The translations under genes and the position numbers were made by a program. The notes beneath the pieces are model-generated. The model searched no databases. It worked only from the letters and a program-made list of their open reading frames with translations, and was not told where the DNA came from. A stretch of 64,000 nucleotides of DNA, taken from the NCBI RefSeq assembly GCF_037076525.1, contig NZ_AP029018.1, forward strand, positions 1,823,001 through 1,887,000, written 5' to 3'. The first letter of the stretch is position 1, and each line of letters opens with the position of its first letter. Below, one piece after another: positions 1 through 64,000 of this stretch. The DNA is from Selenomonas sp. TAMA-11512. GTDB lineage: Bacteria > Bacillota > Negativicutes > Selenomonadales > Selenomonadaceae.

Positions 1-857
1 CGCTGCGGCTCCTCTTTCTTCGCCTTCTGATACAGGGTAATCTTTCCTTCCGTCTCCTTGTGCGCATCGAAATCCGCCAGACGCTCTTTTGCGTATTCGA
101 TGTCGAGAAGGCGTCCCGCCGCGTCGAGCCCGGGCATATCCTCCTTAAGCTTCCAAATGGCGGAGAAGCTTCCGCTCTCCGCTTGAAAGTTCGCCTTGAT
201 GCCGTAGTGCGACACGCTCTTGAAATTTTCTATTTCACGCTCTCGGCGCACGACAAGCGCCAGTGTCGGCGTCTTGACACGGCCGACAGGCAGCACGAGC
301 TTCGCGTGCCCGCCGCGCTGCGCCGCCAGCGTATAGGCGCGCGAGAGATTCATCCCGATGAGCCAGTCCGCTCTTGCTCTCGCGAGTGCCGACTGCTTCA
401 GGGGATGAAATACATCGTTGTCCTGCATGGAGGACAGCGCTTTTCGGATGCTCATCTCATCAAGTGCATTGAGGAGCAGGCGCTTCACGGGACGCTCGTT
501 GTGCAGATAGTCCAGGATTTCATCGATGAGGAGCTGCCCCTCGCGATCCGGATCACCCGCATGGACGATTTCGTCCGCTTTCTGCATGAGCCCGGCAATG
601 AGGCGAAACTGCTTCTCCGACGACTTCACTATGACAAGCCGCCACGAAGCGGGAACGATGGGAAGATCCTCCGCGCGCCAGCGTCCATAGCGCTCATCGT
701 ACTCCTCCGGCTCCGCCTGCCGCAGGATATGTCCGAAGGCCCACGTGACGATGCCTTCCCCCGTCTCCAGGTAGCCGTCATGACGCCGCACGGGTCCCTT
801 TAAGCACTTGGCAATCTCCGCTCCCATGGACGGCTTCTCCGCAATAAATAAACGCAC
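1..857 (-). CDS. topB: DNA topoisomerase III, N-terminal part (runs off the left edge)
   Basis: Type IA topoisomerase that relaxes or decatenates DNA through a transient 5'-phosphotyrosine link. About 285 residues are visible. They begin VRLFIAEKPSMGAEIAK, the start of the TOPRIM domain, followed by HAGDPDREGQLLIDE with the metal-binding DPD motif and the DPDREGQ signature typical of TopB. The segment LPVGRVKTPTLALVVRRE also fits this family. The active-site tyrosine would lie beyond the edge. I chose the GTG at 857 because a purine-rich GAGGTGATGAG precedes it and the nearby ATG is in another frame. It follows the ppx-like gene on the same strand after about 50 bp, so the two may be co-transcribed. 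Confidence 0.93.
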   Translation of the reverse strand, partial: MRLFIAEKPSMGAEIAKCLKGPVRRHDGYLETGEGIVTWAFGHILRQAEPEEYDERYGRWRAEDLPIVPASWRLVIVKSSEKQFRLIAGLMQKADEIVHAGDPDREGQLLIDEILDYLHNERPVKRLLLNALDEMSIRKALSSMQDNDVFHPLKQSALARARADWLIGMNLSRAYTLAAQRGGHAKLVLPVGRVKTPTLALVVRREREIENFKSVSHYGIKANFQAESGSFSAIWKLKEDMPGLDAAGRLLDIEYAKERLADFDAHKETEGKITLYQKAKKEEPQ

Positions 858-908
858 CTCATCACCTCACTTTCAACGCCGTCTTATATATACGCACAAA
901 GCGCTCCG

Positions 909-2441
909 TCAATCCCACACAACGACCAACGGCTTCCCCATCTCTGCCTTGCACTGTTTCGCGACGGACTGAATTTCCAGGTCAGCCGCTCTATGATTGT
1001 GTTTTCCGTCCTTTGTGAGGAGATGCAGGACGACGGCATCTGCCCGCTCCTCCGCCTCCAGCCTTTCGACGAAGCCCTCGTATGTTACGTCGGCGGCCTC
1101 CGCAATCGCAAGCAACAAGGAAAGCCGACGCACCGTCTTCCACTCCTCCTGCGAAAGCATCATAGAATAGCGGTAGGATCGCACCGTCTTGTTGCTGATG
1201 CCATGATGGAAGCCGGCAATGTAGGCTGCCATCAGCTGTTCTCTGTGTGTCATGCCGTAAAGCGGCGCATGCCCGATGATGAACGCGGAATGTCGCGCAT
1301 GGTCATAGTAGTTGATGATTTTCCCCGCATCGTGCAGCCATGCCGCAATCGACAGGATTTCCCCGGCTCGCTTGTCCGCCCCGTGGAGCTTCGGCAGCTG
1401 CTCAAACAGGGAGCCGGTCAGACGATGAACGAGCTCCAGATGTCCCATGCGTCGATTCGTGCGCAGAAGATAGTTCTGCACGGAGAAGTTCAGCACATCT
1501 TCAACGACGGGCGACCCGTTCCCGTATTTTTCTCCATAGTATTCATAAAAAGCACCGTCTCGAAGGCCGCAGCCGGAGACGATGATATCTCGTCCTCCGC
1601 TGAACCGCAGCAGCGCGCGGATGATCGCCGCGCCGCCGGCAATGATATCCGCGCGCTCAGGAGAGAGCCCTCTGATTTTCTTGCGGCTGCCATAGGAGGA
1701 CTTGATGAGCGCCTGATACGTATCATTGAACCGATTGTAAGGGATGACATAATTATGGATTCGGGAGAGCTGATACCTGACTTTGGACATATCCATTTTG
1801 GCGAGGGTTCGCACGGTTCCGCCGACGCCTATAACGGGAAGCCTCTTCCCTTTCGCCCACGGAATCGACTCTTTAAACGCCCTTTCGATAAACTTCGTGC
1901 ACTTCTCCATGTCCACCGGCGTGACAGTTCCATGGAGTGCAAACTGATCCGTCAGCGTCACGGTGCCGATGGGCACGGAGACGGACTTTTCAATCCTGCG
2001 ATCGCGCACAAGCGAGACTTCGATGGATGCTCCGCCAAGGTCAAACTGGATGTAGTCGTCCGCTGCAATTGTATTGACAACGCCTAAATAGCCGAGGTAT
2101 GCTTCGCGTTCTCCCGAGATGACCTCGACTTCAATGCCTGTCTCTTCCCGGATGCGTCGAATGAAGGCATCCCCATCCTTCGCACTTCTGGCAGCCGCCG
2201 TTGCCACGGCAATGACGTGGTCGACTTCCATCACCTTGATCAAGTCGCTGTATACACGCAGGCATTCAACGGCGCGCTCCACCCCCTCGAGATTCAGGCG
2301 ACCGGTCCTGCGCATTCCCTTGCCCAAACGAATCGCTTCGTTCTGCTGATACTGCAGGGAAAAGGATGCATTGTCCTCAATCCGCATGACCATGAATCGA
2401 ATTGAATTTGATCCCATATCTATGACAGCAACATGTTCCAT
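909..2441 (-). CDS. ppx: Ppx/GppA family exopolyphosphatase with C-terminal HD domain
   Basis: Hydrolyses inorganic polyphosphate and/or pppGpp in the cytoplasm. The 510-residue protein opens with the sugar-kinase/HSP70-type phosphate loop DMGSNSIRF (about residues 8-16). FDLGGASIEV (about 133-142) is the second nucleotide/phosphate loop. Near residue 367 AWLHDAGK gives the HD motif of the C-terminal helical domain found in long Ppx proteins. Length fits the two-domain type. An intact ISLre2-type element sits about 110 bp upstream, just beyond the likely promoter. Whether the enzyme prefers polyphosphate or pppGpp cannot be decided from sequence. Confidence 0.9.
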   Translation of the reverse strand: MEHVAVIDMGSNSIRFMVMRIEDNASFSLQYQQNEAIRLGKGMRRTGRLNLEGVERAVECLRVYSDLIKVMEVDHVIAVATAAARSAKDGDAFIRRIREETGIEVEVISGEREAYLGYLGVVNTIAADDYIQFDLGGASIEVSLVRDRRIEKSVSVPIGTVTLTDQFALHGTVTPVDMEKCTKFIERAFKESIPWAKGKRLPVIGVGGTVRTLAKMDMSKVRYQLSRIHNYVIPYNRFNDTYQALIKSSYGSRKKIRGLSPERADIIAGGAAIIRALLRFSGGRDIIVSGCGLRDGAFYEYYGEKYGNGSPVVEDVLNFSVQNYLLRTNRRMGHLELVHRLTGSLFEQLPKLHGADKRAGEILSIAAWLHDAGKIINYYDHARHSAFIIGHAPLYGMTHREQLMAAYIAGFHHGISNKTVRSYRYSMMLSQEEWKTVRRLSLLLAIAEAADVTYEGFVERLEAEERADAVVLHLLTKDGKHNHRAADLEIQSVAKQCKAEMGKPLVVVWD

Positions 2442-2496
2442 GACGGTCCCCCCGTACAGCTTTCGACACGCAGAAGTGCGTTTTCCGGCTGCATCC

Positions 2497-2537
2497 TATA
2501 CTGTTTTCAGTATATCACAGATTCGCCTTTCTGGCGA
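2497..2537 (-). promoter_or_regulatory. Candidate ppx promoter with an overlapping palindrome
   Basis: On the minus strand TGATATACT is an extended -10 (2509-2514). A recognisable TTGACA is not at the expected distance. The -10 is part of TATACTG-TTTT-CAGTATA (2497-2514), an inverted repeat with 7-bp arms that could be a repressor site. The ISLre2-type element ends at 2554, so it abuts this promoter without breaking it. Confidence 0.45.
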
Positions 2538-2553
2538 AGGAAATAACTGTAAT

Positions 2554-4121
2554 GTATGTGTCAAGATTTTCTCGGTGGTGAGTTTTCACCCTTGATGTGT
2601 CTGCCTTCGTGGCATAGCCTTTTTTTGCCTCTAAGCAAAGCATTTGGACAAATGTCCAATTCCACTGCTCATCGGCGCACTTACTGTAATCCTCCCATGT
2701 CGGACCCCGTCATACGTCGTCCTCTTGCTTCTTTTCAATGCCTCTCGCACGGCTCCGCGGAAGTCTCTTCCTGCCTTCGCATTGAACCACTCCGCCTTCG
2801 CCGCCATGGCCTCTCGCAGATCACCGTTCTTCAATCCAGTGATGATCTTTACCATCGCTTCGCCACCGGCTCGACTCCATCGTCTGCCTTGCTTCTTCAT
2901 CCGGTAGCTGTAGAGCCTATGGTTGCTTTCACACGTCCCCAAAAGCTTCCTGTATTCCCCGATCCCTCGTTCTTCCAAGCCGGCAAGGTATATCCAGTTT
3001 CTTTCTATGTACTTTCGAAGAAGCTCCACTTGTTCCGTTTGTCGCTCATCTTGGGACATAGATTCCACGGTATCCAATACTAGGCCCACTTCCTCGCGTT
3101 CATGGGTATACAGCGCTTTGTATAGTTTCTTGTATAGGGTCGAATTCGCCCATAAAAGGCGTTCTCTGCATTTTCTTTGTACGTGGTACCAATCCAGAAA
3201 GTGCTCATGCCGGCCGACGCTTCCAAGGATTTCTTCAAAGACGCCGCAGGTGTAACCGGCACCTCCATCACTGTTGCTCAGAACCAGGGTATGGGTTAGA
3301 TCATAGTGGCTCCCCAGATAGTGCAGCAGACTCTCTTTGGCTTTCTCGTGATCGAGATTCGCTACATAGTGGGTGCCAATAAGGGTACGACGGTTGCCGT
3401 TTTCTTGTACGCCTTCGGCGATTTGGAATCGATGGAGCTCGAGCTGTTTCTTATTCTGCCCGTGCAGCATGAGTCCATCCCCTTCGATGTAGAGAACTTC
3501 CGGTCGGCGCAGTTCTGTCTCTTCCATGGGATCGGTGCTTTCCTGCAATTTCTCCCAAGCACCATAGGTTTCTCCTACTCGTCTCACGACATGTGCAACT
3601 TGTTGGTGGCTTATCGTGACGGGACTCAGCAGGTTGACGACAGCGGCTGTATCACGGTAGACGCTCTTGGCTGCAATACAGGCAATAACGTATTCCAAAT
3701 AGGCGGTGTATCTCCGGTAAGGGCGAATACCCACTTCTTTGTCCAAGGGGTATATACTGGCTTCTCCTTCTTTTTTCATGCGCCTGCGACGGATTTGAAT
3801 CGTTCCGTAGCTTGCTTGCACGCACCGTGCATCAAGCCGTTCCACGTGCCAGCCTTTGGCTGCGTATCGCTTTGCCAGTTCTTTGTCAATTCGTTCGAAT
3901 GCCTCACTAACTGCACGGCATATCAGGGTTTCAAAGTAACTGCGCAGTTGTTCTTCTTGGGAGATATTGTCTTTTGTACCCTTTATTATTTCCAGGATTT
4001 CTGTTACAATAGTTTCCATAAGAGACCTTCCTTCTTGTGTATTCGCCTCGTTAGCATACACTTTAGGGTACTGGTCTCTTTCTCTTTTTGCAACCCCCTC
4101 CGAGAACTATTTTACACTTAC
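2554..4121 (-). mobile_element. ISLre2-family insertion sequence, copy 1 (complete, 1568 bp)
   Basis: Both ends can be fixed because the element is flanked by a perfect 9-bp direct repeat AACTGTAAT (2545-2553 and 4122-4130). Its imperfect 22-bp terminal inverted repeats match at 16 positions; one starts GTAAGTGTAAAATAG and the other GTATGTGTCAAGATT, and both end TTCTCGG. Copy 2 (36400-37967) has exactly the same length and ends. The only gene is the transposase. The element inserted right at the 3' end of a group II intron remnant. Confidence 0.95.
2631..4019 (-). CDS. ISLre2-family transposase (UPF0236 type)
   Basis: Transposase of the surrounding IS. The start METIVTEI at 4019 has AGAAGGAAGG 6-7 nt upstream; the longer reading frame to 4061 begins inside the terminal region and has no such site. 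Family-typical segments are YIEGDGLMLHGQ, LSNSDGGAGYTCGVFEE and FLDWYHVQRKC; the acidic residues in the first two are probably catalytic (inference). It differs from copy 2 by only a few residues (T versus I near the N-terminus; WFNAKAG versus LFNEKVG near the C-terminus), which points to recent transposition. The frame is intact. Confidence 0.93.
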   Translation of the reverse strand: METIVTEILEIIKGTKDNISQEEQLRSYFETLICRAVSEAFERIDKELAKRYAAKGWHVERLDARCVQASYGTIQIRRRRMKKEGEASIYPLDKEVGIRPYRRYTAYLEYVIACIAAKSVYRDTAAVVNLLSPVTISHQQVAHVVRRVGETYGAWEKLQESTDPMEETELRRPEVLYIEGDGLMLHGQNKKQLELHRFQIAEGVQENGNRRTLIGTHYVANLDHEKAKESLLHYLGSHYDLTHTLVLSNSDGGAGYTCGVFEEILGSVGRHEHFLDWYHVQRKCRERLLWANSTLYKKLYKALYTHEREEVGLVLDTVESMSQDERQTEQVELLRKYIERNWIYLAGLEERGIGEYRKLLGTCESNHRLYSYRMKKQGRRWSRAGGEAMVKIITGLKNGDLREAMAAKAEWFNAKAGRDFRGAVREALKRSKRTTYDGVRHGRITVSAPMSSGIGHLSKCFA

Positions 4122-4128
4122 AACTGTA

Positions 4129-4940
4129 ATCGAGTAGGAGGCGGTGATTAGCCGCCGTCCTCTCACACCACCGTGCATACCGTTCGGTACACGGCGGTTT
4201 CAATAGGTTGCATGTACGGACTGATATGCCTCGGCTAAATCATAAAAGCCGAAGCGTATCAGTCTTTCGGCTGTACACGGCTCCTTTCCTCCCATATCCG
4301 ACGGAACGACCTTGACGCTCCCTCATATCTTTCGTGTTCCGCACTATCCTTTTGCGGGCAGCCCTTTTCTTCCAGGTTTTCTGCCATTTCCGGTCGCTCC
4401 TCCTTTCCCGGTTGTACTCGGATTCACCTACGGATTCTACCCTTCACCTCTCGGCTAATATGGCCTCTGCTGACTTCTGCATATTCAGCACAGCCTCTCA
4501 GCTGTGGTTGCCCTTTTCAGGGCGTTCTATGCAGACCTCCCCGGGTACCACACGTTTCTTTCCCTCCATCTACCTGCCGCATCTACCACCGTTGGTTCCG
4601 TGTAGCTATGGGACTTCGACCTGTTACGCGGCCTTATCCCCAACGATAGCCTCTTATGCGGTTCCTGTTCGTCAGGCCGGAGGTTTGCCGCCGACTTCCT
4701 TTAGGGAATCACTGATAAAATGAGGTCTCCCGGATTTGCACAGATGCGCTGCATCTATCTAGGAGACAAACCGGAGGCGTAGCGGTGCTACGTCGAGGAT
4801 TTGTCGACAATGAGGACAGTGCAGATGTGTAAAGATGGGTGGCTGAATTTATCAGTGATTCCTTAGATCTCGCCTCACGACGAACACCCTTGTCTTTGGC
4901 TATGTCTTTTCCTCTACCGGGCAGACTCCGGTCTTTCACC
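4129..4940 (-). mobile_element. Group II intron remnant with large internal deletion, split by a MITE
   Basis: Read on the minus strand, 4940-4866 carries a domain I-like segment (GGTGAAAGACCGGAGTCTG) that continues after the MITE as AAGGAAGTCGGCGGCAAACC. Then comes a short ORF start, MAENLEEKGCPQKDSAEH, typical of the N-terminus of an intron-encoded LtrA-like reverse transcriptase. It jumps straight to the extreme C-terminus, FGFYDLAEAYQSVHATY-stop (about 4210-4265). Nearly the whole RT/maturase is deleted. The 3' end has the domain V/VI-like hairpins and CCTCCTACTCGAT. Removing the MITE and one TTAG restores a continuous intron sequence. It cannot be mobile by itself. Confidence 0.8.
4705..4862. 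mobile_element. MITE copy 1 (158 bp, IS5-type ends)
   Basis: Non-coding element with 15-bp terminal inverted repeat GGAATCACTGATAAA at both ends and perfect 4-bp direct repeat TTAG (4701-4704 and 4863-4866). The core holds a hairpin: GACAAACC pairs with GGATTTGTC and CGTAGC pairs with GCTACG around the loop GGT. It is inserted in the group II intron remnant. Copies 2-4 are at 7583, 47429 and 55981. Confidence 0.88.
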
Positions 4941-4949
4941 AATCATGAC

Positions 4950-5135
4950 CACCCGTCAAACGGGTGGTTTGCTCGCCCCTGTAAGGGGCAGTTACCAGCC
5001 AGCGTCTAAAGGCGCTGGCTTTCACTACGTTCAAGCCAGATTGCTCTTGACCCGTCACTGCCCTTAAAAGGGCTCGTACTACTTGCTGGGGCTGTTGCAC
5101 GAAGGCAAATTTTGTCTTCGTGCAACATTCCATTT
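4950..5135 (-). repeat. Tandem hairpin array resembling an IS200/IS605 right end
   Basis: Five short stem-loops lie head to tail: ACCACCC/GGGTGGT, GCCCC/GGGGC, AGCCAGCG/CGCTGGCT, GCCCTT/AAGGGC and GTTGCACGAAG/CTTCGTGCAAC. Such arrays mark the right end of IS200/IS605 elements, where the omega-RNA scaffold of TnpB elements is encoded. No tnpB is present. A tnpA N-terminal fragment on the same strand at 6384 could be the left part of the same dead element. The assignment is inference from structure. Confidence 0.45.
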
Positions 5136-5202
5136 TTCATGTAAACGCATCATTTCCGTAAAAGTACAGCAAAAAAGGAAAGACCTACTAAAATAGGGCA
5201 AC

Positions 5203-5237
5203 AGAACAAGGGCGATCTCTGTACTCGCCCTTGTTCT
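5203..5237. terminator. Hairpin terminator 3' of the IS1182 fragment
   Basis: AGAACAAGGGCGA pairs perfectly with TCGCCCTTGTTCT around a 9-nt loop. It lies just downstream (minus strand) of the IS1182-type fragment. Confidence 0.6.
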
Positions 5238-5267
5238 TCTGCCTTTATTGGTTTTATATCCCTTGTC

Positions 5268-5840
5268 CTACGCCGCTTCCTTTATCGCGACAAGATGCCG
5301 CCCCACCGTGTCTCGCTGTATCTTTTCATGCAGCCGTAAGATGTTGTGCGCAAGTGCCAGCAGGACCGTTTCCCCTAAGACGCTCTCTCGTCCCCTCGTC
5401 AGAAAACGTCGGAATCTGAAGTTCTCCTTGATCTGTGCAAAGGCTCCCTCCGCCTGTATGCTTCGGTTCATACGCAAGAGGACTCCCTCCGGGATGAGAA
5501 TCCGTCCAAGGTTTTCCTCCCGCTCACGCTGAAAGACTTTGCTCACTTCCAGCCGTTTTACCCGTTCCTCCAAGGGTATCTTGCTGTGGTTGCCGTGGAT
5601 GCACTCTACCTTCCGTTCGCATCCCCTGCACTCCGCACACGCATAGAGCGTCTTTTCACTGATGTATCCGCCCGCACTCTTTGAACTGCGTGTGCCCACT
5701 GCACTGAGCCGTTTCCCTCGGCGCACAGGTAGGCGTCCTCTTCTGCAAGATACGTCATGTTCTCACGCCGCCCGATGTCCTTCTTCCACTTGCGTTTCTT
5801 ACTCTGCTCGTAGTTGTTCGGCTTGATGTAGGTTTCCTGG
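5268..5840 (-). pseudogene. IS1182-family transposase, C-terminal fragment, frameshifted
   Basis: The minus-strand reading QETYIKPNNYEQSKKRKW, DIGRRENMTYLAEEDAYLC, then (after a frameshift near 5710) GYISEKTLYACAECRGCERK, IPLEERVKRLEVSKVF and MNRSIQAEGAFAQIKENF is the classic C-terminal half of IS1182 transposases, with the zinc-ribbon-like cysteines and the RSIQAEG segment holding the last catalytic glutamate. The N-terminal half is missing and is replaced directly by an unrelated transposase fragment. It is not functional. Confidence 0.85.
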
Positions 5841-6240
5841 ATGCTGTTTTGGTGTCGGTGCGTGACGGACGCAAGCCAAGACGGATAAGTACGCGGTAGA
5901 GCGAGCCCGGGTGGCGTTGATAGCCTTTGTGCATTTTGAGTTTACCATATATTTCTCCGACGGAAATATGCGGGTTGCGCCTATGGAGGTTACGAATCCA
6001 AGACAGTTCCTCTTCGGTATGTGCGTTTGGGTGTTGTGTGTGGGGGCGATGGGATTTATCCATCAAGGATTCCGGCGTGCCGTCATAGGCTTTATTCCAA
6101 CGCATAAGAGAGGCTTTGGAAATTTTGTAGAGACGGCAGACGAAGGGGATATCCTTTTCCTGGCGATAGCGACGGACGGCATGGATGCGGGTCTTAAGTT
6201 CATGTGGCAGATATCGTTTGATGTGTGTTATACTGGACAT
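5841..6240 (-). pseudogene. IS481/IS3-like transposase, N-terminal helix-turn-helix fragment
   Basis: From MSSITHIKRYLPHELKTR the frame encodes a helix-turn-helix pair (VCRLYKISKASLMRWNKAYDG, with LMDKSHRPHTQHPNAHT) and the start of an HTH_29-like region (ISVGEIYGKLKMHKGY). It runs to about RLGLRPSRTD and then enters sequence that belongs, in another frame, to the IS1182 fragment. The DDE catalytic domain is absent. The junction near 5840 is a chimera of two dead elements. Confidence 0.7.
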
Positions 6241-6324
6241 GGCGATGAAACCTCCTTGGTCATGTTGTGGTTGCTAAACACATTCTAAGGGATTTCATCG
6301 CTTTTGTATATCCTGCCCGGTCTC

Positions 6325-6670
6325 ACCAATGTGATACTTGCATAACCACTTTGTGTGCGATAAACTATTAGCTTTCTGTGCCATAAGCACCTTTCCTTTC
6401 TGTATACTGGCTTGAACAACCTTAGTATACTACGTGGAAAGGTGCTTTTGGTATAACCGTTTGTCTTCCACCCGCATAGCAGGTGGCTTATTGTGTCGCA
6501 TGCTTTCCATGCGACACTGGGTCACGACCCATAGTTAGAATCGTGCGCGCCGGGCGCACTGAAAAACCTCCGCCGAGATTACTCCCGTTGGAGGTTCAAC
6601 CTTTAAGCATACTTTTCATAACACCATTTTACCACGTCAACACTGGAACTCAAGAGAATTTTAGTGACGT
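6325..6670 (-). pseudogene. IS200/IS605 tnpA N-terminal fragment with its hairpin-rich left region
   Basis: An ATG at 6384 on the minus strand opens MAQKANSLSHTKWLCKYHI, the signature N-terminus of IS200-type Y1 transposases, which breaks off at about 6325. Upstream, AGCACCTTTCC pairs with GGAAAGGTGCT across the start region, as in IS200 leaders that hide the tnpA ribosome site. Further stem-loops follow (CCACCCGC/GCAGGTGG, GTGTCGCATG/CATGCGACAC, GTGCGC/GCGCAC, CCTCC/GGAGG) up to about 6600. The catalytic HUH and tyrosine motifs are lost. No other gene is seen in 6290-6730. Confidence 0.7.
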
Positions 6671-6732
6671 CTTTTTGCGTGATTTCAAAACAGCTTTAAT
6701 GGCTGGGACGAACTTCGTTACATTAGTGTTCA

Positions 6733-7582
6733 GGAATCGCTGATAAATTCCCATATTGCACGTCCCTGCGTTGCAGTTACAATAAAGGAAACAAGAGCAG
6801 GACGAGGAAGTGAGGCAACATCATGGTACAGCAGACCTTTACGGATATGGAATACGCAAACCGTAAGAGAACAACGCGGCGCAAAGCCTTTCTGGATACG
6901 ATGGAATCCCTCATTCCTTAGAACGAATGGATGAAACTCATTGCACCGTTCTACGTCCAGAAAAAGCGCGGCAGGAAACTGATCCCGCTTGAGACAATGC
7001 TGCGTATGTACTTCCTGCAGAACTGGTTCGGCCTGTCAGGAGGGGATCGAGGATGCCATCTACGACAGCTACGCCATGAAACACCTTCTGCGGATCGGCT
7101 TTTGCAGAGCCCCCATGCCACGACACTCCTTCACTTCCGCCATCTGCTGAAAAAGCACGACATCACACGCAAGATTTTTGATGACGTGAAACAGCGACTG
7201 GATGCCTCAGAGCTCATCATGCACGTTGGTACAATCGTTGACGCAACCATCATTCATGCACCAAGTTCGACCAAGAATGCCACGACGTCTCATGACCCTA
7301 AAATGCACTCCACTAAGAAGGAGAATCAATGCGGCTTCGGCATGAAGATCCATTCTGGCATGGATGCGCAAGCGGACTACGTCTATACAATCATAGCGAC
7401 AGCCTCCAACGTGCACGACATCGCGCAGACACATGCCCTGATCCGCGAGGACGATCATATTGTCTATGGGAATTCGGGGTATCTTGGCATGGAAAAACGT
7501 GCGGAAATCCGAGAGCATCTCACTCTTTCCAACATAGACTATCACTATTCCATATTCCGAAATTCGCGTGCACGACACTTCA
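6733..7582 (+). pseudogene. IS5-family transposase, inactivated copy
   Basis: The element starts with the inverted repeat GGAATCGCTGATAAATT at 6733. The coding frame opens near 6823 (MVQQTFTDMEYANRKR) and is typical IS5: FLDTMESLIP, LETMLRMYFLQNWF, IVDATIIHAPSS. Damage: an in-frame TAG after SLIP (6918; TGG in the copy at 10394-10773), a +1/-1 frameshift pair between about 7040 and 7125, and AAT for GAT in the second catalytic motif (YGNSGYLG instead of YGDSGYLG). The C-terminus is cut by MITE copy 2. The terminal repeat is the same as that of the MITEs, so this family is the likely source of the transposase that moved them. Confidence 0.85.
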
Positions 7583-7741
7583 GGAAGCACTGATAAATTC
7601 AGCCACCCATCTTCACCCGTCTGCGCAGTCCTCTCGTCGTCGACAAATCCTCGATGTAGCACGCTACACCTACGGTTTGTCTCCTAGATAGATACAGTGC
7701 CTCTGTGCAAATCCGGATGACCTCATTTTATCAGCGATTCC
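7583..7741. mobile_element. MITE copy 2 (159 bp)
   Basis: Ends are GGAAGCACTGATAAATTC and (inverted) GGAATCGCTGATAAAATG, flanked by the direct repeat TTCA on both sides. The core hairpin, read on the minus strand, has GACAAACC/GGATTTGTC and TGTAGC/GCTACA. It separates a truncated IS5 gene from a truncated ISL3 gene. Confidence 0.85.
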
Positions 7742-7962
7742 TTCAGATTCTGTATCACGCTGTTCATTCCTTTGATCACTGCGTTTGTATACATGTACTT
7801 GAAGTAGTTCAAAATTTTATTACAGTACCCTCGCACAAGCCGCACAAAGTCCTTCATCGGCGTCAAGCGGCTGTGCATCATCCAACGAGAAAGACGGTCT
7901 AGTCTTTTTGCTGATACTGGTTTCATAGATTTCCCGTAGGGCAATCCGCATCCTATAGGCAT
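7742..7962 (-). pseudogene. ISL3-family (IS204/IS1165-like) transposase fragment
   Basis: The minus-strand frame RLDRLSRWMMHSRLTPMKDF, then KILNYFKYMYTNAVIKGMNSVIQNLK, matches the C-terminal region of ISL3 transposases, where TNA-EG-N precedes the last helix. Both ends are missing, the 3' end being cut by MITE copy 2. No gene is seen between 7963 and 8082. Confidence 0.7.
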
Positions 7963-8082
7963 TCCCGTACACAGGTGTTTCTTGCAAAGAGCAGCCTTCT
8001 TTTTACTACAATTTGCCTGCGGATCAGCTAGCTCTGATTATCTGCTATTTTTCAGCGATTCTTTCTTATGTTTTCTCAATGT

Positions 8083-9405
8083 CTATGCTTCAGAATGACC
8101 CAAAGACATATGCTTGGGGAACTCCAACAGAAACACTGTGCCCGTTGACGTATCTTCCAAGCGGATATCTCCCCCGATCTGCTTCATAATGCCTCGGCAG
8201 ATGGGAAGACCCAAACCACTTCCCTTGGCACTGCCTTTGACAAAGGGCTTAAAGAGATCCTGCTGAATCTCTTCGGGGATCTGCAGGCCGTCGTTGTAAA
8301 AGCGAATGATAGTGCTTTTCGGCGCATCTTCCTGCGAAATGGAAATCACAGTTTCGCTATATTTGATCTGATTAGAAATGAGATTTTCCAGCAATATCAT
8401 TATATGCTGTCTGCTCCCCCTCACACAGACATCTTCTTTGATGTCTATGGACAGTGTCTTTGTCTGTAGGTCCTTATCCAGCAAAAGAATAGTTTCTTTT
8501 ACACAAGGGAGTAACAGAATATCTTCCAGATCATCCGGCATCACCAGTGAATCCAGATGTACGATGGTCAACAAATCCTGCACCCGCTGTTTCATCCGAT
8601 TGGTTTGCATAAGTATGGTTTTCAAAGAATCATCCAGTGTCCCCTTTGGATAAAATCTATCCTGAGCAGAACTTGCATACCCTTCAATGATCATGATAGG
8701 CGTTTTCATTTCATGAGAAATATACTGCAGGGTATTCTGCCGAACCTTATCATTTTTTTCCAGCGCCTTGCGCATGATTTCCAAATCTTCTGCTAATTCC
8801 TGAAATTCTTGATCTCCTGTCTGTATGGTGATTGGCTCTGTCTTCTTTCCTTCCGCAATACGCTTGGAGTATTCTCGCAGACGACGAATATCAGAATACA
8901 GTTCTCGACTGAGGGAGTTGGAATAGATGGTAGAGATAATGGCAACAATAAATGCAAATACTAACAGGAAAAGGGCAATCTGCGGAAATTTTTCTGCATA
9001 GATGTCCTTCAGAATAGAATATTTGTACAGTGTTTCACCATCTTTGGTATCTAGCCCAATGGTATAAAGCAGATGCTTCTGATCGATGGTATCCCGATAA
9101 AGTTTCGTCACTTCCTCTTGTGTCAAGGCTTTTTGTTGGATCTCTCTAGCTGTGTTTTCTCCATGAATACTTTCCACCACATCGATGCTGTTAGTGGTAA
9201 CACCCAAAATCCATTCATTTTCCACACCTAATTCCCGATTTTTCTGGAACGTATAGGCATCAATGACCCGGTCCTCAAAGAGATGACTGAAATGATAAAA
9301 AGACCAGTAATACACCACTGCCAAAGACAATAGGGTGATGATCACAATAAACAGAGTCGTCCCTAAAAGTATTCGTTTTCGAAATCCTTGTGGTTTTTTC
9401 TTCAT
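8083..9405 (-). CDS. Sensor histidine kinase (EnvZ/PhoR-like), partner of the adjacent regulator
   Basis: 440-residue membrane kinase. An N-terminal membrane helix (about 10-32), an extracytoplasmic loop of roughly 110 residues and a second helix (about 140-160) are followed by a HAMP-like linker. The HisKA domain has QYISHEMKTP with the phospho-acceptor histidine near residue 230. The ATPase domain shows an N box (LLENLISNQIKYS) and a G box (GSGLGLPICRG). Its ATG overlaps the stop of the response regulator gene (ATGA), so translation is probably coupled. The sensed signal is unknown. Base composition is AT-richer than the housekeeping genes, and the whole 8-13.6 kb stretch is enclosed by IS debris. 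Confidence 0.92.
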   Translation of the reverse strand: MKKKPQGFRKRILLGTTLFIVIITLLSLAVVYYWSFYHFSHLFEDRVIDAYTFQKNRELGVENEWILGVTTNSIDVVESIHGENTAREIQQKALTQEEVTKLYRDTIDQKHLLYTIGLDTKDGETLYKYSILKDIYAEKFPQIALFLLVFAFIVAIISTIYSNSLSRELYSDIRRLREYSKRIAEGKKTEPITIQTGDQEFQELAEDLEIMRKALEKNDKVRQNTLQYISHEMKTPIMIIEGYASSAQDRFYPKGTLDDSLKTILMQTNRMKQRVQDLLTIVHLDSLVMPDDLEDILLLPCVKETILLLDKDLQTKTLSIDIKEDVCVRGSRQHIMILLENLISNQIKYSETVISISQEDAPKSTIIRFYNDGLQIPEEIQQDLFKPFVKGSAKGSGLGLPICRGIMKQIGGDIRLEDTSTGTVFLLEFPKHMSLGHSEA

Positions 9406-10067
9406 TGGTTATAACGGTATCCGTAGCCGTAAACGGTCTCAATAACTAGCCGCGGTAGTTTGCGACGAATATTCTTAATATAATTATCCACAATACGGTC
9501 ATTGCCAAAATATTCCTCTCCCCATGCTCCGTGCAGCAGCTGTTCTCGTGAAATAGCCTGACTTTTATGCCGCAGAAAAAAAAGCAAAATATCAAATTCT
9601 CTGCTAGTGATATCCACTTTTTCTCCACTATTCAATACCAACCTCTGAGATAGATTCAAGGTATAGGGTCCCAAAGCCTGTATCTTTTCTGTCTCCTTCA
9701 TCTTTACCGGTTTTTGCTGAAAAATTCTATTCACTCGAAATACTAGCTCTGCTGGCAGAAAGGGCTTCGAAATATAATCGTCACAACCAAGTTCAAAACC
9801 TGCCACACGGTCAAACCGATCCCCTTTTGCCGAAATGATGATAACAGGCGTATCCGCATCTTGTGCTTTCAGAGTCTTCAAAAATCCCAGTCCATTACCG
9901 TCCGGCAACATAATATCCAAAATCCAAAGGGAAATATCAGATCTAAGCTGTGTCTGTGCTTCTACCAGGCTACCGCAGGAAATCACTGAATAACCCTCTT
10001 TTTCAAGATAGAACCGCATGAGCTGATTGAGATCCACTTCATCTTCTACAACACATATTTGTATCAT
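9402..10067 (-). CDS. OmpR/PhoB-family response regulator
   Basis: Two-domain regulator of 221 residues. The receiver has the acidic pair EDE (8-10), the phosphorylated Asp51 in LDIMLPDGNG, and the conserved lysine in YISKPF. The C-terminal winged helix shows VDITSREFDILLFFLRH and DNYIKNIRRKL. The start MIQICVVEDE at 10067 has AGGGGGAT about 9 nt upstream; the longer frame to 10115 lacks a site. It lies first in the pair with the kinase. The divergent permease/dehydrogenase genes at 10.9-13.5 kb are plausible targets (inference from position). Confidence 0.93.
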   Translation of the reverse strand: MIQICVVEDEVDLNQLMRFYLEKEGYSVISCGSLVEAQTQLRSDISLWILDIMLPDGNGLGFLKTLKAQDADTPVIIISAKGDRFDRVAGFELGCDDYISKPFLPAELVFRVNRIFQQKPVKMKETEKIQALGPYTLNLSQRLVLNSGEKVDITSREFDILLFFLRHKSQAISREQLLHGAWGEEYFGNDRIVDNYIKNIRRKLPRLVIETVYGYGYRYNQ

Positions 10068-10184
10068 CCATGAAATCCCCCTTTTCTCAAAATCTTCGAC
10101 ATACATTGTAATCACTCAGTGTAAGGGCGACTAGTTTGGCAGGTTTGAGTATGCCGTACTTGTGGGAAATGAGAGTATTTTAGA

Positions 10185-10393
10185 GTAGCACTGATAAATT
10201 CAGTTTACATTTCCTATCGTCTTTCTATCGGTATAAATGCGCATAAGCCGTAGCCGCCCCTATCGTCACGCTGCCCCCCGTGCACCACGGGGAAGGCCCC
10301 GCTTGCGGTGGAAGGGGCACGTTGAACGATATAGGCATTGCTGATGTGTTAATGTGTTCATAGCAGGGCTGTTTTTTCAGCGATTTCTTTGTT
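10185..10393. repeat. Degenerate MITE-like element (about 209 bp)
   Basis: One end reads TAGCACTGATAAATTCAG and the other TTTTTTCAGCGATTTCTTTG, both close to the MITE termini. The interior is different from the four full copies and contains GC-rich inverted repeats. There is no clear target duplication. It lies directly against the IS5 remnant. Confidence 0.4.
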
Positions 10394-10773
10394 CTCTGAA
10401 GGAGTCGATCTTCAGGAAGTGTTTCATGGCGTGGCTGTCGTAGATGGCATCCTTGATTCCTTCATCCGGCAGGTCAAACCAGTTCTGCAGGAGGTACATG
10501 CGCGGCATTGTCTCAAGCGGGATCAGTTTCCTGCCACGTTCTTACTAAACATAGAATGGTGCAATGAGATCCATCCATTCGTTCCAAGGAATGATGGATT
10601 CCATCGCATCCAGAAAGGCTTCACGCCGCGTTATTCTCTTGCGGTTTGCGTATTCCATATCCGTAAAGGTCTGCTGTACCATGATGTTGCCTCTCCCCCT
10701 CGTCGTGCTCTTATTTCCTCTATTGTAATCTGGAACGCAGAGACGTGCAACATGGGCATTTATCAGTGTTTCC
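10394..10773 (-). pseudogene. IS5-family transposase, 5' fragment
   Basis: The minus strand from the terminal repeat GGAAACACTGATAAAT (end at 10773, TTAG flank) carries MVQQTFTDMEYANRKRITRR, FLDAMESIIPWNEWMDLIAP, an early stop after FYV, and further on LETMPRMYLLQNWFDLPDEG and AIYDSHAMKHFLKID. It ends at about 10395. It is the same family as the 6733 copy but keeps the Trp codon that is TAG there. Confidence 0.8.
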
Positions 10774-10784
10774 TTAGTTATCGT

Positions 10785-10857
10785 GCTCAGATAACACTGA
10801 GCGGTTACGATATATTCTAACATAATTTGGCACAATCTTACAAGATTTGTTTATATT
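10785..10857 (+). promoter_or_regulatory. Possible promoter region of the permease gene
   Basis: TTGGCA (10827-10832) and TTATAT/TATATT (10851-10857) are spaced 18-19 bp. Upstream, GCTCAG-ataaca-CTGAGC (10785-10802) is a small perfect inverted repeat that could bind a regulator. Both are weak sequence-only calls. Confidence 0.35.
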
Positions 10858-10926
10858 TATCATATACTCCTGATGTATGTTAATAACATAGGAAAGGGCA
10901 AATGTATCTTAAGGAGGAGAACGTAC

Positions 10927-12411
10927 GTGTTTGAAGTAAAACAAAAGAAAAAATTCAAAATGCCAACTTCATTTACAACCATCATTATTTTGACAGTTCT
11001 TGTTGCCATAATGACATTTCTGGTACCCGCTGGACAATACGAATATGTAGACAGAACTCCTATTGCCGGAACATACCATATAGTTCCATCCAATCCTCAA
11101 GGTCTTTGGGATATTCTCCATGCACCTGTCGCCGGATTCAAAGGAGCCATTGACATCATTTTATTTATTTTGGTTCTAGGAGGATGTCTTGGTGTATTAT
11201 TTGAAACCAGAGCCATTGAGGCAGCACTGTCCAAAGTTGTTGAAAAACTCAAGGGCAGAGAGAAGATTCTAATCCCTATTGTAATGAGTATCTGCTCTAT
11301 CGGCGGTACTACCTATGGTATGGCTGAAGAAACCATCGCCTTCTACCCCATTCTGATTCCAGTCCTGTTGGCTGCCGGATATGATGTTGTCACTGGCGTT
11401 ATGGTTATTTTCTTAGGCGCTGGCGTTGGCATCATCGGCGGTATTACAAATCCCTTCTCGGTTGGAATTGGTTCCAACCTAGCTGGTATTTCTCTTGGTG
11501 ACGGTATCATCGCCAGAGTCATCCTGTATCTGGCCTCCCTGACTTTTGCTATCTTCTTCGTTATGCATTATGCAGAAAAAGTACGCAAAGACCCTACCAA
11601 GTCCATTGTTTATGACATTCGCGATATTACCAATGCACCTTTCCAGAAAAATATCAGCAATGATATTCCGGATTTTACTAAAAAACGTAAACAGGCCATT
11701 ACCATTTTTGGTCTTATGTTCTTGGTGATGATCATAGCTATCATTCCTTGGGGCAGCAAATTTAACATACATATTTTTGAAAACCTTCATGCATCTATCA
11801 TGGGTATTCCTATCCTTGGCAGTACTCTTGGGCACACAGTACCTCTTGGCGACTGGTTCTTTACAGAAATGACTATGCTCTTCCTTCTTGGTGCTGTACT
11901 GATTGGTCGTATATACGGCTACAACGAAAAGAAAATCGTAGACCTTTTTGTCTTCGGTGCGAAAGACATCCTCAGCGTTGCATTAATTCTGGGTGTTGCA
12001 AAGGGCCTGTCCATTATTATGACGGATGGACTGATCATTGATACCATTTTGCATTATGGTGAAATGCTGCTTTCTAATATTACTGGCACCATTTTTCCTG
12101 CCATCGCTTACATTCTCTATATTCCTATGTCCATGCTGATTCCATCCTCTTCCGGATTACAGACAGCCACCATTCCGATTTTGGCACCTCTGGCTGACTT
12201 CCTAAATGTCGGACGAGAGTTTGTAGTTATGGCATGTCAGGCCGGAAGTGAAACCATGAACTTTATCTCTCCCACACAGGCCGTTTTGATTGGTGCGCTG
12301 ACACTTACTAATATTCCTTATGAACGTTGGCTTAAACATATCCTGCCATTCTTCTTTGGCATCATCATCATCACTTGTGTCGTACTGACACTTGGATGTG
12401 CATTCCTATAA
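10927..12411 (+). CDS. YfcC-family (AbgT/ArsB-fold) anion permease
   Basis: 494-residue polytopic inner-membrane transporter with about 12 hydrophobic segments. The YfcC signature is clear: GLWDILHAPVAGFKGAIDII, TYGMAEETIAFYPILIPV, GGITNPFSVGIGSNLAG, MLIPSSSGLQTATIPILAPL and ETMNFISPTQAVLIGAL. The family includes amino-acid and carboxylate carriers; the substrate here is not known. The GTG start at 10927 has a strong AAGGAGGAG 7 nt upstream, better than the in-frame ATG at 10873. It is followed after 32 bp by an opine-dehydrogenase-like gene, so the pair probably imports and oxidises an amino-acid-derived compound (inference). Confidence 0.9.
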   Translation: MFEVKQKKKFKMPTSFTTIIILTVLVAIMTFLVPAGQYEYVDRTPIAGTYHIVPSNPQGLWDILHAPVAGFKGAIDIILFILVLGGCLGVLFETRAIEAALSKVVEKLKGREKILIPIVMSICSIGGTTYGMAEETIAFYPILIPVLLAAGYDVVTGVMVIFLGAGVGIIGGITNPFSVGIGSNLAGISLGDGIIARVILYLASLTFAIFFVMHYAEKVRKDPTKSIVYDIRDITNAPFQKNISNDIPDFTKKRKQAITIFGLMFLVMIIAIIPWGSKFNIHIFENLHASIMGIPILGSTLGHTVPLGDWFFTEMTMLFLLGAVLIGRIYGYNEKKIVDLFVFGAKDILSVALILGVAKGLSIIMTDGLIIDTILHYGEMLLSNITGTIFPAIAYILYIPMSMLIPSSSGLQTATIPILAPLADFLNVGREFVVMACQAGSETMNFISPTQAVLIGALTLTNIPYERWLKHILPFFFGIIIITCVVLTLGCAFL

Positions 12412-12443
12412 TACATATACACCATATAAGGAGGAAACTGATT

Positions 12444-13553
12444 ATGAAAATCACTGTTTTTGGCGCCGGCAACGGCGGTCTCACTGCTGCTTATGTTCTT
12501 GCACAGAATGGGCATGAAGTATGTATTTATGATTCTCCCAAATTTCCTGCTCAAGTTGATGCTGTTCATGAAAAAGGTGGTATCACTGCACTGGAAGATG
12601 ACAATGGTGCAAAAATGATGCTGCCCGGTTTTGCTAAAATCACTCTGGCAACAACAGATGCCCAGAAAGCAATGGAATTTGCTGATACATACATGATAGT
12701 CTGCCCTTCTTTTGCGCAGGAAATCATATTCTCTTCCATGCTGCCTTACATCAAAGACGGTGCAAAAGTTTTCGTAATCCCTGGCAACTATGGTGGTCTG
12801 GTACTAAATAAAATGCTGCAGCATTCTAACAAAAAAGGGACAGATGTTACTTTCATTGATACCATCAGCCTGCCTTGGGCAACTCGCGCTGTTGCACCTG
12901 GTGTTATTTCAATCATGGGTGTAAAGGAATTCATGCCTATGAGCGTATTCCCTAAATCCAAACAGACAGAAGATGACCTGAAATTCATCGAAGACATCTT
13001 CCCTACTCCTATTGAAATTCTGGATAACCCTGTTGTAGCAGCACTGGAAAACATCAACTTTGGCGCACACCCTCTGTTTACCATTCTGAATATGGGTCTG
13101 CTGGAAAACTTTGATGGTGGCTTCAATTTCTACAGCGACTGCTGCTCTACAGCCATTGCAAAAGTGGAAGATGAACTGGACCGTGAGCGTCTGACTGTTG
13201 GCGAAAGTCTGCATCTTCATCTGCGTACTGAACTGGAAGCTATGAATGCGCTTTATGCAAGTAATAGCACTTCTATCTATGAATTTAACCGTGCTTCCAG
13301 TGCTCATGGGAAAATCAAGAATTCTCCTGCAAATTCCAAGAGCCGTTACATCACAGAAGATATCCCTTATCTATTCGTACCCTTCTGCGAACTGGCAAAA
13401 ATCTGTGGCGTAGAAGTTCCTGCAGCAGAAGCACTCATTACACTGGCAAACTTCTACAACGATGAAGATTACCGTAAAACCGGCCGTACTCTGGCAAAAA
13501 TGGGCTTCAACCATTGGACAAAACAGGAAATTCTGGAATTCCTGGAAGTATAA
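12444..13553 (+). CDS. NAD/NADP octopine/nopaline (opine) dehydrogenase family protein
   Basis: 369 residues. The N-terminal Rossmann domain begins MKITVFGAGNGGLTAAYVL (GxGxxG) and the C-terminal helical domain is that of octopine/nopaline dehydrogenases, with ALENINFGAHPLFTILNMG and a conserved-looking His in this segment. Family members join or split an amino acid and an oxo acid by reductive amination. AAGGAGGAAACTG precedes the ATG. It is the second gene of a two-gene unit with the YfcC-type permease. No stop or frameshift is seen. Whether it works in opine breakdown or synthesis cannot be read from the sequence. Confidence 0.88.
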   Translation: MKITVFGAGNGGLTAAYVLAQNGHEVCIYDSPKFPAQVDAVHEKGGITALEDDNGAKMMLPGFAKITLATTDAQKAMEFADTYMIVCPSFAQEIIFSSMLPYIKDGAKVFVIPGNYGGLVLNKMLQHSNKKGTDVTFIDTISLPWATRAVAPGVISIMGVKEFMPMSVFPKSKQTEDDLKFIEDIFPTPIEILDNPVVAALENINFGAHPLFTILNMGLLENFDGGFNFYSDCCSTAIAKVEDELDRERLTVGESLHLHLRTELEAMNALYASNSTSIYEFNRASSAHGKIKNSPANSKSRYITEDIPYLFVPFCELAKICGVEVPAAEALITLANFYNDEDYRKTGRTLAKMGFNHWTKQEILEFLEV

Positions 13554-13601
13554 CTTTATAAAATATAACGCTAGCTAATTTTCAAATTAATAGAAAATAT
13601 A

Positions 13602-13742
13602 TGTTTCATCACATTTACAAGGGATCAGCAAGATGTGGAGATTGAGGCTGAATCCGAAGAGTATGAAGATATAGGTATTGATGGTAATGAAATGTCGGAA
13701 GAGGAAAGCTCTGAAGATAGTACTCAAGATAATTATGGTTAA
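13602..13742 (+). pseudogene. Acidic C-terminal ORF fragment of unknown origin
   Basis: A frame without a start codon reads FTRDQQDVEIEAESEEYED, then EMSEEESSEDSTQDNYG and a stop at about 13742. It looks like the acidic tail of a larger lost protein. I do not recognise it. It directly abuts the helicase remnant on the opposite strand. Confidence 0.3.
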
Positions 13743-13779
13743 TCGCAGTTTCTTTGGTGCGGTATCGGCTCGATGGATG

Positions 13780-14085
13780 ACGTATGTATGCGAGGTAGGG
13801 ATCGAACAGATACGCCAAGTGAATGCGATATGCCTCGGACACAAGAGGCATACGATCCTCATCGACATCAAAGATCCACGGCAGAGCCTTTTCCTTCAGC
13901 TCCATATCTGTGGCTTGGTCGGCATATACCATGCCCGCTCAAATTGCCCTCAACATCTTTGTAGGTGATATCCAGCTCCATGTCCCCATGGTGCTTGACC
14001 TTCACAATCTCCACCGTCTTGCCGACTTCGAGACCATATTGACCTTGCTACCGATGACAAACTCCTTCAGCTTCACAACACCCCT
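13780..14085 (-). pseudogene. SNF2/DEAD-like helicase, N-terminal remnant
   Basis: Joining frames on the minus strand gives VKLKEFVIGSKVNM, GLEVGKTVEIVKVKHHGD, MELDITYKDVEGNLS, then VYADQATDMELKEKALPWIF and MPLVSEAYRIHLAYLFDPYL. The last part (LVSEAHRIRLAYLFDP type) is the hallmark just before the ATP-binding domain of large SNF2-type helicases often found with restriction or defence genes. At least two frameshifts are needed, and the helicase motor is entirely absent. This is debris. Confidence 0.55.
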
Positions 14086-14238
14086 TCCTAGAGTATATAT
14101 TTCTACTTTGGAAGACAAACGGGCAGAAATACCATTGTTTTTCTTCCTCTCACTCATGCGTCTACTTCTAGGTTGGGTGAATCCTTTCCTGTTGTGGAAT
14201 TTGATTATCCATCAAGAAAATCCTCAAACGATTCCAGA

Positions 14239-14785
14239 ATCGAGTAGGAGGCGGTGATTAGCCGCCGTCCTCTCGCACCACCATTCATACCGTTCATACA
14301 CGGCGGTTTAATAGCTTGCGTGTACGGACTGATATGCCTCGGCTAAATCATAAAAGCCAAGGCGTATCAGTCTTTCTTTTTTCATTGCCATCTTGACCGC
14401 TACGGTGTTGCTTGTCCACCAATAGCCTCTCCGGCAGTTTCCCTCTTTGTAGACTATTTCAAAGAGTACTCCAACTTGCATAGATTCCGAACTTTCTCTT
14501 CGGCTTCTTCCAATACTTCCAGATGCACATCCTTACGCGATGGTACATCCATTGATTCAGCTCCTCTATGCGATTCTTCATGCCCGCTATTCCGTAGTAG
14601 TTCAACCAGCCTTGCATATTTACTTTTACCTTGGACAGAGATGTCGGCAGTTTCTGCACTCTCCTCCGCGACGCAAGCACTTTGAGACTTCCTTCCGATT
14701 TCGCCTCACGGCGAACACTCTTGTCTTTGGCTATGTCTTTCCCGCCACCGGACAGACTCCGGTCTTTCACCGGAAGAAGCGTGCG
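14239..14785 (-). mobile_element. Group II intron remnant 2 with broken RT/maturase C-terminus
   Basis: On the minus strand a domain I-like start (GGTGAAAGACCGGAGTCTG) is fused to the maturase C-terminus: VNMQGWLNYYGIAGMKNRIE, ELNQWMYHRVRMCIWKYWKK, a frameshift near 14460, then EGNCRRGYWWTSNTVAVKM and RLGFYDLAEAYQSVHASY-stop at 14308. The 3' end CCTCCTACTCGAT is the same as in the first copy. Splicing ORF and intron are both incomplete. No other gene is visible in 14090-14240. Confidence 0.8.
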
Positions 14786-14799
14786 CCGCCAAGCGCACA

Positions 14800-14840
14800 G
14801 AAAACGGGCTGCTGCACAAATTTGCAGCAGCCCGTTTTCT
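14800..14840 (-). terminator. rpoC terminator
   Basis: AGAAAACGGGCTGCTGC pairs with GCAGCAGCCCGTTTTCT around a 7-nt loop, 17 bp after the rpoC stop. The T run is short. Confidence 0.75.
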
Positions 14841-14856
14841 GTGGCTTTTACCGAGT

Positions 14857-17800
14857 CTATGCGGAGACGTTCTCTCCCTTGACATCTTCTTCCGGCAGTT
14901 CCTGTGCCGGCGGGTTCGGATCGACAACGGAAATGTTGCGATAGCGGCTCATACCCGTACCTGCCGGAATGAGCTTGCCGATGATGACGTTCTCCTTGAG
15001 TCCGATGAGCGGATCGACCTTGCCCTTGATGGCCGCGTCTGTCAGTACACGTGTCGTCTCCTGGAAGGAAGCGGCGGAGAGGAAGGAATCCGTTGCCAGC
15101 GACGCCTTGGTGATGCCGAGAAGAATCGGCTTTGCCACGGCCGGCATGCCGTTCGCCTCAATCGCCTCGGCATTGGCAGTCTCGAAGGAGTTGATGTCGA
15201 TGTATTCACCCGGAAGGAAGCCGGTGTCACCGGACTCCTCAATCTTAACCTTGTGAAGCATCTGACGAACCATGACCTCGATGTGCTTATCGTTGATATC
15301 AACACCCTGCGACTGATACACCTTCTTCACCTCGTAGACGAGATAGCGCTGCGTATCGCGGAGGCCGCAGACGCGAAGGATATCGTGCGGGTTGATGGAG
15401 CCTTCCGTGAGCTTGTCGCCCGGCTTCAGGTGCATGCCGTCCACGGCAACGAGTCGCGATCCGTACGGAATCGCATACTCACGAGCCTCGCCTGTCATTG
15501 GTGTAATCGTGACATAGCGCATGCCTTTGCCGTCCTGTACGGACGCTTCGCCCTCAATCTCCGCGATGATGGCATTGTGCTTCGGCTTGCGCGCCTCAAA
15601 GAGTTCTTCAACGCGGGGAAGACCCTGCGTGATATCGTCACCGGCGACGCCGCCCGTGTGGAACGTACGCATCGTGAGCTGTGTACCCGGCTCGCCGATG
15701 GACTGCGCGGCAATGATGCCGACGGCTTCGCCGACATCGACCTGCGACTGATTCGCAAGGTCGCGGCCGTAGCACTTGATGCAGACGCCGAACTGCGATT
15801 TGCAGGTGAGGACGCTGCGAATGGAGACTTTTTTACGCACCTTCGCAATCTTCGCGGCAAGCGCTTCATCGATCATCTCGTTGAGATGCGCGACGACTTC
15901 ACCCGTCTCGGAATCGATGATGTCTTCCGCGAGCACGCGGCCCGTGATGCGGTCTTCCAGCGATACGCTGACACTGGAGCCTTCCATGATCGCCTCGACC
16001 TCGATGCCGCGCACGTTGTTGTTGCGCACCTTGACTTCATGCGCCGTGCTGTCGAGAATGCGGTCGATGAGCTCCTCCGTGAGCTCGCTGTCCGCAGCGA
16101 GAATCTCGACGCCGTCTTCATCGACAACGGCATCCGCCGTCTTCTTGCCGAGCATTTCGTGGATCATTGCATGGTGGATGGCTTCACGAGCCTTCTCTTC
16201 GGGCTCGCCGAGCGAGATGACCTCGGTCATCATCGCATTGGACAGAACCGCCTCGGAGGAGAAGCCCGCACCGCGAAGCGAGACTTCGCCGACGCCCTCT
16301 TCACCGATGAGATCAAGATCCTCTGCCGTGAGAGCCGTATCCTTCGGAATGAGGAGCTCATCTGTTTCCGGCGCGAGGATATCCGACGCGGTAATGCGCC
16401 CGACGAGCGCATCCTTGAGGATGGCGACGGCGGCGGCAGCCGAAGTCGCGAGGCGTGCCCGTTCGCGTGCAAGGTTGATGCCGACAACGTCGCAGTCGTC
16501 CTCGCGAACGATGACATCCTGCGCAACGTCGACGAGACGGCGTGTGAGATATCCCGAGTCCGCCGTACGGAGAGCCGTATCGGCAAGGCCCTTGCGGGCG
16601 CCGTGCGAGGAGATGAAGTAGTCGGAAACCGTCAGTCCTTCACGGAAGTTCGCCTTGATCGGCAAATCAATGATCTTGCCGGACGGATCCGCCATGAGTC
16701 CGCGCATACCGGCAAGCTGACGCATCTGCTGCTCGTTGCCTCGAGCGCCGGAATCCGCCATCATCTTGATCGGGTTGAAGGCATCCATGTTGTTCATCAT
16801 GGCCTTCGTGACATCCTTCGTCGCCTGATCCCAGAGAGCGCAAACCTTATTGTAGCGCTCTTCATCCGTGATGAGTCCGCGGCCGAAGAGCCTGTCAATA
16901 TGGTTGACCTTGCCCTCCGTCTCGTGCAGGATATTCGCTTTTTCCTCGGGAACGATGATATCGGAAATGGCAACCGTCATGCCCGCCAGGCAGGCATAAT
17001 GGTAGCCGAGGTTCTTGACATCGTCTATGACAACGGCTGTCTTTGCCGCGCCGAAGTGATGGAAGCAATCGGCGACAAGCTTGCCGAGCGCCTTCTTCTT
17101 CATGAGTTCGCCGAGGCACCACTCGCCGTTCTCGTCCTTCGAGTAGGAGCGAATCTCCGGCGGCAGGATCTCGTTGAAGATCATGCGTCCGAGGGATGTA
17201 TTGACGATGCCGTAGCCCTCAATATAGGCCTTAATCGGCGCCTGCAGATGAAGCTCTCCATGCTGGTAAGCCAGGAGCGCCTCGTTGATGCCCGTGACGA
17301 CCTTGCCCTCACCGCGCGCGCCCGGCCGCAGAATCGTGAGATAGTAAGCGCCCAGAATCATATCCTGTGACGGCACGATGATCGGGCGGCCGTCCTTCGG
17401 CGCGAGAATATGGTTCGCGGCAAGCATGAGGATACGGGCTTCTGCCTGTGCCTCCGCCGACAGAGGCAGATGGATAGCCATCTGATCTCCGTCAAAATCC
17501 GCGTTGTAGGCCGTGCAGGCGAGCGGATGAAGCTTCAAGGCGCGTCCTTCCGTGAGGACAGGCTCAAACGCCTGAATGCCGAGTCGATGAAGCGTCGGGG
17601 CGCGATTCAGTAAGACCGGATGCTCTTTGATGACCTCTTCGAGCATATCCCAGACTTCCGGACGGGCACGCTCGACCATGCGCTTTGCACTCTTGATGTT
17701 GTGTGCGGCCTCGGAAGCGACGAGCTTCTTCATGACAAAGGGCTTGAAGAGCTCGAGCGCCATTTCCTTCGGCAGACCGCACTGATGCAGCTTGAGCTCA

Positions 17801-18843
17801 GGACCGACGACGATAACGGAACGCCCCGAGTAGTCCACGCGCTTGCCGAGGAGGTTCTGACGGAAGCGGCCCTGCTTGCCCTTGAGCATATCCGAGAGCG
17901 ACTTCAACGGACGATTGCCGGGGCCGGTAACCGGACGGCCCCGGCGGCCGTTGTCGATGAGCGCATCGACCGCCTCCTGGAGCATGCGCTTCTCATTGCG
18001 GACGATGATATCCGGCGCGCCGAGATCGAGCAGACGCTTGAGACGATTGTTGCGGTTGATGACACGGCGATAGAGATCGTTGAGATCGCTTGTCGCGAAG
18101 CGGCCGCCGTCCAGCTGCACCATCGGGCGCAGCTCGGGAGTAATGACGGGAACGACGTCCATGATCATCCACGAGGGATTGTTGCCGGACTTGCGGAACG
18201 CCTCGACGACTTCGAGACGGCGAATCGCGCGCACCTTGCGCTGTCCGGAGACCTCGCGCAGCTCCTTGCGGAGCTTCTCGTTCATCTCCTCGAGATCGAG
18301 CTCATCCAGCAGCTCTTTGACCGCCTCGGCGCCCATGCCGACACGAAATTCATCGCCGTACTTGGCGCGATTTTCACGATACTCGGTCTCCGTCAGGAGC
18401 TGTTTCTTCATCAGCGGCGTGTCCGCCGGATCGAGCACGATGTAGGAAGCGAAATAGAGCACCTTTTCTAAAGAGCGGGGGCTGACGTCCAAGATGAGCC
18501 CCATACGGCTTGGGATGCCCTTGAAATACCAAATATGGGAGACGGGAGCGGCGAGCTCGATGTGTCCCATGCGATCGCGGCGAACCTTCGCGCGCGTGAC
18601 CTCGACACCGCAGCGGTCGCAGACGATGCCCTTATAGCGGATGCGCTTGTACTTGCCGCAATGGCATTCCCAGTCGCGCGTAGGTCCGAAAATACGCTCG
18701 CAGAACAGACCGTCGCGCTCCGGCTTCAAGGTGCGATAGTTGATCGTCTCCGGCTTCTTGACCTCACCGTACGACCAGTCACGAATCTTCTCTGGCGAAG
18801 CAAGGCCGATCCGCATCGAATCAAAGTTGTTTACATCCAACAA
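14857..18843 (-). CDS. rpoC: DNA-directed RNA polymerase subunit beta'
   Basis: Largest subunit of RNA polymerase, carrying the catalytic Mg2+ loop in [13 protein letters not shown]. The N-terminal zinc finger CHCGKYKR...CDRCGVEV, the bridge-helix region and the C-terminal [14 protein letters not shown] zinc site are all present. At 1328 residues it is about 130 longer than the Bacillus subtilis protein. The extra length lies around residues 800-980, where a GR-AxDI-xxET-E motif occurs twice (about 816 [16 protein letters not shown] and about 967 [16 protein letters not shown]). The gene follows rpoB after 18 bp and must be co-transcribed with it. The frame is intact. Confidence 0.98.
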
Positions 18844-18861
18844 GGCGGTATCGCTCCTTTC

Positions 18862-22608
<3,747 letters not shown>

Positions 22609-22702
22609 TAAGTCCCTCACCTCTCTCAATCGCAGATACATCTTTCTATCGCTGTGAAAAAGCTAAACACACACAAAAAAGCCGAAACAGACGGAGGGTC
22701 AC

Positions 22703-22735
22703 AAAAAAACAAGGCGAACACATTCCCAGCCTTGC
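22703..22735 (-). terminator. Attenuator-like intrinsic terminator in the rpoB leader
   Basis: In the rpoB direction GCAAGGC and GCCTTG form a stem around a 13-nt loop, followed by seven Ts. It lies about 115 nt after the promoter at 22850-22878 and about 95 nt before rpoB, so transcripts must read through it. The rest of 22609-22948 contains no gene. Confidence 0.6.
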
Positions 22736-22849
22736 TTTTTCTCTACGCTCCTATCACGTTCCGCATTCTTCAAAGTATTTAATTTCCCAGCTTCAAAACT
22801 CGCAACCTTGTACGCTCCTAATATCATATCGTACACGTCGTAGTGATAC

Positions 22850-22878
22850 AGTTTACTATAGTTCTGACGGCGTGTCAA
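22850..22878 (-). promoter_or_regulatory. Likely rpoBC promoter
   Basis: TTGACA (22873-22878), 17-bp spacer and TAAACT (22850-22855) on the minus strand, about 240 bp upstream of rpoB. A sigma-A-type match. Confidence 0.7.
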
Positions 22879-22948
22879 TCAAAAATTTTTGTCTGTTTTT
22901 ATTTGCCGACTCGGCTCCTTTACAATAAAACCGTCATTTATATTTCTC

Positions 22949-23686
22949 TTACGCTTCTCTGTCAAGCGCTCCGTGGTCATAGAAATAGCTTCCCTTGACA
23001 ATGCTTTCGGCATCGCCCTCGCCATGACACTCTATATAGCGCAGCATATTCTCGTGCACGTCGATCATCTGCTTCTGTCCCTTTGCCGTCCTCGTCATAT
23101 TGTGAATCGTACGGCGACGAATTTCCGTCGTCAAAAGACGCACGAGCTTTGCAATCTTCGCAAAGAGAGGATTTTTCGTCATCGTGGCCAGTGTATCGTG
23201 AAAAGCGTTGTCCTGTTGGAAGGAGTCCTCTCCATCCGCCGCTAAAAGGGCCTTTTTCAGCTTTTTAAAAACCTGCTCCAGCTCTTTGATATCTGCCGCC
23301 TCGGCATGGCGCGCCGCCAGAACAAGCATGCCTATATCCAGCCACTCACGCAGCTCCTTTAAGGAGTCCAAGGACTCCGAGCGGTCGAGAATGATGCCGT
23401 AGAGCAGCGGGTCGATCATCTTATCCGAAAACCCCTCCGACACAAACGTGCCGTCCGGACGTCGTATCTCAAGCACTCCAAAGGACACGAGGATCTTGAT
23501 CGCCTCGCGCACGGAATTGCGTCCGACCCCCAGACTATCCGAGAGCTCTATCTCTGTCGGGATGCGATCGCCGGGATTCAGCTCTCGTCGAATCATTGCG
23601 CCGGTTAACCGCTCAATCACGCGATCCACCACAGAGGTGCTTCTGATCGGTTTCAAAAAGCTCTGCCCGGCAGCTGCCTGTTCCAT
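22949..23686 (-). CDS. FadR-type GntR transcription regulator
   Basis: 245-residue regulator with an N-terminal GntR winged helix (PGDRIPTEIELSDSLGVGRN, SVREAIKILVSFGVLEIRRP) and a C-terminal FCD effector domain of about 150 residues (AFHDTLATMTKNPLFAKI; VDVHENMLRYIECHG-like metal/ligand histidines). The start at 23686 has GGAGG 7 nt upstream; the ATG two codons earlier is too close to the site. It ends the catabolic cluster and is the natural candidate to bind the repeated operator-like sequences at 26503 and 33316 (inference). Effector unknown, perhaps a sugar acid as in many FCD proteins. Confidence 0.9.
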   Translation of the reverse strand: MEQAAAGQSFLKPIRSTSVVDRVIERLTGAMIRRELNPGDRIPTEIELSDSLGVGRNSVREAIKILVSFGVLEIRRPDGTFVSEGFSDKMIDPLLYGIILDRSESLDSLKELREWLDIGMLVLAARHAEAADIKELEQVFKKLKKALLAADGEDSFQQDNAFHDTLATMTKNPLFAKIAKLVRLLTTEIRRRTIHNMTRTAKGQKQMIDVHENMLRYIECHGEGDAESIVKGSYFYDHGALDREA

Positions 23687-23865
23687 CTCCATGCCTCCTT
23701 CAAGTGCTTAAACAAATGTATTCTGCGCATTTTCTTAATCGCATCAACAATTAGTATACAGGAAATAAAATAGATTGGCAAAAGAAGGGCAACCCTATGG
23801 CTGTAGGCTGCCCATCTCTTGCTGAAAGGGGTTTATGGTATTTTCTATGGAAGCACGATGGAGGA

Positions 23866-24618
23866 TCAGTCCATGTGCGATCCGCCGTTGATGTCGATTT
23901 CCTCACCCGTGATGTAGGACGCTTCCTTGGAGGCGAGGAACACGATGGTGTTTGCGACTTCCTGCGTCTCGCCCGGGCGCTTCATCGGAATGTCGTCAAT
24001 TACCTTCTTGACGAGATCTTCCGGAAGCGACTTCCAGATTTCCGTGTTGATAAGACCGGGGCAAACGCAGTTAATCGTAACTCCCTTGTCGGAAATCTCA
24101 CGGGACAGGTTCTTGGAGAATGCCATGACGCCGGCTTTTGCCGCCGAGTAATGCGCACCGCCGAAGATACCTCCGCCGCGCTTCGCGGATACGGAGGAAA
24201 GGTTGACGATACGGCCGTAGCCCGCCTCGATCATCGGCTTCATGCACGCCTGTGTGACGAGAAAGAGACCGAACATGTTAACCGCAAAGATTTTCTGCAT
24301 ATCCTCCAGCGTCATGTCGGCGACCGTGACCTTCTGCGAAATGCCGGCATTGTTGACGAGGACATCGATACGGCCGAACTTGTCCATAAGGGTCTTGACC
24401 ATATGGTCAACCGATGCCTTATCCGTGACATTGAGTTCGATCGGGAATGCCTTTCCGCCCTCAGACTCAATGAGCTTAGCGGTTTCTTCCTGCCCGCGCA
24501 GGTCGGCGATGACAACCTGTGCACCCTGCTTTGCAAACGTGCGGGCAATGACGCGGCCGATCCCCTTCTCGGAGCCTGCACCGGTGACGATGACTACCTG
24601 ACCATCAAATTCTAACAT
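23866..24618 (-). CDS. SDR-family oxidoreductase (gluconate/polyol dehydrogenase-like)
   Basis: 250-residue classical short-chain dehydrogenase. The nucleotide site is VTGAGSEKGIGRVIA (TGxxxGxG type), NNAG occurs at 89-92, and the catalytic set is Ser141/142, Tyr157 and Lys161 (YSAAK). IADL after the second strand suggests NAD(H) preference. RBS AGGAGG precedes the ATG at 24618. It is the last gene of the transketolase unit. A sugar, polyol or sugar-acid substrate is likely from context, but specificity cannot be told. A GC-rich hairpin lies in the 109-bp gap to the transketolase gene. Confidence 0.85.
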   Translation of the reverse strand: MLEFDGQVVIVTGAGSEKGIGRVIARTFAKQGAQVVIADLRGQEETAKLIESEGGKAFPIELNVTDKASVDHMVKTLMDKFGRIDVLVNNAGISQKVTVADMTLEDMQKIFAVNMFGLFLVTQACMKPMIEAGYGRIVNLSSVSAKRGGGIFGGAHYSAAKAGVMAFSKNLSREISDKGVTINCVCPGLINTEIWKSLPEDLVKKVIDDIPMKRPGETQEVANTIVFLASKEASYITGEEIDINGGSHMD

Positions 24619-24727
24619 GTTTATGCCTCCTAAGATTCGCAAATGAAACCCGCCTGTCCCTGCGGGCGCCGCTCCCTGCGCATGGAGGGAACGGCCCGCC
24701 GCAAGAGACGCACAATGTATACGAAGC

Positions 24728-25653
24728 TTACTGCAGGCTCTCCGCCTGCTTGACGATGTTCTCGACGGTGACGCCGTTCTTCTCGAGAAGTCTCTCATAA
24801 GGCGCGGACTCGCCGAACTGATCTTGGATGCCGATGCGGCGGACAATCCCCTTGCCCATCTCCGCGACAACTTCCGAGACGGCGCTGCCGAGACCGTTGA
24901 TGATGTTGTGGTCTTCGACCGTGACGATCTTGCCGATCTCGTTGACTGCCTTTGTGACGGCCTCCACATCAAGCGGCTTGATTGTGTGGATGTCGAGTAC
25001 GCGAGCCGAGATACCCTTCTTCTCAAGCTCTGCCGCCGCGTCGATGGCAAGGCGAACCGTATCGCCGTTTGCAAGGAGGGCGACACCCTTGCCGTCACGA
25101 ACCTGATGTGCCCTGCCGATCGTGAATTCCACATGCTCATCGTAGATGACGGGAACGCATCGCGCGTAAAGCGGAGATAAACAGGTCCGTCATAGTTTGC
25201 AGCCGCGCGGACGAGCTTTCTTGCCGAGAAGTAATCTGCCGGCATGATGACCGTCATATTCGGAATCGTGCGGAGCACTCCCATGTCCTCGATGGCCTGA
25301 TGGCTGGCGCCGTCGTTTGCGGGAGTCACGCCGCCATGTGAGCAGGCAATCTTGACGGGAAGCTCCGTGTAGCAGATCTGCTGACGAATCATCTCGCATA
25401 TGCGCAGGGAACCGAATACTGCATAGGTGACAACAAACGGAATCTTGCCGCACGTGGCGAGACCGGCGGCTACACCGGCCGCGTTCTGCTCCGCAATGCC
25501 GACATTGACATGCTGTTCGGGAAACGCCTTTGCAAATGCCGTCGTCTTGCAGGACTTTCCGATATCGGCATCAACAACGTAAATGCGGGAATCCTCTTTA
25601 CCGAGGGCGACAATCTCGTCTCCAAAGCCGTCGCGAGTTGCTTTCTTTTCCAT
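24728..25653 (-). pseudogene. Transketolase, C-terminal subunit, single frameshift
   Basis: The C-terminal half of a split transketolase, carrying the Pyr domain and the C-terminal domain. The first frame gives MEKKATRDGFGDEIVALGKE, IYVVDADIGKSCKT, GIAEQNAAGVAAGLA (with the catalytic Glu) and YFSARKLVRAAANYDGPVYL. After TRDAFP the protein continues in another frame as VIYDEHVEFTIGRAHQVRDG and ends EKNGVTVENIVKQAESLQ. Inserting one base in the GGG at about 25151 (+ strand) restores about 308 residues. It overlaps the end of the N-terminal subunit gene by one base (TAATG). Either a real -1 mutation or a base-call error. Confidence 0.85.
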
Positions 25654-26467
25654 TATGCTTTTCCTCCCAGCTCTGCCATTGCCTGCTCATACTGCTCTTT
25701 GTTCGGAGCATTGCCGTGCCAGCCGCAGTCATTCTCCATGTAAGAAACGCCCTTGACCGTCTGTGCAATGATTGCCTTCGGCAGACCGTTCTTGGAGAGG
25801 TGAATCGAATCCATCGTGCGGCAGATCGCTTCCATGTCATGGCCGTCCACATAATAGATCTCGAAGCCGAAAGCCTTGAACTTCTCGGCGAGATCGCCGT
25901 TCGGCATGACATCGTCCGTCGAACCGTCGATCTGGAGCTTATTCACATCAAGGATGACAACAAGGTTGTCGATCTGATACTTGTGCGCCGTGTTTGCCGC
26001 TTCCCAGATCTCGCCTTCCTGTGCCTCGCCGTCACCGACCATGCAGTAAGTCCAGAAGGATTTTTGTCACGCTTGCCGGCGAAAGCCATGCCGACCGCGC
26101 AGGCAAGCCCCTGCCCGAGGGAACCCGTCGAAATGTCGATGCCCGGGCACTTGACCATCGAAGGATGCCCCTGCAGAGGAGAGCCTTCCTTGCGAAGCGT
26201 GTGGAGCACGGACTCTTCAAAATAGCCGAGCTTACCGAGCGCCGCGTACTGAATCGGTGCTACATGGCCCTTAGAGAGAACGAAGCGGTCTCTGTCTTCC
26301 CATTTCGGATCGACATTCATGTACTTGAAATACAGTGCCGCAACGAAGTCCGCCGCCGACAGGCTGCCGCCCGGATGCCCCGACTGTGCCTCGTAAATCA
26401 TGGTCACAGCCGTTTTCCTAAGCTCCGTCGCGATGTCCTTGAGCTCCGCTACACTTCTTTTTGGCAT
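25653..26467 (-). pseudogene. Transketolase, N-terminal (TPP-binding) subunit, single frameshift
   Basis: N-terminal half of a split transketolase. It has SGHPGGSLSAADFVAALYF, RDRFVLSKGHVAPIQYAALG, GHPSMVKCPGIDISTGSLGQ, then after a frameshift near 26055 the thiamine-diphosphate motif GDGEAQEGEIWEAANTAH with VVILDVNKLQIDG. One added base in the CC of the AATCCTTC stretch restores the frame (about 270 residues). AAGGAG lies 9 nt before the ATG at 26467. With the downstream gene it would form the two-subunit enzyme that transfers two-carbon units and can use erythrose 4-phosphate, the expected product of the isomerase pair next door. Confidence 0.85.
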
Positions 26468-26502
26468 TACCATTCACTCCTTTATAATTTTCCCGTTTGT
26501 AC

Positions 26503-26560
26503 AACATAGGATGTTACGACCTTTACTAAAGGTCGTAACATCCCACATTGACCGTGTCAA
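26503..26560 (-). promoter_or_regulatory. Promoter and palindromic operator of the transketolase unit
   Basis: On the minus strand TTGACA (26555-26560) is followed by a poor -10 (TACGAC, 26532-26537, 17-bp spacing). A perfect palindrome with 17-bp arms and a single central base occupies 26509-26543. Partly overlapping it, GTAACATCCTATGTTGTAC contains AACAT-CCT-ATGTT (26503-26515), nearly the same as a site just after the -10 of the TRAP promoter at 33316-33328. Confidence 0.6.
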
Positions 26561-26608
26561 GCACTTTTTCCGTTTTCCTCAAATAATTTTGAGATTTCAT
26601 AAGACAAA

Positions 26609-26641
26609 GGAGAGTCATCCCTGCGGACAACTCTCTCCGTG
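26609..26641 (-). terminator. Terminator-like hairpin after the TPI-like gene
   Basis: GGAGAGAGTT and ACTCTCC form an imperfect stem, followed by TTTGTCTT on the minus strand, directly after the stop at 26644. It separates the isomerase unit from the transketolase promoter. Confidence 0.45.
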
Positions 26642-26643
26642 CA

Positions 26644-27438
26644 TCATCGACCTGCCTTTTTTCGGGCCAGACGAATCAAATCATTGAATTTTTCCGCATC
26701 CCATGCGCTACGGCCGACAAAGAGTCCGTCGATGTTTCTGCGGACAATGAGCTCCTCGGCATTCTGCGGATTGACACTGCCGCCATAGAGGACGGGGAGC
26801 TCCTCGCCGCGCGCGCCGAAGAGCTCCACGAGGCAGTCACGGATGACCTGATGCTTCGTCTCGGCATATTCCGCACTCGCCGGCTTTCCGCCGACGCCGA
26901 TTGCCCAGACCGGCTCGTAAGCGACCCAGATCTTCGGCGTATCACCGTCAAAGGCACGCTCCGCCGGGACATCCTTGAATCCCACTTTGAGCTGCGTACG
27001 GAGGACTTCATCGGAGATGTTGTTCTCCTTCTCCTCCCCCGTCTCGCCGACGCAGAGAAGCGCCGTGAAGCCATGCCTGCGGGCGGCAAGGACTTTCCAA
27101 TTCTCCCGCTCATCGGTCTCACCGAAGACATGACGGCGCTCCGAGTGACCGATCATGACAAGGTCGAGCGCAAGCTCTTTGAGCATTACGGGACTGATTT
27201 CTCCCGTAAACTGTCCTTCATCCTCCCACCCCATGTTCTGCGCGCCGAGATGGACAAGTCCGCGGTTCTCGATCTTAACGGCATCGGGAAGCGACGTATA
27301 TGAAGGAATGACAAAGAGCTCAAAATCCTCACGATTCATGTCCTTCGTGAGATCCGTCAGCGTATCGAGAAACACCTTCGTCTCTTTGATGGTCTTGTAC
27401 ATCTTGAGGTTTGTACCGAAGTAAATCTTCTTTAGCAT
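26644..27438 (-). CDS. Triosephosphate isomerase-like aldose/ketose-phosphate isomerase (possibly L-erythrulose 1-phosphate isomerase)
   Basis: 264-residue TIM barrel. The catalytic set is present: Asn10 and Lys12 (GTNLKMYK), His98 (IGHSERRHVFGE) and Glu175 (YEPVWAIG). The flexible loop 6 reads AIGVGGKPAS instead of the usual AIGTGK, which is a feature of TPI paralogues (LerI/EryH type) that act on tetrulose phosphates. It overlaps the RpiB-like gene by 7 bp; that pair makes D-erythrose 4-phosphate in the erythritol pathway of Brucella and Mycobacterium. The alternative is a real TPI that takes dihydroxyacetone phosphate made by PdxA2. Confidence 0.85.
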   Translation of the reverse strand: MLKKIYFGTNLKMYKTIKETKVFLDTLTDLTKDMNREDFELFVIPSYTSLPDAVKIENRGLVHLGAQNMGWEDEGQFTGEISPVMLKELALDLVMIGHSERRHVFGETDERENWKVLAARRHGFTALLCVGETGEEKENNISDEVLRTQLKVGFKDVPAERAFDGDTPKIWVAYEPVWAIGVGGKPASAEYAETKHQVIRDCLVELFGARGEELPVLYGGSVNPQNAEELIVRRNIDGLFVGRSAWDAEKFNDLIRLARKKAGR

Positions 27439-27875
27439 GTGCCTTTTTCCTCATATTCCGTCATCGCGTCGACTTTCTTGCCGGAGCGTTCGTTGTAGAC
27501 ATACGTCTCGTTCAGAAAGGCGGTGATAAGCTCCTTGCCGAGCATATCGCCGTCGACCTGTGAGCCCAGCGTCATGATCTGGCAGTTATTGGATAGTACC
27601 GCGCGCTTTGCGGAATACACATCATGGACTACCGCTGCGCGGATGCCCTTGACCTTGTTCGCCGCAAGCATGACGCCCAGGCCCGTCCCGCAAAACAGAA
27701 TGCCGCGCTCAAAGTGTCCCGCGGCGATCTCTTCACCGACCTTGACAGCGACGCGCGCATAGATCGGATCCTCGCTGCCGAAATCCGTGACTTCATGTCC
27801 GAGGCTCTTGATGTGCTCAATCATGATCTGCTTGTAGCTCTCTGCGTTCGGATCGCAGCCTACTGCTATTTTCAT
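27432..27875 (-). CDS. RpiB/LacA/LacB-family sugar-phosphate isomerase (possibly D-erythrulose 4-phosphate isomerase)
   Basis: 147 residues beginning MKIAVGCDPNAESYKQIM, with the phosphate-binding region DFGSEDPIYARVA and the active-site Cys62 in GILFCGTGLGVMLAANKVKG. The length and C-terminal tail fit RpiB homologues of the DerI/EryI type more than classic ribose 5-phosphate isomerase B, but sequence alone does not settle it. RBS AAAGGAAG precedes the ATG. It sits between the DUF1537 kinase and the TPI-like gene, with which it is translationally coupled. Confidence 0.87.
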   Translation of the reverse strand: MKIAVGCDPNAESYKQIMIEHIKSLGHEVTDFGSEDPIYARVAVKVGEEIAAGHFERGILFCGTGLGVMLAANKVKGIRAAVVHDVYSAKRAVLSNNCQIMTLGSQVDGDMLGKELITAFLNETYVYNERSGKKVDAMTEYEEKGTC

Positions 27876-27904
27876 AATGTGTACTTCCTTTCGTAAAACA
27901 AACG

Positions 27905-29154
27905 TTATCTCGATGCTTCCAGCATGATGCGGTCGACGATTTCAATCGCCATGCCGTTGTGCCCCGTAAGTCCGCCCTTGCCGATGATGGGAAATCCCTC
28001 GTAGTGTCCCGTCAGGCGACCGACATCGATCTGCGCGATGACATAATCCAGGACTTCGATGCTCTCCACGCCCAGCATGGCGCAGACATTGACCATCGTA
28101 TCGCCGCCCGTGGCATAGATGCCGGCAATCTTGTCCCGATCGACACGACGCAGCACACGGGAGATGATCATGCCCAGCCCCGCGTTGATACGGTCGGCGG
28201 AGGAATTCCCCTCCGTGTAACCGTGCGCCGCATCCTCTTCCGCGAGATTCAGGACGATGTCGTGAAGCGCCGTCTCAAACAGAATGGCGCGCGGCTGCTC
28301 TCTGCGATTGAGGAGTACGATGGCCGCGTCGACGGCACGATCGACTTCATGAAGCGCCGTCTCTCCATCCTCGATGAACGCCCTCGGGTCACAGGAAATG
28401 CGAATGCATCTCTCATCCTGTGTCAGGACTTCCATCTGCTTCTTCGTGACGGGCGTCGCGGAGCCGGCGGCAATGAGCACCGTCTTGTTGCGGACAGGAG
28501 GTCCGTCGGGAATATTCGGCGCCTCCGGTTCAACGAGTCCACGGCGATAGGCGAGCTTCGTCGTAAAGGGGCCGGGATCCGCTGCAAGGACATTCCAATC
28601 GAGCGCTACGCACGCCTTGGCAACCTCATCCACATCCTCGATCGTGATGGCGTCGACAACGATGACGCGCGCGCCGCCAAGAGCGCAGGAATGTAGTTTT
28701 CCCTGACCGGCGTGCGCACATCGCGTGCCGCCGGCGTCTTGACGAGAGCGACGCCGTCGATGACGGAATACCCGCCGACGAGAATGCGGCGGGACTCCGG
28801 CATAGCCGGGACGACAATCGCCACGGCATCATCCCCCAGATCCTCGAGCATCTGGTCAATCTCATAGCCGACGCCGCCGCGCATCGTCGTATCCGTGCGC
28901 TTGGAGAAGTACACCGCCCCCATCTTCTTGAGCGCAGCCATCGCGTCGTGAACAAGTCCTTTCGCCATCGGCGGCGGCAGCGGACGGGAATTCGTCGATA
29001 TGACGACGGCATCGAGTCCGAGATCTTTTTCCTCGCGAAGCGCGGCATTCGCAATGAAGTAGACCTGTGTACGTGCCTTGCTGCGAGCCAATATGACGCC
29101 TACCGTTGTAGCGCCTGTCAAATCGTCCGCGATGACACCGATGCGTTCCGCCAT
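27905..29154 (-). pseudogene. Four-carbon acid sugar kinase (DUF1537, DtnK/OtnK-like), single frameshift
   Basis: DUF1537 kinases phosphorylate D-threonate, D-erythronate or related acids. The N-terminal frame starts MAERIGVIADDLTGATTVGV with the family signature ADDLTGA and continues through STNSRPLPP and KRTDTTMRGGVGYEID. After about residue 157 the frame shifts (in GCGCGCGCC near 28670) and goes on as ACVALDWNVLAADPGPFTTK, LIAAGSATPVTKKQMEVL and YATGGDTMVNVCAMLG, the C-terminal nucleotide site. One added base restores about 416 residues. The ATG follows the PdxA2 stop by 1 base. As sequenced it cannot make a full protein. Confidence 0.87.
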
Positions 29155-29155
29155 C

Positions 29156-30171
29156 TTACCTGCCCCCGTCGTGCTTCAGGATCGCGTACTCGGCGCAGAC
29201 TTTCGTCGATTCGATCAGGCTGATCGGGTTTGCGATATGCTTGCCGGCGATGTCGAAGGCGGTGCCGTGGTCGACCGACCCGCGGATGAAAGGAAGCCCC
29301 CATGTAATCGTGACAGCCTTTTCAAAGTCCAGCGTCTTGCAGGCGATATGTCCCTGATCATGATACATCGAAAGGATGGCGTTGAACTTGCCGCTCTTGC
29401 CGATGTTGAATATGGAATCGCCCGGAATCGGTCCGACCGCATTGATCCCCTCCGCTTTTGCCGCCTCAACAGCCGGAATGAGCTCATCGATTTCCTCACG
29501 GCCGAAGAGCCCGTTGTCTCCGTTGTGCGGATTGATGCCGGCTACAGCAATCAGCGGATTGTCAATGCCGACGGAGCGAAGCTCCTTGTCGATGTTGCGA
29601 ATGAAGTCGAGGACGACATCCTTCGTAGCGTACTTGACCGCGTCTATGAGCGACATATGGCGGCTGACAAAGAATACGCGAACGCGTGGCAGGAGAACAT
29701 CGTGAGCGCATAGGGAGACTTCGTCGCGTTCTGATAGATCTCCGTATGACCCGGCTCCTTGACATGACAAAGCTTGATGGACTGCTTATTGATCGGAGAT
29801 GTCGAAACCACGTCGACCTTTCCGGCAAGTCCGAGCTCGATCGACTTCATGATCCAGTCGATCGACATCTGCCCCGCTTCTTTCTGCACCTCGCCCCACT
29901 TGATATTGTCTTCATCGTAAGTGCCCGTCTCCAAGACATCGACCGTGCCCAGCTCGTACTTCGCCTCGGACGGATCGCTGATGACGTTGATCGCAAAATC
30001 CTGTCCGATGACTTCACGTGCGCGCTCAAGCATCTTCCTGCTGCCGATGACAAATGGGCGGCAGCAGTCGGCAATCTCCTGACTGAGCATCGTCGCTGCC
30101 GTGATTTCGGGGCCTATACCAGCAGGATCTCCCATTGTGATTGCCATGACCGGCTTAAATGCCATACGCAA
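29156..30171 (-). pseudogene. PdxA2-type 4-phospho-tetronate dehydrogenase, single frameshift
   Basis: PdxA2 oxidises 4-phospho-D-threonate or -erythronate, which then loses CO2 to give dihydroxyacetone phosphate. The first frame shows ITMGDPAGIGPEITAATMLS, the family start, then KQSIKLCHVKEPGHTEIYQN. After SPYALTMFSCHA the frame shifts (about 29680, in CGCGAACGCG) to RVRVFFVSRHMSLIDAVKYA, IAVAGINPHNGDNGLFG, MYHDQGHIACKTLDFEKAVT and RGSVDHGTAFDIAGK, which carry the metal-binding histidines and aspartates. One added base restores about 337 residues. Its coupling to a DUF1537 kinase is what distinguishes PdxA2 from the vitamin B6 enzyme. Confidence 0.87.
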
Positions 30172-30235
30172 TTCCTCCCTCGCATACTATAAGAAGCACT
30201 GATACAGGAAGTGATCCCTATAACTATACATTATC

Positions 30236-30425
30236 CTATGTTCCACATTGTTTGTATTCTTCTCAAATGCCTTATATCCTTTTTCCAAAAATTTTTATCT
30301 GCCATCTCTTTGACAGCCGCCTCGACGATATCAAATACCGTGACGTCAAAGCCCGCCTTCAGGAGATTGCGAACCATCGGCCGGTCCATGATGCCCAGCC
30401 CGATAAATCCTACCTTTTTCTCCAT
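30236..30425 (-). pseudogene. GarR/3-hydroxyisobutyrate dehydrogenase-like N-terminal fragment
   Basis: A good ribosome site (GGGAGG) precedes MEKKVGFIGLGIMDRPMVRN, LLKAGFDVTVFDIVEAAVKE, the Rossmann start of beta-hydroxyacid dehydrogenases such as tartronate semialdehyde reductase. The usual GLGxMGxPM is GLGIMDRPM here. The match ends after about 48 residues and the frame stops at residue 64, where the full enzyme has about 290. The remaining 30172-30300 holds no gene; ATCCTATGTT at 30234-30243 is a partial match to the operator-like repeat. Confidence 0.75.
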
Positions 30426-30454
30426 ATATATGCCTCCCGGAACTGTAATACATT

Positions 30455-30486
30455 TATAGACAAGGCCCCAAGGGAGCCTTGTCTAT
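30455..30486 (-). terminator. Terminator-like hairpin after dctM
   Basis: TATAGACAAGGC pairs perfectly with GCCTTGTCTATA around an 8-nt loop, 17 bp after the dctM stop. It has no long T run. Confidence 0.55.
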
Positions 30487-30502
30487 AAAAAACACTATGC
30501 GC

Positions 30503-31780
30503 TTATACAAAAAGCAGCGAAATCGCCGGAATGTAGGTGAGAATCATGAGCGCGACAATCGCCGCCAGCACGAACGGCACAACGGCAACCGACATGCTCT
30601 TCAAATCGACGCCGCATCCGACAAACAGATTCGCGCCGACCGGAGGCGTAATCATGCCGATGGCGAGATTGACGATCATGACGACGCCGAAGTGGACCAG
30701 GTTGATATCCATAGCGACGGCAACCGGCACGAAGAGCGGCGTAAAGATGAAGAGCGCCGATGTCGAGTCGAGGAAGCACCCGGCAATGAGGAGGATGACG
30801 TTGACAATCAGGAGGAAGATGATGTAGTTGCCGCCCGAGATGTCGATGAGTCCCTGACTGATCGCGAGGTCGAGACGGGAACGCGTGAGGATGTACGCAA
30901 AGAGCGATGCGCCCGCCGTGATGAACATGATGACAGCCGTCAGGGATACCGAGTCCACAAAGATATCGTAGAGATCCTTGAATTTCAGCGTGCGATAGAT
31001 GAAGAAGCCGACGAACAGACCGTAGACGACCGATACGCAGGCCGCCTCCGTCGGTGTGAACACACCGCCGTAGATACCGCCGAGGATGATGCCCGGCATC
31101 AGGAGACCCCAGAAAGCGTCCTTGAAGGAATCCCAGCGCATCTTCGCCGTCGCCTTCGGGAAGATTTCGACCTCCGCATTGCGACTGATCCAAAACGCCG
31201 TGATGATGAGGAAGACACCGATTATAAGCCCCGGAACGACACCGGCGATGAAGAGATCACCAATGGACGTATCGGCAATGGAGCCGTAGACGACGAATGT
31301 GATGGACGGAGGGATGATAACGCCCAGCGCTCCGGCCGACGTCATGAGCGCCGAGGAGAATGTCTTGGAGTAGCCGTCATTGACCATGGCCGGTATGAGG
31401 ATCATGCCGAGAGCGGCAACCGTTGCCGGACCCGAGCCGGAGATGGCGGCGAAAAACGCGGCAACGCCGACGCAGACGACGATGAGTCCGCCGCGGAGAT
31501 GACCGACAAAGTTCTGTGCAAAGTTGATGAGACGCGTGGAGATGCCGGCTTTTTCCATGATGGTACCGCTCATGATAAAGAACGGGATCGCCATCAGGAC
31601 AAACTTACTTGTCGAGGATGAAACGATACGCGGAAGCGTCGTCATAATCGCTTCAATAGGCTTGCCGGCTGCGTCGTAGAGCATCGCGGCGATACTGCCC
31701 GTCCCCAGGCAGACGGCGATCGGCGTGCCGATGAGAAGAAACAGGAAAAATACACCGAACAGAATAAATGATAACATCAT
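30503..31780 (-). CDS. dctM: TRAP transporter large permease subunit
   Basis: 425-residue membrane protein of the DctM family with about 12 hydrophobic segments; it is the ion-driven translocation subunit of a TRAP importer. Family segments include FFIMSGTIMEKAGISTRLIN, AAISGSGPATVAALGMILIP, GALGVIIPPSITFVVYGSIA and LAIGMITPPVGANLFVGCGV. The frame is intact, unlike its partners dctQ and dctP. It overlaps the end of the dctQ reading frame by 4 bp. The substrate is probably a tetronate or similar sugar acid, given the kinase/PdxA2 genes downstream (inference). Confidence 0.94.
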   Translation of the reverse strand: MMLSFILFGVFFLFLLIGTPIAVCLGTGSIAAMLYDAAGKPIEAIMTTLPRIVSSSTSKFVLMAIPFFIMSGTIMEKAGISTRLINFAQNFVGHLRGGLIVVCVGVAAFFAAISGSGPATVAALGMILIPAMVNDGYSKTFSSALMTSAGALGVIIPPSITFVVYGSIADTSIGDLFIAGVVPGLIIGVFLIITAFWISRNAEVEIFPKATAKMRWDSFKDAFWGLLMPGIILGGIYGGVFTPTEAACVSVVYGLFVGFFIYRTLKFKDLYDIFVDSVSLTAVIMFITAGASLFAYILTRSRLDLAISQGLIDISGGNYIIFLLIVNVILLIAGCFLDSTSALFIFTPLFVPVAVAMDINLVHFGVVMIVNLAIGMITPPVGANLFVGCGVDLKSMSVAVVPFVLAAIVALMILTYIPAISLLFV

Positions 31781-32258
31781 GCTTCCTCCCCTTTCTTCAC
31801 CTTTTCACCTGCAAGGTGCTTCTTCAGTACGATTGCAAACTCAAGCGTGCAGAAGAACGCGCCGATCGGCACAAAGGAGCCGAATATCCACTCCGGCCAC
31901 TGCATGCCGGCGGTCACCTGATGACGCCCGTACTGGCTGATCGTCATGAGAATTCCAAGCAGATCGCGCCCGAGTAGACCGTGCCCAGCAATGCGCTGAT
32001 CGAAGCCAGGAAGCGCTTCGTCTTCGGAGAAAAGATATCGAAAATCGCCGTGAATCCGAGATGTGCGCCGCGGCGAGCCGCAATTGCAGCCCCTATGAGA
32101 GAAAGGATGACGAACATGTAGGTCGTGATCTCCTCGGAGAAGGAGAACGACGCACTGAAAACATAGCGTGAGACAACGTTTGCGAACGCAATCGCCGTCA
32201 TGCAGACCAAGCATATAATCGAAACCCAATTTTCAATTTGGGTCAAAAGCTGACGCAT
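31777..32258 (-). pseudogene. dctQ: TRAP transporter small permease subunit, single frameshift
   Basis: Four-helix DctQ subunit. The first frame gives MRQLLTQIENWVSIICLVCM, FANVVSRYVFSASFSFSEEI and ARRGAHLGFTAIFDIFSPKT, the family core, and ends early after YSGAICLEFS. The true continuation in another frame is GILMTISQYGRHQVTAGMQW and FVPIGAFFCTLEFAIVLKKH. Adding one G at CTTGGAATT (about 31954) restores about 160 residues. It lies 13 bp after the dctP stop. Confidence 0.85.
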
Positions 32259-32270
32259 GATATGATCTCC

Positions 32271-33288
32271 TTATTCGATGCCAAAAGCAGCTGCCGCATC
32301 CTTGCCGTACTTGAACTTGAATTCGTCGATGACCGGCTGCACCTTCGCCTTGAAAGGAGCCAGCTCCTCAGGAGACAGGGTTGTCACTTCCATGCCGCCG
32401 GCGCGGAAGGACTCAGCCAGCTTGACTTCATTCGCTTCGACCATGTCACGTCCCCACTCGCACGATTCCTTTGCCTTGCGGCGAATGAGCTCCTGCGTCT
32501 TGGGATTGAGGCTCTCCCAAATCTTTGTATTGAATACGAAGAGATAGCTTTCATACGTATAATTCCAAACGGTCATATACTTCTGAATTTCATTGACCTT
32601 TGCCGATGCCGTGACGGAGAAGCCGTTTTCCTGTCCGTCGATCGTACCCTGCTGAATTGCCGTGAACGCTTCACCCCAGCTCATGGCGACTGGGTCGGCA
32701 TCGAAGGCACGCCAAAACTTCATGTAAAGCTCACTGCCCGGGACACGGATCTTGAGTCCCGCGACGTCTTCCGGAGTCTTGACGGCGTGCTTGCTGTTCG
32801 TGATCTGACGGAAGCCGTTGTGAACGGAGCCGAGATACGTAAGTCCCTGCGTCGCAAGGATCTTTTCATAATGCGCCGCCCGTCGAGTCAATGACCTTAC
32901 GCGCCTGCTGGTAGTTGTCAAACGTCCAGGGAATACCGGCAACGACGAGACGCTGATCGAGCGTGCCCAAAACAACGGTTGCATAGGCAGCCAAGTCAAC
33001 GGCGCCGTCGGCGACCATCTCGACACCCTTCGTCATGTTGCCGCCGGCGAGCTGGTCATTCGGGAAGACGTCGATCTTGATCTTGCCGCCGCTCTCTTTT
33101 TCCACTTCCTCGGCAAAGTGCAGCGCCGTCTTCGTGTCGGTCGCTATGTTCGTACCGTTGACCGTCATGACAAGATGCAGATCCTGATACTCATTGGAAG
33201 ATGCGCTGTCGCCTCCTCCGCCGCCGCATCCTGTAAATGCAAAAAGCGTGGAAACTACAAGCAATAACCCTGCAAATTTTCGTTTCAC
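32271..33288 (-). pseudogene. dctP: TRAP transporter substrate-binding lipoprotein, single frameshift
   Basis: DctP binds the substrate outside the membrane. The GTG start at 33288 has AGAGGAGGAAATAAT before it. The signal peptide ends in a lipobox (FAFTGCGGGGG). The N-terminal frame runs through NDQLAGGNMTKGVEMVADGA and VAGIPWTFDNYQQARKVIDS. After STGGA it shifts frame (about 32875, GGCGGCGC) to HYEKILATQGLTYLGSVHNG, LKIRVPGSELYMKFWRAFDA and AFTAIQQGTIDGQENGF, the DctP-type ligand site. Removing one base restores about 338 residues. This is the one site where the shift is opposite to those in the other five genes. Confidence 0.86.
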
Positions 33289-33315
33289 ATTATTTCCTCC
33301 TCTTACATAATGTTC

Positions 33316-33361
33316 AACATAGGACGTTACTAAATATAACACACTCTGCCAAATATTGCAA
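33316..33361 (-). promoter_or_regulatory. TRAP operon promoter with overlapping operator-like site
   Basis: TTGCAA (33356-33361), 17-bp spacer, TATATT (33333-33338) on the minus strand. Just downstream, GTAACGTCCTATGTTGAAC includes AACGT-CCT-ATGTT (33316-33328), placed where a repressor would block the transcription start. It matches the site at 26503 at 18 of 21 positions. Confidence 0.7.
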
Positions 33362-33507
33362 GATGTATTTATTGTTCTATTGTATTTTTTAATTGTTTGT
33401 GTGTAAGTACAAATTATTATTGAAATAATGATGATAATTGCGTTTTGCCGTCTTTTGTAAACAGAGCGGCTGTCTTATGGCAGCCGCTAACGTCTCGCAT
33501 TATAAAA

Positions 33508-33551
33508 GAGCCGTCCGCGCTGTTCTCAAAGAAAACAGCGCGGACGGCTCT
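33508..33551 (-). terminator. Terminator of the polysaccharide deacetylase gene
   Basis: AGAGCCGTCCGCGCTGTT pairs with AACAGCGCGGACGGCTCT, 18-bp arms, then TTTT on the minus strand. A second hairpin GCGGCTG/CAGCCGC follows at about 33467-33488. Confidence 0.85.
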
Positions 33552-33554
33552 CAC

Positions 33555-34391
33555 TTATCGTTTTGTCCATCCGTATTTTTCAAAAAGCGGCACATAGCGC
33601 ATCCGCTTCTGAAAGTCCGCCTCTGTATCGACCGTGTGAAAAATGGGGATGCGCTCAATCGCATAGAGATTGCTCCCGAGGTCGGTATTGCCGTTCTTGA
33701 TGGTAAACGCCGCCCTGTAGCCGGCAGCTCTGGCAAGCTCTGCGATATGGAGGTTGTATGTGCCTGTCGGATAGGCAAAATAGTGAACCTTCTTGTTGAG
33801 CTTTGCCTCTATAAACGCCTTGGATGCGGTCAGTTCCTCTTTGAGCTGATCATCGGACAGCTCTGTCATGGAGCGATGGGTCATCGTGTGCGACTCGATG
33901 GAGATGCCGTTTGCCTCCATCTCCCGCGCCTGTTCCCATGTGATGTAATGCGGCTTTTCTCCGACAAATCCCGCTACGACGAAGATCGTTGCCTTGAAGC
34001 CGTACTTCTTCAGGATGGGATAGGCATTTTCATAATTGTCCGCATAACCGTCATCAAAGGTGATCAGGACGGACTTCTCGGGGAGCGGCGCCCCTTCCGT
34101 CAGCGCCGCATAGAGCTCATCCGGCGATATGGAATGAAAGCCCTCATTGGCAAACCATGCAATCTGCCGTTCAAAATCATCCGGCAAAATCGAGAGCGAT
34201 ATGTGCATATCGTCCACTTTATGATAATTCAAAATGCGAATCTTGGGCCCCAGCTCTGCCTCCTCATTTCGATACGCCTTGACATCGTTGTCGGATTGAG
34301 ACAGCTCTCCGCCGACCGCAATGCCCAGCACCAGCAACAAGACGCTTCCCAGCAGAACCTTCCACAGCCAACCTCGCGCTATATGCCCCAA
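33555..34391 (-). CDS. Polysaccharide deacetylase (NodB/CE4) family protein, membrane anchored
   Basis: About 278 residues. One N-terminal membrane helix (KVLLGSVLLLVLGIAVGG) places the enzyme on the outer face of the inner membrane. The NodB domain follows with ITFDDGYADNYENAYPIL (catalytic Asp and metal Asp), SHTMTHRSM (metal histidines) and FAYPTGTYN. Members remove acetyl groups from glycans such as peptidoglycan. The start is likely TTG at 34391, preceded by AAAGGGAAAG; no in-frame ATG is well placed. It follows the phosphoribosyltransferase gene by 34 bp. Confidence 0.87.
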   Translation of the reverse strand: MGHIARGWLWKVLLGSVLLLVLGIAVGGELSQSDNDVKAYRNEEAELGPKIRILNYHKVDDMHISLSILPDDFERQIAWFANEGFHSISPDELYAALTEGAPLPEKSVLITFDDGYADNYENAYPILKKYGFKATIFVVAGFVGEKPHYITWEQAREMEANGISIESHTMTHRSMTELSDDQLKEELTASKAFIEAKLNKKVHYFAYPTGTYNLHIAELARAAGYRAAFTIKNGNTDLGSNLYAIERIPIFHTVDTEADFQKRMRYVPLFEKYGWTKR

Positions 34392-34425
34392 TTTTCTTTC
34401 CCTTTGCTTTCCATGTACGAATCCA

Positions 34426-34977
34426 TCACTCGGGTTTAAAGAGCGGCAGCTCCGCCAAATAGATGATGTCCTTTCGCTTGACCGCATCCCCCTCGGCGAG
34501 TACCGCCGCCTGTCCGACAACCGTGCCGCCGGCGATTTCGACAAGCTCACAAAGAGCCTTCATGGAGCCTCCCGTACTGATGACATCATCGAGAATGAGC
34601 ACCTTGTGTTCCTTGATGCGTCGAATATCCGGCTTGTTGAGACAAAGCGTCTGCACGCCCTGCGTAGTGATGGAAACATCCTCCACCCAGATAGGCTGCT
34701 CCATATACGCCTTGACGGATTTTCTTGCAACTACGTAGTAATCGTGCCCGATTTCTCTGGCAAGCGATGCCGCAAAGGGGATGCCCTTTGTCTCGGCCGT
34801 CAGGATGACCTCCGTCTCCGCCGGCACGTTCTTCGCCATCTCGCGTGCGCACGCTTCCGTGAGCTCCACATCACCGAGCATGATGAACGCCGCAATCGCA
34901 AGCGTATCCGATACATTCAATACGGGCAACCGGCGTCTGACTCCCGCCACCTCCAGCTCATAAAATCGATTTGCCAT
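34426..34977 (-). CDS. Adenine/xanthine phosphoribosyltransferase-like protein
   Basis: 183 residues. The type I PRTase PRPP loop is VLILDDVISTGGSMKALCEL, and ETKGIPFAASLAREIG plus YVVARKSVKAYM match the adenine phosphoribosyltransferase group. It transfers a purine base to PRPP in salvage, or acts as a PRPP-sensing protein. GGGGAGG precedes the ATG at 34977; the frame is open 70 codons further upstream but without a site. An exact base preference is not clear. Divergent lysA starts 137 bp away. Confidence 0.82.
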   Translation of the reverse strand: MANRFYELEVAGVRRRLPVLNVSDTLAIAAFIMLGDVELTEACAREMAKNVPAETEVILTAETKGIPFAASLAREIGHDYYVVARKSVKAYMEQPIWVEDVSITTQGVQTLCLNKPDIRRIKEHKVLILDDVISTGGSMKALCELVEIAGGTVVGQAAVLAEGDAVKRKDIIYLAELPLFKPE

Positions 34978-35043
34978 GATGTTCCTCCCCGCGTTTTCTT
35001 TCTCTCTGCAGCTTGCGCGCAAGCATACAGCCTTAGTATAGCA

Positions 35044-35073
35044 TTGACACGGCAAAAGGGCAATTGCTATAAT
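35044..35073 (+). promoter_or_regulatory. lysA promoter
   Basis: TTGACA (35044-35049), 18-bp spacer, TATAAT (35068-35073), about 40 bp upstream of the lysA start. Confidence 0.85.
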
Positions 35074-35113
35074 AGATGATGTTTTTACGCAGTATCTCCA
35101 CAGGAGGCCCCTT

Positions 35114-36370
35114 ATGACAGAAAAGACATTTCCTCTTACGAAAGAGCAGCTTGAACGCATCATCGAAATGCATCCGACCCCTTTCCACATCTACGACGAG
35201 AAGGCCATCCGGCAAAATATCCGACGCTTCCTGAAAGCGTTCTCCTGGGCGCCTCGCTTCCGTGAGCACTTCGCTGTCAAGGCGACACCAAACCCGAGAA
35301 TCGTTCAGATTCTGCGCGAAGAAGGAGCGGGTACCGACTGCAGCTCGCTCGCCGAGCTCATTCTTTCCGATGTCGCCGGTGTCAGGAAAGAGGATATCCT
35401 CCTGACCTCCAACGATACGCCGGCCGAGGAGTTCATCAAGGCTCGCGAGCTCGGCGCGCGCATCAATCTCGACGACATCACCCACATCGATTACCTTGAA
35501 AAGCACGCGGGGCTGCCCGACTTCCTGTGCTTCCGCTACAATCCGGGCTCCCTTATCGAGGGCAACGATATCATCGGTAAACCCGAGGAGGCGAAATACG
35601 GGCTCACCCGTGAGCAGCTCTTTAACGCATATGCAATCGCCCGGGAAAAAGGCGTCCACCGCTTCGGACTGCACACGATGGTCTTCTCGAATGAACTTCA
35701 GAATGACGCATTTCTCTTCACCGCCGAGATGATGTTCAAGCTCGCCGTCGAGATCAAAGAACGCCTCGGCATCACACTTGAGTACATCAACCTCGGCGGA
35801 GGCATCGGCATCCCCTATCATCCGGATCAGGACGCTGTCAGCTACGAATACGTCGGCGACGCCATCCATAAGCTCTACGACGAAATCCTCGTCCCCGCCG
35901 GCATCGGCGACATCATGCTGGCGACGGAGTCGGGACGCGCCATGACAGGCCCCTTTGACTGGCTTGTGACGACCGTGCTCCACGAGAAAAATACCTATAA
36001 GCACTATATCGGACTTGACGCCTGCATGGCGAATCTCATGCGTCCGGCCCTCTATGGCGCCTACCACCACATCACCGTTGCGGGCAAGGAAGTCGCCCCT
36101 CTCGATCATCTCTACGATGTGACCGGATCGCTCTGCGAAAACAACGACAAGTTTGCCATTGACCGCGCTCTGCCGAAGATTGAAATCGGCGACCGCGTCA
36201 TCATCCATGACGCCGGCGCCCACGGTCATGCGATGGGATTTAACTACAACGGCAAGCTCCGCAGCGCCGAACTCCTGCTGAGAGAAGACGGCTCCGTCGA
36301 GCTCATCCGCCGCGCGGAGACCCTCGACGACTACTTCGCGACACTGCGCTTTCCCGGCAGCATGATGTAA
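35114..36370 (+). CDS. lysA: Diaminopimelate decarboxylase
   Basis: 418-residue PLP enzyme of the fold-III decarboxylase family, catalysing the last step of lysine synthesis (meso-diaminopimelate to lysine and CO2). The PLP lysine is Lys56 in HFAVKATPNP. The glycine loop INLGGGIGIPY and ATESGRAMTGPFDW bind cofactor phosphate and substrate; the cysteine of GSLCENNDKFA comes from the partner subunit. AGGAGG lies 9 nt before the ATG. The variant is a little unusual for LysA (PTPFHIYDEKAIRQN start), so another fold-III amino-acid decarboxylase is possible. An ISLre2-type element inserted 29 bp after the stop. Confidence 0.83.
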   Translation: MTEKTFPLTKEQLERIIEMHPTPFHIYDEKAIRQNIRRFLKAFSWAPRFREHFAVKATPNPRIVQILREEGAGTDCSSLAELILSDVAGVRKEDILLTSNDTPAEEFIKARELGARINLDDITHIDYLEKHAGLPDFLCFRYNPGSLIEGNDIIGKPEEAKYGLTREQLFNAYAIAREKGVHRFGLHTMVFSNELQNDAFLFTAEMMFKLAVEIKERLGITLEYINLGGGIGIPYHPDQDAVSYEYVGDAIHKLYDEILVPAGIGDIMLATESGRAMTGPFDWLVTTVLHEKNTYKHYIGLDACMANLMRPALYGAYHHITVAGKEVAPLDHLYDVTGSLCENNDKFAIDRALPKIEIGDRVIIHDAGAHGHAMGFNYNGKLRSAELLLREDGSVELIRRAETLDDYFATLRFPGSMM

Positions 36371-36399
36371 GCCTGCAATCCGCAGATGTAAACCGTAAA

Positions 36400-37967
36400 G
36401 TAAGTGTAAAATAGTTCTCGGAGGGGGTTGCAAAAAGAGAAAGAGACCAGTACCCTAAAGTGTATGCTAACGAGGCGAATACACAAGAAGGAAGGTCTCT
36501 TATGGAAACTATTGTAACAGAAATCCTGGAAATAATAAAGGGTACAAAAGACAATATCTCACAAGAAGAACAACTGCGCAGTTACTTTGAGATCCTGATA
36601 TGCCGTGCAGTTAGTGAGGCATTCGAACGAATTGACAAAGAACTGGCAAAGCGATACGCAGCCAAAGGCTGGCACGTGGAACGGCTTGATGCACGGTGCG
36701 TGCAAGCAAGCTACGGAACGATTCAAATCCGTCGCAGGCGCATGAAAAAAGAAGGAGAAGCCAGTATATACCCCTTGGACAAAGAAGTGGGTATTCGCCC
36801 TTACCGGAGATACACCGCCTATTTGGAATACGTTATTGCCTGTATTGCAGCCAAGAGCGTCTACCGTGATACAGCCGCTGTCGTCAACCTGCTGAGTCCC
36901 GTCACGATAAGCCACCAACAAGTTGCACATGTCGTGAGACGAGTAGGAGAAACCTATGGTGCTTGGGAGAAATTGCAGGAAAGCACCGATCCCATGGAAG
37001 AGACAGAACTGCGCCGGCCGGAAGTTCTCTACATCGAAGGGGATGGACTCATGCTGCACGGGCAGAATAAGAAACAGCTCGAGCTCCATCGATTCCAAAT
37101 CGCCGAAGGCGTGCAAGAAAACGGCAACCGTCGTACCCTTATTGGCACCCACTATGTAGCGAATCTCGATCACGAGAAAGCCAAAGAGAGTCTGCTGCAC
37201 TATCTGGGGAGCCACTATGATCTAACCCATACCCTGGTTCTGAGCAACAGTGATGGAGGTGCCGGTTACACCTGCGGCGTCTTTGAAGAAATCCTTGGAA
37301 GCGTCGGCCGGCATGAGCACTTTCTGGATTGGTACCACGTACAAAGAAAATGCAGAGAACGCCTTTTATGGGCGAATTCGACCCTATACAAGAAACTATA
37401 CAAAGCGCTGTATACCCATGAACGCGAGGAAGTGGGCCTAGTATTGGATACCGTGGAATCTATGTCCCAAGATGAGCGACAAACGGAACAAGTGGAGCTT
37501 CTTCGAAAGTACATAGAAAGAAACTGGATATACCTTGCCGGCTTGGAAGAACGAGGGATCGGGGAATACAGGAAGCTTTTGGGGACGTGTGAAAGCAACC
37601 ATAGGCTCTACAGCTACCGGATGAAGAAGCAAGGCAGACGATGGAGTCGAGCCGGCGGCGAAGCGATGGTAAAGATCATCACGGGATTGAAGAATGGTGA
37701 TCTACGAGAGGCCATGGCAGCAAAGGCGGAATTGTTCAATGAGAAGGTAGGAAGAGACTTCCGCGGAGCCGTGCGAGAGGCATTGAAAAGAAGCAAGAGG
37801 ACGACGTATGACGGGGTCCGACATGGGAGGATTACAGTAAGTGCGCCGATGAGCAGTGGGATTGGACATTTGTCCAAATGCTTTGCTTAGAGGCAAAAAA
37901 AGACTATGCCACGAAGGCAGACACATCAAGGGTGAAAACTCACCACCGAGAAAATCTTGACACATAC
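36400..37967 (+). mobile_element. ISLre2-family insertion sequence, copy 2 (complete, 1568 bp)
   Basis: It has the same ends and length as copy 1, in the opposite orientation, and is flanked by its own 9-bp direct repeat AACCGTAAA (36391-36399 and 37968-37976). It lies between lysA and the promoter of the tRNA-Ala gene. Confidence 0.95.
36502..37890 (+). CDS. ISLre2-family transposase
   Basis: 462-residue transposase, almost identical to that of copy 1. Start METIVTEI follows AGAAGGAAGG. The motifs YIEGDGLMLHGQ and SNSDGGAGYTCGVFEE are intact, so the element is likely active. Confidence 0.93.
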   Translation: METIVTEILEIIKGTKDNISQEEQLRSYFEILICRAVSEAFERIDKELAKRYAAKGWHVERLDARCVQASYGTIQIRRRRMKKEGEASIYPLDKEVGIRPYRRYTAYLEYVIACIAAKSVYRDTAAVVNLLSPVTISHQQVAHVVRRVGETYGAWEKLQESTDPMEETELRRPEVLYIEGDGLMLHGQNKKQLELHRFQIAEGVQENGNRRTLIGTHYVANLDHEKAKESLLHYLGSHYDLTHTLVLSNSDGGAGYTCGVFEEILGSVGRHEHFLDWYHVQRKCRERLLWANSTLYKKLYKALYTHEREEVGLVLDTVESMSQDERQTEQVELLRKYIERNWIYLAGLEERGIGEYRKLLGTCESNHRLYSYRMKKQGRRWSRAGGEAMVKIITGLKNGDLREAMAAKAELFNEKVGRDFRGAVREALKRSKRTTYDGVRHGRITVSAPMSSGIGHLSKCFA

Positions 37968-37983
37968 AACCGTAAATTTTCTC

Positions 37984-38012
37984 TTGCCAAACATCCTGCA
38001 TTGCGCTATACT
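37984..38012 (+). promoter_or_regulatory. tRNA-Ala promoter
   Basis: TTGCCA (37984-37989), 17-bp spacer, TATACT (38007-38012), 13 bp before the tRNA. The IS insertion stopped 7 bp upstream of the -35. Confidence 0.75.
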
Positions 38013-38025
38013 GTATTATGTTCTT

Positions 38026-38101
38026 GGGGACGTAGCTCAGCTGGGAGAGCGTTCGGTTCGCATCCGAGAGGTCGAGGGTTCAATCCCCTTCGTCTCCACC
38101 A
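38026..38101 (+). tRNA. tRNA-Ala (anticodon CGC)
   Basis: A 76-nt cloverleaf with encoded CCA. The acceptor stem GGGGACG/CGTCTCC includes the G3:U70 pair that defines alanine tRNAs. The anticodon loop TTCGCAT is closed by TTCGG/CCGAG and gives anticodon CGC for codon GCG. The T arm has GGTTCAATCC. Confidence 0.95.
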
Positions 38102-38107
38102 GACGGC

Positions 38108-38160
38108 ATCAAAAGCCTGCCATGCGTCGGATATACCGCGCACAGCAGGCTTTCTTTTTA
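38108..38160 (+). terminator. tRNA gene terminator
   Basis: AAAGCCTGC pairs with GCAGGCTTT across a 24-nt loop, followed by CTTTTT. Confidence 0.65.
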
Positions 38161-38216
38161 TAATCTCTATTAGAAAGCAAAACGCCGCATACGAAATCGC
38201 ATGCGGCGTTTTGCGC

Positions 38217-38672
38217 TTACTTATCCTTATTCTTTTTTTCGGCTCGCTCCGATTTGATCTTTGCCTTGGCATCGGCCTTCTTGCGCTCGTTGCGATCACG
38301 CTGATAGAGTGCGTAGTCCATGCCCCAGTTCTGCATCTTGTGCTTGAACCACATAATCGGATGACGCCAGAACATCCCCGACTGCCCCGTCTTCATAATA
38401 GTGAGAAACTCCGCCGTCTGCTGCTTGCCGAAGCAAGGCCTCTCACATCGGTCACAGATCGGCTTCGTGATGCCGTAAGGACAGCGGCTCATCTTCGTCA
38501 TGACGGTCGCCAGGAGCGCCATGCACTTCGGACAGAGCTTGCCGCCGGAAGTGTTGTGGTGCTTATGACAGTATACGCCGAAGGTCTTGCGGATGTTTTC
38601 CTTTTCCTTCGGGATGTTGTTCTTGAACTCAGGCTCCTTGCGCTTCGGTAAAAAGCGAGAAAATATGCTCAT
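38217..38672 (-). CDS. YgbA-like (nitrous oxide-stimulated promoter family) cysteine-rich protein
   Basis: 151 residues. The core TFGVYCHKHHNTSGGKLCPK, CMALLATVMTKMSRCPYG, KPICDRCERPCF and FWRHPIMWFKHK matches the small YgbA_NO family, whose conserved Cys/His set probably binds a metal or responds to nitrosative stress. The C-terminus is a lysine-rich tail. The biochemical role is not established. It stands alone, transcribed towards the tRNA gene. Confidence 0.72.
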   Translation of the reverse strand: MSIFSRFLPKRKEPEFKNNIPKEKENIRKTFGVYCHKHHNTSGGKLCPKCMALLATVMTKMSRCPYGITKPICDRCERPCFGKQQTAEFLTIMKTGQSGMFWRHPIMWFKHKMQNWGMDYALYQRDRNERKKADAKAKIKSERAEKKNKDK

Positions 38673-38773
38673 GCGTACCCACCTTAATCATAATCGATAA
38701 AAATCCATTCTCTATTTTACTAAGAAGGTCTATTCTCGTCAAGTAATAGCGAGATAAAGTATGTATCATAAAA

Positions 38774-38800
38774 TATGTGTCAAGATGGTCTCGGTGAGGG
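38774..38800. repeat. Solo ISLre2-type inverted repeat remnant
   Basis: TATGTGTCAAGATGGTCTCG differs from the right end of the two full elements at two positions. No second end or transposase sequence is next to it. Confidence 0.55.
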
Positions 38801-38886
38801 GCGTAAATTTCTGCCGAGCTCGTTGCATGCATGCTTCGTATCGCGACTCAAGGAAGAGATATCCCGTATTTGATGTTCGCGTATTT

Positions 38887-39894
38887 CTACCTTCTCTTAG
38901 GCAAGAGAAAATTAGGTTGTGCCGTAAAAACATCTACACCTTCATCTATGGAATCAAGCAGTAATTCTAAATCGTTAAAGTATGCCTTTCGATAGGGAAT
39001 TTTTGACCATGACAAAGAAACTTGCGTTGCAAATTTCGGCAAATGCCTTATATTTCGTGTATACCTATCATAAATAAATGGTCTATAAAACTCAGGGCTT
39101 TCCTCTCGCACCAGATCTATAATAGATGAATCATTTTCCCAGAAATGAACACCTCCACTCCCTCTGGGGATCATAGTCACTAAAACTCCTCTTCCTAAAT
39201 ATCCCTCTGATATCCATATATGATCAGAAATTCTCATTGTCCAAAAAGTATCTAATGTGATTAATTCTCCCCTCCCTTCAGCTACGAATAACTCGTCATC
39301 TGATATCGCCCCCTCTAAAGACTGATTCTTTTTCAATGTAAAAAGGTGGTCTGCGCTATTGTCCGTTAAATATAATACCTCTCTGGACTCGGTTTGTATT
39401 AGTACACCATGCTTATATGGGCTCATAAAAAAATATTGCCGCTGATAGTGATATCTATTCATCTCTTGTCCCTTTTTATCATAAAAAAAGATGGTTGGCT
39501 GTGTGTCAAGAATAATATTTTCTTCGGTAACAATCATGGACATACCAAGTTGCATTGTCAAAGTTATCGGAAGAATAACAATCCCGTCGGTATTTAATTT
39601 CACAATTCGTATCTCTTTTTGATTTGTTATCAGTAGAAAAACCGCTCCTTCTTGATCCATGGCGGCATCTAAGAGCCTGCAATTTTGGAATAAACGTATA
39701 TTATCTAAAGAAATACATGTATATTCATCTACATGATTCGGATTAAAAAAACAAATACTTTTCTCTCCTCCTACAGAACGTGAACCAACAATCACCCCGT
39801 CGTAGGTTGCACGCGCACATATCTCATGGTAAATAAATCGCGAAGTAAAAATCAGCAAGACTGTGAACAATACGATGCATATTGATTTTTTCAT
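38887..39894 (-). CDS. Secreted or membrane-anchored protein of unknown function (possible beta-propeller)
   Basis: 335 residues. I do not recognise a family. The N-terminus MKKSICIVLFTVLLIFTSRF is a signal anchor. The rest has many short hydrophobic strands with aromatic residues and repeated turns (TFWTMRISDHIWISEGYLGR, QPTIFFYDKKGQEMNRY), which could be the blades of a propeller, like bacterial proteins that read as WD40/NHL repeats. It overlaps the preceding gene by 4 bp (ATGA). AT-rich composition and the neighbourhood of IS traces suggest a transferred accessory gene. Confidence 0.6.
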   Translation of the reverse strand: MKKSICIVLFTVLLIFTSRFIYHEICARATYDGVIVGSRSVGGEKSICFFNPNHVDEYTCISLDNIRLFQNCRLLDAAMDQEGAVFLLITNQKEIRIVKLNTDGIVILPITLTMQLGMSMIVTEENIILDTQPTIFFYDKKGQEMNRYHYQRQYFFMSPYKHGVLIQTESREVLYLTDNSADHLFTLKKNQSLEGAISDDELFVAEGRGELITLDTFWTMRISDHIWISEGYLGRGVLVTMIPRGSGGVHFWENDSSIIDLVREESPEFYRPFIYDRYTRNIRHLPKFATQVSLSWSKIPYRKAYFNDLELLLDSIDEGVDVFTAQPNFLLPKRR

Positions 39895-40406
39895 CGGATA
39901 ACCTCACTAACTAATCCTATTCCATGAAAAAGTTCATAGTCGGCAGCCAATTTGATCCCTGTCGTATTAGGTTCATGAGATTCAATTAGCCAAGACCAAC
40001 TTTCTTTTGCAATAGCAGTCTGGTTTTGTAACCCGAATCCTATTGCATCAATTGTCGTTGTCACACAGCTATTATCCCATAAGTGGTAGTCATTCACCCC
40101 TGTGGGAGCTTGATAGTAATACGAAACAGCCTTCTCCTTCGACAACCTAATTTCTTTATCTCTACGAACATATCCTCCGAAGTAGCGATCAATCACATAG
40201 TTATACGAGTATACGACATCATTTGCATTCACATATGTCGGATTAAGCATATAAATGGTTTTCTCTGCGTTATATGGATTGAAATTATTGTCTATAACAT
40301 ACACGCCTCCTCCAGTATAATTTGCTGGTCCATGTCCGCTTAAGGGAGCACTGATACAACGAAGTCTGTCTCCCAGTGCTTCCTCCTTACCATCAAGTGA
40401 ATTCAC
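39891..40406 (-). CDS. Unknown protein with MITE-derived start (possible truncated toxin)
   Basis: 171 residues, no recognised family. From about residue 22, SGHGPANYTGGGVYVIDNNF and later YYYQAPTGVNDYHLWDNSCV, then TTTIDAIGFGLQNQTAIAKE, look like the C-terminal domain of a secreted or polymorphic-toxin-like protein; the WDNSCVTTTIDAI segment has a Cys in a setting seen in papain-like folds (weak inference). The first 21 codons fall in or next to a short MITE remnant (40341-40386), so the original N-terminus has been replaced. The start overlaps the end of an immunity-like frame. Confidence 0.5.
   Translation of the reverse strand: MNSLDGKEEALGDRLRCISAPLSGHGPANYTGGGVYVIDNNFNPYNAEKTIYMLNPTYVNANDVVYSYNYVIDRYFGGYVRRDKEIRLSKEKAVSYYYQAPTGVNDYHLWDNSCVTTTIDAIGFGLQNQTAIAKESWSWLIESHEPNTTGIKLAADYELFHGIGLVSEVIR
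40341..40386. repeat. Short MITE derivative inside coding sequence
   Basis: TAAGGGAGCACTGATACAAC at one side and CCCAGTGCTTCCTCCTT at the other are MITE termini, with GAAGTCTGTC between them as in copy 4 near its left end. It is about 46 bp, a deletion derivative. Confidence 0.55.
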
Positions 40407-40846
40407 CGTATACTCTCAAAAATTCCGTTGTCATGTCTTCGCACATTTGGGATGCTATTGTGAGAATTTCTCGGAATTCTTCATAGTTGCGGAAAATTGG
40501 CAGATGGTTTCTATTTTCTAAATTCAGCAAATCATATTCTAAATTTGGAAAAGTATCTCCTGCATAATATTTTTCATAACATACCACATCAATTTCACAC
40601 CGCCAGACTTAGTGCTTATGTGGTACATAAATTGATATATTCCAATTTGTTTTTTGACCGAAAGAACTTTTCTCCTTTAAAATATTTCGCTTGATAGCCT
40701 AATTCTAAAATAATATCCATTACACGATTAATATCATGATTTACAAATCTCTCGTTAAAATCAAAATTATGCTGTTTACAGAGATTTTGATATCTCTCTG
40801 CAAAGTGGATATTGTTTAATACTTCCACCATCTGTTTATCCATCAT
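40393..40846 (-). pseudogene. Frameshifted immunity-like protein
   Basis: Three frames on the minus strand join to one small protein: MMDKQMVEVLNNIHFAERYQ and YQAKYFKGEKFFRSKNK, then FMYHISTKSGGVKLMWYVM, then YYAGDTFPNLEYDLLNL and HLPIFRNYEEFREILTIASQ. The ending F-RNYEEFREIL with acidic residues after it is reminiscent of contact-dependent immunity proteins that accompany polymorphic toxins. I cannot name the family. At least two indels break it. It lies directly upstream of the toxin-like ORF. Confidence 0.45.
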
Positions 40847-40936
40847 TTATTCCTCCCTAAAATGAATCTCTGTCGGCTGTTCTCCGGTTCCCTCAACTCA
40901 AGAACATCCAAACCCATACTCGATAAACTTGAAACG

Positions 40937-40966
40937 TTGCTTCGCCCTGCGCGCGTATGATATACT
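40937..40966 (+). promoter_or_regulatory. Promoter of the HAD gene
   Basis: TTGCTT (40937-40942), 18-bp spacer, TATACT (40961-40966), preceded by TGA (extended -10). Confidence 0.6.
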
Positions 40967-40994
40967 TTTAGAAAAAACAAAAGGGAGAGATTTT

Positions 40995-41666
40995 ATGTCA
41001 CGGGAAAACATCACGGCCGTCATCTTCGATATGGATGGGCTCATGTTTGATACGGAAATGACCTGCTACGAAAGCTATCTCAAAGCGACTGCCGAGGAGC
41101 AGCGCGATCTCCCTCTCGCGGTCTATAAAAGGACGATCGGGCTCAACCGCGCCGGAGTCAAAGCCGTCTACATGGAGTATTTCGACGGTGATGAAGCATT
41201 CGTCGATCGCATCATGGCAAAGGAAGCGGAATATTCTTTGCAATATGTACGTGATTACGGTGTCCCGAAAAAAGCCGGACTCGATTCGCTCCTCGCCTAT
41301 CTCGAAGAAAGCGGCATCAAAGCCGCCGTCGCCAGTTCCTCCAATCGCGAAACGGTCGTTGACCTTATCGAGCGTGCAGGCATCCGCAGCAGTTTCTCCG
41401 CCGTCTGCTGCGGCGATGAGGTCAGGGAGTCAAAGCCTCATCCCGAGATCTTTTTGCGAGCGGCGGAAATGCTCGATGCGGCAACAAAAAACGCGCTCGT
41501 CCTGGAGGATTCAAAGAACGGTCTCAAGGCGGCGAAGACGGCCGGCATCCGATCCATCCTCATTCCCGATATGCTCGATCCGAACGATGAGATGCTCTCC
41601 CTCTGTACGAAGGTCTGTAAGTCGCTCTCTGAGGTGCCGGCATATATCGACGGCGTGAATGCATAA
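40995..41666 (+). CDS. HAD-superfamily phosphatase (beta-phosphoglucomutase-like)
   Basis: 223-residue HAD subfamily IA hydrolase. Motif I is VIFDMDGLMFDTE with nucleophile Asp11 and acid/base Asp13, motif II is AVASSSNRETV, and motif IV is LVLEDSKNGLKAAKTAG. The cap is the helical C1 type used by sugar-phosphate phosphatases and beta-phosphoglucomutase. AAGGGAGAG lies before the ATG at 40995; the frame open from 40929 has no site. The substrate is unknown. It converges on sucD across a shared terminator. Confidence 0.88.
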   Translation: MSRENITAVIFDMDGLMFDTEMTCYESYLKATAEEQRDLPLAVYKRTIGLNRAGVKAVYMEYFDGDEAFVDRIMAKEAEYSLQYVRDYGVPKKAGLDSLLAYLEESGIKAAVASSSNRETVVDLIERAGIRSSFSAVCCGDEVRESKPHPEIFLRAAEMLDAATKNALVLEDSKNGLKAAKTAGIRSILIPDMLDPNDEMLSLCTKVCKSLSEVPAYIDGVNA

Positions 41667-41667
41667 A

Positions 41668-41700
41668 GTAAACGGGACACTGCCGAGGTGTCCCGTTTAC
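41668..41700. terminator. Bidirectional terminator between the HAD gene and sucD
   Basis: GTAAACGGGACAC pairs perfectly with GTGTCCCGTTTAC around a 7-nt loop, with A/T-rich flanks on both sides. Confidence 0.8.
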
Positions 41701-41722
41701 TTATATATGTCTCTATGGCATT

Positions 41723-42643
41723 TTACTCGTTGATTGCCTTATGCGTCTTGCACTTTTCATAGACGCCCTTCTTCTTGAGTGTCTCGACCATGACTTCGCC
41801 GATGTGAGCGACCGTATCGGCAACCTGAATACCGACCGCATTGAGTGCCGCGACCTTATCCGCCGCCGTGCCCTTACCGCCTGCAATGATGGCGCCGGCA
41901 TGGCCCATGCGCTTGCCCGGAGGCGCCTGGCGTCCGGAGATAAAGGCTGCCACCGGCTTGTCCGGCATATTCTCCTTAATCCACTGTGCGGCCTCTTCCT
42001 CGGCAGAGCCGCCGATCTCGCCGATCATGAGGACTGCAAGCGTCTCAGGATCATCCTTGAAGAGCTTCAGCGCATCGATGAAATCCGTTCCCTTGACAGG
42101 GTCGCCGCCGATGCCGATGGCCGTCGTCTGTCCGATGCCCGCGTTATTGAGCTGGAAGCTTGCCTCATACGTGAGCGTTCCGGAACGGGAGATGAGACCG
42201 ACATGCCCCTTCGTGTACATCGTCGTGGGGATGATGCCGAGTTTCGCCTCTTCCGCCGTGAGGATGCCCGGGCAGTTCGGCCCGATGAGGGTCGTCTTCT
42301 TGCCTTCGAGATATCTCTTCACCTTGACCATATCCTGTACGGGGACATGCTCCGTGATGCAGACGACGAGTTCGAGCTCCGCGTCCACCGCCTCCATGAT
42401 GGAGTCCGCCGCGAAGCGCGCCGGGACAAAGATGACGGACGCCGTCGCGCCTGTCGCCTTGACAGCGTCGGAAACCGTATTGAAGACGGGCACGCCCTCG
42501 ACGGTCTGTCCTGCCTTGCCGGGAGTGACGCCGCCGACAATGTTCGTACCATAGGCAATCATCTGAGCCGTGTGGAAAGCAGCGACCTTGCCGGTGATTC
42601 CCTGAACGATTGCTTTCGTATCCTTAGTTAGTAAAACACTCAT
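41723..42643 (-). CDS. sucD: Succinyl-CoA ligase (ADP/GDP-forming) subunit alpha
   Basis: 306 residues. It binds CoA and carries the phosphohistidine. [20 protein letters not shown] is the Rossmann/CoA-binding start, [19 protein letters not shown] follows, and [20 protein letters not shown] holds the catalytic His (GHAGA). The C-terminal region matches the usual length. It follows sucC by 14 bp and forms the alpha2beta2 or alphabeta complex with it, converting succinyl-CoA to succinate with ATP or GTP formation. Confidence 0.96.
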
Positions 42644-42657
42644 GCTATGGTCCTCCC

Positions 42658-43854
42658 TTATGCCTTTGCCTGATTGACGAGTTCAACGATCTTCTTTGCG
42701 CCTTCATCCATGTTCGGCGTCATGAAGACGTTCTTGATCGGCGAGCTCTTCAGGATCTCACGTCCCTCTTGTGCCTTCGTCCCTTCGAGGCGGACAAGGA
42801 CCGGGACAGGCATGCCGTCCGTACCCTTCTCCTTCGCAAGGATTTCGGCTGCCTTGAGGATGCCGTTGGCGATGTTGTCGCAGCGGTTGATGCCGCCGAA
42901 GATGTTGACGAAGATGCCCTTCGACTGTCCGCCGTCGAGCATGATCTCAAACGCCTTCGCAATCTTCTCCGGCTCGGAGTCGCCGCCGACATCGAGGAAG
43001 TTTGCAGGATTGCCGCCGTGGAACTTGAGAATATCGACCGTCGCCATAGCAAGTCCGGCGCCGTTGACCATGCAGGCGACATCGCCGCCGAGGTTGACGT
43101 AGTTGAGGTGCTCGCGAGCAGCCCACAGCTCCTTCGGATCCTCTTCCGTCTCATCGCGGTACGCCTCGATGTTCGGATGGCGGAACAGCGCGCTGTCGTC
43201 AAAGTTGAGCTTTGCATCGAGCGCGATGACATCGCCCTCCGCCGTCTCAACGAGCGGGTTGATCTCCGCGAGGGAGCAGTCCTCACCGACAAAGGCGTTG
43301 TAGAGCTGGATCATCATCGTCGATGCCTTGCGGATGACTTCCTGCGGGAAGTTCATGTTGTAAGCCATGCGCTGCGCCTGGAACGGAGCAAGCCCGATCG
43401 CCGGATCGATGTATTCCTTGAAAATCTTCTCAGGCGTCTTGGCCGCGACTTCTTCGATATCCATGCCGCCCTCTTCCGAGCCCATCATGACGACTTTGGC
43501 AGAGCCGCGATCCACGACAAAGCTGAGATAGTATTCCTTTTTGATGTTGGAGCCGGCCTCAATGAGGAGGCGTCCGACCTTTTTGCCCTCCGGACCTGTC
43601 TGATGCGTGACAAGCACCTTGCCGAGAATCTCGGATGCATACTTCTTGACTTCATCGAGCGACTTTGCAACCTTGACGCCGCCCGCCTTGCCGCGTCCGC
43701 CGGCGTGAATCTGTGCCTTGACGACGCAGACCGGGGTGCCGAGCTCTTTCGCAGCCGCCACCGCCTCGTCCACGCTGAATGCCGGCTTTCCCGCCGGGAC
43801 ATTGACGCCATAGCTTCTTAGGACTTCCTTGCTTTGGTATTCATGGATGTTCAT
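42658..43854 (-). CDS. sucC: Succinyl-CoA ligase subunit beta
   Basis: 398-residue ATP-grasp subunit. [59 protein letters not shown] and [20 protein letters not shown] are diagnostic; the GGINRCD loop contacts the alpha subunit. It binds the nucleotide and supplies the carboxylate site. AGGGAGG precedes the ATG. Confidence 0.96.
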
Positions 43855-43938
43855 TAAACCTTGCCTCCCTGTAATAGGTCGTCACAGACGAACATGAGCG
43901 AATCCGTTTAGTCTCATTTCGTCTCAATGTCTTTTATT

Positions 43939-43967
43939 ATTGTAAATTCTCTCATCAGATTTGTCTA
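43939..43967 (-). promoter_or_regulatory. sucCD promoter
   Basis: TAGACA (43962-43967), 17-bp spacer, TACAAT (43939-43944), about 85 bp upstream of sucC. Confidence 0.65.
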
Positions 43968-44083
43968 GTATTACTTTTCTATTATTTCATGAAGAAAAGT
44001 TATAGTGAGATTTATTATTGGTACTAAGAATTTCCGACTAAAATGAGCGCTCCAGCCGGCAGCAGTTTTTCCCATATTAAGGA

Positions 44084-44124
44084 GACAACCCGGACGCATA
44101 GCGTGGCTATGCGTCCGGGTTGTC
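44084..44124. repeat. Perfect 19-bp inverted repeat (long hairpin)
   Basis: GACAACCCGGACGCATAGC pairs perfectly with GCTATGCGTCCGGGTTGTC around GTG. No T run is on either side, so it is a weak terminator at best. It lies after the end of the proline/glutamate-rich gene. The rest of 43968-44287 contains no convincing gene; a minus-strand stretch AELLRIFIVRDGNLLG (44145-44230) faintly resembles UvrC. Confidence 0.6.
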
Positions 44125-44287
44125 AATGCAGAGAGCGCTGTCCGAGAAGGTTTCCGTCTCGAACGATAAAGATGCGCAGCAGCTCTGCATCTCCTTCACT
44201 GCCGCCCACCGCTCTCTACGCGCACAAATTCCTGTAATTCTACCTGCATGCGAAAGGATGCATATTCTTGGAACATGCCCGAAGGCT

Positions 44288-45208
44288 CTATACCAACGTG
44301 ATCTTTCCGGGTCTGACCGGCGCCCACAGCTGTCCTACATGAGAGAATACAGCCGGCGCATTGAGCTCGATACGGCTGTACGGATCACCATGTTCATAGT
44401 TTGAAGCGAACGTCTCCTTCATGCCTCCATAGAGATGGTACTCTTCGTCATAGACGACATTGAGACTGGGAACGATATTGAAATTGTCCGTCCCCATGAT
44501 CATGATTGCCCAGAAGTCTCCCGACCCGTCCTCGACATCGTGGAAAACCGGCTTGGCATTCGGATCCTTCTTTCGCTCACTCCTATTATTGACGGAAAAG
44601 GTCAGCGCGCCGAAGTCCGCCAGGAGGCCTGCAATCCGTCGATCACGCATCTCTCCCGGCGGCTCCTTGGCGACGTCCATATACTGCTCCAAAAAGGCGA
44701 CAAACATCGGATCTTCTTCCACCAGCGCCGCTTCTGCCGGCGGTTCAGGCTCGGGTTCCGGCTCCGGTTCGGGCTCAGGCAGCGGTTCCGGTTCGGGCTC
44801 AGGCTCCGGTTCGGGCTCAGGCTCCGGTTCGGGCTCAGGCGGCGGTTCAATGACTTCTGTCGGGTTTTCCGGCATCGCGACCGATCGCACGGCAGGTTCG
44901 GACGGTGCAGCCATCGGTCGCGGCGCAGCCCTCAGCTCATTGATCTCCTTTGACAGCGTACGATATACAAGAATCAGCGCAATCCCCAGAACAACGGTCA
45001 TAACCGTCAGGAATACGCCTAAGGCAAGGGAGAACTTATACAGACTCGAAAGAGAAGATATGAGCGTACCGACGGTATCCTGCAGCATGGCCACATCCGC
45101 AGCATCCGCCTTTGCCGCCGCGGCCGCTTTCAACGGCAGCGAAAACAGCCAGCTTCCCGACAAGCCGGCAGACAGCAGGATGATTTTTTTCTTGCATTTA
45201 CCTCTCAT
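44288..45208 (-). CDS. Membrane protein with a (Pro-Glu)n stretch, unknown function
   Basis: 306 residues. A signal-like start (KKKIILLSAGLSGSWLFSLP), a membrane helix (LALGVFLTVMTVVLGIALIL, about residues 60-82), then a stiff spacer of about 35 residues made almost only of Pro-Glu. The 120-residue C-terminal domain (FVAFLEQYMDVAKEPP; DFWAIMIMGTDNFNIVPSLN) is not one I recognise. PE-rich spacers also occur in envelope-spanning proteins such as TonB, so this may reach across the periplasm (inference). The spacer DNA is a tandem repeat prone to slippage. Confidence 0.7.
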   Translation of the reverse strand: MRGKCKKKIILLSAGLSGSWLFSLPLKAAAAAKADAADVAMLQDTVGTLISSLSSLYKFSLALGVFLTVMTVVLGIALILVYRTLSKEINELRAAPRPMAAPSEPAVRSVAMPENPTEVIEPPPEPEPEPEPEPEPEPEPEPLPEPEPEPEPEPEPPAEAALVEEDPMFVAFLEQYMDVAKEPPGEMRDRRIAGLLADFGALTFSVNNRSERKKDPNAKPVFHDVEDGSGDFWAIMIMGTDNFNIVPSLNVVYDEEYHLYGGMKETFASNYEHGDPYSRIELNAPAVFSHVGQLWAPVRPGKITLV

Positions 45209-45383
45209 TTACTCATCTCCATGATCCCGCAGTCACCTCTGCACGGTCTGCAGCCGGACTGCGCGATATACTCCATTCCACATACACATTATGGTAACAT
45301 ATATCCTATCTTTTTGCACTTCAAATAAAAATTTTAGGAAAAACCTCTCTTTTCCCTGTGACCATATCCCTTAATGAAAATCG

Positions 45384-47396
45384 TTATTGTACATCATGCT
45401 TTTTCCTCTCGGAGAAATATCTTGCTTCAAACTCCTCCGAGGGCATCGGCTTCGCAAAGTAGTAGCCCTGGAACATATCGCTCCCAAGGGCGCGCAGCGT
45501 GTCCAGCTGTTCTTCCGTCTCCACGCCTTCCGTGATGACGGGCATCCCGAGGTTTTTGCTCATCGAGATGACAGAGTTCAATATGACGGTGCTTCGATGA
45601 CTCTCGCTCGAGCGCTGCAGGAATCCCATATCGATTTTCAGTACGTCCGCCTCGATGTCCTTGAGCGTGGCAAGTGAGGAATAGCCGCTGCCGAAATCAT
45701 CGATCTCAATCTGAAATCCCGCCTGCTGCAGGCGCTTGATAAGTCCGTTATACACTTCGATATTCGACATCAGCGCCGTCTCCGTAATCTCCAGCTTGAG
45801 CTTGGAGGGCGATATGCCATGCCGCTCCACGATATCGATAAAGGTCTCGTAGATATCGATGAAAAGCGTATCCTTCGCCGAAATATTGACAGAGATGTGC
45901 AGATTCTCTTTCTCCGTCCCCTGCCATTTCGCAAGAAGCGCCGACGCCGATTCCCAGACGAATTGATCGAGCCGATATATAATGCCCGCATTTTCCAGGA
46001 TGGGGATAAACTTGGCCGGCGACATGACGCCCCGCTCCGGACTGATCCAACGAACAAGCGCTTCCGCGCCCATAAGTTTACTTTCTGCATTGACCTGCGG
46101 CTGCAGATATATCATGAACTCTCCATTTTTTAAAGCTTCGTCAAACCTGGAGAGAACCTCCTTTTCATGCAGCGTCCTCTCCAACAGCCCCTGCTCGTAG
46201 TAGGCAATGTAGTTTTCGCCTACATCCTTGACGGTCGCCAATGCCATATGCGCGCGATCACACATGACAGAAACGGGCATATCTCTGTCGGCAATCTCAT
46301 AGATGCCGATGTGCATGCAGAGCCTGTACAAGGGACTCTCCACCATAGCGCTGATCTCTCTCATGCACGCCAGAAGTTCATGCTCACGGAAGCTGCCCTT
46401 ATCCACAAGCACGGCAAAGTGATCACTGTGCAGACGACCGACAATGCCGCTTTCACCGACGAGTTCCTTAAAAATACGGGAGATACGGCAAAGAATCTCA
46501 TTGCCCTTTCCCCTGCCGAAGAAATCATTGACAAGCTTAAAATCCTTGATATTCGAACAGATGATGTAGGCATCCGAAACGAGCCCGTATTCCAGCGCGT
46601 TGGCAACAGCCGACTGGAATCCCTCCTGGTCGTAAGCCCCCGTCAGAGGATCTCGCGTCCAGTCGAAATTTTCATCGTGCGCAAGGATGTCCTGCAGGCT
46701 CTTGTCTCGAATGGCATAGTAATAGCCTGTGTAGCGGCCTTCCCCGTCAAAAACCTTATGGAAGTCCACCTTGTATTCCGTATGCTGCGCGCCCATGAAG
46801 TAATCCTGCTCCCAGTGATTTTCATTGGTATCCAAGGGACTGTCATCGATCCACTCCTTGAAGAAGTGCTGCAGTACCTGAAGCTCTCCCTGCGGTGCCT
46901 GAAAAAGGCGGAACGCTTCGACATTCGCGTACACGCAGTCCTCTTCATTGTTAAAGCAGATGATTCCCGCGTTCGTCGTTCGCACGGATCGGGAAAGCGA
47001 CTGCAGCAGCATGCGATCCCGCAGATCCCGTCCCTCCGTGTTTCGTCTGCGGCTCGTGATGAGTTCCATGACACAGGGGCGTATCGCCTTATCCGAAAGC
47101 TCCAGCTCCACAGGAGCGGAGAGAATGTGATATAGGCACCCGTCCTTGATTTCGTCCTTTTCGTGTATCTTCTCAAACTCGTATGCACAAAGACTCGTGC
47201 AGTGACGACAGCGGTGCGAACGCCCCCAAAAGGCAAAGCAGCGATCCTTGTCGACGCATCGCTCTCCCTTGCTCAAAGCAGCATCATCGAGAATAAGCAC
47301 GTCACATTGATTCGGATCCACAAAGCGAATCTGCTGATAAATTCCCTGCAGCTTTTCTGTCAGATCTATCGCCTGCGGTACACTAAACCTGGGCAT
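45384..47396 (-). CDS. Cyclic-di-GMP phosphodiesterase with N-terminal Cys cluster, PAS and degenerate GGDEF
   Basis: 670 residues. Residues 47-70 hold a cysteine set (C47, C53, C63, C66, C70; CRHCTSLC) that may bind iron-sulfur or zinc. A PAS-like region follows (about 190-290). The GGDEF domain has GRLHSDHFAVL instead of GRLGGDEFAVL and should not make c-di-GMP. The EAL domain is complete: AEALVRW, ETALMSN and IDDFGSGYSSLATLKD with LKID. The start MPRFSVPQ at 47396 has GAGAGAAAGAG before it; the longer frame to 47573 runs through a MITE and is not used. The MITE insertion 33 bp upstream probably changed its promoter. Confidence 0.9.
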   Translation of the reverse strand: MPRFSVPQAIDLTEKLQGIYQQIRFVDPNQCDVLILDDAALSKGERCVDKDRCFAFWGRSHRCRHCTSLCAYEFEKIHEKDEIKDGCLYHILSAPVELELSDKAIRPCVMELITSRRRNTEGRDLRDRMLLQSLSRSVRTTNAGIICFNNEEDCVYANVEAFRLFQAPQGELQVLQHFFKEWIDDSPLDTNENHWEQDYFMGAQHTEYKVDFHKVFDGEGRYTGYYYAIRDKSLQDILAHDENFDWTRDPLTGAYDQEGFQSAVANALEYGLVSDAYIICSNIKDFKLVNDFFGRGKGNEILCRISRIFKELVGESGIVGRLHSDHFAVLVDKGSFREHELLACMREISAMVESPLYRLCMHIGIYEIADRDMPVSVMCDRAHMALATVKDVGENYIAYYEQGLLERTLHEKEVLSRFDEALKNGEFMIYLQPQVNAESKLMGAEALVRWISPERGVMSPAKFIPILENAGIIYRLDQFVWESASALLAKWQGTEKENLHISVNISAKDTLFIDIYETFIDIVERHGISPSKLKLEITETALMSNIEVYNGLIKRLQQAGFQIEIDDFGSGYSSLATLKDIEADVLKIDMGFLQRSSESHRSTVILNSVISMSKNLGMPVITEGVETEEQLDTLRALGSDMFQGYYFAKPMPSEEFEARYFSERKKHDVQ

Positions 47397-47428
47397 CTCT
47401 TTCTCTCCCTCGTACGAACTGCATTTAA

Positions 47429-47588
47429 GGAAGCGCTGATAAATGCAACACAGCCATCTTGGCGCATCTTTTCCGCCCTCTCTTTGTCGGCAAATCCTCC
47501 ACAGAGCCCCACTCTGCGTCCGGTTTGCCTCCTTGATAGAACGAAAAATCCACACCAATCTGACAGACTTCATTTTATCAGCGTTTCC
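47429..47588. mobile_element. MITE copy 3 (160 bp)
   Basis: Ends GGAAGCGCTGATAAATG and (inverted) GGAAACGCTGATAAAATG, flanks TTAA (47425-47428) and TTAG (47589-47592). The core hairpin read on the minus strand has GGCAAACC/GGATTTGCC and CGCAGAG/CTCTGTG. It sits directly upstream of the EAL gene. Confidence 0.85.
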
Positions 47589-47851
47589 TTAGGCAATATA
47601 TACTTATTATAGTATCATTTTTTTCCAAACGTGTATAGACTGTCTTTATTATATTTTTAAAAAACTAGGAGAAAAGTACATGCGCCCTTTTTGTTCTTTA
47701 ATGCACTTTTAATTCCTCCTTCAATCTCTTCTTATAATCCCTTGCTATACTTTACTCAGTGCTAAGGAGTTGATTTCTTAGTGCGCGGATGCGGCAAAGG
47801 TTCTTTTTCATGCTTTCGTACCTGGCCGCACCTCTCATTTCTTTCTCTATC

Positions 47852-48082
47852 CCATGAAAAAGGGGCTGCGTTTGCGGCTCCTTTTTCATTTGCTCGACTC
47901 CCGAAATATCGGCTCATGCGGCTTCATCCGTATTCGTCCTGCTTGCCTGCAAGGCATAAAGGCGCATACGTCCGCAAGAGCGCCTTCTCTCTTGCGTGCA
48001 AAAAGTGCAGGAATACGAACTTGCATAGTTTCATGGAACACACTATAATAGGGTTGCCGTATGTATGCGGCAGCCCTATTTG
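47852..48082. terminator. Two terminator-like hairpins in a gene-free stretch
   Basis: AAAAAGG...GGCTGC/GCGGCTCCTTTTT at about 47857-47886, and AATAGGG-TGCCG/CGGCA-CCCTATT at 48047-48079. No gene is supported between 47589 and 48233; the small plus-strand frame at 47781-48089 has no ribosome site or family likeness. Confidence 0.45.
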
Positions 48083-48118
48083 CTTATGAAAATCCGAGAT
48101 TCCGCACCGAGCGGAGCA

Positions 48119-48142
48119 GACTGATTTTATCAGCGTTTCCTA
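48119..48142. repeat. Solo MITE end remnant
   Basis: GACTGATTTTATCAGCGTTTCC matches the terminal repeat of MITE copy 3. No opposite end is next to it. Confidence 0.5.
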
Positions 48143-48179
48143 TACAAGACTCGTAAGACAGACGCTTGTGCGAGTTTTG

Positions 48180-48208
48180 TTGACAATCCTGTCAACGTAT
48201 GTTATCTT
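48180..48208 (+). promoter_or_regulatory. metNIQ promoter with palindrome over the -35
   Basis: TTGACA (48180-48185), 17-bp spacer, TATCTT (48203-48208). The -35 is half of TTGACA-atcc-TGTCAA, a perfect inverted repeat suited to a repressor. No SAM riboswitch fold is recognisable in the short leader. Confidence 0.65.
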
Positions 48209-48248
48209 ATAAAACATACAAGATTTATATGAAATGGATGTGAATACC

Positions 48249-49286
48249 ATGATCGAGCTGCAAGGGCTCGAAAAATCATACGATACCGCCGACGGTCCCG
48301 TCAAGGCGCTCAAGGGCATCGACCTCTCCATCAAAAAGGGTGAAATTTACGGCATCATCGGCCTCTCCGGCGCGGGCAAGTCGACTCTGATCCGCTGTAT
48401 CAATATGCTTGAAGTACCGACAAAGGGGACCGTCCTCGTAGACGGAAAGAATCTCACGTGCATGAATGACGCGGAGCTGCGAGAAGCGCGCAAGGGCATC
48501 GGCATGATCTTCCAGCACTTCAACCTTCTTTCCTCCGCGACCGTCTATGACAATGTCGCCTTTCCTCTGCGTCTTGCCGGCGCATCGGATGAGACGATTC
48601 GGAAGAAGGTCACACCTCTCCTGGATCTTGTCGGTCTCGCCGACAAGGCCGGACAGTATCCCGCCCAGCTCTCCGGCGGACAGAAGCAGCGCGTCGGCAT
48701 CGCCCGCGCTCTCGCGTCCGATCCGAAGGTGCTCCTCTGCGATGAGGCAACGAGCGCACTCGACCCGCAGACGACAAAGTCCATCCTGTCGCTCATTCTC
48801 GATATCAACAGGAAGCTTGACCTCACCGTCGTCATCATCACGCATGAGATGCAGGTCATCAAGGATATCTGCGACAAAGTCGCCGTCATCGAGCACGGCG
48901 TTATCGCTGAAGAAGGCACGGTCCTCCAGATCTTTACGAACCCGCAGCAAGATATCACGAGGGAATTTATCAGCGTGCTGCTGACAAACGATCTCCCTCC
49001 GAACTATCGCAGCAGATCGCTGCAGGACGCATATATTGCCGGCGGCGAGCTGCTCCTGCGTCTCACCTTCTTGGGAAAGAGCGCGGACGATCCCGTCCTG
49101 GCGGACATCATCCGACGTTTTCGGGCGGATGTCTCCATCCTCTCCGGCACGGTGGACGAGATCAAAGGTGAACCTTACGGACGTCTTCTCATCGGCGTCA
49201 AAGGCGAGAGGGAAGAGCTTGATCTCATCCTGGCGCACCTGCGCTCTCTCGATCTCCGATTGGAGGTGCTAGGCTATGTCGCCTGA
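48249..49286 (+). CDS. metN: Methionine ABC transporter ATP-binding protein
   Basis: 345 residues from MIELQGLEKSYDT; a start five codons earlier at 48234 is also possible. Walker A GLSGAGKST, signature LSGGQKQR and Walker B VLLCDEATSALDP are complete. A C-terminal NIL domain of about 90 residues (LRLTFLGKSADDPVLADIIR) is present; in MetN it binds methionine and closes the transporter. The stop overlaps the metI start by 11 bp. Confidence 0.95.
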   Translation: MIELQGLEKSYDTADGPVKALKGIDLSIKKGEIYGIIGLSGAGKSTLIRCINMLEVPTKGTVLVDGKNLTCMNDAELREARKGIGMIFQHFNLLSSATVYDNVAFPLRLAGASDETIRKKVTPLLDLVGLADKAGQYPAQLSGGQKQRVGIARALASDPKVLLCDEATSALDPQTTKSILSLILDINRKLDLTVVIITHEMQVIKDICDKVAVIEHGVIAEEGTVLQIFTNPQQDITREFISVLLTNDLPPNYRSRSLQDAYIAGGELLLRLTFLGKSADDPVLADIIRRFRADVSILSGTVDEIKGEPYGRLLIGVKGEREELDLILAHLRSLDLRLEVLGYVA

Positions 49287-49929
49287 TATGGTATCCTTAC
49301 TGACCAAAGCGCTTGGCGAGACTGTCTACATGGTCGTCGTCTCGATGGCTGTGGCGACCGCGATCGGCATCCCACTCGGAGTCCTGCTCTTCACGACGAG
49401 CAAGGGCCAGTTCCTGGAGACCGCTCTCGTAAACCGGAGCCTTGGAGGCATCGTCAACATCATCCGCTCCGTTCCCTTCATCATCCTGATGGTTGCCATC
49501 ATTCCCTTTACGCGTCTCATCGTCGGGAGTTCCATCGGGACAACCGCAGCGATGGTACCGCTCGTCCTCGCCTCCGTTCCCTTCATTGCCCGACAGGTCG
49601 AAACATCTCTGAAGGAAGTCCCCTACGGGCTCATTGAGGCGGCTCTCTCCATGGGGGCTACCCCCGCGCAGATCATCACGCGTGTACTGCTCCCCGAGTC
49701 GATGCCGAGCATCGTCAGCCAGCTTACGACCGTCATCATCGCTCTCGTCGGCGAATCCGCCATGGCAGGAGCCATCGGCGGCGGCGGTCTTGGCGATCTT
49801 GCCATCCGCTACGGCTATCAGCGCTTCCGGCCGGACATCATGCTGGCTACCGTCATCATCCTCATCGTTCTCGTGCAGATCGTCCAATTCTCGGGCAATC
49901 TCCTGGCGATGAAGCTGAATAAAAAGTGA
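49276..49929 (+). CDS. metI: Methionine ABC transporter permease
   Basis: 217 residues with five membrane helices. The MetI coupling region MGATPAQIITRVLLPESMPS (EAA loop) contacts MetN. Start MSPDMVSLL overlaps metN, so translation is coupled. Confidence 0.95.
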   Translation: MSPDMVSLLTKALGETVYMVVVSMAVATAIGIPLGVLLFTTSKGQFLETALVNRSLGGIVNIIRSVPFIILMVAIIPFTRLIVGSSIGTTAAMVPLVLASVPFIARQVETSLKEVPYGLIEAALSMGATPAQIITRVLLPESMPSIVSQLTTVIIALVGESAMAGAIGGGGLGDLAIRYGYQRFRPDIMLATVIILIVLVQIVQFSGNLLAMKLNKK

Positions 49930-50075
49930 TCTTTTCCCGTGAAAATACAAGCGGTCGCGCCGAACAACGGCGCAGGCTGACCGATGTTTTCACAGAAGCG
50001 CGGCGCACCGGTCTTCCAATCGAGCACTTATGTGCGTAGTTCACTGTTTTCACTATGTCAAGGAGGTCTATCCTA

Positions 50076-50882
50076 ATGAAGAAATTTTTTGCTGTCCTTG
50101 CAGCGCTTACCGTCTCCATCTTTGCCCTCGTCGGCTGCGGCGGTTCGGCGTCGTCGGATACGAAGACCATCAAGGTCGGCGCGACGCCTGTCCCGCACCA
50201 GGAGATTCTCGAACTCATTGCACCGACTCTCAAAAAGGAGGGCATCACGCTTGAGATCGTCCCCTTCACGGACTATGTCCAGCCGAATATCGCCCTCGGC
50301 GATAAGGAGCTCGACGCCAACTTCTTCCAGCACATCCAGTATCTTGAGAATTTCATCTCCGAGCATCCGAATCTGAAGCTTGTCAATGCCGGCGGCATTC
50401 ACATCGAGCCCATGGGCGTCTACTCCAAGAAGGTCAAGAATCTCGCGGAGCTCCCGGAGGCCGCGTCCATCGCGATTCCGAACGATCCGACGAACGGCGG
50501 CCGCTCCCTGCTCCTCCTCCAGAAAGCCGGTCTCATCAAGCTGCGTGACGGCGCCGGTACGAGTGCAACGCTCTATGATATCACGGACAACGTGAAGAAT
50601 CTGCGCTTCCAGGAGGTTGAGGCGGCACAGGTTCCGCGTACGCTCGACGATGTCGATGCCGCGGTCATCAATACGAACTACGCGATGCAGGCGGATCTGA
50701 TCCCGACCCGTGACGCGCTCGTCATGGAGTCTTCCGACTCTCCATACGTCAACATCATTGCCGTTCGCGCGGGCGATGAAACCCGCCCGGAGATTCAGGC
50801 TCTTCTAAAGGCTCTCAAATCCGATGAGGTCAAGAATTTCCTCAACGAGAAGTACAAGGGGGCCATTCTCCCCGCTTTCTGA
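50076..50882 (+). CDS. metQ: Methionine-binding lipoprotein
   Basis: 268 residues. The signal peptide ends in the lipobox LVGC (FALVGCGGSAS), so the protein is anchored to the membrane. The NlpA/MetQ core follows: KVGATPVPHQEILELI, DYVQPNIALGDKELDANFFQ and VAINTNYAM-like VINTNYAMQADL. AGGAGG lies 9 nt before the ATG. A 146-bp gap after metI holds no gene. Confidence 0.95.
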   Translation: MKKFFAVLAALTVSIFALVGCGGSASSDTKTIKVGATPVPHQEILELIAPTLKKEGITLEIVPFTDYVQPNIALGDKELDANFFQHIQYLENFISEHPNLKLVNAGGIHIEPMGVYSKKVKNLAELPEAASIAIPNDPTNGGRSLLLLQKAGLIKLRDGAGTSATLYDITDNVKNLRFQEVEAAQVPRTLDDVDAAVINTNYAMQADLIPTRDALVMESSDSPYVNIIAVRAGDETRPEIQALLKALKSDEVKNFLNEKYKGAILPAF

Positions 50883-50901
50883 CAGCATTTAACATCCATA
50901 G

Positions 50902-50946
50902 AGAAAAGCCGCTGCACGCGATATTTTCGTGCAGCGGCTTTTCTCA
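50902..50946 (+). terminator. metNIQ terminator
   Basis: GAGAAAAGCCGCTGCACG pairs with CGTGCAGCGGCTTTTCTC, ending in TTTTCTC. Confidence 0.85.
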
Positions 50947-51080
50947 TCTCTTTTAATAATCACCGTGCTTTATTGTTGTACTTCCAACCTTTTTTTGCTA
51001 TAATTTTTCTACTCAAACAGATACTTTGTCTCTCGGACGAATAAACATCCATGTCAAGCGGACAAAAGGAGGTGAGATCC

Positions 51081-52843
51081 GTGCAGAAAAAAGATTGTAT
51101 GCTGTTTGCCGCTATATTTGCCATCTTTCTTCTGCTTGTATCCGCACGCGATATACTTCTGAACCCGCCGACCGATATCAGCGAAGTGGATGCCATGCAT
51201 CTCATGCAAAATCTGAACTCCTTTGATGAGCCGACGAACTGGACCTACCTCGATGCCGATTACGACTATCATGAGGATACATTGCCGGCGGAGCTGGCAG
51301 TGCCCGACGCGCCTTGGAAGCCGTATGATTTCCCCAAGCAGCCCCCTTTGCATGCGGAGGATCAGCACTCCATGTGGCTGCGCCTCACCTTGCCCGCTGA
51401 TGTAGAACCCGCGGTGACGCGCTCTTTTTTGATACCATCGATCAATCTCTCCGCATATGGGTCGATGACCATCTTATCTATACCTACGGCCTGACAGATC
51501 ATGAAAACTCTACGTACGGCCGTCAATGGCATATCGTTCCGCTGCCGCATCGCGCCACGGGAAAGACTGTTTCGATCGAGGCGCACGCGGAGCACCCATA
51601 TCGCCTCGGCGTCTTCGAACGCTTCCTCATCCGTGATGTCAGCATGAGCTATCTCCTTCTCCTCATCTATGATATTCCCTCTATTCTGGGTATATCTGTC
51701 GGTATCACGCTCATTCTCTTCACGCTTGTCTACATGCGCAGCAAAACCTCTTCCAACGCTACTTTTCGCTCTTTCATTCTCTTTATGAGCATTTTTATTC
51801 TGTGGATGATTGCCGCGAGCAACTGCAGCCGCGTGCTTTTTCAAGCCCCGGATCTCTGGTGGGACCTCAACTTGATTACCGTCTATCTCATGCTGCCCGC
51901 CGGGCACTATATGCTCATGCACATGGCGGATACGGAGTACACGCGTCGCTTCTGCATACTTATCGCGGTGCATCTCCTCATCCTCTGCGGTGTGCTCGCA
52001 GTCGATCTCACCCTATACCGCGGAGCTCTCTTCTTCGCACGGCAATATTATTTCTGCTTTGCCGCCATCGGCGCCGCTCTCGCGTCCTATTGGATCTATT
52101 GCTCCAGAAAAAACGGCAATCCGTTCAGCTCCGCCATCGTATGGCCGGTTGCCATCTGCTTTGCCGCCTATGCGTTTGACTGCATCTCGCTCCAGCATCG
52201 TCTGTGGCCGCGCACCATTTACTTCACGGCTTTTACAGCGCCGCTCTTTACCGTGTTTCTCATCCGGATTCTCGACATCAATGTCCGCGGACGTCTCCAT
52301 GCGGAGCTCCGCGTACAGAAGCTGGATGCGGATATCAAAACCGCGCAGGAGCAGGCGAATACGGATCCTCTGACGGGTGCCTTCAATCGCCGGAAGTTTG
52401 AAGAATCCTATCGAAACTGCCTCGATGTGGCTCTTTCCACAGACAGGCGTTTCTCCCTTATAATCCTCGATATTGATCACTTCAAGCACGTCAACGATAC
52501 TTGGGGCCACAATGCGGGTGATCTCACACTCAAGCACTTCAGCAAGCTCATCCTCTCCATGACGGATCGGCGTCATACGCTCATTCGATGGGGCGGCGAG
52601 GAGTTTATCCTCCTCTGCCGGCATCAGGATCTGTCCGAGGCGGCGGCGTTCGCGGATGAGATACGGCGTCAGGTCGAGTATGCCCAAATCAACCCGCACG
52701 CACCGCTTACCTGCTCCATCGGCGTATCGACGTGGCACGGGGAATCCTCCGATCCGACGGAACTTATCCGCCGTGCCGATGAAGCCCTCTATCGAGCTAA
52801 GGAAAAGGGGCGCAATCGTGTGGAAATTGAAACGTATACATGA
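51081..52843 (+). pseudogene. 7TM-type diguanylate cyclase, frameshifted in a T tract
   Basis: The GTG at 51081 has AAAGGAGGTGAG in front. The N-terminal part is a membrane helix plus an extracellular jelly-roll-like domain (SMWLRLTLPADVEPAVTR). The frame breaks at TTTTTT (51426-51431): seven Ts would read on as FFDTIDQSLRIWVDDHLIYT and give one protein of about 588 residues. Then come seven membrane helices and a complete GGDEF domain (DPLTGAFNRRKF, IILDIDHFKHVNDTWGH, LIRWGGEEFILL). So it is either a pseudogene, a phase-variable gene or an error in the homopolymer. The separate second part could still be made from 51644. Confidence 0.85.
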
Positions 52844-52852
52844 TGTAAAGAC

Positions 52853-52886
52853 AAGCACCCTTCCGCAAACCGGAAGGGTGCTTTTG
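52853..52886. terminator. Bidirectional terminator
   Basis: AAGCACCCTTCCG pairs with CGGAAGGGTGCTT around CAAAC, followed by TTGTCTT. It lies between the convergent cyclase genes. Confidence 0.75.
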
Positions 52887-52896
52887 TCTTGCTTGC

Positions 52897-53574
52897 CTAT
52901 TCGACTTCGGCAATGATCGTTACGGGAGCACTGTCCACGTCCAATGCACGAAGCGGCGCAACGATGATGCTTTTGATCGTCTTTCCCTCCAGCGGAGAAA
53001 GCATCATGTCCTCAATCACGGTGATGAACTTATCCGTATAGTATCCCAAGAGCCAGTGATGCGCATCCGTGGCATAGTCGTTGCACACGGAGCCGAGAGA
53101 GAGCGAATCGAGACCGATGGTGCAGAGATTCGGGAAATTTTCTACGAGATATCGGCAGAGACCCGGATGGGCGCTGGGATTTTCATACTTGTAGCCCTGC
53201 GGATTCCGCTCTTTTTCCTTTTCAAACCCGGTGCGGAAGAGGAGCAGCTTCGCTTTGGCAATCGCCTCCTTGTGGGGCATGACATCTTCTGCCGTAATCA
53301 CTTCCCGAAACGTCTTGGGAATATCCAGGATGAGGATATCCTCCCCTTTAAAGCAGAAGTACTCCATCGGAAGCTCTGTAATTCTCGGCCCTTTGGCGTT
53401 GAAATGCAGAGGTGCATCATAATGGGTCCCGAAATGATTCGGGATCGTCATAATCGAAGTATTGCAGACACTGCCGTCAATGCCGATGATGTCATGACGC
53501 GCCGACATATAGATCGGTGCATCCGGCCAGGCAATCTGCCCTTCAGCAATAGGATAGGAAAGATATACATACAT
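52897..53574 (-). CDS. Cyclase-family (kynurenine formamidase-like) metal hydrolase 1
   Basis: 225 residues of the cyclase family (PF04199). The motif NHFGTHYDAPLHF (residues 46-58) gives the His/Asp metal ligands. Members hydrolyse amides or lactones such as N-formylkynurenine or isatin. The start MYVYLSYPIA at 53574 has AAGGAGTGAG before it. It lies 47 bp after a second member of the family; the two share little beyond the motif. Substrate unknown. Confidence 0.85.
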   Translation of the reverse strand: MYVYLSYPIAEGQIAWPDAPIYMSARHDIIGIDGSVCNTSIMTIPNHFGTHYDAPLHFNAKGPRITELPMEYFCFKGEDILILDIPKTFREVITAEDVMPHKEAIAKAKLLLFRTGFEKEKERNPQGYKYENPSAHPGLCRYLVENFPNLCTIGLDSLSLGSVCNDYATDAHHWLLGYYTDKFITVIEDMMLSPLEGKTIKSIIVAPLRALDVDSAPVTIIAEVE

Positions 53575-53621
53575 CGTACTCACTCCTTTTGACACTTTTC
53601 AGGCATTCCGCTACACAAATA

Positions 53622-54323
53622 CTATTTCTTCTCCGCAAAGGCCACGGCGCGAATCGGTGATCCGGAGCCGTCTTTGATCTTGAGCGGAAATGCGGCGAAA
53701 ATCACTTCATCGGGCAGTTTGTCGAGGTTGTACAGGTTTTCGATGATCAAAATGCCCTTGGGCAAAAGCACCTTGTGTGTCGGATCCGTACCGCCGAAGA
53801 CGTCGAGAGCCAGCATATCGCAGCCGACACTCTTGACCTTCTTTTCCGCCAGGTATTGGGCACCGTCTTCCGCCAGACCCGGCCAGTCGGAAAGGAACTT
53901 GTCATAGTTCGGCTTGGTCGCATAGAGTTTGTCCCATCCGAAATGAAGCAGCACGATGTCACCTTCGCGGATTTCCACATGTTCTTTTTCCCATGCGATG
54001 ATGTCGTCCTTGTGCAGCAGGCCCCGCGCGCCAACCTGCGTCGCTTCAATTTTAACGGCATGTCCGAAGAATTGTTTGATCGGCACTTCATTGACCGGTG
54101 CGGCTCCTGTGACGAAGTGGCACGGCGCATCGAGATGCGTTCCGCAGTGTTCGCCCATGGTCACGGCGTAGTGCGTGGACGCGTCCCCCATTTTTGTCGA
54201 TTCCACGATATTATGGTAGAAACGCTGGTGTGTCGGCCAAACCGGCATACCTTCTTCCATGGTCAGGGTCAGATCGACAACTTCCATATTTTCCAGTACA
54301 GCAGCTAACTCCTTCGTATTCAT
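53622..54323 (-). CDS. Cyclase-family metal hydrolase 2
   Basis: 233 residues. The family motif is EHCGTHLDAPCHF (58-70), followed by LLHFGWDKLYATKPNYDKFL and GCDMLALDVFGGTDPTHKVL as in kynurenine formamidase and isatin hydrolase types. AAGGGAGTGC precedes the ATG. Middle gene of the MFS-cyclase-cyclase unit. Confidence 0.87.
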   Translation of the reverse strand: MNTKELAAVLENMEVVDLTLTMEEGMPVWPTHQRFYHNIVESTKMGDASTHYAVTMGEHCGTHLDAPCHFVTGAAPVNEVPIKQFFGHAVKIEATQVGARGLLHKDDIIAWEKEHVEIREGDIVLLHFGWDKLYATKPNYDKFLSDWPGLAEDGAQYLAEKKVKSVGCDMLALDVFGGTDPTHKVLLPKGILIIENLYNLDKLPDEVIFAAFPLKIKDGSGSPIRAVAFAEKK

Positions 54324-54376
54324 GAAAGCACTCCCTTTCAGAGTATAACGAATCCGCTTACAGTAAGGACAGCGTC

Positions 54377-55657
54377 TTACGCCTCTGCTTCTTCATCCTT
54401 CTTCTGTATCGTTTCCTTAATAATGGCTAACGGGATATAGGACAGAAGCAGCAAGATGCCCAAGACAATGTAGTGTGTTGTAAATCCGTAGCTTTCAATG
54501 ATCCAGCCGGCGACCGGCGCGGCAAAAAAGCCCGAAAGACCGAGAGCGACACCGATCATCAGACCCATGGAGGAACCGGCCGATTTGGGCAGGGAATCGA
54601 TGAGCAGGGCATACATGACCGGGAACGGGGAATTGCGGAAGAGCCCCCAGAAAATGAGGATCATCCATGCGGACATTTCGGTGTTGATGAACATACAGGC
54701 CAGCGTCGCTACGATCCAGCCGGCGGTGATGATGCGCAGGGCAAATTTGCGCCCCGTCGAGTCCGATACGGTGCCCCATCCGATCTGACCGATCCAGCCG
54801 GTCAATCCGGAAGCGCCCGAAACAACTGCCGCCGCCGCCAGAGAAATACCGGCAACCGTCGTCAGCTGCAGCGTCATAAAGGTCGTGATTGCCGCCTCGG
54901 CCCAGAGGAAAATGAAGATCGTGACAATAGCCATGACACAGTTGGTATTCTTGAGGCAGATGCCGACATTCTCGATCATTTCTTTGACTGACGGCTTCTT
55001 ACCTTGTTCTTCGACTGTGTCGAGAGGCTTGGTCATCTTATGATCTTCAATCCACTTGTAGACTTTCTGCTGATTCTTCTCCGTACCGAAAATCAGCTGC
55101 AGGATGATGATGGGAATCGCCAGGAGAGGTACGAAGGTAAAGGCGTCATGCCATGTGCCGACCGTCAGGATATAGCTGATGATGACGGGCCCTACAAACT
55201 GTCCGAAGGGGAACCCCGTGTGATGAACGCCGATGGCAAAGCCGCGGTGTTCTTTCGGCCACCATTCACCGATGATGGCTACATTAACCGGCTCCGCACC
55301 GCCTGTGCCCATGCCGAGAGCGACGAGAGCACCGCGCATGGCATTGACCGTGGTACACATAGCCGTCAGGATTCCGCCGATTGCAGCGACGACCATGCAG
55401 GAAATCCATGTCCATCCCCGTTTGTAGCCGGAGCCGACGGAGTCAGACAGGACGCCGAAGAAGGTGGCGCCGAGGAACGCGCCGATGAACATCGCTGAAT
55501 TGAGGAATCCGACTTCCGTAGCGCTCCAGTGGAATTCCTCCATAATGGCCGGCAGAACAGTCGGCAGAATAATACGTGATACGGACGTTGCCAGAATAGC
55601 CAGTGTCGTAACGAACAAAAGAATCCATGATATAGGATGGGCTTTTGGCATTCTCAT
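54377..55657 (-). CDS. MFS transporter
   Basis: 426 residues, 12 membrane helices. The A-like motif is GVLSDSVGSGYKRG after helix 2 and a second related loop is GTVSDSTGRKFALR. The style (MKGER start aside, FHWSATEVGFLNSAMFIGAF) resembles anion:cation symporters for organic acids. First gene of the unit with the two cyclase-family hydrolases, so it probably brings in their substrate (inference). Start at 55657 chosen for AAAGGAG upstream. Confidence 0.87.
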   Translation of the reverse strand: MRMPKAHPISWILLFVTTLAILATSVSRIILPTVLPAIMEEFHWSATEVGFLNSAMFIGAFLGATFFGVLSDSVGSGYKRGWTWISCMVVAAIGGILTAMCTTVNAMRGALVALGMGTGGAEPVNVAIIGEWWPKEHRGFAIGVHHTGFPFGQFVGPVIISYILTVGTWHDAFTFVPLLAIPIIILQLIFGTEKNQQKVYKWIEDHKMTKPLDTVEEQGKKPSVKEMIENVGICLKNTNCVMAIVTIFIFLWAEAAITTFMTLQLTTVAGISLAAAAVVSGASGLTGWIGQIGWGTVSDSTGRKFALRIITAGWIVATLACMFINTEMSAWMILIFWGLFRNSPFPVMYALLIDSLPKSAGSSMGLMIGVALGLSGFFAAPVAGWIIESYGFTTHYIVLGILLLLSYIPLAIIKETIQKKDEEAEA

Positions 55658-55880
55658 ACAAATACGCTCTCCTTTCATACTTTCCTATACACTATATATA
55701 CATGATGACTTTGATGCGTTTGGCTTTCCTTGTATGCAAGACATCCTCCTTTCTTTTCGTCGGCATTGCAAATGGTTTCCATACTCTTGATTGCCTCTTG
55801 ACTGCAAAGAAGCGCTAAAATCAGCTTGTCACCCCCTTTTCCGATTTCCGACATCTTGGATCCTTAACTTCACTTATCAT

Positions 55881-55895
55881 AGTATAACATATACT
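55881..55895. promoter_or_regulatory. Palindrome in the promoter region of the MFS-cyclase unit
   Basis: AGTATA-ACA-TATACT is a perfect inverted repeat and contains a TATACT -10 on the minus strand. The half-site is partly repeated as ACTAACATAT just beside it. The rest of 55658-55980 holds no gene. Confidence 0.5.
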
Positions 55896-55980
55896 AACAT
55901 ATGAATTGCGAAAATTCAAGCTTATTAAATAGGAAATATGTCGACCTTTAAAATTGTTTTTTTAAAATTCTTTTTTCTAA

Positions 55981-56141
55981 GGAATCGCTGATAAAATGAA
56001 GTCTGTCAGATCGGTACAGATTTTTTCGTCCGAACAAGGCGGCAAACCGGACGCAGAGTGGTGCTCTGTGGAGGATTTGCCGCCGAAGTGCGGGCAAAAA
56101 AGATGTGCCGAGATGATCGGGCTGAATTTATCAGTGCTTCC
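55981..56141. mobile_element. MITE copy 4 (161 bp)
   Basis: Ends GGAATCGCTGATAAAATGA and (inverted) GGAAGCACTGATAAATTC with a perfect 4-bp repeat CTAA on both sides (55977-55980, 56142-56145). The core hairpin is the strongest of the family: GGCGGCAAA pairs with TTTGCCGCC, and CGCAGAG with CTCTGTG. Confidence 0.9.
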
Positions 56142-56289
56142 CTAAGTATTTTCTTAGAGAGAATTTACAATCTGCGCGTAAAGTTACTGAAATAATGACA
56201 CATACGGACTGACACACTGATATTGATACTTTCGGCGCTGTTGACTTGGAACATTTTTCCTGCTTTCCGATTGATTCCATAAGAGCGAA

Positions 56290-56335
56290 CGCGTAAAAAA
56301 GCCGTGTCCATACATTTATATGTATCGGCACGGCA
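56290..56335 (-). terminator. suf operon terminator
   Basis: GCCGTG-ATACAT/ATGTAT-CACGGC stem, followed by TTTTTT on the minus strand, about 45 bp after sufU. No gene lies between 56146 and 56376. Confidence 0.8.
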
Positions 56336-56376
56336 TATATTATGGGGCTCAGGCAGCTCGAACGGTGTACCTCATA

Positions 56377-56802
56377 TTATTTTCCGACAGCTTCATCAAG
56401 TGTCCGCCAGGACAGGACGGCGCACTTGACGCGAGCGGGCATGGATGCAATGCTCTTCAGCGCCGCAGCGTCTTCCAACGGCTCCAACGCCTCATCATCC
56501 GTAACCTCTCCCTGGATCATCCGGATGAAGAGTTCGGCAAGCTGCCGCGCTTCTTCGACAGGCTTTCCCTTGATGACATTGATCATCATCGATGTCGACG
56601 CCTGACTGATGGCGCAGCCGACACCCGTGAAGGACGCGTCCTTCACAATGCCGTCCTTGATCTCAATCTCAAGCGTGATCTCGTCTCCACAGGAGGGATT
56701 ATGCCCTCGAAGCGTCCGCGTCGGACTTTCGAGGTGACGTCGGTTCTCCGGATTGCGGCTTTCCTCGGCGATGAGCTCTGTATAGATATCTTCCAAACTC
56801 AT
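56377..56802 (-). CDS. sufU: SUF system zinc-dependent sulfur carrier/transfer protein
   Basis: 141 residues. The SufU zinc site is complete: Cys38 and Asp40 (NPSCGDE), Cys63 (GVGCAISQAST) and Cys127 (RVKCAVLSW). SufU accepts sulfur from SufS and passes it to the SufBCD scaffold. Its ATG overlaps the stop of sufS (ATGA). The 18-21-residue insertion before the last Cys that separates SufU from IscU is present. Confidence 0.94.
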   Translation of the reverse strand: MSLEDIYTELIAEESRNPENRRHLESPTRTLRGHNPSCGDEITLEIEIKDGIVKDASFTGVGCAISQASTSMMINVIKGKPVEEARQLAELFIRMIQGEVTDDEALEPLEDAAALKSIASMPARVKCAVLSWRTLDEAVGK

Positions 56803-58025
56803 AGATGCATGACCTCCCGCACCTTTTTGACGGCCGCGACAAAGCGGTCGACATCGTACTTCGTATTGTACAGGTAAAAACTCGCGCGGCAGGTGGCAGG
56901 CGCTCCAAGATAACGGCCCAGCGGCTGCGCACAATGATGCCCCGCACGAATGGCTACACCCTCCGCGTCAAGAATGGTCGCCACGTCATGCGGATGCACG
57001 TCGTCAATCGTGAAGGCGATGATGCCCGTCTTGTTCTTCTCGGCGGAATCACAGCCGTAGAGATGAACATAGGGCAGCGCCTTCAGCTGCGGCAGCGCAT
57101 ATGCAAGAAGCTCCGCTTCGATGCGCCCGACTTCATCAAATCCCACTGTCTCGAGGCAGTCGATGGCCGCGGTAAGTCCTGCAGCGGCACCGACATCCTG
57201 CGTGCCCGCCTCAAACTTGTAGGGCAGCTCGGCATACGTCGTCTCCTGCTCCTCGACGTACTCGATCATATCTCCGCCTGTGAGGAACGGCGGCATCGCC
57301 TCCAGCAGCGCGCGCTTCGCGTAGAGCACGCCTATGCCCATGGGCGCGAGCATCTTGTGTCCGGAGAATACATAGAAATCCGCATTGAGCGCCTGCACGT
57401 CAACGGCGATGTGCGGCACGCTTTGCGAGCCGTCGACAACGGTAACCGCGCCCGCGGCGTGCGCCATATCGATGAGCGAGCGCGCCGGATTGATGATCCC
57501 GAGAACGTTCGACACGTGTGTAAAGGCGACAATCTTCGTCTTATCCGTGATCTTTGACGCGGCATCTTCCATGTCGAGGCTGTGATCATCCTTCAGATAG
57601 ATGTACCTGAGCACTGCGCCTTTTGCCTTCGCGACTCTCTGCCACGGCACGATATTGGAATGGTGCTCGGCAATCGTGATGACGATCTCATCACCTGCCT
57701 CGACATTCGTAAGACCGTAGCTGTAAGCGATGAGGTTGACCGCCTCCGTCGCGTTTTTCGTGAAGATGATCTCCGCCGACTCTCCCGCATTTATAAATCG
57801 CCGCGTGCGCTCGCGCGCGTTTTCGTAGATATCCGTCGCCTCGACGGAGAGCGCATATGCTCCACGGTGGGGATTCGCGTTGCTCCTTGCATAATAGCTC
57901 GTGAGCGCGTCGATGACGGACTGCGGCTTCTGCGTCGTCGCACTGTTGTCCAAGTAGGCAATCGGCCTGCCGTTCACAGCACGCGATAGAATTGGCATAT
58001 CTCTTTTCCAATCAATTGGCGGCAT
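56799..58025 (-). CDS. sufS: Cysteine desulfurase
   Basis: 408-residue group II cysteine desulfurase. PLP binds Lys224 (SGHKMLAPMGIG); the persulfide Cys is near 379 in APATCRASFYLYNT. NANPHRGAYALSVEAT and RAGHHCAQPLGRYLG are further family marks. It overlaps sufD by 14 bp. Confidence 0.96.
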   Translation of the reverse strand: MPPIDWKRDMPILSRAVNGRPIAYLDNSATTQKPQSVIDALTSYYARSNANPHRGAYALSVEATDIYENARERTRRFINAGESAEIIFTKNATEAVNLIAYSYGLTNVEAGDEIVITIAEHHSNIVPWQRVAKAKGAVLRYIYLKDDHSLDMEDAASKITDKTKIVAFTHVSNVLGIINPARSLIDMAHAAGAVTVVDGSQSVPHIAVDVQALNADFYVFSGHKMLAPMGIGVLYAKRALLEAMPPFLTGGDMIEYVEEQETTYAELPYKFEAGTQDVGAAAGLTAAIDCLETVGFDEVGRIEAELLAYALPQLKALPYVHLYGCDSAEKNKTGIIAFTIDDVHPHDVATILDAEGVAIRAGHHCAQPLGRYLGAPATCRASFYLYNTKYDVDRFVAAVKKVREVMHL

Positions 58026-58869
58026 CGCCGATCCTCCTCTTTACATAGCTCCTGATTTCCTCGCGAAGTGACTCCTCCGGCAGTCGGTCCAGGACAGGCA
58101 GAAAGGACGCCTCGACCACAAGTCGGCGCGCCTCCGCAAGATCAAGTCCGCGGCTCATCAGATAGAAGAGCTTCGCTTCATCCATCTTGCCGATACTGAC
58201 GGCATGCTGCCCGTCCACATCACCTTCACCGGAAAGCATGAGAGGCACGGAGCGGTTGCGAACCTTCGGCGAGAGGAGCATGACTGTCTCCTTCTCACGC
58301 CCCACAGAACTGCTCGAGCCCCGGACAAAATCAAGCGTACCGCGAAACGTCTTCTCGGCCTCATCAAGAAGCGCACCGTCAATATACATCGAGGCATCCG
58401 TCTCTTTGCCGCGGTGTCTGACAAGGTAATTGAGGTCAAGCCGGCGCTTGCCGTCGACAAAGTAAACCGAGGCAATATCCGCCTTGGCCCGATCGCCCGC
58501 GAGGTCAACAATGAACTTCGATACGCTCTCCTTCGCCCCTGCCTCGACAATCGTGAGACGCAGCTCCGCGTCCTTCGCGACCTCGATCTCAAGGCTTGAA
58601 GCGCGCTCTTTATCGTGCGGTGCAATCTGCACAACGGAAAGGTCAAGCTTGCCGCCGGTCTCGACGACGGCCTTGACCGCCCCGATTCCCTGCTCACGGT
58701 ATCGCAGGACGACTTCCATGCTCTCCCCGCTTTTGACGTGTATTTCCGCCGTCTGCGCCTCTTGTCCCGCCAGTTTTTTCGGAATCGCCTTTTTATTGAC
58801 TCCCGTCCATCGCCACGTCGGCACCGGGATGGCGCTGTATACTTCTTCTGCTGCTGTATGTTCGAACAT
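58012..58869 (-). CDS. sufD: Fe-S scaffold complex subunit SufD
   Basis: 285 residues. It has the SufB/D beta-helix core (VAKDAELRLTIVEAGAKESV, RGTLDFVRGSSSSVGREKET) and the C-terminal SRGLDLAEARRLVVEASFLP. Shorter than Escherichia coli SufD, with a reduced N-terminal domain. It forms the SufBC2D complex. 12 bp after sufB. Confidence 0.9.
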   Translation of the reverse strand: MFEHTAAEEVYSAIPVPTWRWTGVNKKAIPKKLAGQEAQTAEIHVKSGESMEVVLRYREQGIGAVKAVVETGGKLDLSVVQIAPHDKERASSLEIEVAKDAELRLTIVEAGAKESVSKFIVDLAGDRAKADIASVYFVDGKRRLDLNYLVRHRGKETDASMYIDGALLDEAEKTFRGTLDFVRGSSSSVGREKETVMLLSPKVRNRSVPLMLSGEGDVDGQHAVSIGKMDEAKLFYLMSRGLDLAEARRLVVEASFLPVLDRLPEESLREEIRSYVKRRIGDAAN

Positions 58870-58881
58870 CGCGGTACCTCC

Positions 58882-60288
58882 TCAGCCCATGGTTCCTTCC
58901 AGCTCTATCGTGACGAGATTATTCATCTCAACGGCATATTCAAGCGGCAGCTCTTTCGCAATCGGCTCGACAAAGCCGCGAACGATCATGGATCTCGCCT
59001 CGTCTTCATCGATGCCGCGGCTCGTCAGGTAGAAAATCGCCTCATCCGAAATGCGGCCGATCTTCGCCTCGTGCCCGATATCCGCCTCATCTCCCTCGAC
59101 ATCCATTGCGGGAAGCGTATCCGCGCGCGACAGGGAGTCGAGCATCAGCGACTCGCAGTTGACCGTGCACTTTGCAAACGGCGCGTTCTTCGTGACCTTG
59201 ACGGCACTCCGATATATCGCCTTGCCGCCGTCCTTCGAGATGGATCTTGTATGGATGGCCGCCGACGTATGCGGAGCGGCATGTATGACGGTCGAACCCG
59301 TATCGAGGGTTTGTCCCTTTGCCGCAAATGTGACGCCCGTAAATTCGCAGCGCGCTCTCTCACCGTGGAGAATGCTCGTCGGATAGAGCATCGAGACACG
59401 CGATCCGAAGGATCCCGAAACCCACTCGATAATGCCGTCTTTCTTGACGAGAGCGCGCTTTGTATTGAGATTCATCATATTGCGTGACCAATTTTCAATC
59501 GTCGAGTAGCGCAGACGCGCACCATCATTGACAAAGAGCTCCACACATCCCGCATGGAGGTTTGTGACATTGTATTTCGGCGCGGAGCACCCCTCAATGA
59601 AGTGCAGACTTGCGCCTTCTTTCACGATGATGAGCGTGTGCTCAAACTGACCCGCACCGGCCGCATTTAAGCGAAAGTATGACTGCAGCGGAATATCGAC
59701 GTGTACACCCTCGGGAACGTAGACAAAAGAACCGCCCGACCAAACCGCGCCGTGCAACGCCGCAAATTTGTGATCCTTGGGCGGAATGAGCGTCATGAAG
59801 TGTTCTCTGACGATATCCTCGTGCTCTTTCAGAGCCGATTCCATATCCGTGTAGATGACACCCTGCTTCGTCAGACTTTCCTGCACGCTGTGGTAGACGA
59901 CCTCCGAGTCATACTGTGCGCCGACGCCGGCGAGCGAGGTCTTCTCCGCCTCGGGGATGCCCAACCGGTCAAATGTGTCCTTGATATCTTCGGGAACGTC
60001 CTCCCATCGTCCGGCCATCTTCGCGTCCGGACGGACGTAGGTGACGATTTCATCCATGTTGAGCGCCGAAATATCGGGTCCCCATATGGGGAGTGCCGTC
60101 TTGTTGTAAACATCAAGCGACTTCAGACGAAAGTCGAGCATCCAGTCCGGATCGCCTTTCTCTCGCGCAATGTCGCGGACAATATCTTCCGACAGTCCCT
60201 GTCCCGTCTTATAGATCGGAACGTCATCATTCTTTATATCGTACAGCGTACGTTCGATGTCCTCGACGTACGTCTTCTTCTTTGCCAC
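58882..60288 (-). CDS. sufB: Fe-S scaffold complex subunit SufB
   Basis: 468 residues, high conservation: PEGVHVDIPLQSYFRLNAAG, EGCSAPKYNVTNLHAGCVEL, NLNTKRALVKKDGIIEWVSG and GHEAKIGRISDEAIFYLTSR. The GTG start at 60288 follows AAGGAGTG, 4 bp after sufC; the frame is open further upstream only over the sufC end. Confidence 0.96.
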   Translation of the reverse strand: MAKKKTYVEDIERTLYDIKNDDVPIYKTGQGLSEDIVRDIAREKGDPDWMLDFRLKSLDVYNKTALPIWGPDISALNMDEIVTYVRPDAKMAGRWEDVPEDIKDTFDRLGIPEAEKTSLAGVGAQYDSEVVYHSVQESLTKQGVIYTDMESALKEHEDIVREHFMTLIPPKDHKFAALHGAVWSGGSFVYVPEGVHVDIPLQSYFRLNAAGAGQFEHTLIIVKEGASLHFIEGCSAPKYNVTNLHAGCVELFVNDGARLRYSTIENWSRNMMNLNTKRALVKKDGIIEWVSGSFGSRVSMLYPTSILHGERARCEFTGVTFAAKGQTLDTGSTVIHAAPHTSAAIHTRSISKDGGKAIYRSAVKVTKNAPFAKCTVNCESLMLDSLSRADTLPAMDVEGDEADIGHEAKIGRISDEAIFYLTSRGIDEDEARSMIVRGFVEPIAKELPLEYAVEMNNLVTIELEGTMG

Positions 60289-60292
60289 GGGA

Positions 60293-61048
60293 TCACTCCT
60301 TACCTCTCTCATCACAGATGTGCCCGAAGCCCCGGCTGTTGATATCAGCAATGAGCCCCGAACCGCCCTCTTCGACGATGCGCCCATCGATGATCACGTG
60401 CACCCGATCGACCTTCAGTTTCTCCAATATTTTCGAATTATGCGTGATGATAACGCAGGCATTTCCCTCATTGTGATAGCGCCTGACGCCCTCCGACACA
60501 ATCTGCACGGCATCGACGTCAAGTCCCGAGTCCGTCTCATCGAGGAGCGCGAGCTTCGGCTGAAGCATCAGGAGCTGCAAAATCTCATTGCGTTTCTTTT
60601 CGCCGCCCGAAAAGCCGATGTTCATGTATCGCTCCGCATAGGACGGATCAATTTTGAGCTCCGCCATCTGTTTTTGCAGTTCTTTTTTGAACGCTAGAAG
60701 CTTTACCTTCTCTCCCGAAATTGCCTGCTTCGACGTGCGCAGCATATTCTCGACCGTGATACCCGGAATCTCCTCGGGTATCTGGAAGGAAAGAAACAGC
60801 CCGGCACGCGCTCTCTCAAACGTCTTCAAGGCTGTGAGATCCTTGCCTTCAAACGTCATCTCACCGCTCGTGACCTCATACTTCGGATGTCCCATGATGA
60901 CATTCATAAGCGTCGACTTGCCCGAGCCGTTCGGTCCTAAGATGACGTGCACTTCTCCCCGGTTGACGGAAAGCGAGACACCCTTCAATATCTCCTTATC
61001 ATCGACAGCGGCATGCAAATTCCTGATAGATAACAAATTCTCCGACAT
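60293..61048 (-). CDS. sufC: SUF system ATPase SufC
   Basis: 251-residue ABC ATPase. Walker A is GPNGSGKST, the signature FSGGEKKRNEILQLLMLQP and Walker B LALLDETDSGLDVDA. MSENLLSIRNLHAAVDDKEI is the usual start. First gene of the operon. Confidence 0.96.
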   Translation of the reverse strand: MSENLLSIRNLHAAVDDKEILKGVSLSVNRGEVHVILGPNGSGKSTLMNVIMGHPKYEVTSGEMTFEGKDLTALKTFERARAGLFLSFQIPEEIPGITVENMLRTSKQAISGEKVKLLAFKKELQKQMAELKIDPSYAERYMNIGFSGGEKKRNEILQLLMLQPKLALLDETDSGLDVDAVQIVSEGVRRYHNEGNACVIITHNSKILEKLKVDRVHVIIDGRIVEEGGSGLIADINSRGFGHICDERGKE

Positions 61049-61149
61049 ACATATACCTCTCTTCGGCGGCTTGCTACCTTTGCCGCCCACACATACACCG
61101 TATAACCATAAACAGAATTTATAGAATTCCGTTTCATATTTAATCCTTA

Positions 61150-61200
61150 GTAAAATACTCGGGATTATTCCATTTTATGTTGTTTAGTGATAAATGTCAA
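61150..61200 (-). promoter_or_regulatory. suf operon promoter with inverted repeat at the start site
   Basis: TTGACA (61195-61200), 17-bp spacer, TAAAAT (61172-61177) on the minus strand. Just after it AATCC and GGATT form an inverted repeat around CGAGTATTTTACTAA, a position and style suited to an Rrf2/IscR- or SufR-type regulator (inference). Confidence 0.65.
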
Positions 61201-61248
61201 TATTTTTACCAAAAAGAAACAATAAGTTTCATAAATGATAGGCTTTAT

Positions 61249-61294
61249 CAAAAAAGCGAACCCTCTCAACAAATAAGAAGGTCCGCTCTCCACG
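61249..61294 (-). terminator. Terminator of the floA group
   Basis: AGCGGACCTTCT and AGAGGGTTCGCT form an imperfect stem, followed by TTTTTT on the minus strand, 31 bp after the stop of the last gene. Confidence 0.7.
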
Positions 61295-61324
61295 CAACTC
61301 CGGCTTTCTATTGATTACTGTACC

Positions 61325-61873
61325 TCAGTACCGCCTTCTCCTCTGCAGCGCCTTCGGCTTGCCCAGAATTTCGGCATAGATAACGGCCTGCTTCAGTGCT
61401 TCAGGCGGCAGGGGCGGCTTTTCACGCCTCTGCATCGACGGCCGCCGCGGCATCCGACTCTGCTGCTCCGCCTCCTTCTCCTGCATCAGGCGTTCACGCT
61501 CACGGCGCAGCCGCTCCGCTTTTTTCGCGGCTTGTTCCGCCTGCTCCATGAGGGCGCGGCGCTTTTCCTCCGCCTCGTCTGTTTCCTGATAGACGTGCGT
61601 GTCGGCAGAATGTCTGTCATTCTTCGGCGCGCCGGCTATCTCGGGTATCGTAAAGATGATATCCGTTTTCTTGGACGTCTTCGCCGGCTCTTCGCTCTTC
61701 CCCCAAACGTCTTCGGGCAGCTCGATCTCGACGGGAAGCTCCGTCGGTATCGGTTCGCCTCTCTCCCGTGTATCCTGCGGAGGGATACGCTTTGCCTTGG
61801 GCTTTTTCTTGTCGGCAAGGTTCGAGATGAATACAAAGACGACAAAGCCGATAATGGCTAATACCAAATCCAT
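61325..61873 (-). CDS. Small membrane-anchored coiled-coil protein, unknown
   Basis: 182 residues. One N-terminal helix (MDLVLAIIGFVVFVFISNLA), a linker rich in Pro/Glu, a charged coiled coil (about 100-145, AEEKRRALMEQAEQAAKKAE) and the C-terminus PPEALKQAVIYAEILGKPKA. The last motif occurs in short proteins next to flotillin or transport genes in Negativicutes, but I cannot name a function. It begins 1 bp after the floA stop, so it is translated with it. Confidence 0.7.
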   Translation of the reverse strand: MDLVLAIIGFVVFVFISNLADKKKPKAKRIPPQDTRERGEPIPTELPVEIELPEDVWGKSEEPAKTSKKTDIIFTIPEIAGAPKNDRHSADTHVYQETDEAEEKRRALMEQAEQAAKKAERLRRERERLMQEKEAEQQSRMPRRPSMQRREKPPLPPEALKQAVIYAEILGKPKALQRRRRY

Positions 61874-61874
61874 A

Positions 61875-62870
61875 TTACTTCACCGGGTGCTGTGTCGCCT
61901 TGCTGTCGACGCCTGTCTGGCTGATGGCGTTGCGCATATCGGTATCTGCCTGCACATTGTTGAGCTGGTAGTAGTCCATAACGCCGAGCTTGCCCTCGCG
62001 AAGCGCTGCCGCCATAGCATGCGGTACCTCTGCCTGCGCCTCGACGACCCTCGCTTCCATCTCCTGCGTGTAGGCTTTCATCTCCTGCTCCTTGGCGACA
62101 GCCATTGCCCGGCGCTCCTCCGCCTTTGCCTGCGCGATACGCTTATCCGCCTCCGCCTGGTCTGTCTGGAGCTCCGCACCGATGTTGCGTCCGACATCGA
62201 CATCGGCGATATCGATGGAGAGAATTTCAAACGCCGTACCGGCATCAAGCCCCTTGCCCAGAACGGTCTTGGAAATATCATCCGGGTTCGCAAGTACTTC
62301 GCTGTGGCTCTCTGCGGAACCGACGGTCGTGACAATGCCTTCGCCGACGCGAGCAATGATGGTAGGCTCGCCGGCGCCGCCGACCAGGCGGTCGATGTTC
62401 GCACGGACGGTGACACGAGCCTTGATTTTGAGTTCGATGCCGTTGCCGGCAACCGCGGAGACGATCGGCGTCTCAATGACTTTCGGATTGACGCTCATCT
62501 GGACGGCGTCAAGCACATTGCGTCCCGCAAGATCGATCGCCGCACATCTCTCGAAGGGAAGTGTGATCTGCGCACGGTGCGCCGCAATCAGAGCATCAAC
62601 GACGCGATCCACGTTGCCGCCCGCGAGATAATGCGCTTCCAACTGGTTGACATTGACGCTGAGCCCCGCCTTGTTCGCCTTGATGAGCGGCATAACGATT
62701 CTGGACGGCGGCACGCGGCGCATGCGCATACCGATGAGCGTCACAATCCCGACGGGAACGTTCGCCGCGATTGCCGAAATCCACAGTCCGACGGGGACAA
62801 AATGGAGAAAGAGCATGACGAGAACAATGATGACGACAAAAATGACACCGGAACTTATCAGTCCTACCAT
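61875..62870 (-). CDS. floA: Flotillin-like protein
   Basis: 331 residues, UPF0365/FloA family. A membrane hairpin of about 45 residues ([20 protein letters not shown]) is followed by an SPFH domain and a coiled coil ([20 protein letters not shown]). FloA organises membrane microdomains. AAGGAGGTAAATTC precedes the ATG at 62870. NfeD, its usual partner, is the gene before it. Confidence 0.94.
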
Positions 62871-62946
62871 GAATTTACCTCCTTCTTGGAGCGGCTTGAC
62901 CTTTTTGCCGCTCACTGCTGCCTAACAAATCCTATTTTCCTGACAA

Positions 62947-63579
62947 TTATACTTTCCTGACGACGACTCTGCTGCCTTCCGCGGAAATGATCTTGACCCG
63001 CTCTCCCTTGACGATATAATCGCCCTCGGAGACAACATCCACGCGTTTGCCGTCAATCTCGACAGAGCCCGCGGGGCGTACATCCGAGAGGACGACTGTC
63101 TCGCGTCCGACAAGTGTCGTATCCGTCACGCTGCTGACATAGCCGTCCTCGTTTTTCGTCTCATTGGAGAGAACAATTTTCTTCCAGAGTTTGCTGTTGG
63201 GAAGCCGCTTTGCAATGATAAGAAAGATGACAATCGACAGCACGGCAGCCGCCAGCATCGCATAGACAGCCTGCACATCGCCTCCCAGGGAGAGAACGAA
63301 GCTGTAGAAGAGAGCCGCCACCCCGACGGCTCCGAGGAGACCTACCGTCGGAAGCAGTACTTCCACGGCAATGCAGATCAGTCCGACCATGAAGATTCCG
63401 ATGTGAAAGAAGCTGACAAGCCCCTTGACGTATTGGCTGCCGAAGAACACGGCCGCAGCCACAAGTCCCAGCAGAGCCCCCAACCCCATGCCGCCTGTCT
63501 TGATTTCCATCAGCACGGCAAGAAATACAACGGCTAAAAGCAATATTTCTACAATCTGTGCTCCAAAAGCGAAGTCCAT
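62947..63579 (-). CDS. NfeD-family membrane protein
   Basis: 210 residues. Four or five membrane helices (LLLAVVFLAVLMEIKTGGMG, GSQYVKGLVSFFHIGIFMVG) and a C-terminal OB-like domain (SDVRPAGSVEIDGKRVDVVS, GDYIVKGERVKIISAEGSRV), the NfeD1b type. It lacks the N-terminal ClpP-like protease of long NfeD proteins. It partners with FloA. Confidence 0.92.
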   Translation of the reverse strand: MDFAFGAQIVEILLLAVVFLAVLMEIKTGGMGLGALLGLVAAAVFFGSQYVKGLVSFFHIGIFMVGLICIAVEVLLPTVGLLGAVGVAALFYSFVLSLGGDVQAVYAMLAAAVLSIVIFLIIAKRLPNSKLWKKIVLSNETKNEDGYVSSVTDTTLVGRETVVLSDVRPAGSVEIDGKRVDVVSEGDYIVKGERVKIISAEGSRVVVRKV

Positions 63580-63600
63580 AAAGATCCCCCCTCTACGAAA

Positions 63601-63633
63601 AACGGCCGCACAGCACTACGCTGTGCGGCCGAC
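63601..63633 (-). terminator. yqeY terminator
   Basis: CGGCCGCACAGC pairs perfectly with GCTGTGCGGCCG around ACTAC, then TTTTT on the minus strand. Confidence 0.85.
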
Positions 63634-63636
63634 CGC

Positions 63637-64000
63637 TTAATTCGGAAGCATTTCACGCACGATGGTATTTACGAGCTTGCCATCGGCACGCCCCTTGACT
63701 TTCGGCATCAAGACGCCCATGACCTTGCCCATATCCTTTGGCGACGCCGCGCCGGAGGCTGTGATTGCCTCTTGGACGAGCGCTCGGATGGCCGCTTCAT
63801 CGAGCTGCTCAGGCAAATAGGGCAGCAGCACAGCGATTTCCGCCTCGGTCTGTGCCACCAAATCATCACGACCGCCCTTTTGAAATTCCTCCAGGGAGTC
63901 CTTACGAGTCTTGAGCTCCTTAGCGATGATGGACTGCACACCGTCATCATCGAGCTCCTTCTGACCGTCGATCTCCGCCTGACGCAGAGCGGCGCGTACC
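63637..64000 (-). CDS. yqeY: GatB/YqeY domain protein (runs off the right edge)
   Basis: About 120 residues of the roughly 148 are visible. VRAALRQAEIDGQKELDDDG at the edge, then VQSIIAKELKTRKDSLEEFQ, LPYLPEQLDEAAIRALVQEA, AASPKDMGKVMGVLMPKVKG and ADGKLVNTIVREMLPN are typical. The domain is related to the tRNA-binding tail of the GatB amidotransferase subunit; its own role is not settled. The start lies outside the window. Confidence 0.92.
   Translation of the reverse strand, partial: VRAALRQAEIDGQKELDDDGVQSIIAKELKTRKDSLEEFQKGGRDDLVAQTEAEIAVLLPYLPEQLDEAAIRALVQEAITASGAASPKDMGKVMGVLMPKVKGRADGKLVNTIVREMLPN

Follow-up and report, generated by a model that had tools for sequence, protein, structure and literature searches.

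The isomerases LerI and DerI (EryH and EryI) are the closest described relatives of the enzyme pair treated here. The roles of the Brucella enzymes EryH and EryI are given in sections of PMC11508834, and according to parts of PMC10733421 LerI and DerI together feed D-erythrose 4-phosphate (E4P) in E. coli. PdxA2 is an organic-acid catabolism paralogue able to do the PdxA reaction (a section of PMC9997740), and the DUF1537 kinases are summarised in portions of PMC10971088. An erythronate route with an aldolase-DUF1537 cluster appears in part of PMC10580937, and a sulfo-transketolase pathway (SqwGH, SqwI) in part of PMC9594981. Searches of one open literature collection returned no description of the gene combination reported below. 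PdxA2-type enzymes oxidise the 3-hydroxyl of their substrate and lose CO2, a reaction known for four-carbon acid 4-phosphates, with DHAP as the product. The Rhizobium gene order OiaX, DUF1537, LerI, DerI presumably represents an apionate route, in which we take L-erythrulose 1-phosphate to be the decarboxylation product.

We analysed a window of 64,000 nucleotides from Selenomonas sp. TAMA-11512 (positions 1823001-1887000 of a 2,593,422-base contig). An operon of eleven genes runs on the minus strand from position 33342 down to 22949, listed here in the direction of reading:

32271-33342, minus strand: TRAP solute-binding protein DctP, in two frames (comparison with intact relatives)
31777-32258, minus strand: TRAP small permease DctQ, truncated (ORF 31944-32258 matches profile positions 1-80 of 132)
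30503-31780, minus strand: TRAP large permease DctM, intact (PF06808, 3.7e-110)
29156-30171, minus strand: PdxA2-type (PRK03743-like) dehydrogenase, frame-broken at about 29685 (family hits and comparison with relatives)
27905-29154, minus strand: DUF1537 acid-sugar kinase, frame-broken at about 28670, about 30 codons of homologous sequence missing (family hits and comparison with relatives)
27432-27875, minus strand: RpiB-family isomerase, probably DerI/EryI type, intact, 147 aa (PF02502, E 3.4e-40)
26644-27438, minus strand: TIM-barrel isomerase, probably LerI/EryH type, intact, 264 aa (PF00121, E 8.8e-71)
25653-26473, minus strand: transketolase N-terminal subunit, in two frames, break at about 26063-26072 (comparison with intact relatives)
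24728-25653, minus strand: transketolase C-terminal subunit, in two frames, break at about 25150-25175 (comparison with intact relatives)
23866-24612, minus strand: short-chain dehydrogenase, the C-terminal part of a 595-aa ORF (23866-25653), 5' end approximate (PF13561, 1.1e-67)
22949-23692, minus strand: GntR-family regulator with FCD domain, intact (PF00392, 1.2e-15; PF07729, 2.6e-15)

Six of these eleven genes are broken. Comparison with intact relatives shows a split across frames in five of them (DctP, PdxA2, DUF1537 and the two transketolase subunits), and DctQ is truncated; an overlapping ORF in another frame of the DctQ region (31777-32229, end assigned by eye) had no family hit. The initial annotation correctly placed DUF1537, PdxA2 and a transketolase, which has two subunits, beside the isomerase pair, but it missed the frame breaks in each of them. 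The GntR regulator, the short-chain dehydrogenase, the LerI-type and DerI-type genes and DctM are intact (5/11). The breaks cluster in the operon, and the neighbouring rpoB and rpoC (ORFs of 1259 and 1328 aa, named by eye), which adjoin it past the GntR regulator, are whole. The two PdxA2 halves match the Klebsiella PdxA with one residue between them, and the DUF1537 gene is without about 30 codons found in all nine relatives printed. Because of this missing stretch, decay is favoured over a local assembly error. With so many of its frames broken, the operon probably does not support the pathway in this strain if the assembly is correct, and the isomerase pair probably counts among its surviving parts. 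A stronger version would have the whole operon as a decaying remnant, functionless in this strain, with isomerase genes that have merely not yet been hit; it is compatible with the other readings discussed below as to the origin of the genes. The six broken genes, the codons missing from DUF1537 and the intact rpoB and rpoC ORFs next door argue for such a remnant, but five genes are intact and an assembly error in this stretch is possible, and we regard it as a serious possibility that we would not bet on.

The TIM-barrel gene and the RpiB-like gene overlap by 7 bases, in coordinates and sequence alike, in agreement with the initial annotation, and both ORFs are intact. The TIM-barrel protein (TIM protein below) also keeps the catalytic residues of triose-phosphate isomerase (TPI), as stated there; these are Asn/Lys in TNLKMY, His in GHSERR and Glu in EPVWAIG, whose catalytic roles we take to be those of TPI. 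Its loop 6, VWAIGVGGKPAS, exceeds the WAIGTG of TPI by one residue. In our alignment of 63 TIM-family proteins, three motif changes (the loop-6 insertion, GRxAW, and a T/S-N/S-x-K first loop replacing GNWK) were present in all 26 LerI-side rows, which comprise the window protein, 11ef, rhizobial proteins of erythritol and OiaX loci and others, and in 0 of 34 TPI rows, four of which (L064, L068, L072 and L077) received the TPI label after the motifs had been seen. Three divergent relatives, the genome's own third TIM and the Klebsiella variicola and Listeria Dha-locus TIMs, show neither motif set (0/3). The altered loop 6 (VWAIGVGGKP) first pointed out from the sequence is thus real and clade-wide, and a chance change in loop 6 was ruled out because the insertion is common to the whole clade.

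In a 40-row tree (26 LerI-side and 14 TPI rows, with 20 of the 34 TPI rows omitted for speed and the three divergent relatives also left out), the window protein was positioned on the LerI side of a branch with 100/100 support, which was 100/99 once the motif columns had been removed. A quick tree of all 63 rows, including every TPI row, gave an SH-aLRT value of 84 for the TPI side. The window protein sits in a 17-row LerI subclade (97/94) made up mainly of Firmicutes, plus Planctomycetota and Pasteurella. Its closest relative is from a Lachnospiraceae locus (L053, 68% identity), which is without DerI, PdxA2 or DUF1537 in the 20.8 kb fetched.

The best match of the TIM protein among solved structures was 11ef, an L-erythrulose-1-phosphate isomerase, with 205 bits compared with 184 for the best TPI. 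Raw identity separates LerI from TPI little: the values are 47-48% to two rhizobial LerI, 44% to 11ef, 41% to both the Thermotoga (T. maritima) TPI and the Klebsiella TIM, and 36% to the TPI of this genome. PRK14905 and PRK15492, the top-scoring NCBIfam models, carry TPI names, with the protein below their cut-offs, and the cut-off was reached for 0 of the 9 TPI models listed (TIGR00419, 125.7 vs 130.6). Such model names do not decide identity, because a rhizobial LerI also passes models named TPI. The protein has neither the WAIGTG loop 6 nor the VGGA loop 8 and falls outside the TPI clade; plain TPI was ruled out by tree position and motifs.

Three TIM-family genes are encoded in the genome: the window copy, a copy in a gap-pgk-tpi-gpmI locus (names assigned by eye from the translations) and a divergent third. 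A separate glycolytic TPI is present, and the second TPI gene that the initial annotation had proposed to look for was therefore found, in the gap-pgk-tpi-gpmI locus. The third gene (L093:8425-9171, at about 494.5 kb) encodes a very divergent TIM without the usual loop motifs and with NHAENP replacing GHSERR; the genes beside it, judged by eye, resemble class II aldolase and glucitol-PTS genes. A 491-aa ORF that is apparently the same at L093:5850-7322 and L095:2328-3800 (identical over the start printed) lies close to the third TIM gene and to the genuine RpiB gene, and is possibly a mobile element. LerI-type genes close to that of the window are rare, occurring in 3 of 189 family genomes (E 1e-55) and 5 of 398 phylum genomes (E 1e-60), counts that include the genome itself and use E limits chosen to exclude TPIs, which may miss divergent LerI. 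The family of G556 yielded no new LerI (1 of 10 genomes, G556 itself).

For the RpiB-like protein, the best solved match was 5ifz, which is named ribose 5-phosphate isomerase and groups closely in our tree with the DerI of erythritol loci. Where the two genuine RpiB rows (the genome's own copy, L081, and the solved 3he8) show HND, 26 of 28 rows have SNN or SND. The window protein reads SNN and does not carry the SDH and HND histidines, which presumably serve RpiB function. A quick tree grouped it apart from RpiB with a support of 99, in a comparison where only two rows are genuine RpiB; 3qd5, a protein listed as a putative RpiB, carries a DerI-like motif and falls on the DerI side. Its score against the NCBIfam DerI equivalog of Rhizobium type (NF051858) was 140.8 bits against a cut-off of 240, and it passed the broad RpiB subfamily models PRK05571 (148.9 vs 135) and TIGR00689 (103.5 vs 88.3), for which reasons we did not file it under NF051858. 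Plain RpiB was ruled out by the tree and the motifs. In the tree its nearest neighbour is another copy from this genome, which lies beside transketolase subunits. A second acid-sugar-like locus of this genome (L094, 2463000-2482000) contains a TRAP transporter, a galactarate/altronate dehydratase-like protein, a DerI-type gene 56% identical to that of the window and two split transketolase pairs, and LerI was absent from the 19 kb fetched.

Because the tree, the motifs and the best solved matches agree, we assign the window pair to the LerI/DerI (EryH/EryI) type with a probability of about 0.85, judged from sequence. This bears out the resemblance proposed in the initial annotation, and the phylogeny it had called for groups the pair with neither the TPI rows nor the two genuine RpiB rows. 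With LerI/EryH (11ef), the TIM protein shares the TIM-barrel family, the loop-6 insertion, GRxAW, the side of the 100/100 branch and an adjacent RpiB-type gene; it differs in its separate, mainly Firmicutes subclade (97/94), its 44% identity to 11ef and its setting, no erythritol genes having been found in the 20 kb scanned around the pair. Its partner resembles DerI/EryI in the loss of the RpiB-type histidines, the SNN motif and the pairing with LerI, but lies below the Rhizobium-type equivalog cut-off.

Using the TIM protein, we found 24 LerI-type loci, the window included, and fetched stretches of 3.5 to 21 kb. An RpiB/DerI gene was found at 20 of them and a RuBisCO-like protein at 14 within the stretch fetched; DhaK occurred at 7, FGGY kinase and transketolase at 5 each, DUF1537 at 4, and PdxA at 3 (the window, G033 and Pasteurella). 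A RuBisCO-like protein and PdxA were found together at 0 of 25 loci when Klebsiella was added (chance of no overlap, 0.026), and the two might fill the same slot. Four RuBisCO-like proteins that were checked are matched by RuBisCO large-chain models. Only the two rhizobial ones carry an OiaX annotation, and 12 of the 14 are only distant relatives of the decarboxylase OiaX (about 27-32% identity). At L049 and L052, LerI and DerI lie near a RuBisCO-like protein plus a UPF0261 protein. The Rhizobium OiaX-DUF1537-LerI-DerI loci (L035, L036) resemble the window in having a DUF1537 kinase and a decarboxylase gene beside LerI and DerI; however, the decarboxylase is RuBisCO-like there and of PdxA2 type in the window, and the kinases are about 24-27% identical.

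The genome G033, from the host's family, has LerI-MFS-DUF1537-PdxA2 in one run without DerI, and about 19 kb off on the same contig DerI lies with the two subunits of a split transketolase; the G033 PdxA2 shows no special affinity to that of the window. The Pasteurella locus (L034) comprises PdxA (28% and 40% identical to the window PdxA2 pieces), DhaK, DhaL, an EryC-matching TIM-barrel protein, RpiB, TRAP, LerI, Tal and Tkt. Its LerI-type TIM (L034:10001-11050) is fused to a glucose/sucrose-type PTS EIIB.

A Klebsiella locus (L097) encodes the same five enzyme families as the window, with TIM, PdxA, DUF1537, KdgT, glucitol-PTS IIA, rpiB, tal and tkt side by side, and this cassette is intact. 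Its record is titled plasmid, yet the mfd and lolCDE genes adjoining the cassette suggest a chromosomal location. Among 46 PdxA proteins, that of Klebsiella came out closest to the window pieces, with 62% identity to each (runners-up by bits, 50% and 54%), and each piece paired with it in a quick tree (SH-aLRT 98 and 100; 44 rows per tree including the window piece, from the 46 plus the piece with rows of >420 aa omitted). Among 40 DUF1537 proteins that of Klebsiella again ranked first (58% and 45% identity, the runners-up having about 46% and 34%), a close kinship of both enzymes that comes from one other locus, reached via a PdxA search and not an unbiased draw. The two loci differ in that Klebsiella has KdgT and PTS parts instead of TRAP, a one-piece transketolase, a transaldolase and a kinase fused to a PTS domain, and its TIM, unlike that of the window, groups with rhizobial LerI (95/90; long branch). 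The fused kinase (L097:9029-10747) carries a glucitol-type PTS IIB. When a 3.8-kb Klebsiella stretch was compared with E. coli genomes, no place covering 80% was found (0/5426), and the 20 matches listed were all srlE. The Klebsiella DUF1537 had matches in 14 of 398 Firmicutes genomes at 32-45% identity.

As a control, we opened 38 PdxA2 places (33 from phylum and 5 from family searches, mostly the strongest of about 70) with flanks of up to 8 kb, some cut by contig ends. DUF1537 was present at 32, and DeoR, DUF1537, PdxA and a transporter occurred together at 31. LerI, DerI, TPI or transketolase was found at 0 of the 38. The DUF1537-PdxA2 D-threonate route therefore resembles the window in its kinase and dehydrogenase families but differs in its neighbourhoods, and for this reason a plain D-threonate operon was not adopted. 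Such an operon would be expected to have intact adjacent kinase and dehydrogenase genes; those of the window are adjacent and both frame-broken.

A tetronate pathway that has its own triose isomerase would offer another account of the gene set: DUF1537 and PdxA2 would turn a four-carbon acid of D-threonate type into DHAP, the TIM homologue would be a TPI, and RpiB and transketolase would be pentose phosphate accessories. For the DUF1537 and PdxA2 pieces of the window, the top-scoring models are those of D-threonate kinase and PRK03743 PdxA, though these fragments stay below cut-off; in G033 the TIM homologue lies in an operon-like run with DUF1537-PdxA2 and DerI is absent, and a transaldolase is also present in Klebsiella. 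Against this, the window TIM has the motifs and tree position of LerI and not those of TPI, a housekeeping TPI exists in the genome and a TIM gene occurs at 0 of the 38 PdxA2 loci, and we consider this explanation improbable.

The initial annotation had instead suggested a joint tetrose/tetronate pathway, which would amount to two separate branches, DUF1537-PdxA2 making DHAP from a tetronate and LerI/DerI making E4P from a tetrulose, with a shared transporter and regulator. That both enzyme sets are there, on one strand, stands. However, a profile search of positions 18001-38000 (E 1e-10) found no DhaK- or FGGY-type kinase to start the tetrulose branch, and Klebsiella shows the same combination together with the nearest relatives of the window's PdxA2 and DUF1537 among those compared, making two routes unlikely. 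One pathway via a tetrulose phosphate fits better than two parallel ones, because PdxA2 loci are normally without LerI, DerI and transketolase (0/38) and the PdxA2 and DUF1537 of the window are closest to those of Klebsiella.

The DerI-type enzyme and the split transketolase could also have a different tetrose or tetrulose as substrate, in the manner of the sulfo-transketolase pathway, with LerI auxiliary. A DerI-type gene lies beside a split transketolase, with LerI not adjacent, both at another site of this genome (2478-2480 kb) and in G033, and SqwGH and SqwI provide a precedent in the portion of PMC9594981 cited above. Yet no sulfosugar gene is named among the family hits obtained for the window operon, and the LerI and DerI genes overlap, so that we give this arrangement very little credence.

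We favour a single pathway, leading from an acid sugar through a kinase, oxidative decarboxylation, a tetrulose phosphate and LerI/DerI to E4P and transketolase, although we put the whole chain at slightly under even odds. The TRAP transporter would bring in the sugar acid, the DUF1537 kinase would phosphorylate its terminal hydroxyl, and the PdxA2-type enzyme would oxidise the 3-hydroxyl with loss of CO2, forming a four-carbon ketose phosphate. From a five-carbon acid the PdxA2 step would yield a tetrulose phosphate, and from a branched acid of that size this would be L-erythrulose 1-phosphate. LerI and DerI would then shift the carbonyl to yield D-erythrose 4-phosphate, which would enter the pentose phosphate pathway via transketolase. 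With a straight pentonate, PdxA2 would instead form D-erythrulose 4-phosphate, for which DerI alone would suffice. L-erythrulose 1-phosphate appears the likeliest product because LerI, and not DerI alone, has been kept, and such a product would point to a branched, isoapionate-type acid.

What the data show for this single-pathway reading is which clade and motif set the two isomerases belong to, which genes accompany them, and that the same set returns in Klebsiella; every reaction and the five-carbon substrate we infer from these. Against it count, among other points, the known chemistry of PdxA2, which gives DHAP from four-carbon acids, and the separate clusters of DerI and LerI in G033. 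In its most specific and rather doubtful form, which would be a further entry into erythrose 4-phosphate, the PdxA2-type enzyme would decarboxylate a DUF1537-phosphorylated 2-C-hydroxymethyl-tetronate (isoapionate type, our best guess) to L-erythrulose 1-phosphate, doing the step that a RuBisCO-like decarboxylase carries out in the apionate route, and LerI, DerI and transketolase would lead onward from there; this pathway would be intact in Klebsiella and damaged here.

Relatives of both window proteins are labelled triose-phosphate isomerase and ribose 5-phosphate isomerase B in public records, and the LerI type can be recognised simply by the motifs described above (26/26 vs 0/34 in the rows compared). 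If the single pathway is true, PdxA2 and DUF1537 enzymes would act beyond four-carbon acids. The intact Klebsiella cassette makes this reading directly testable.
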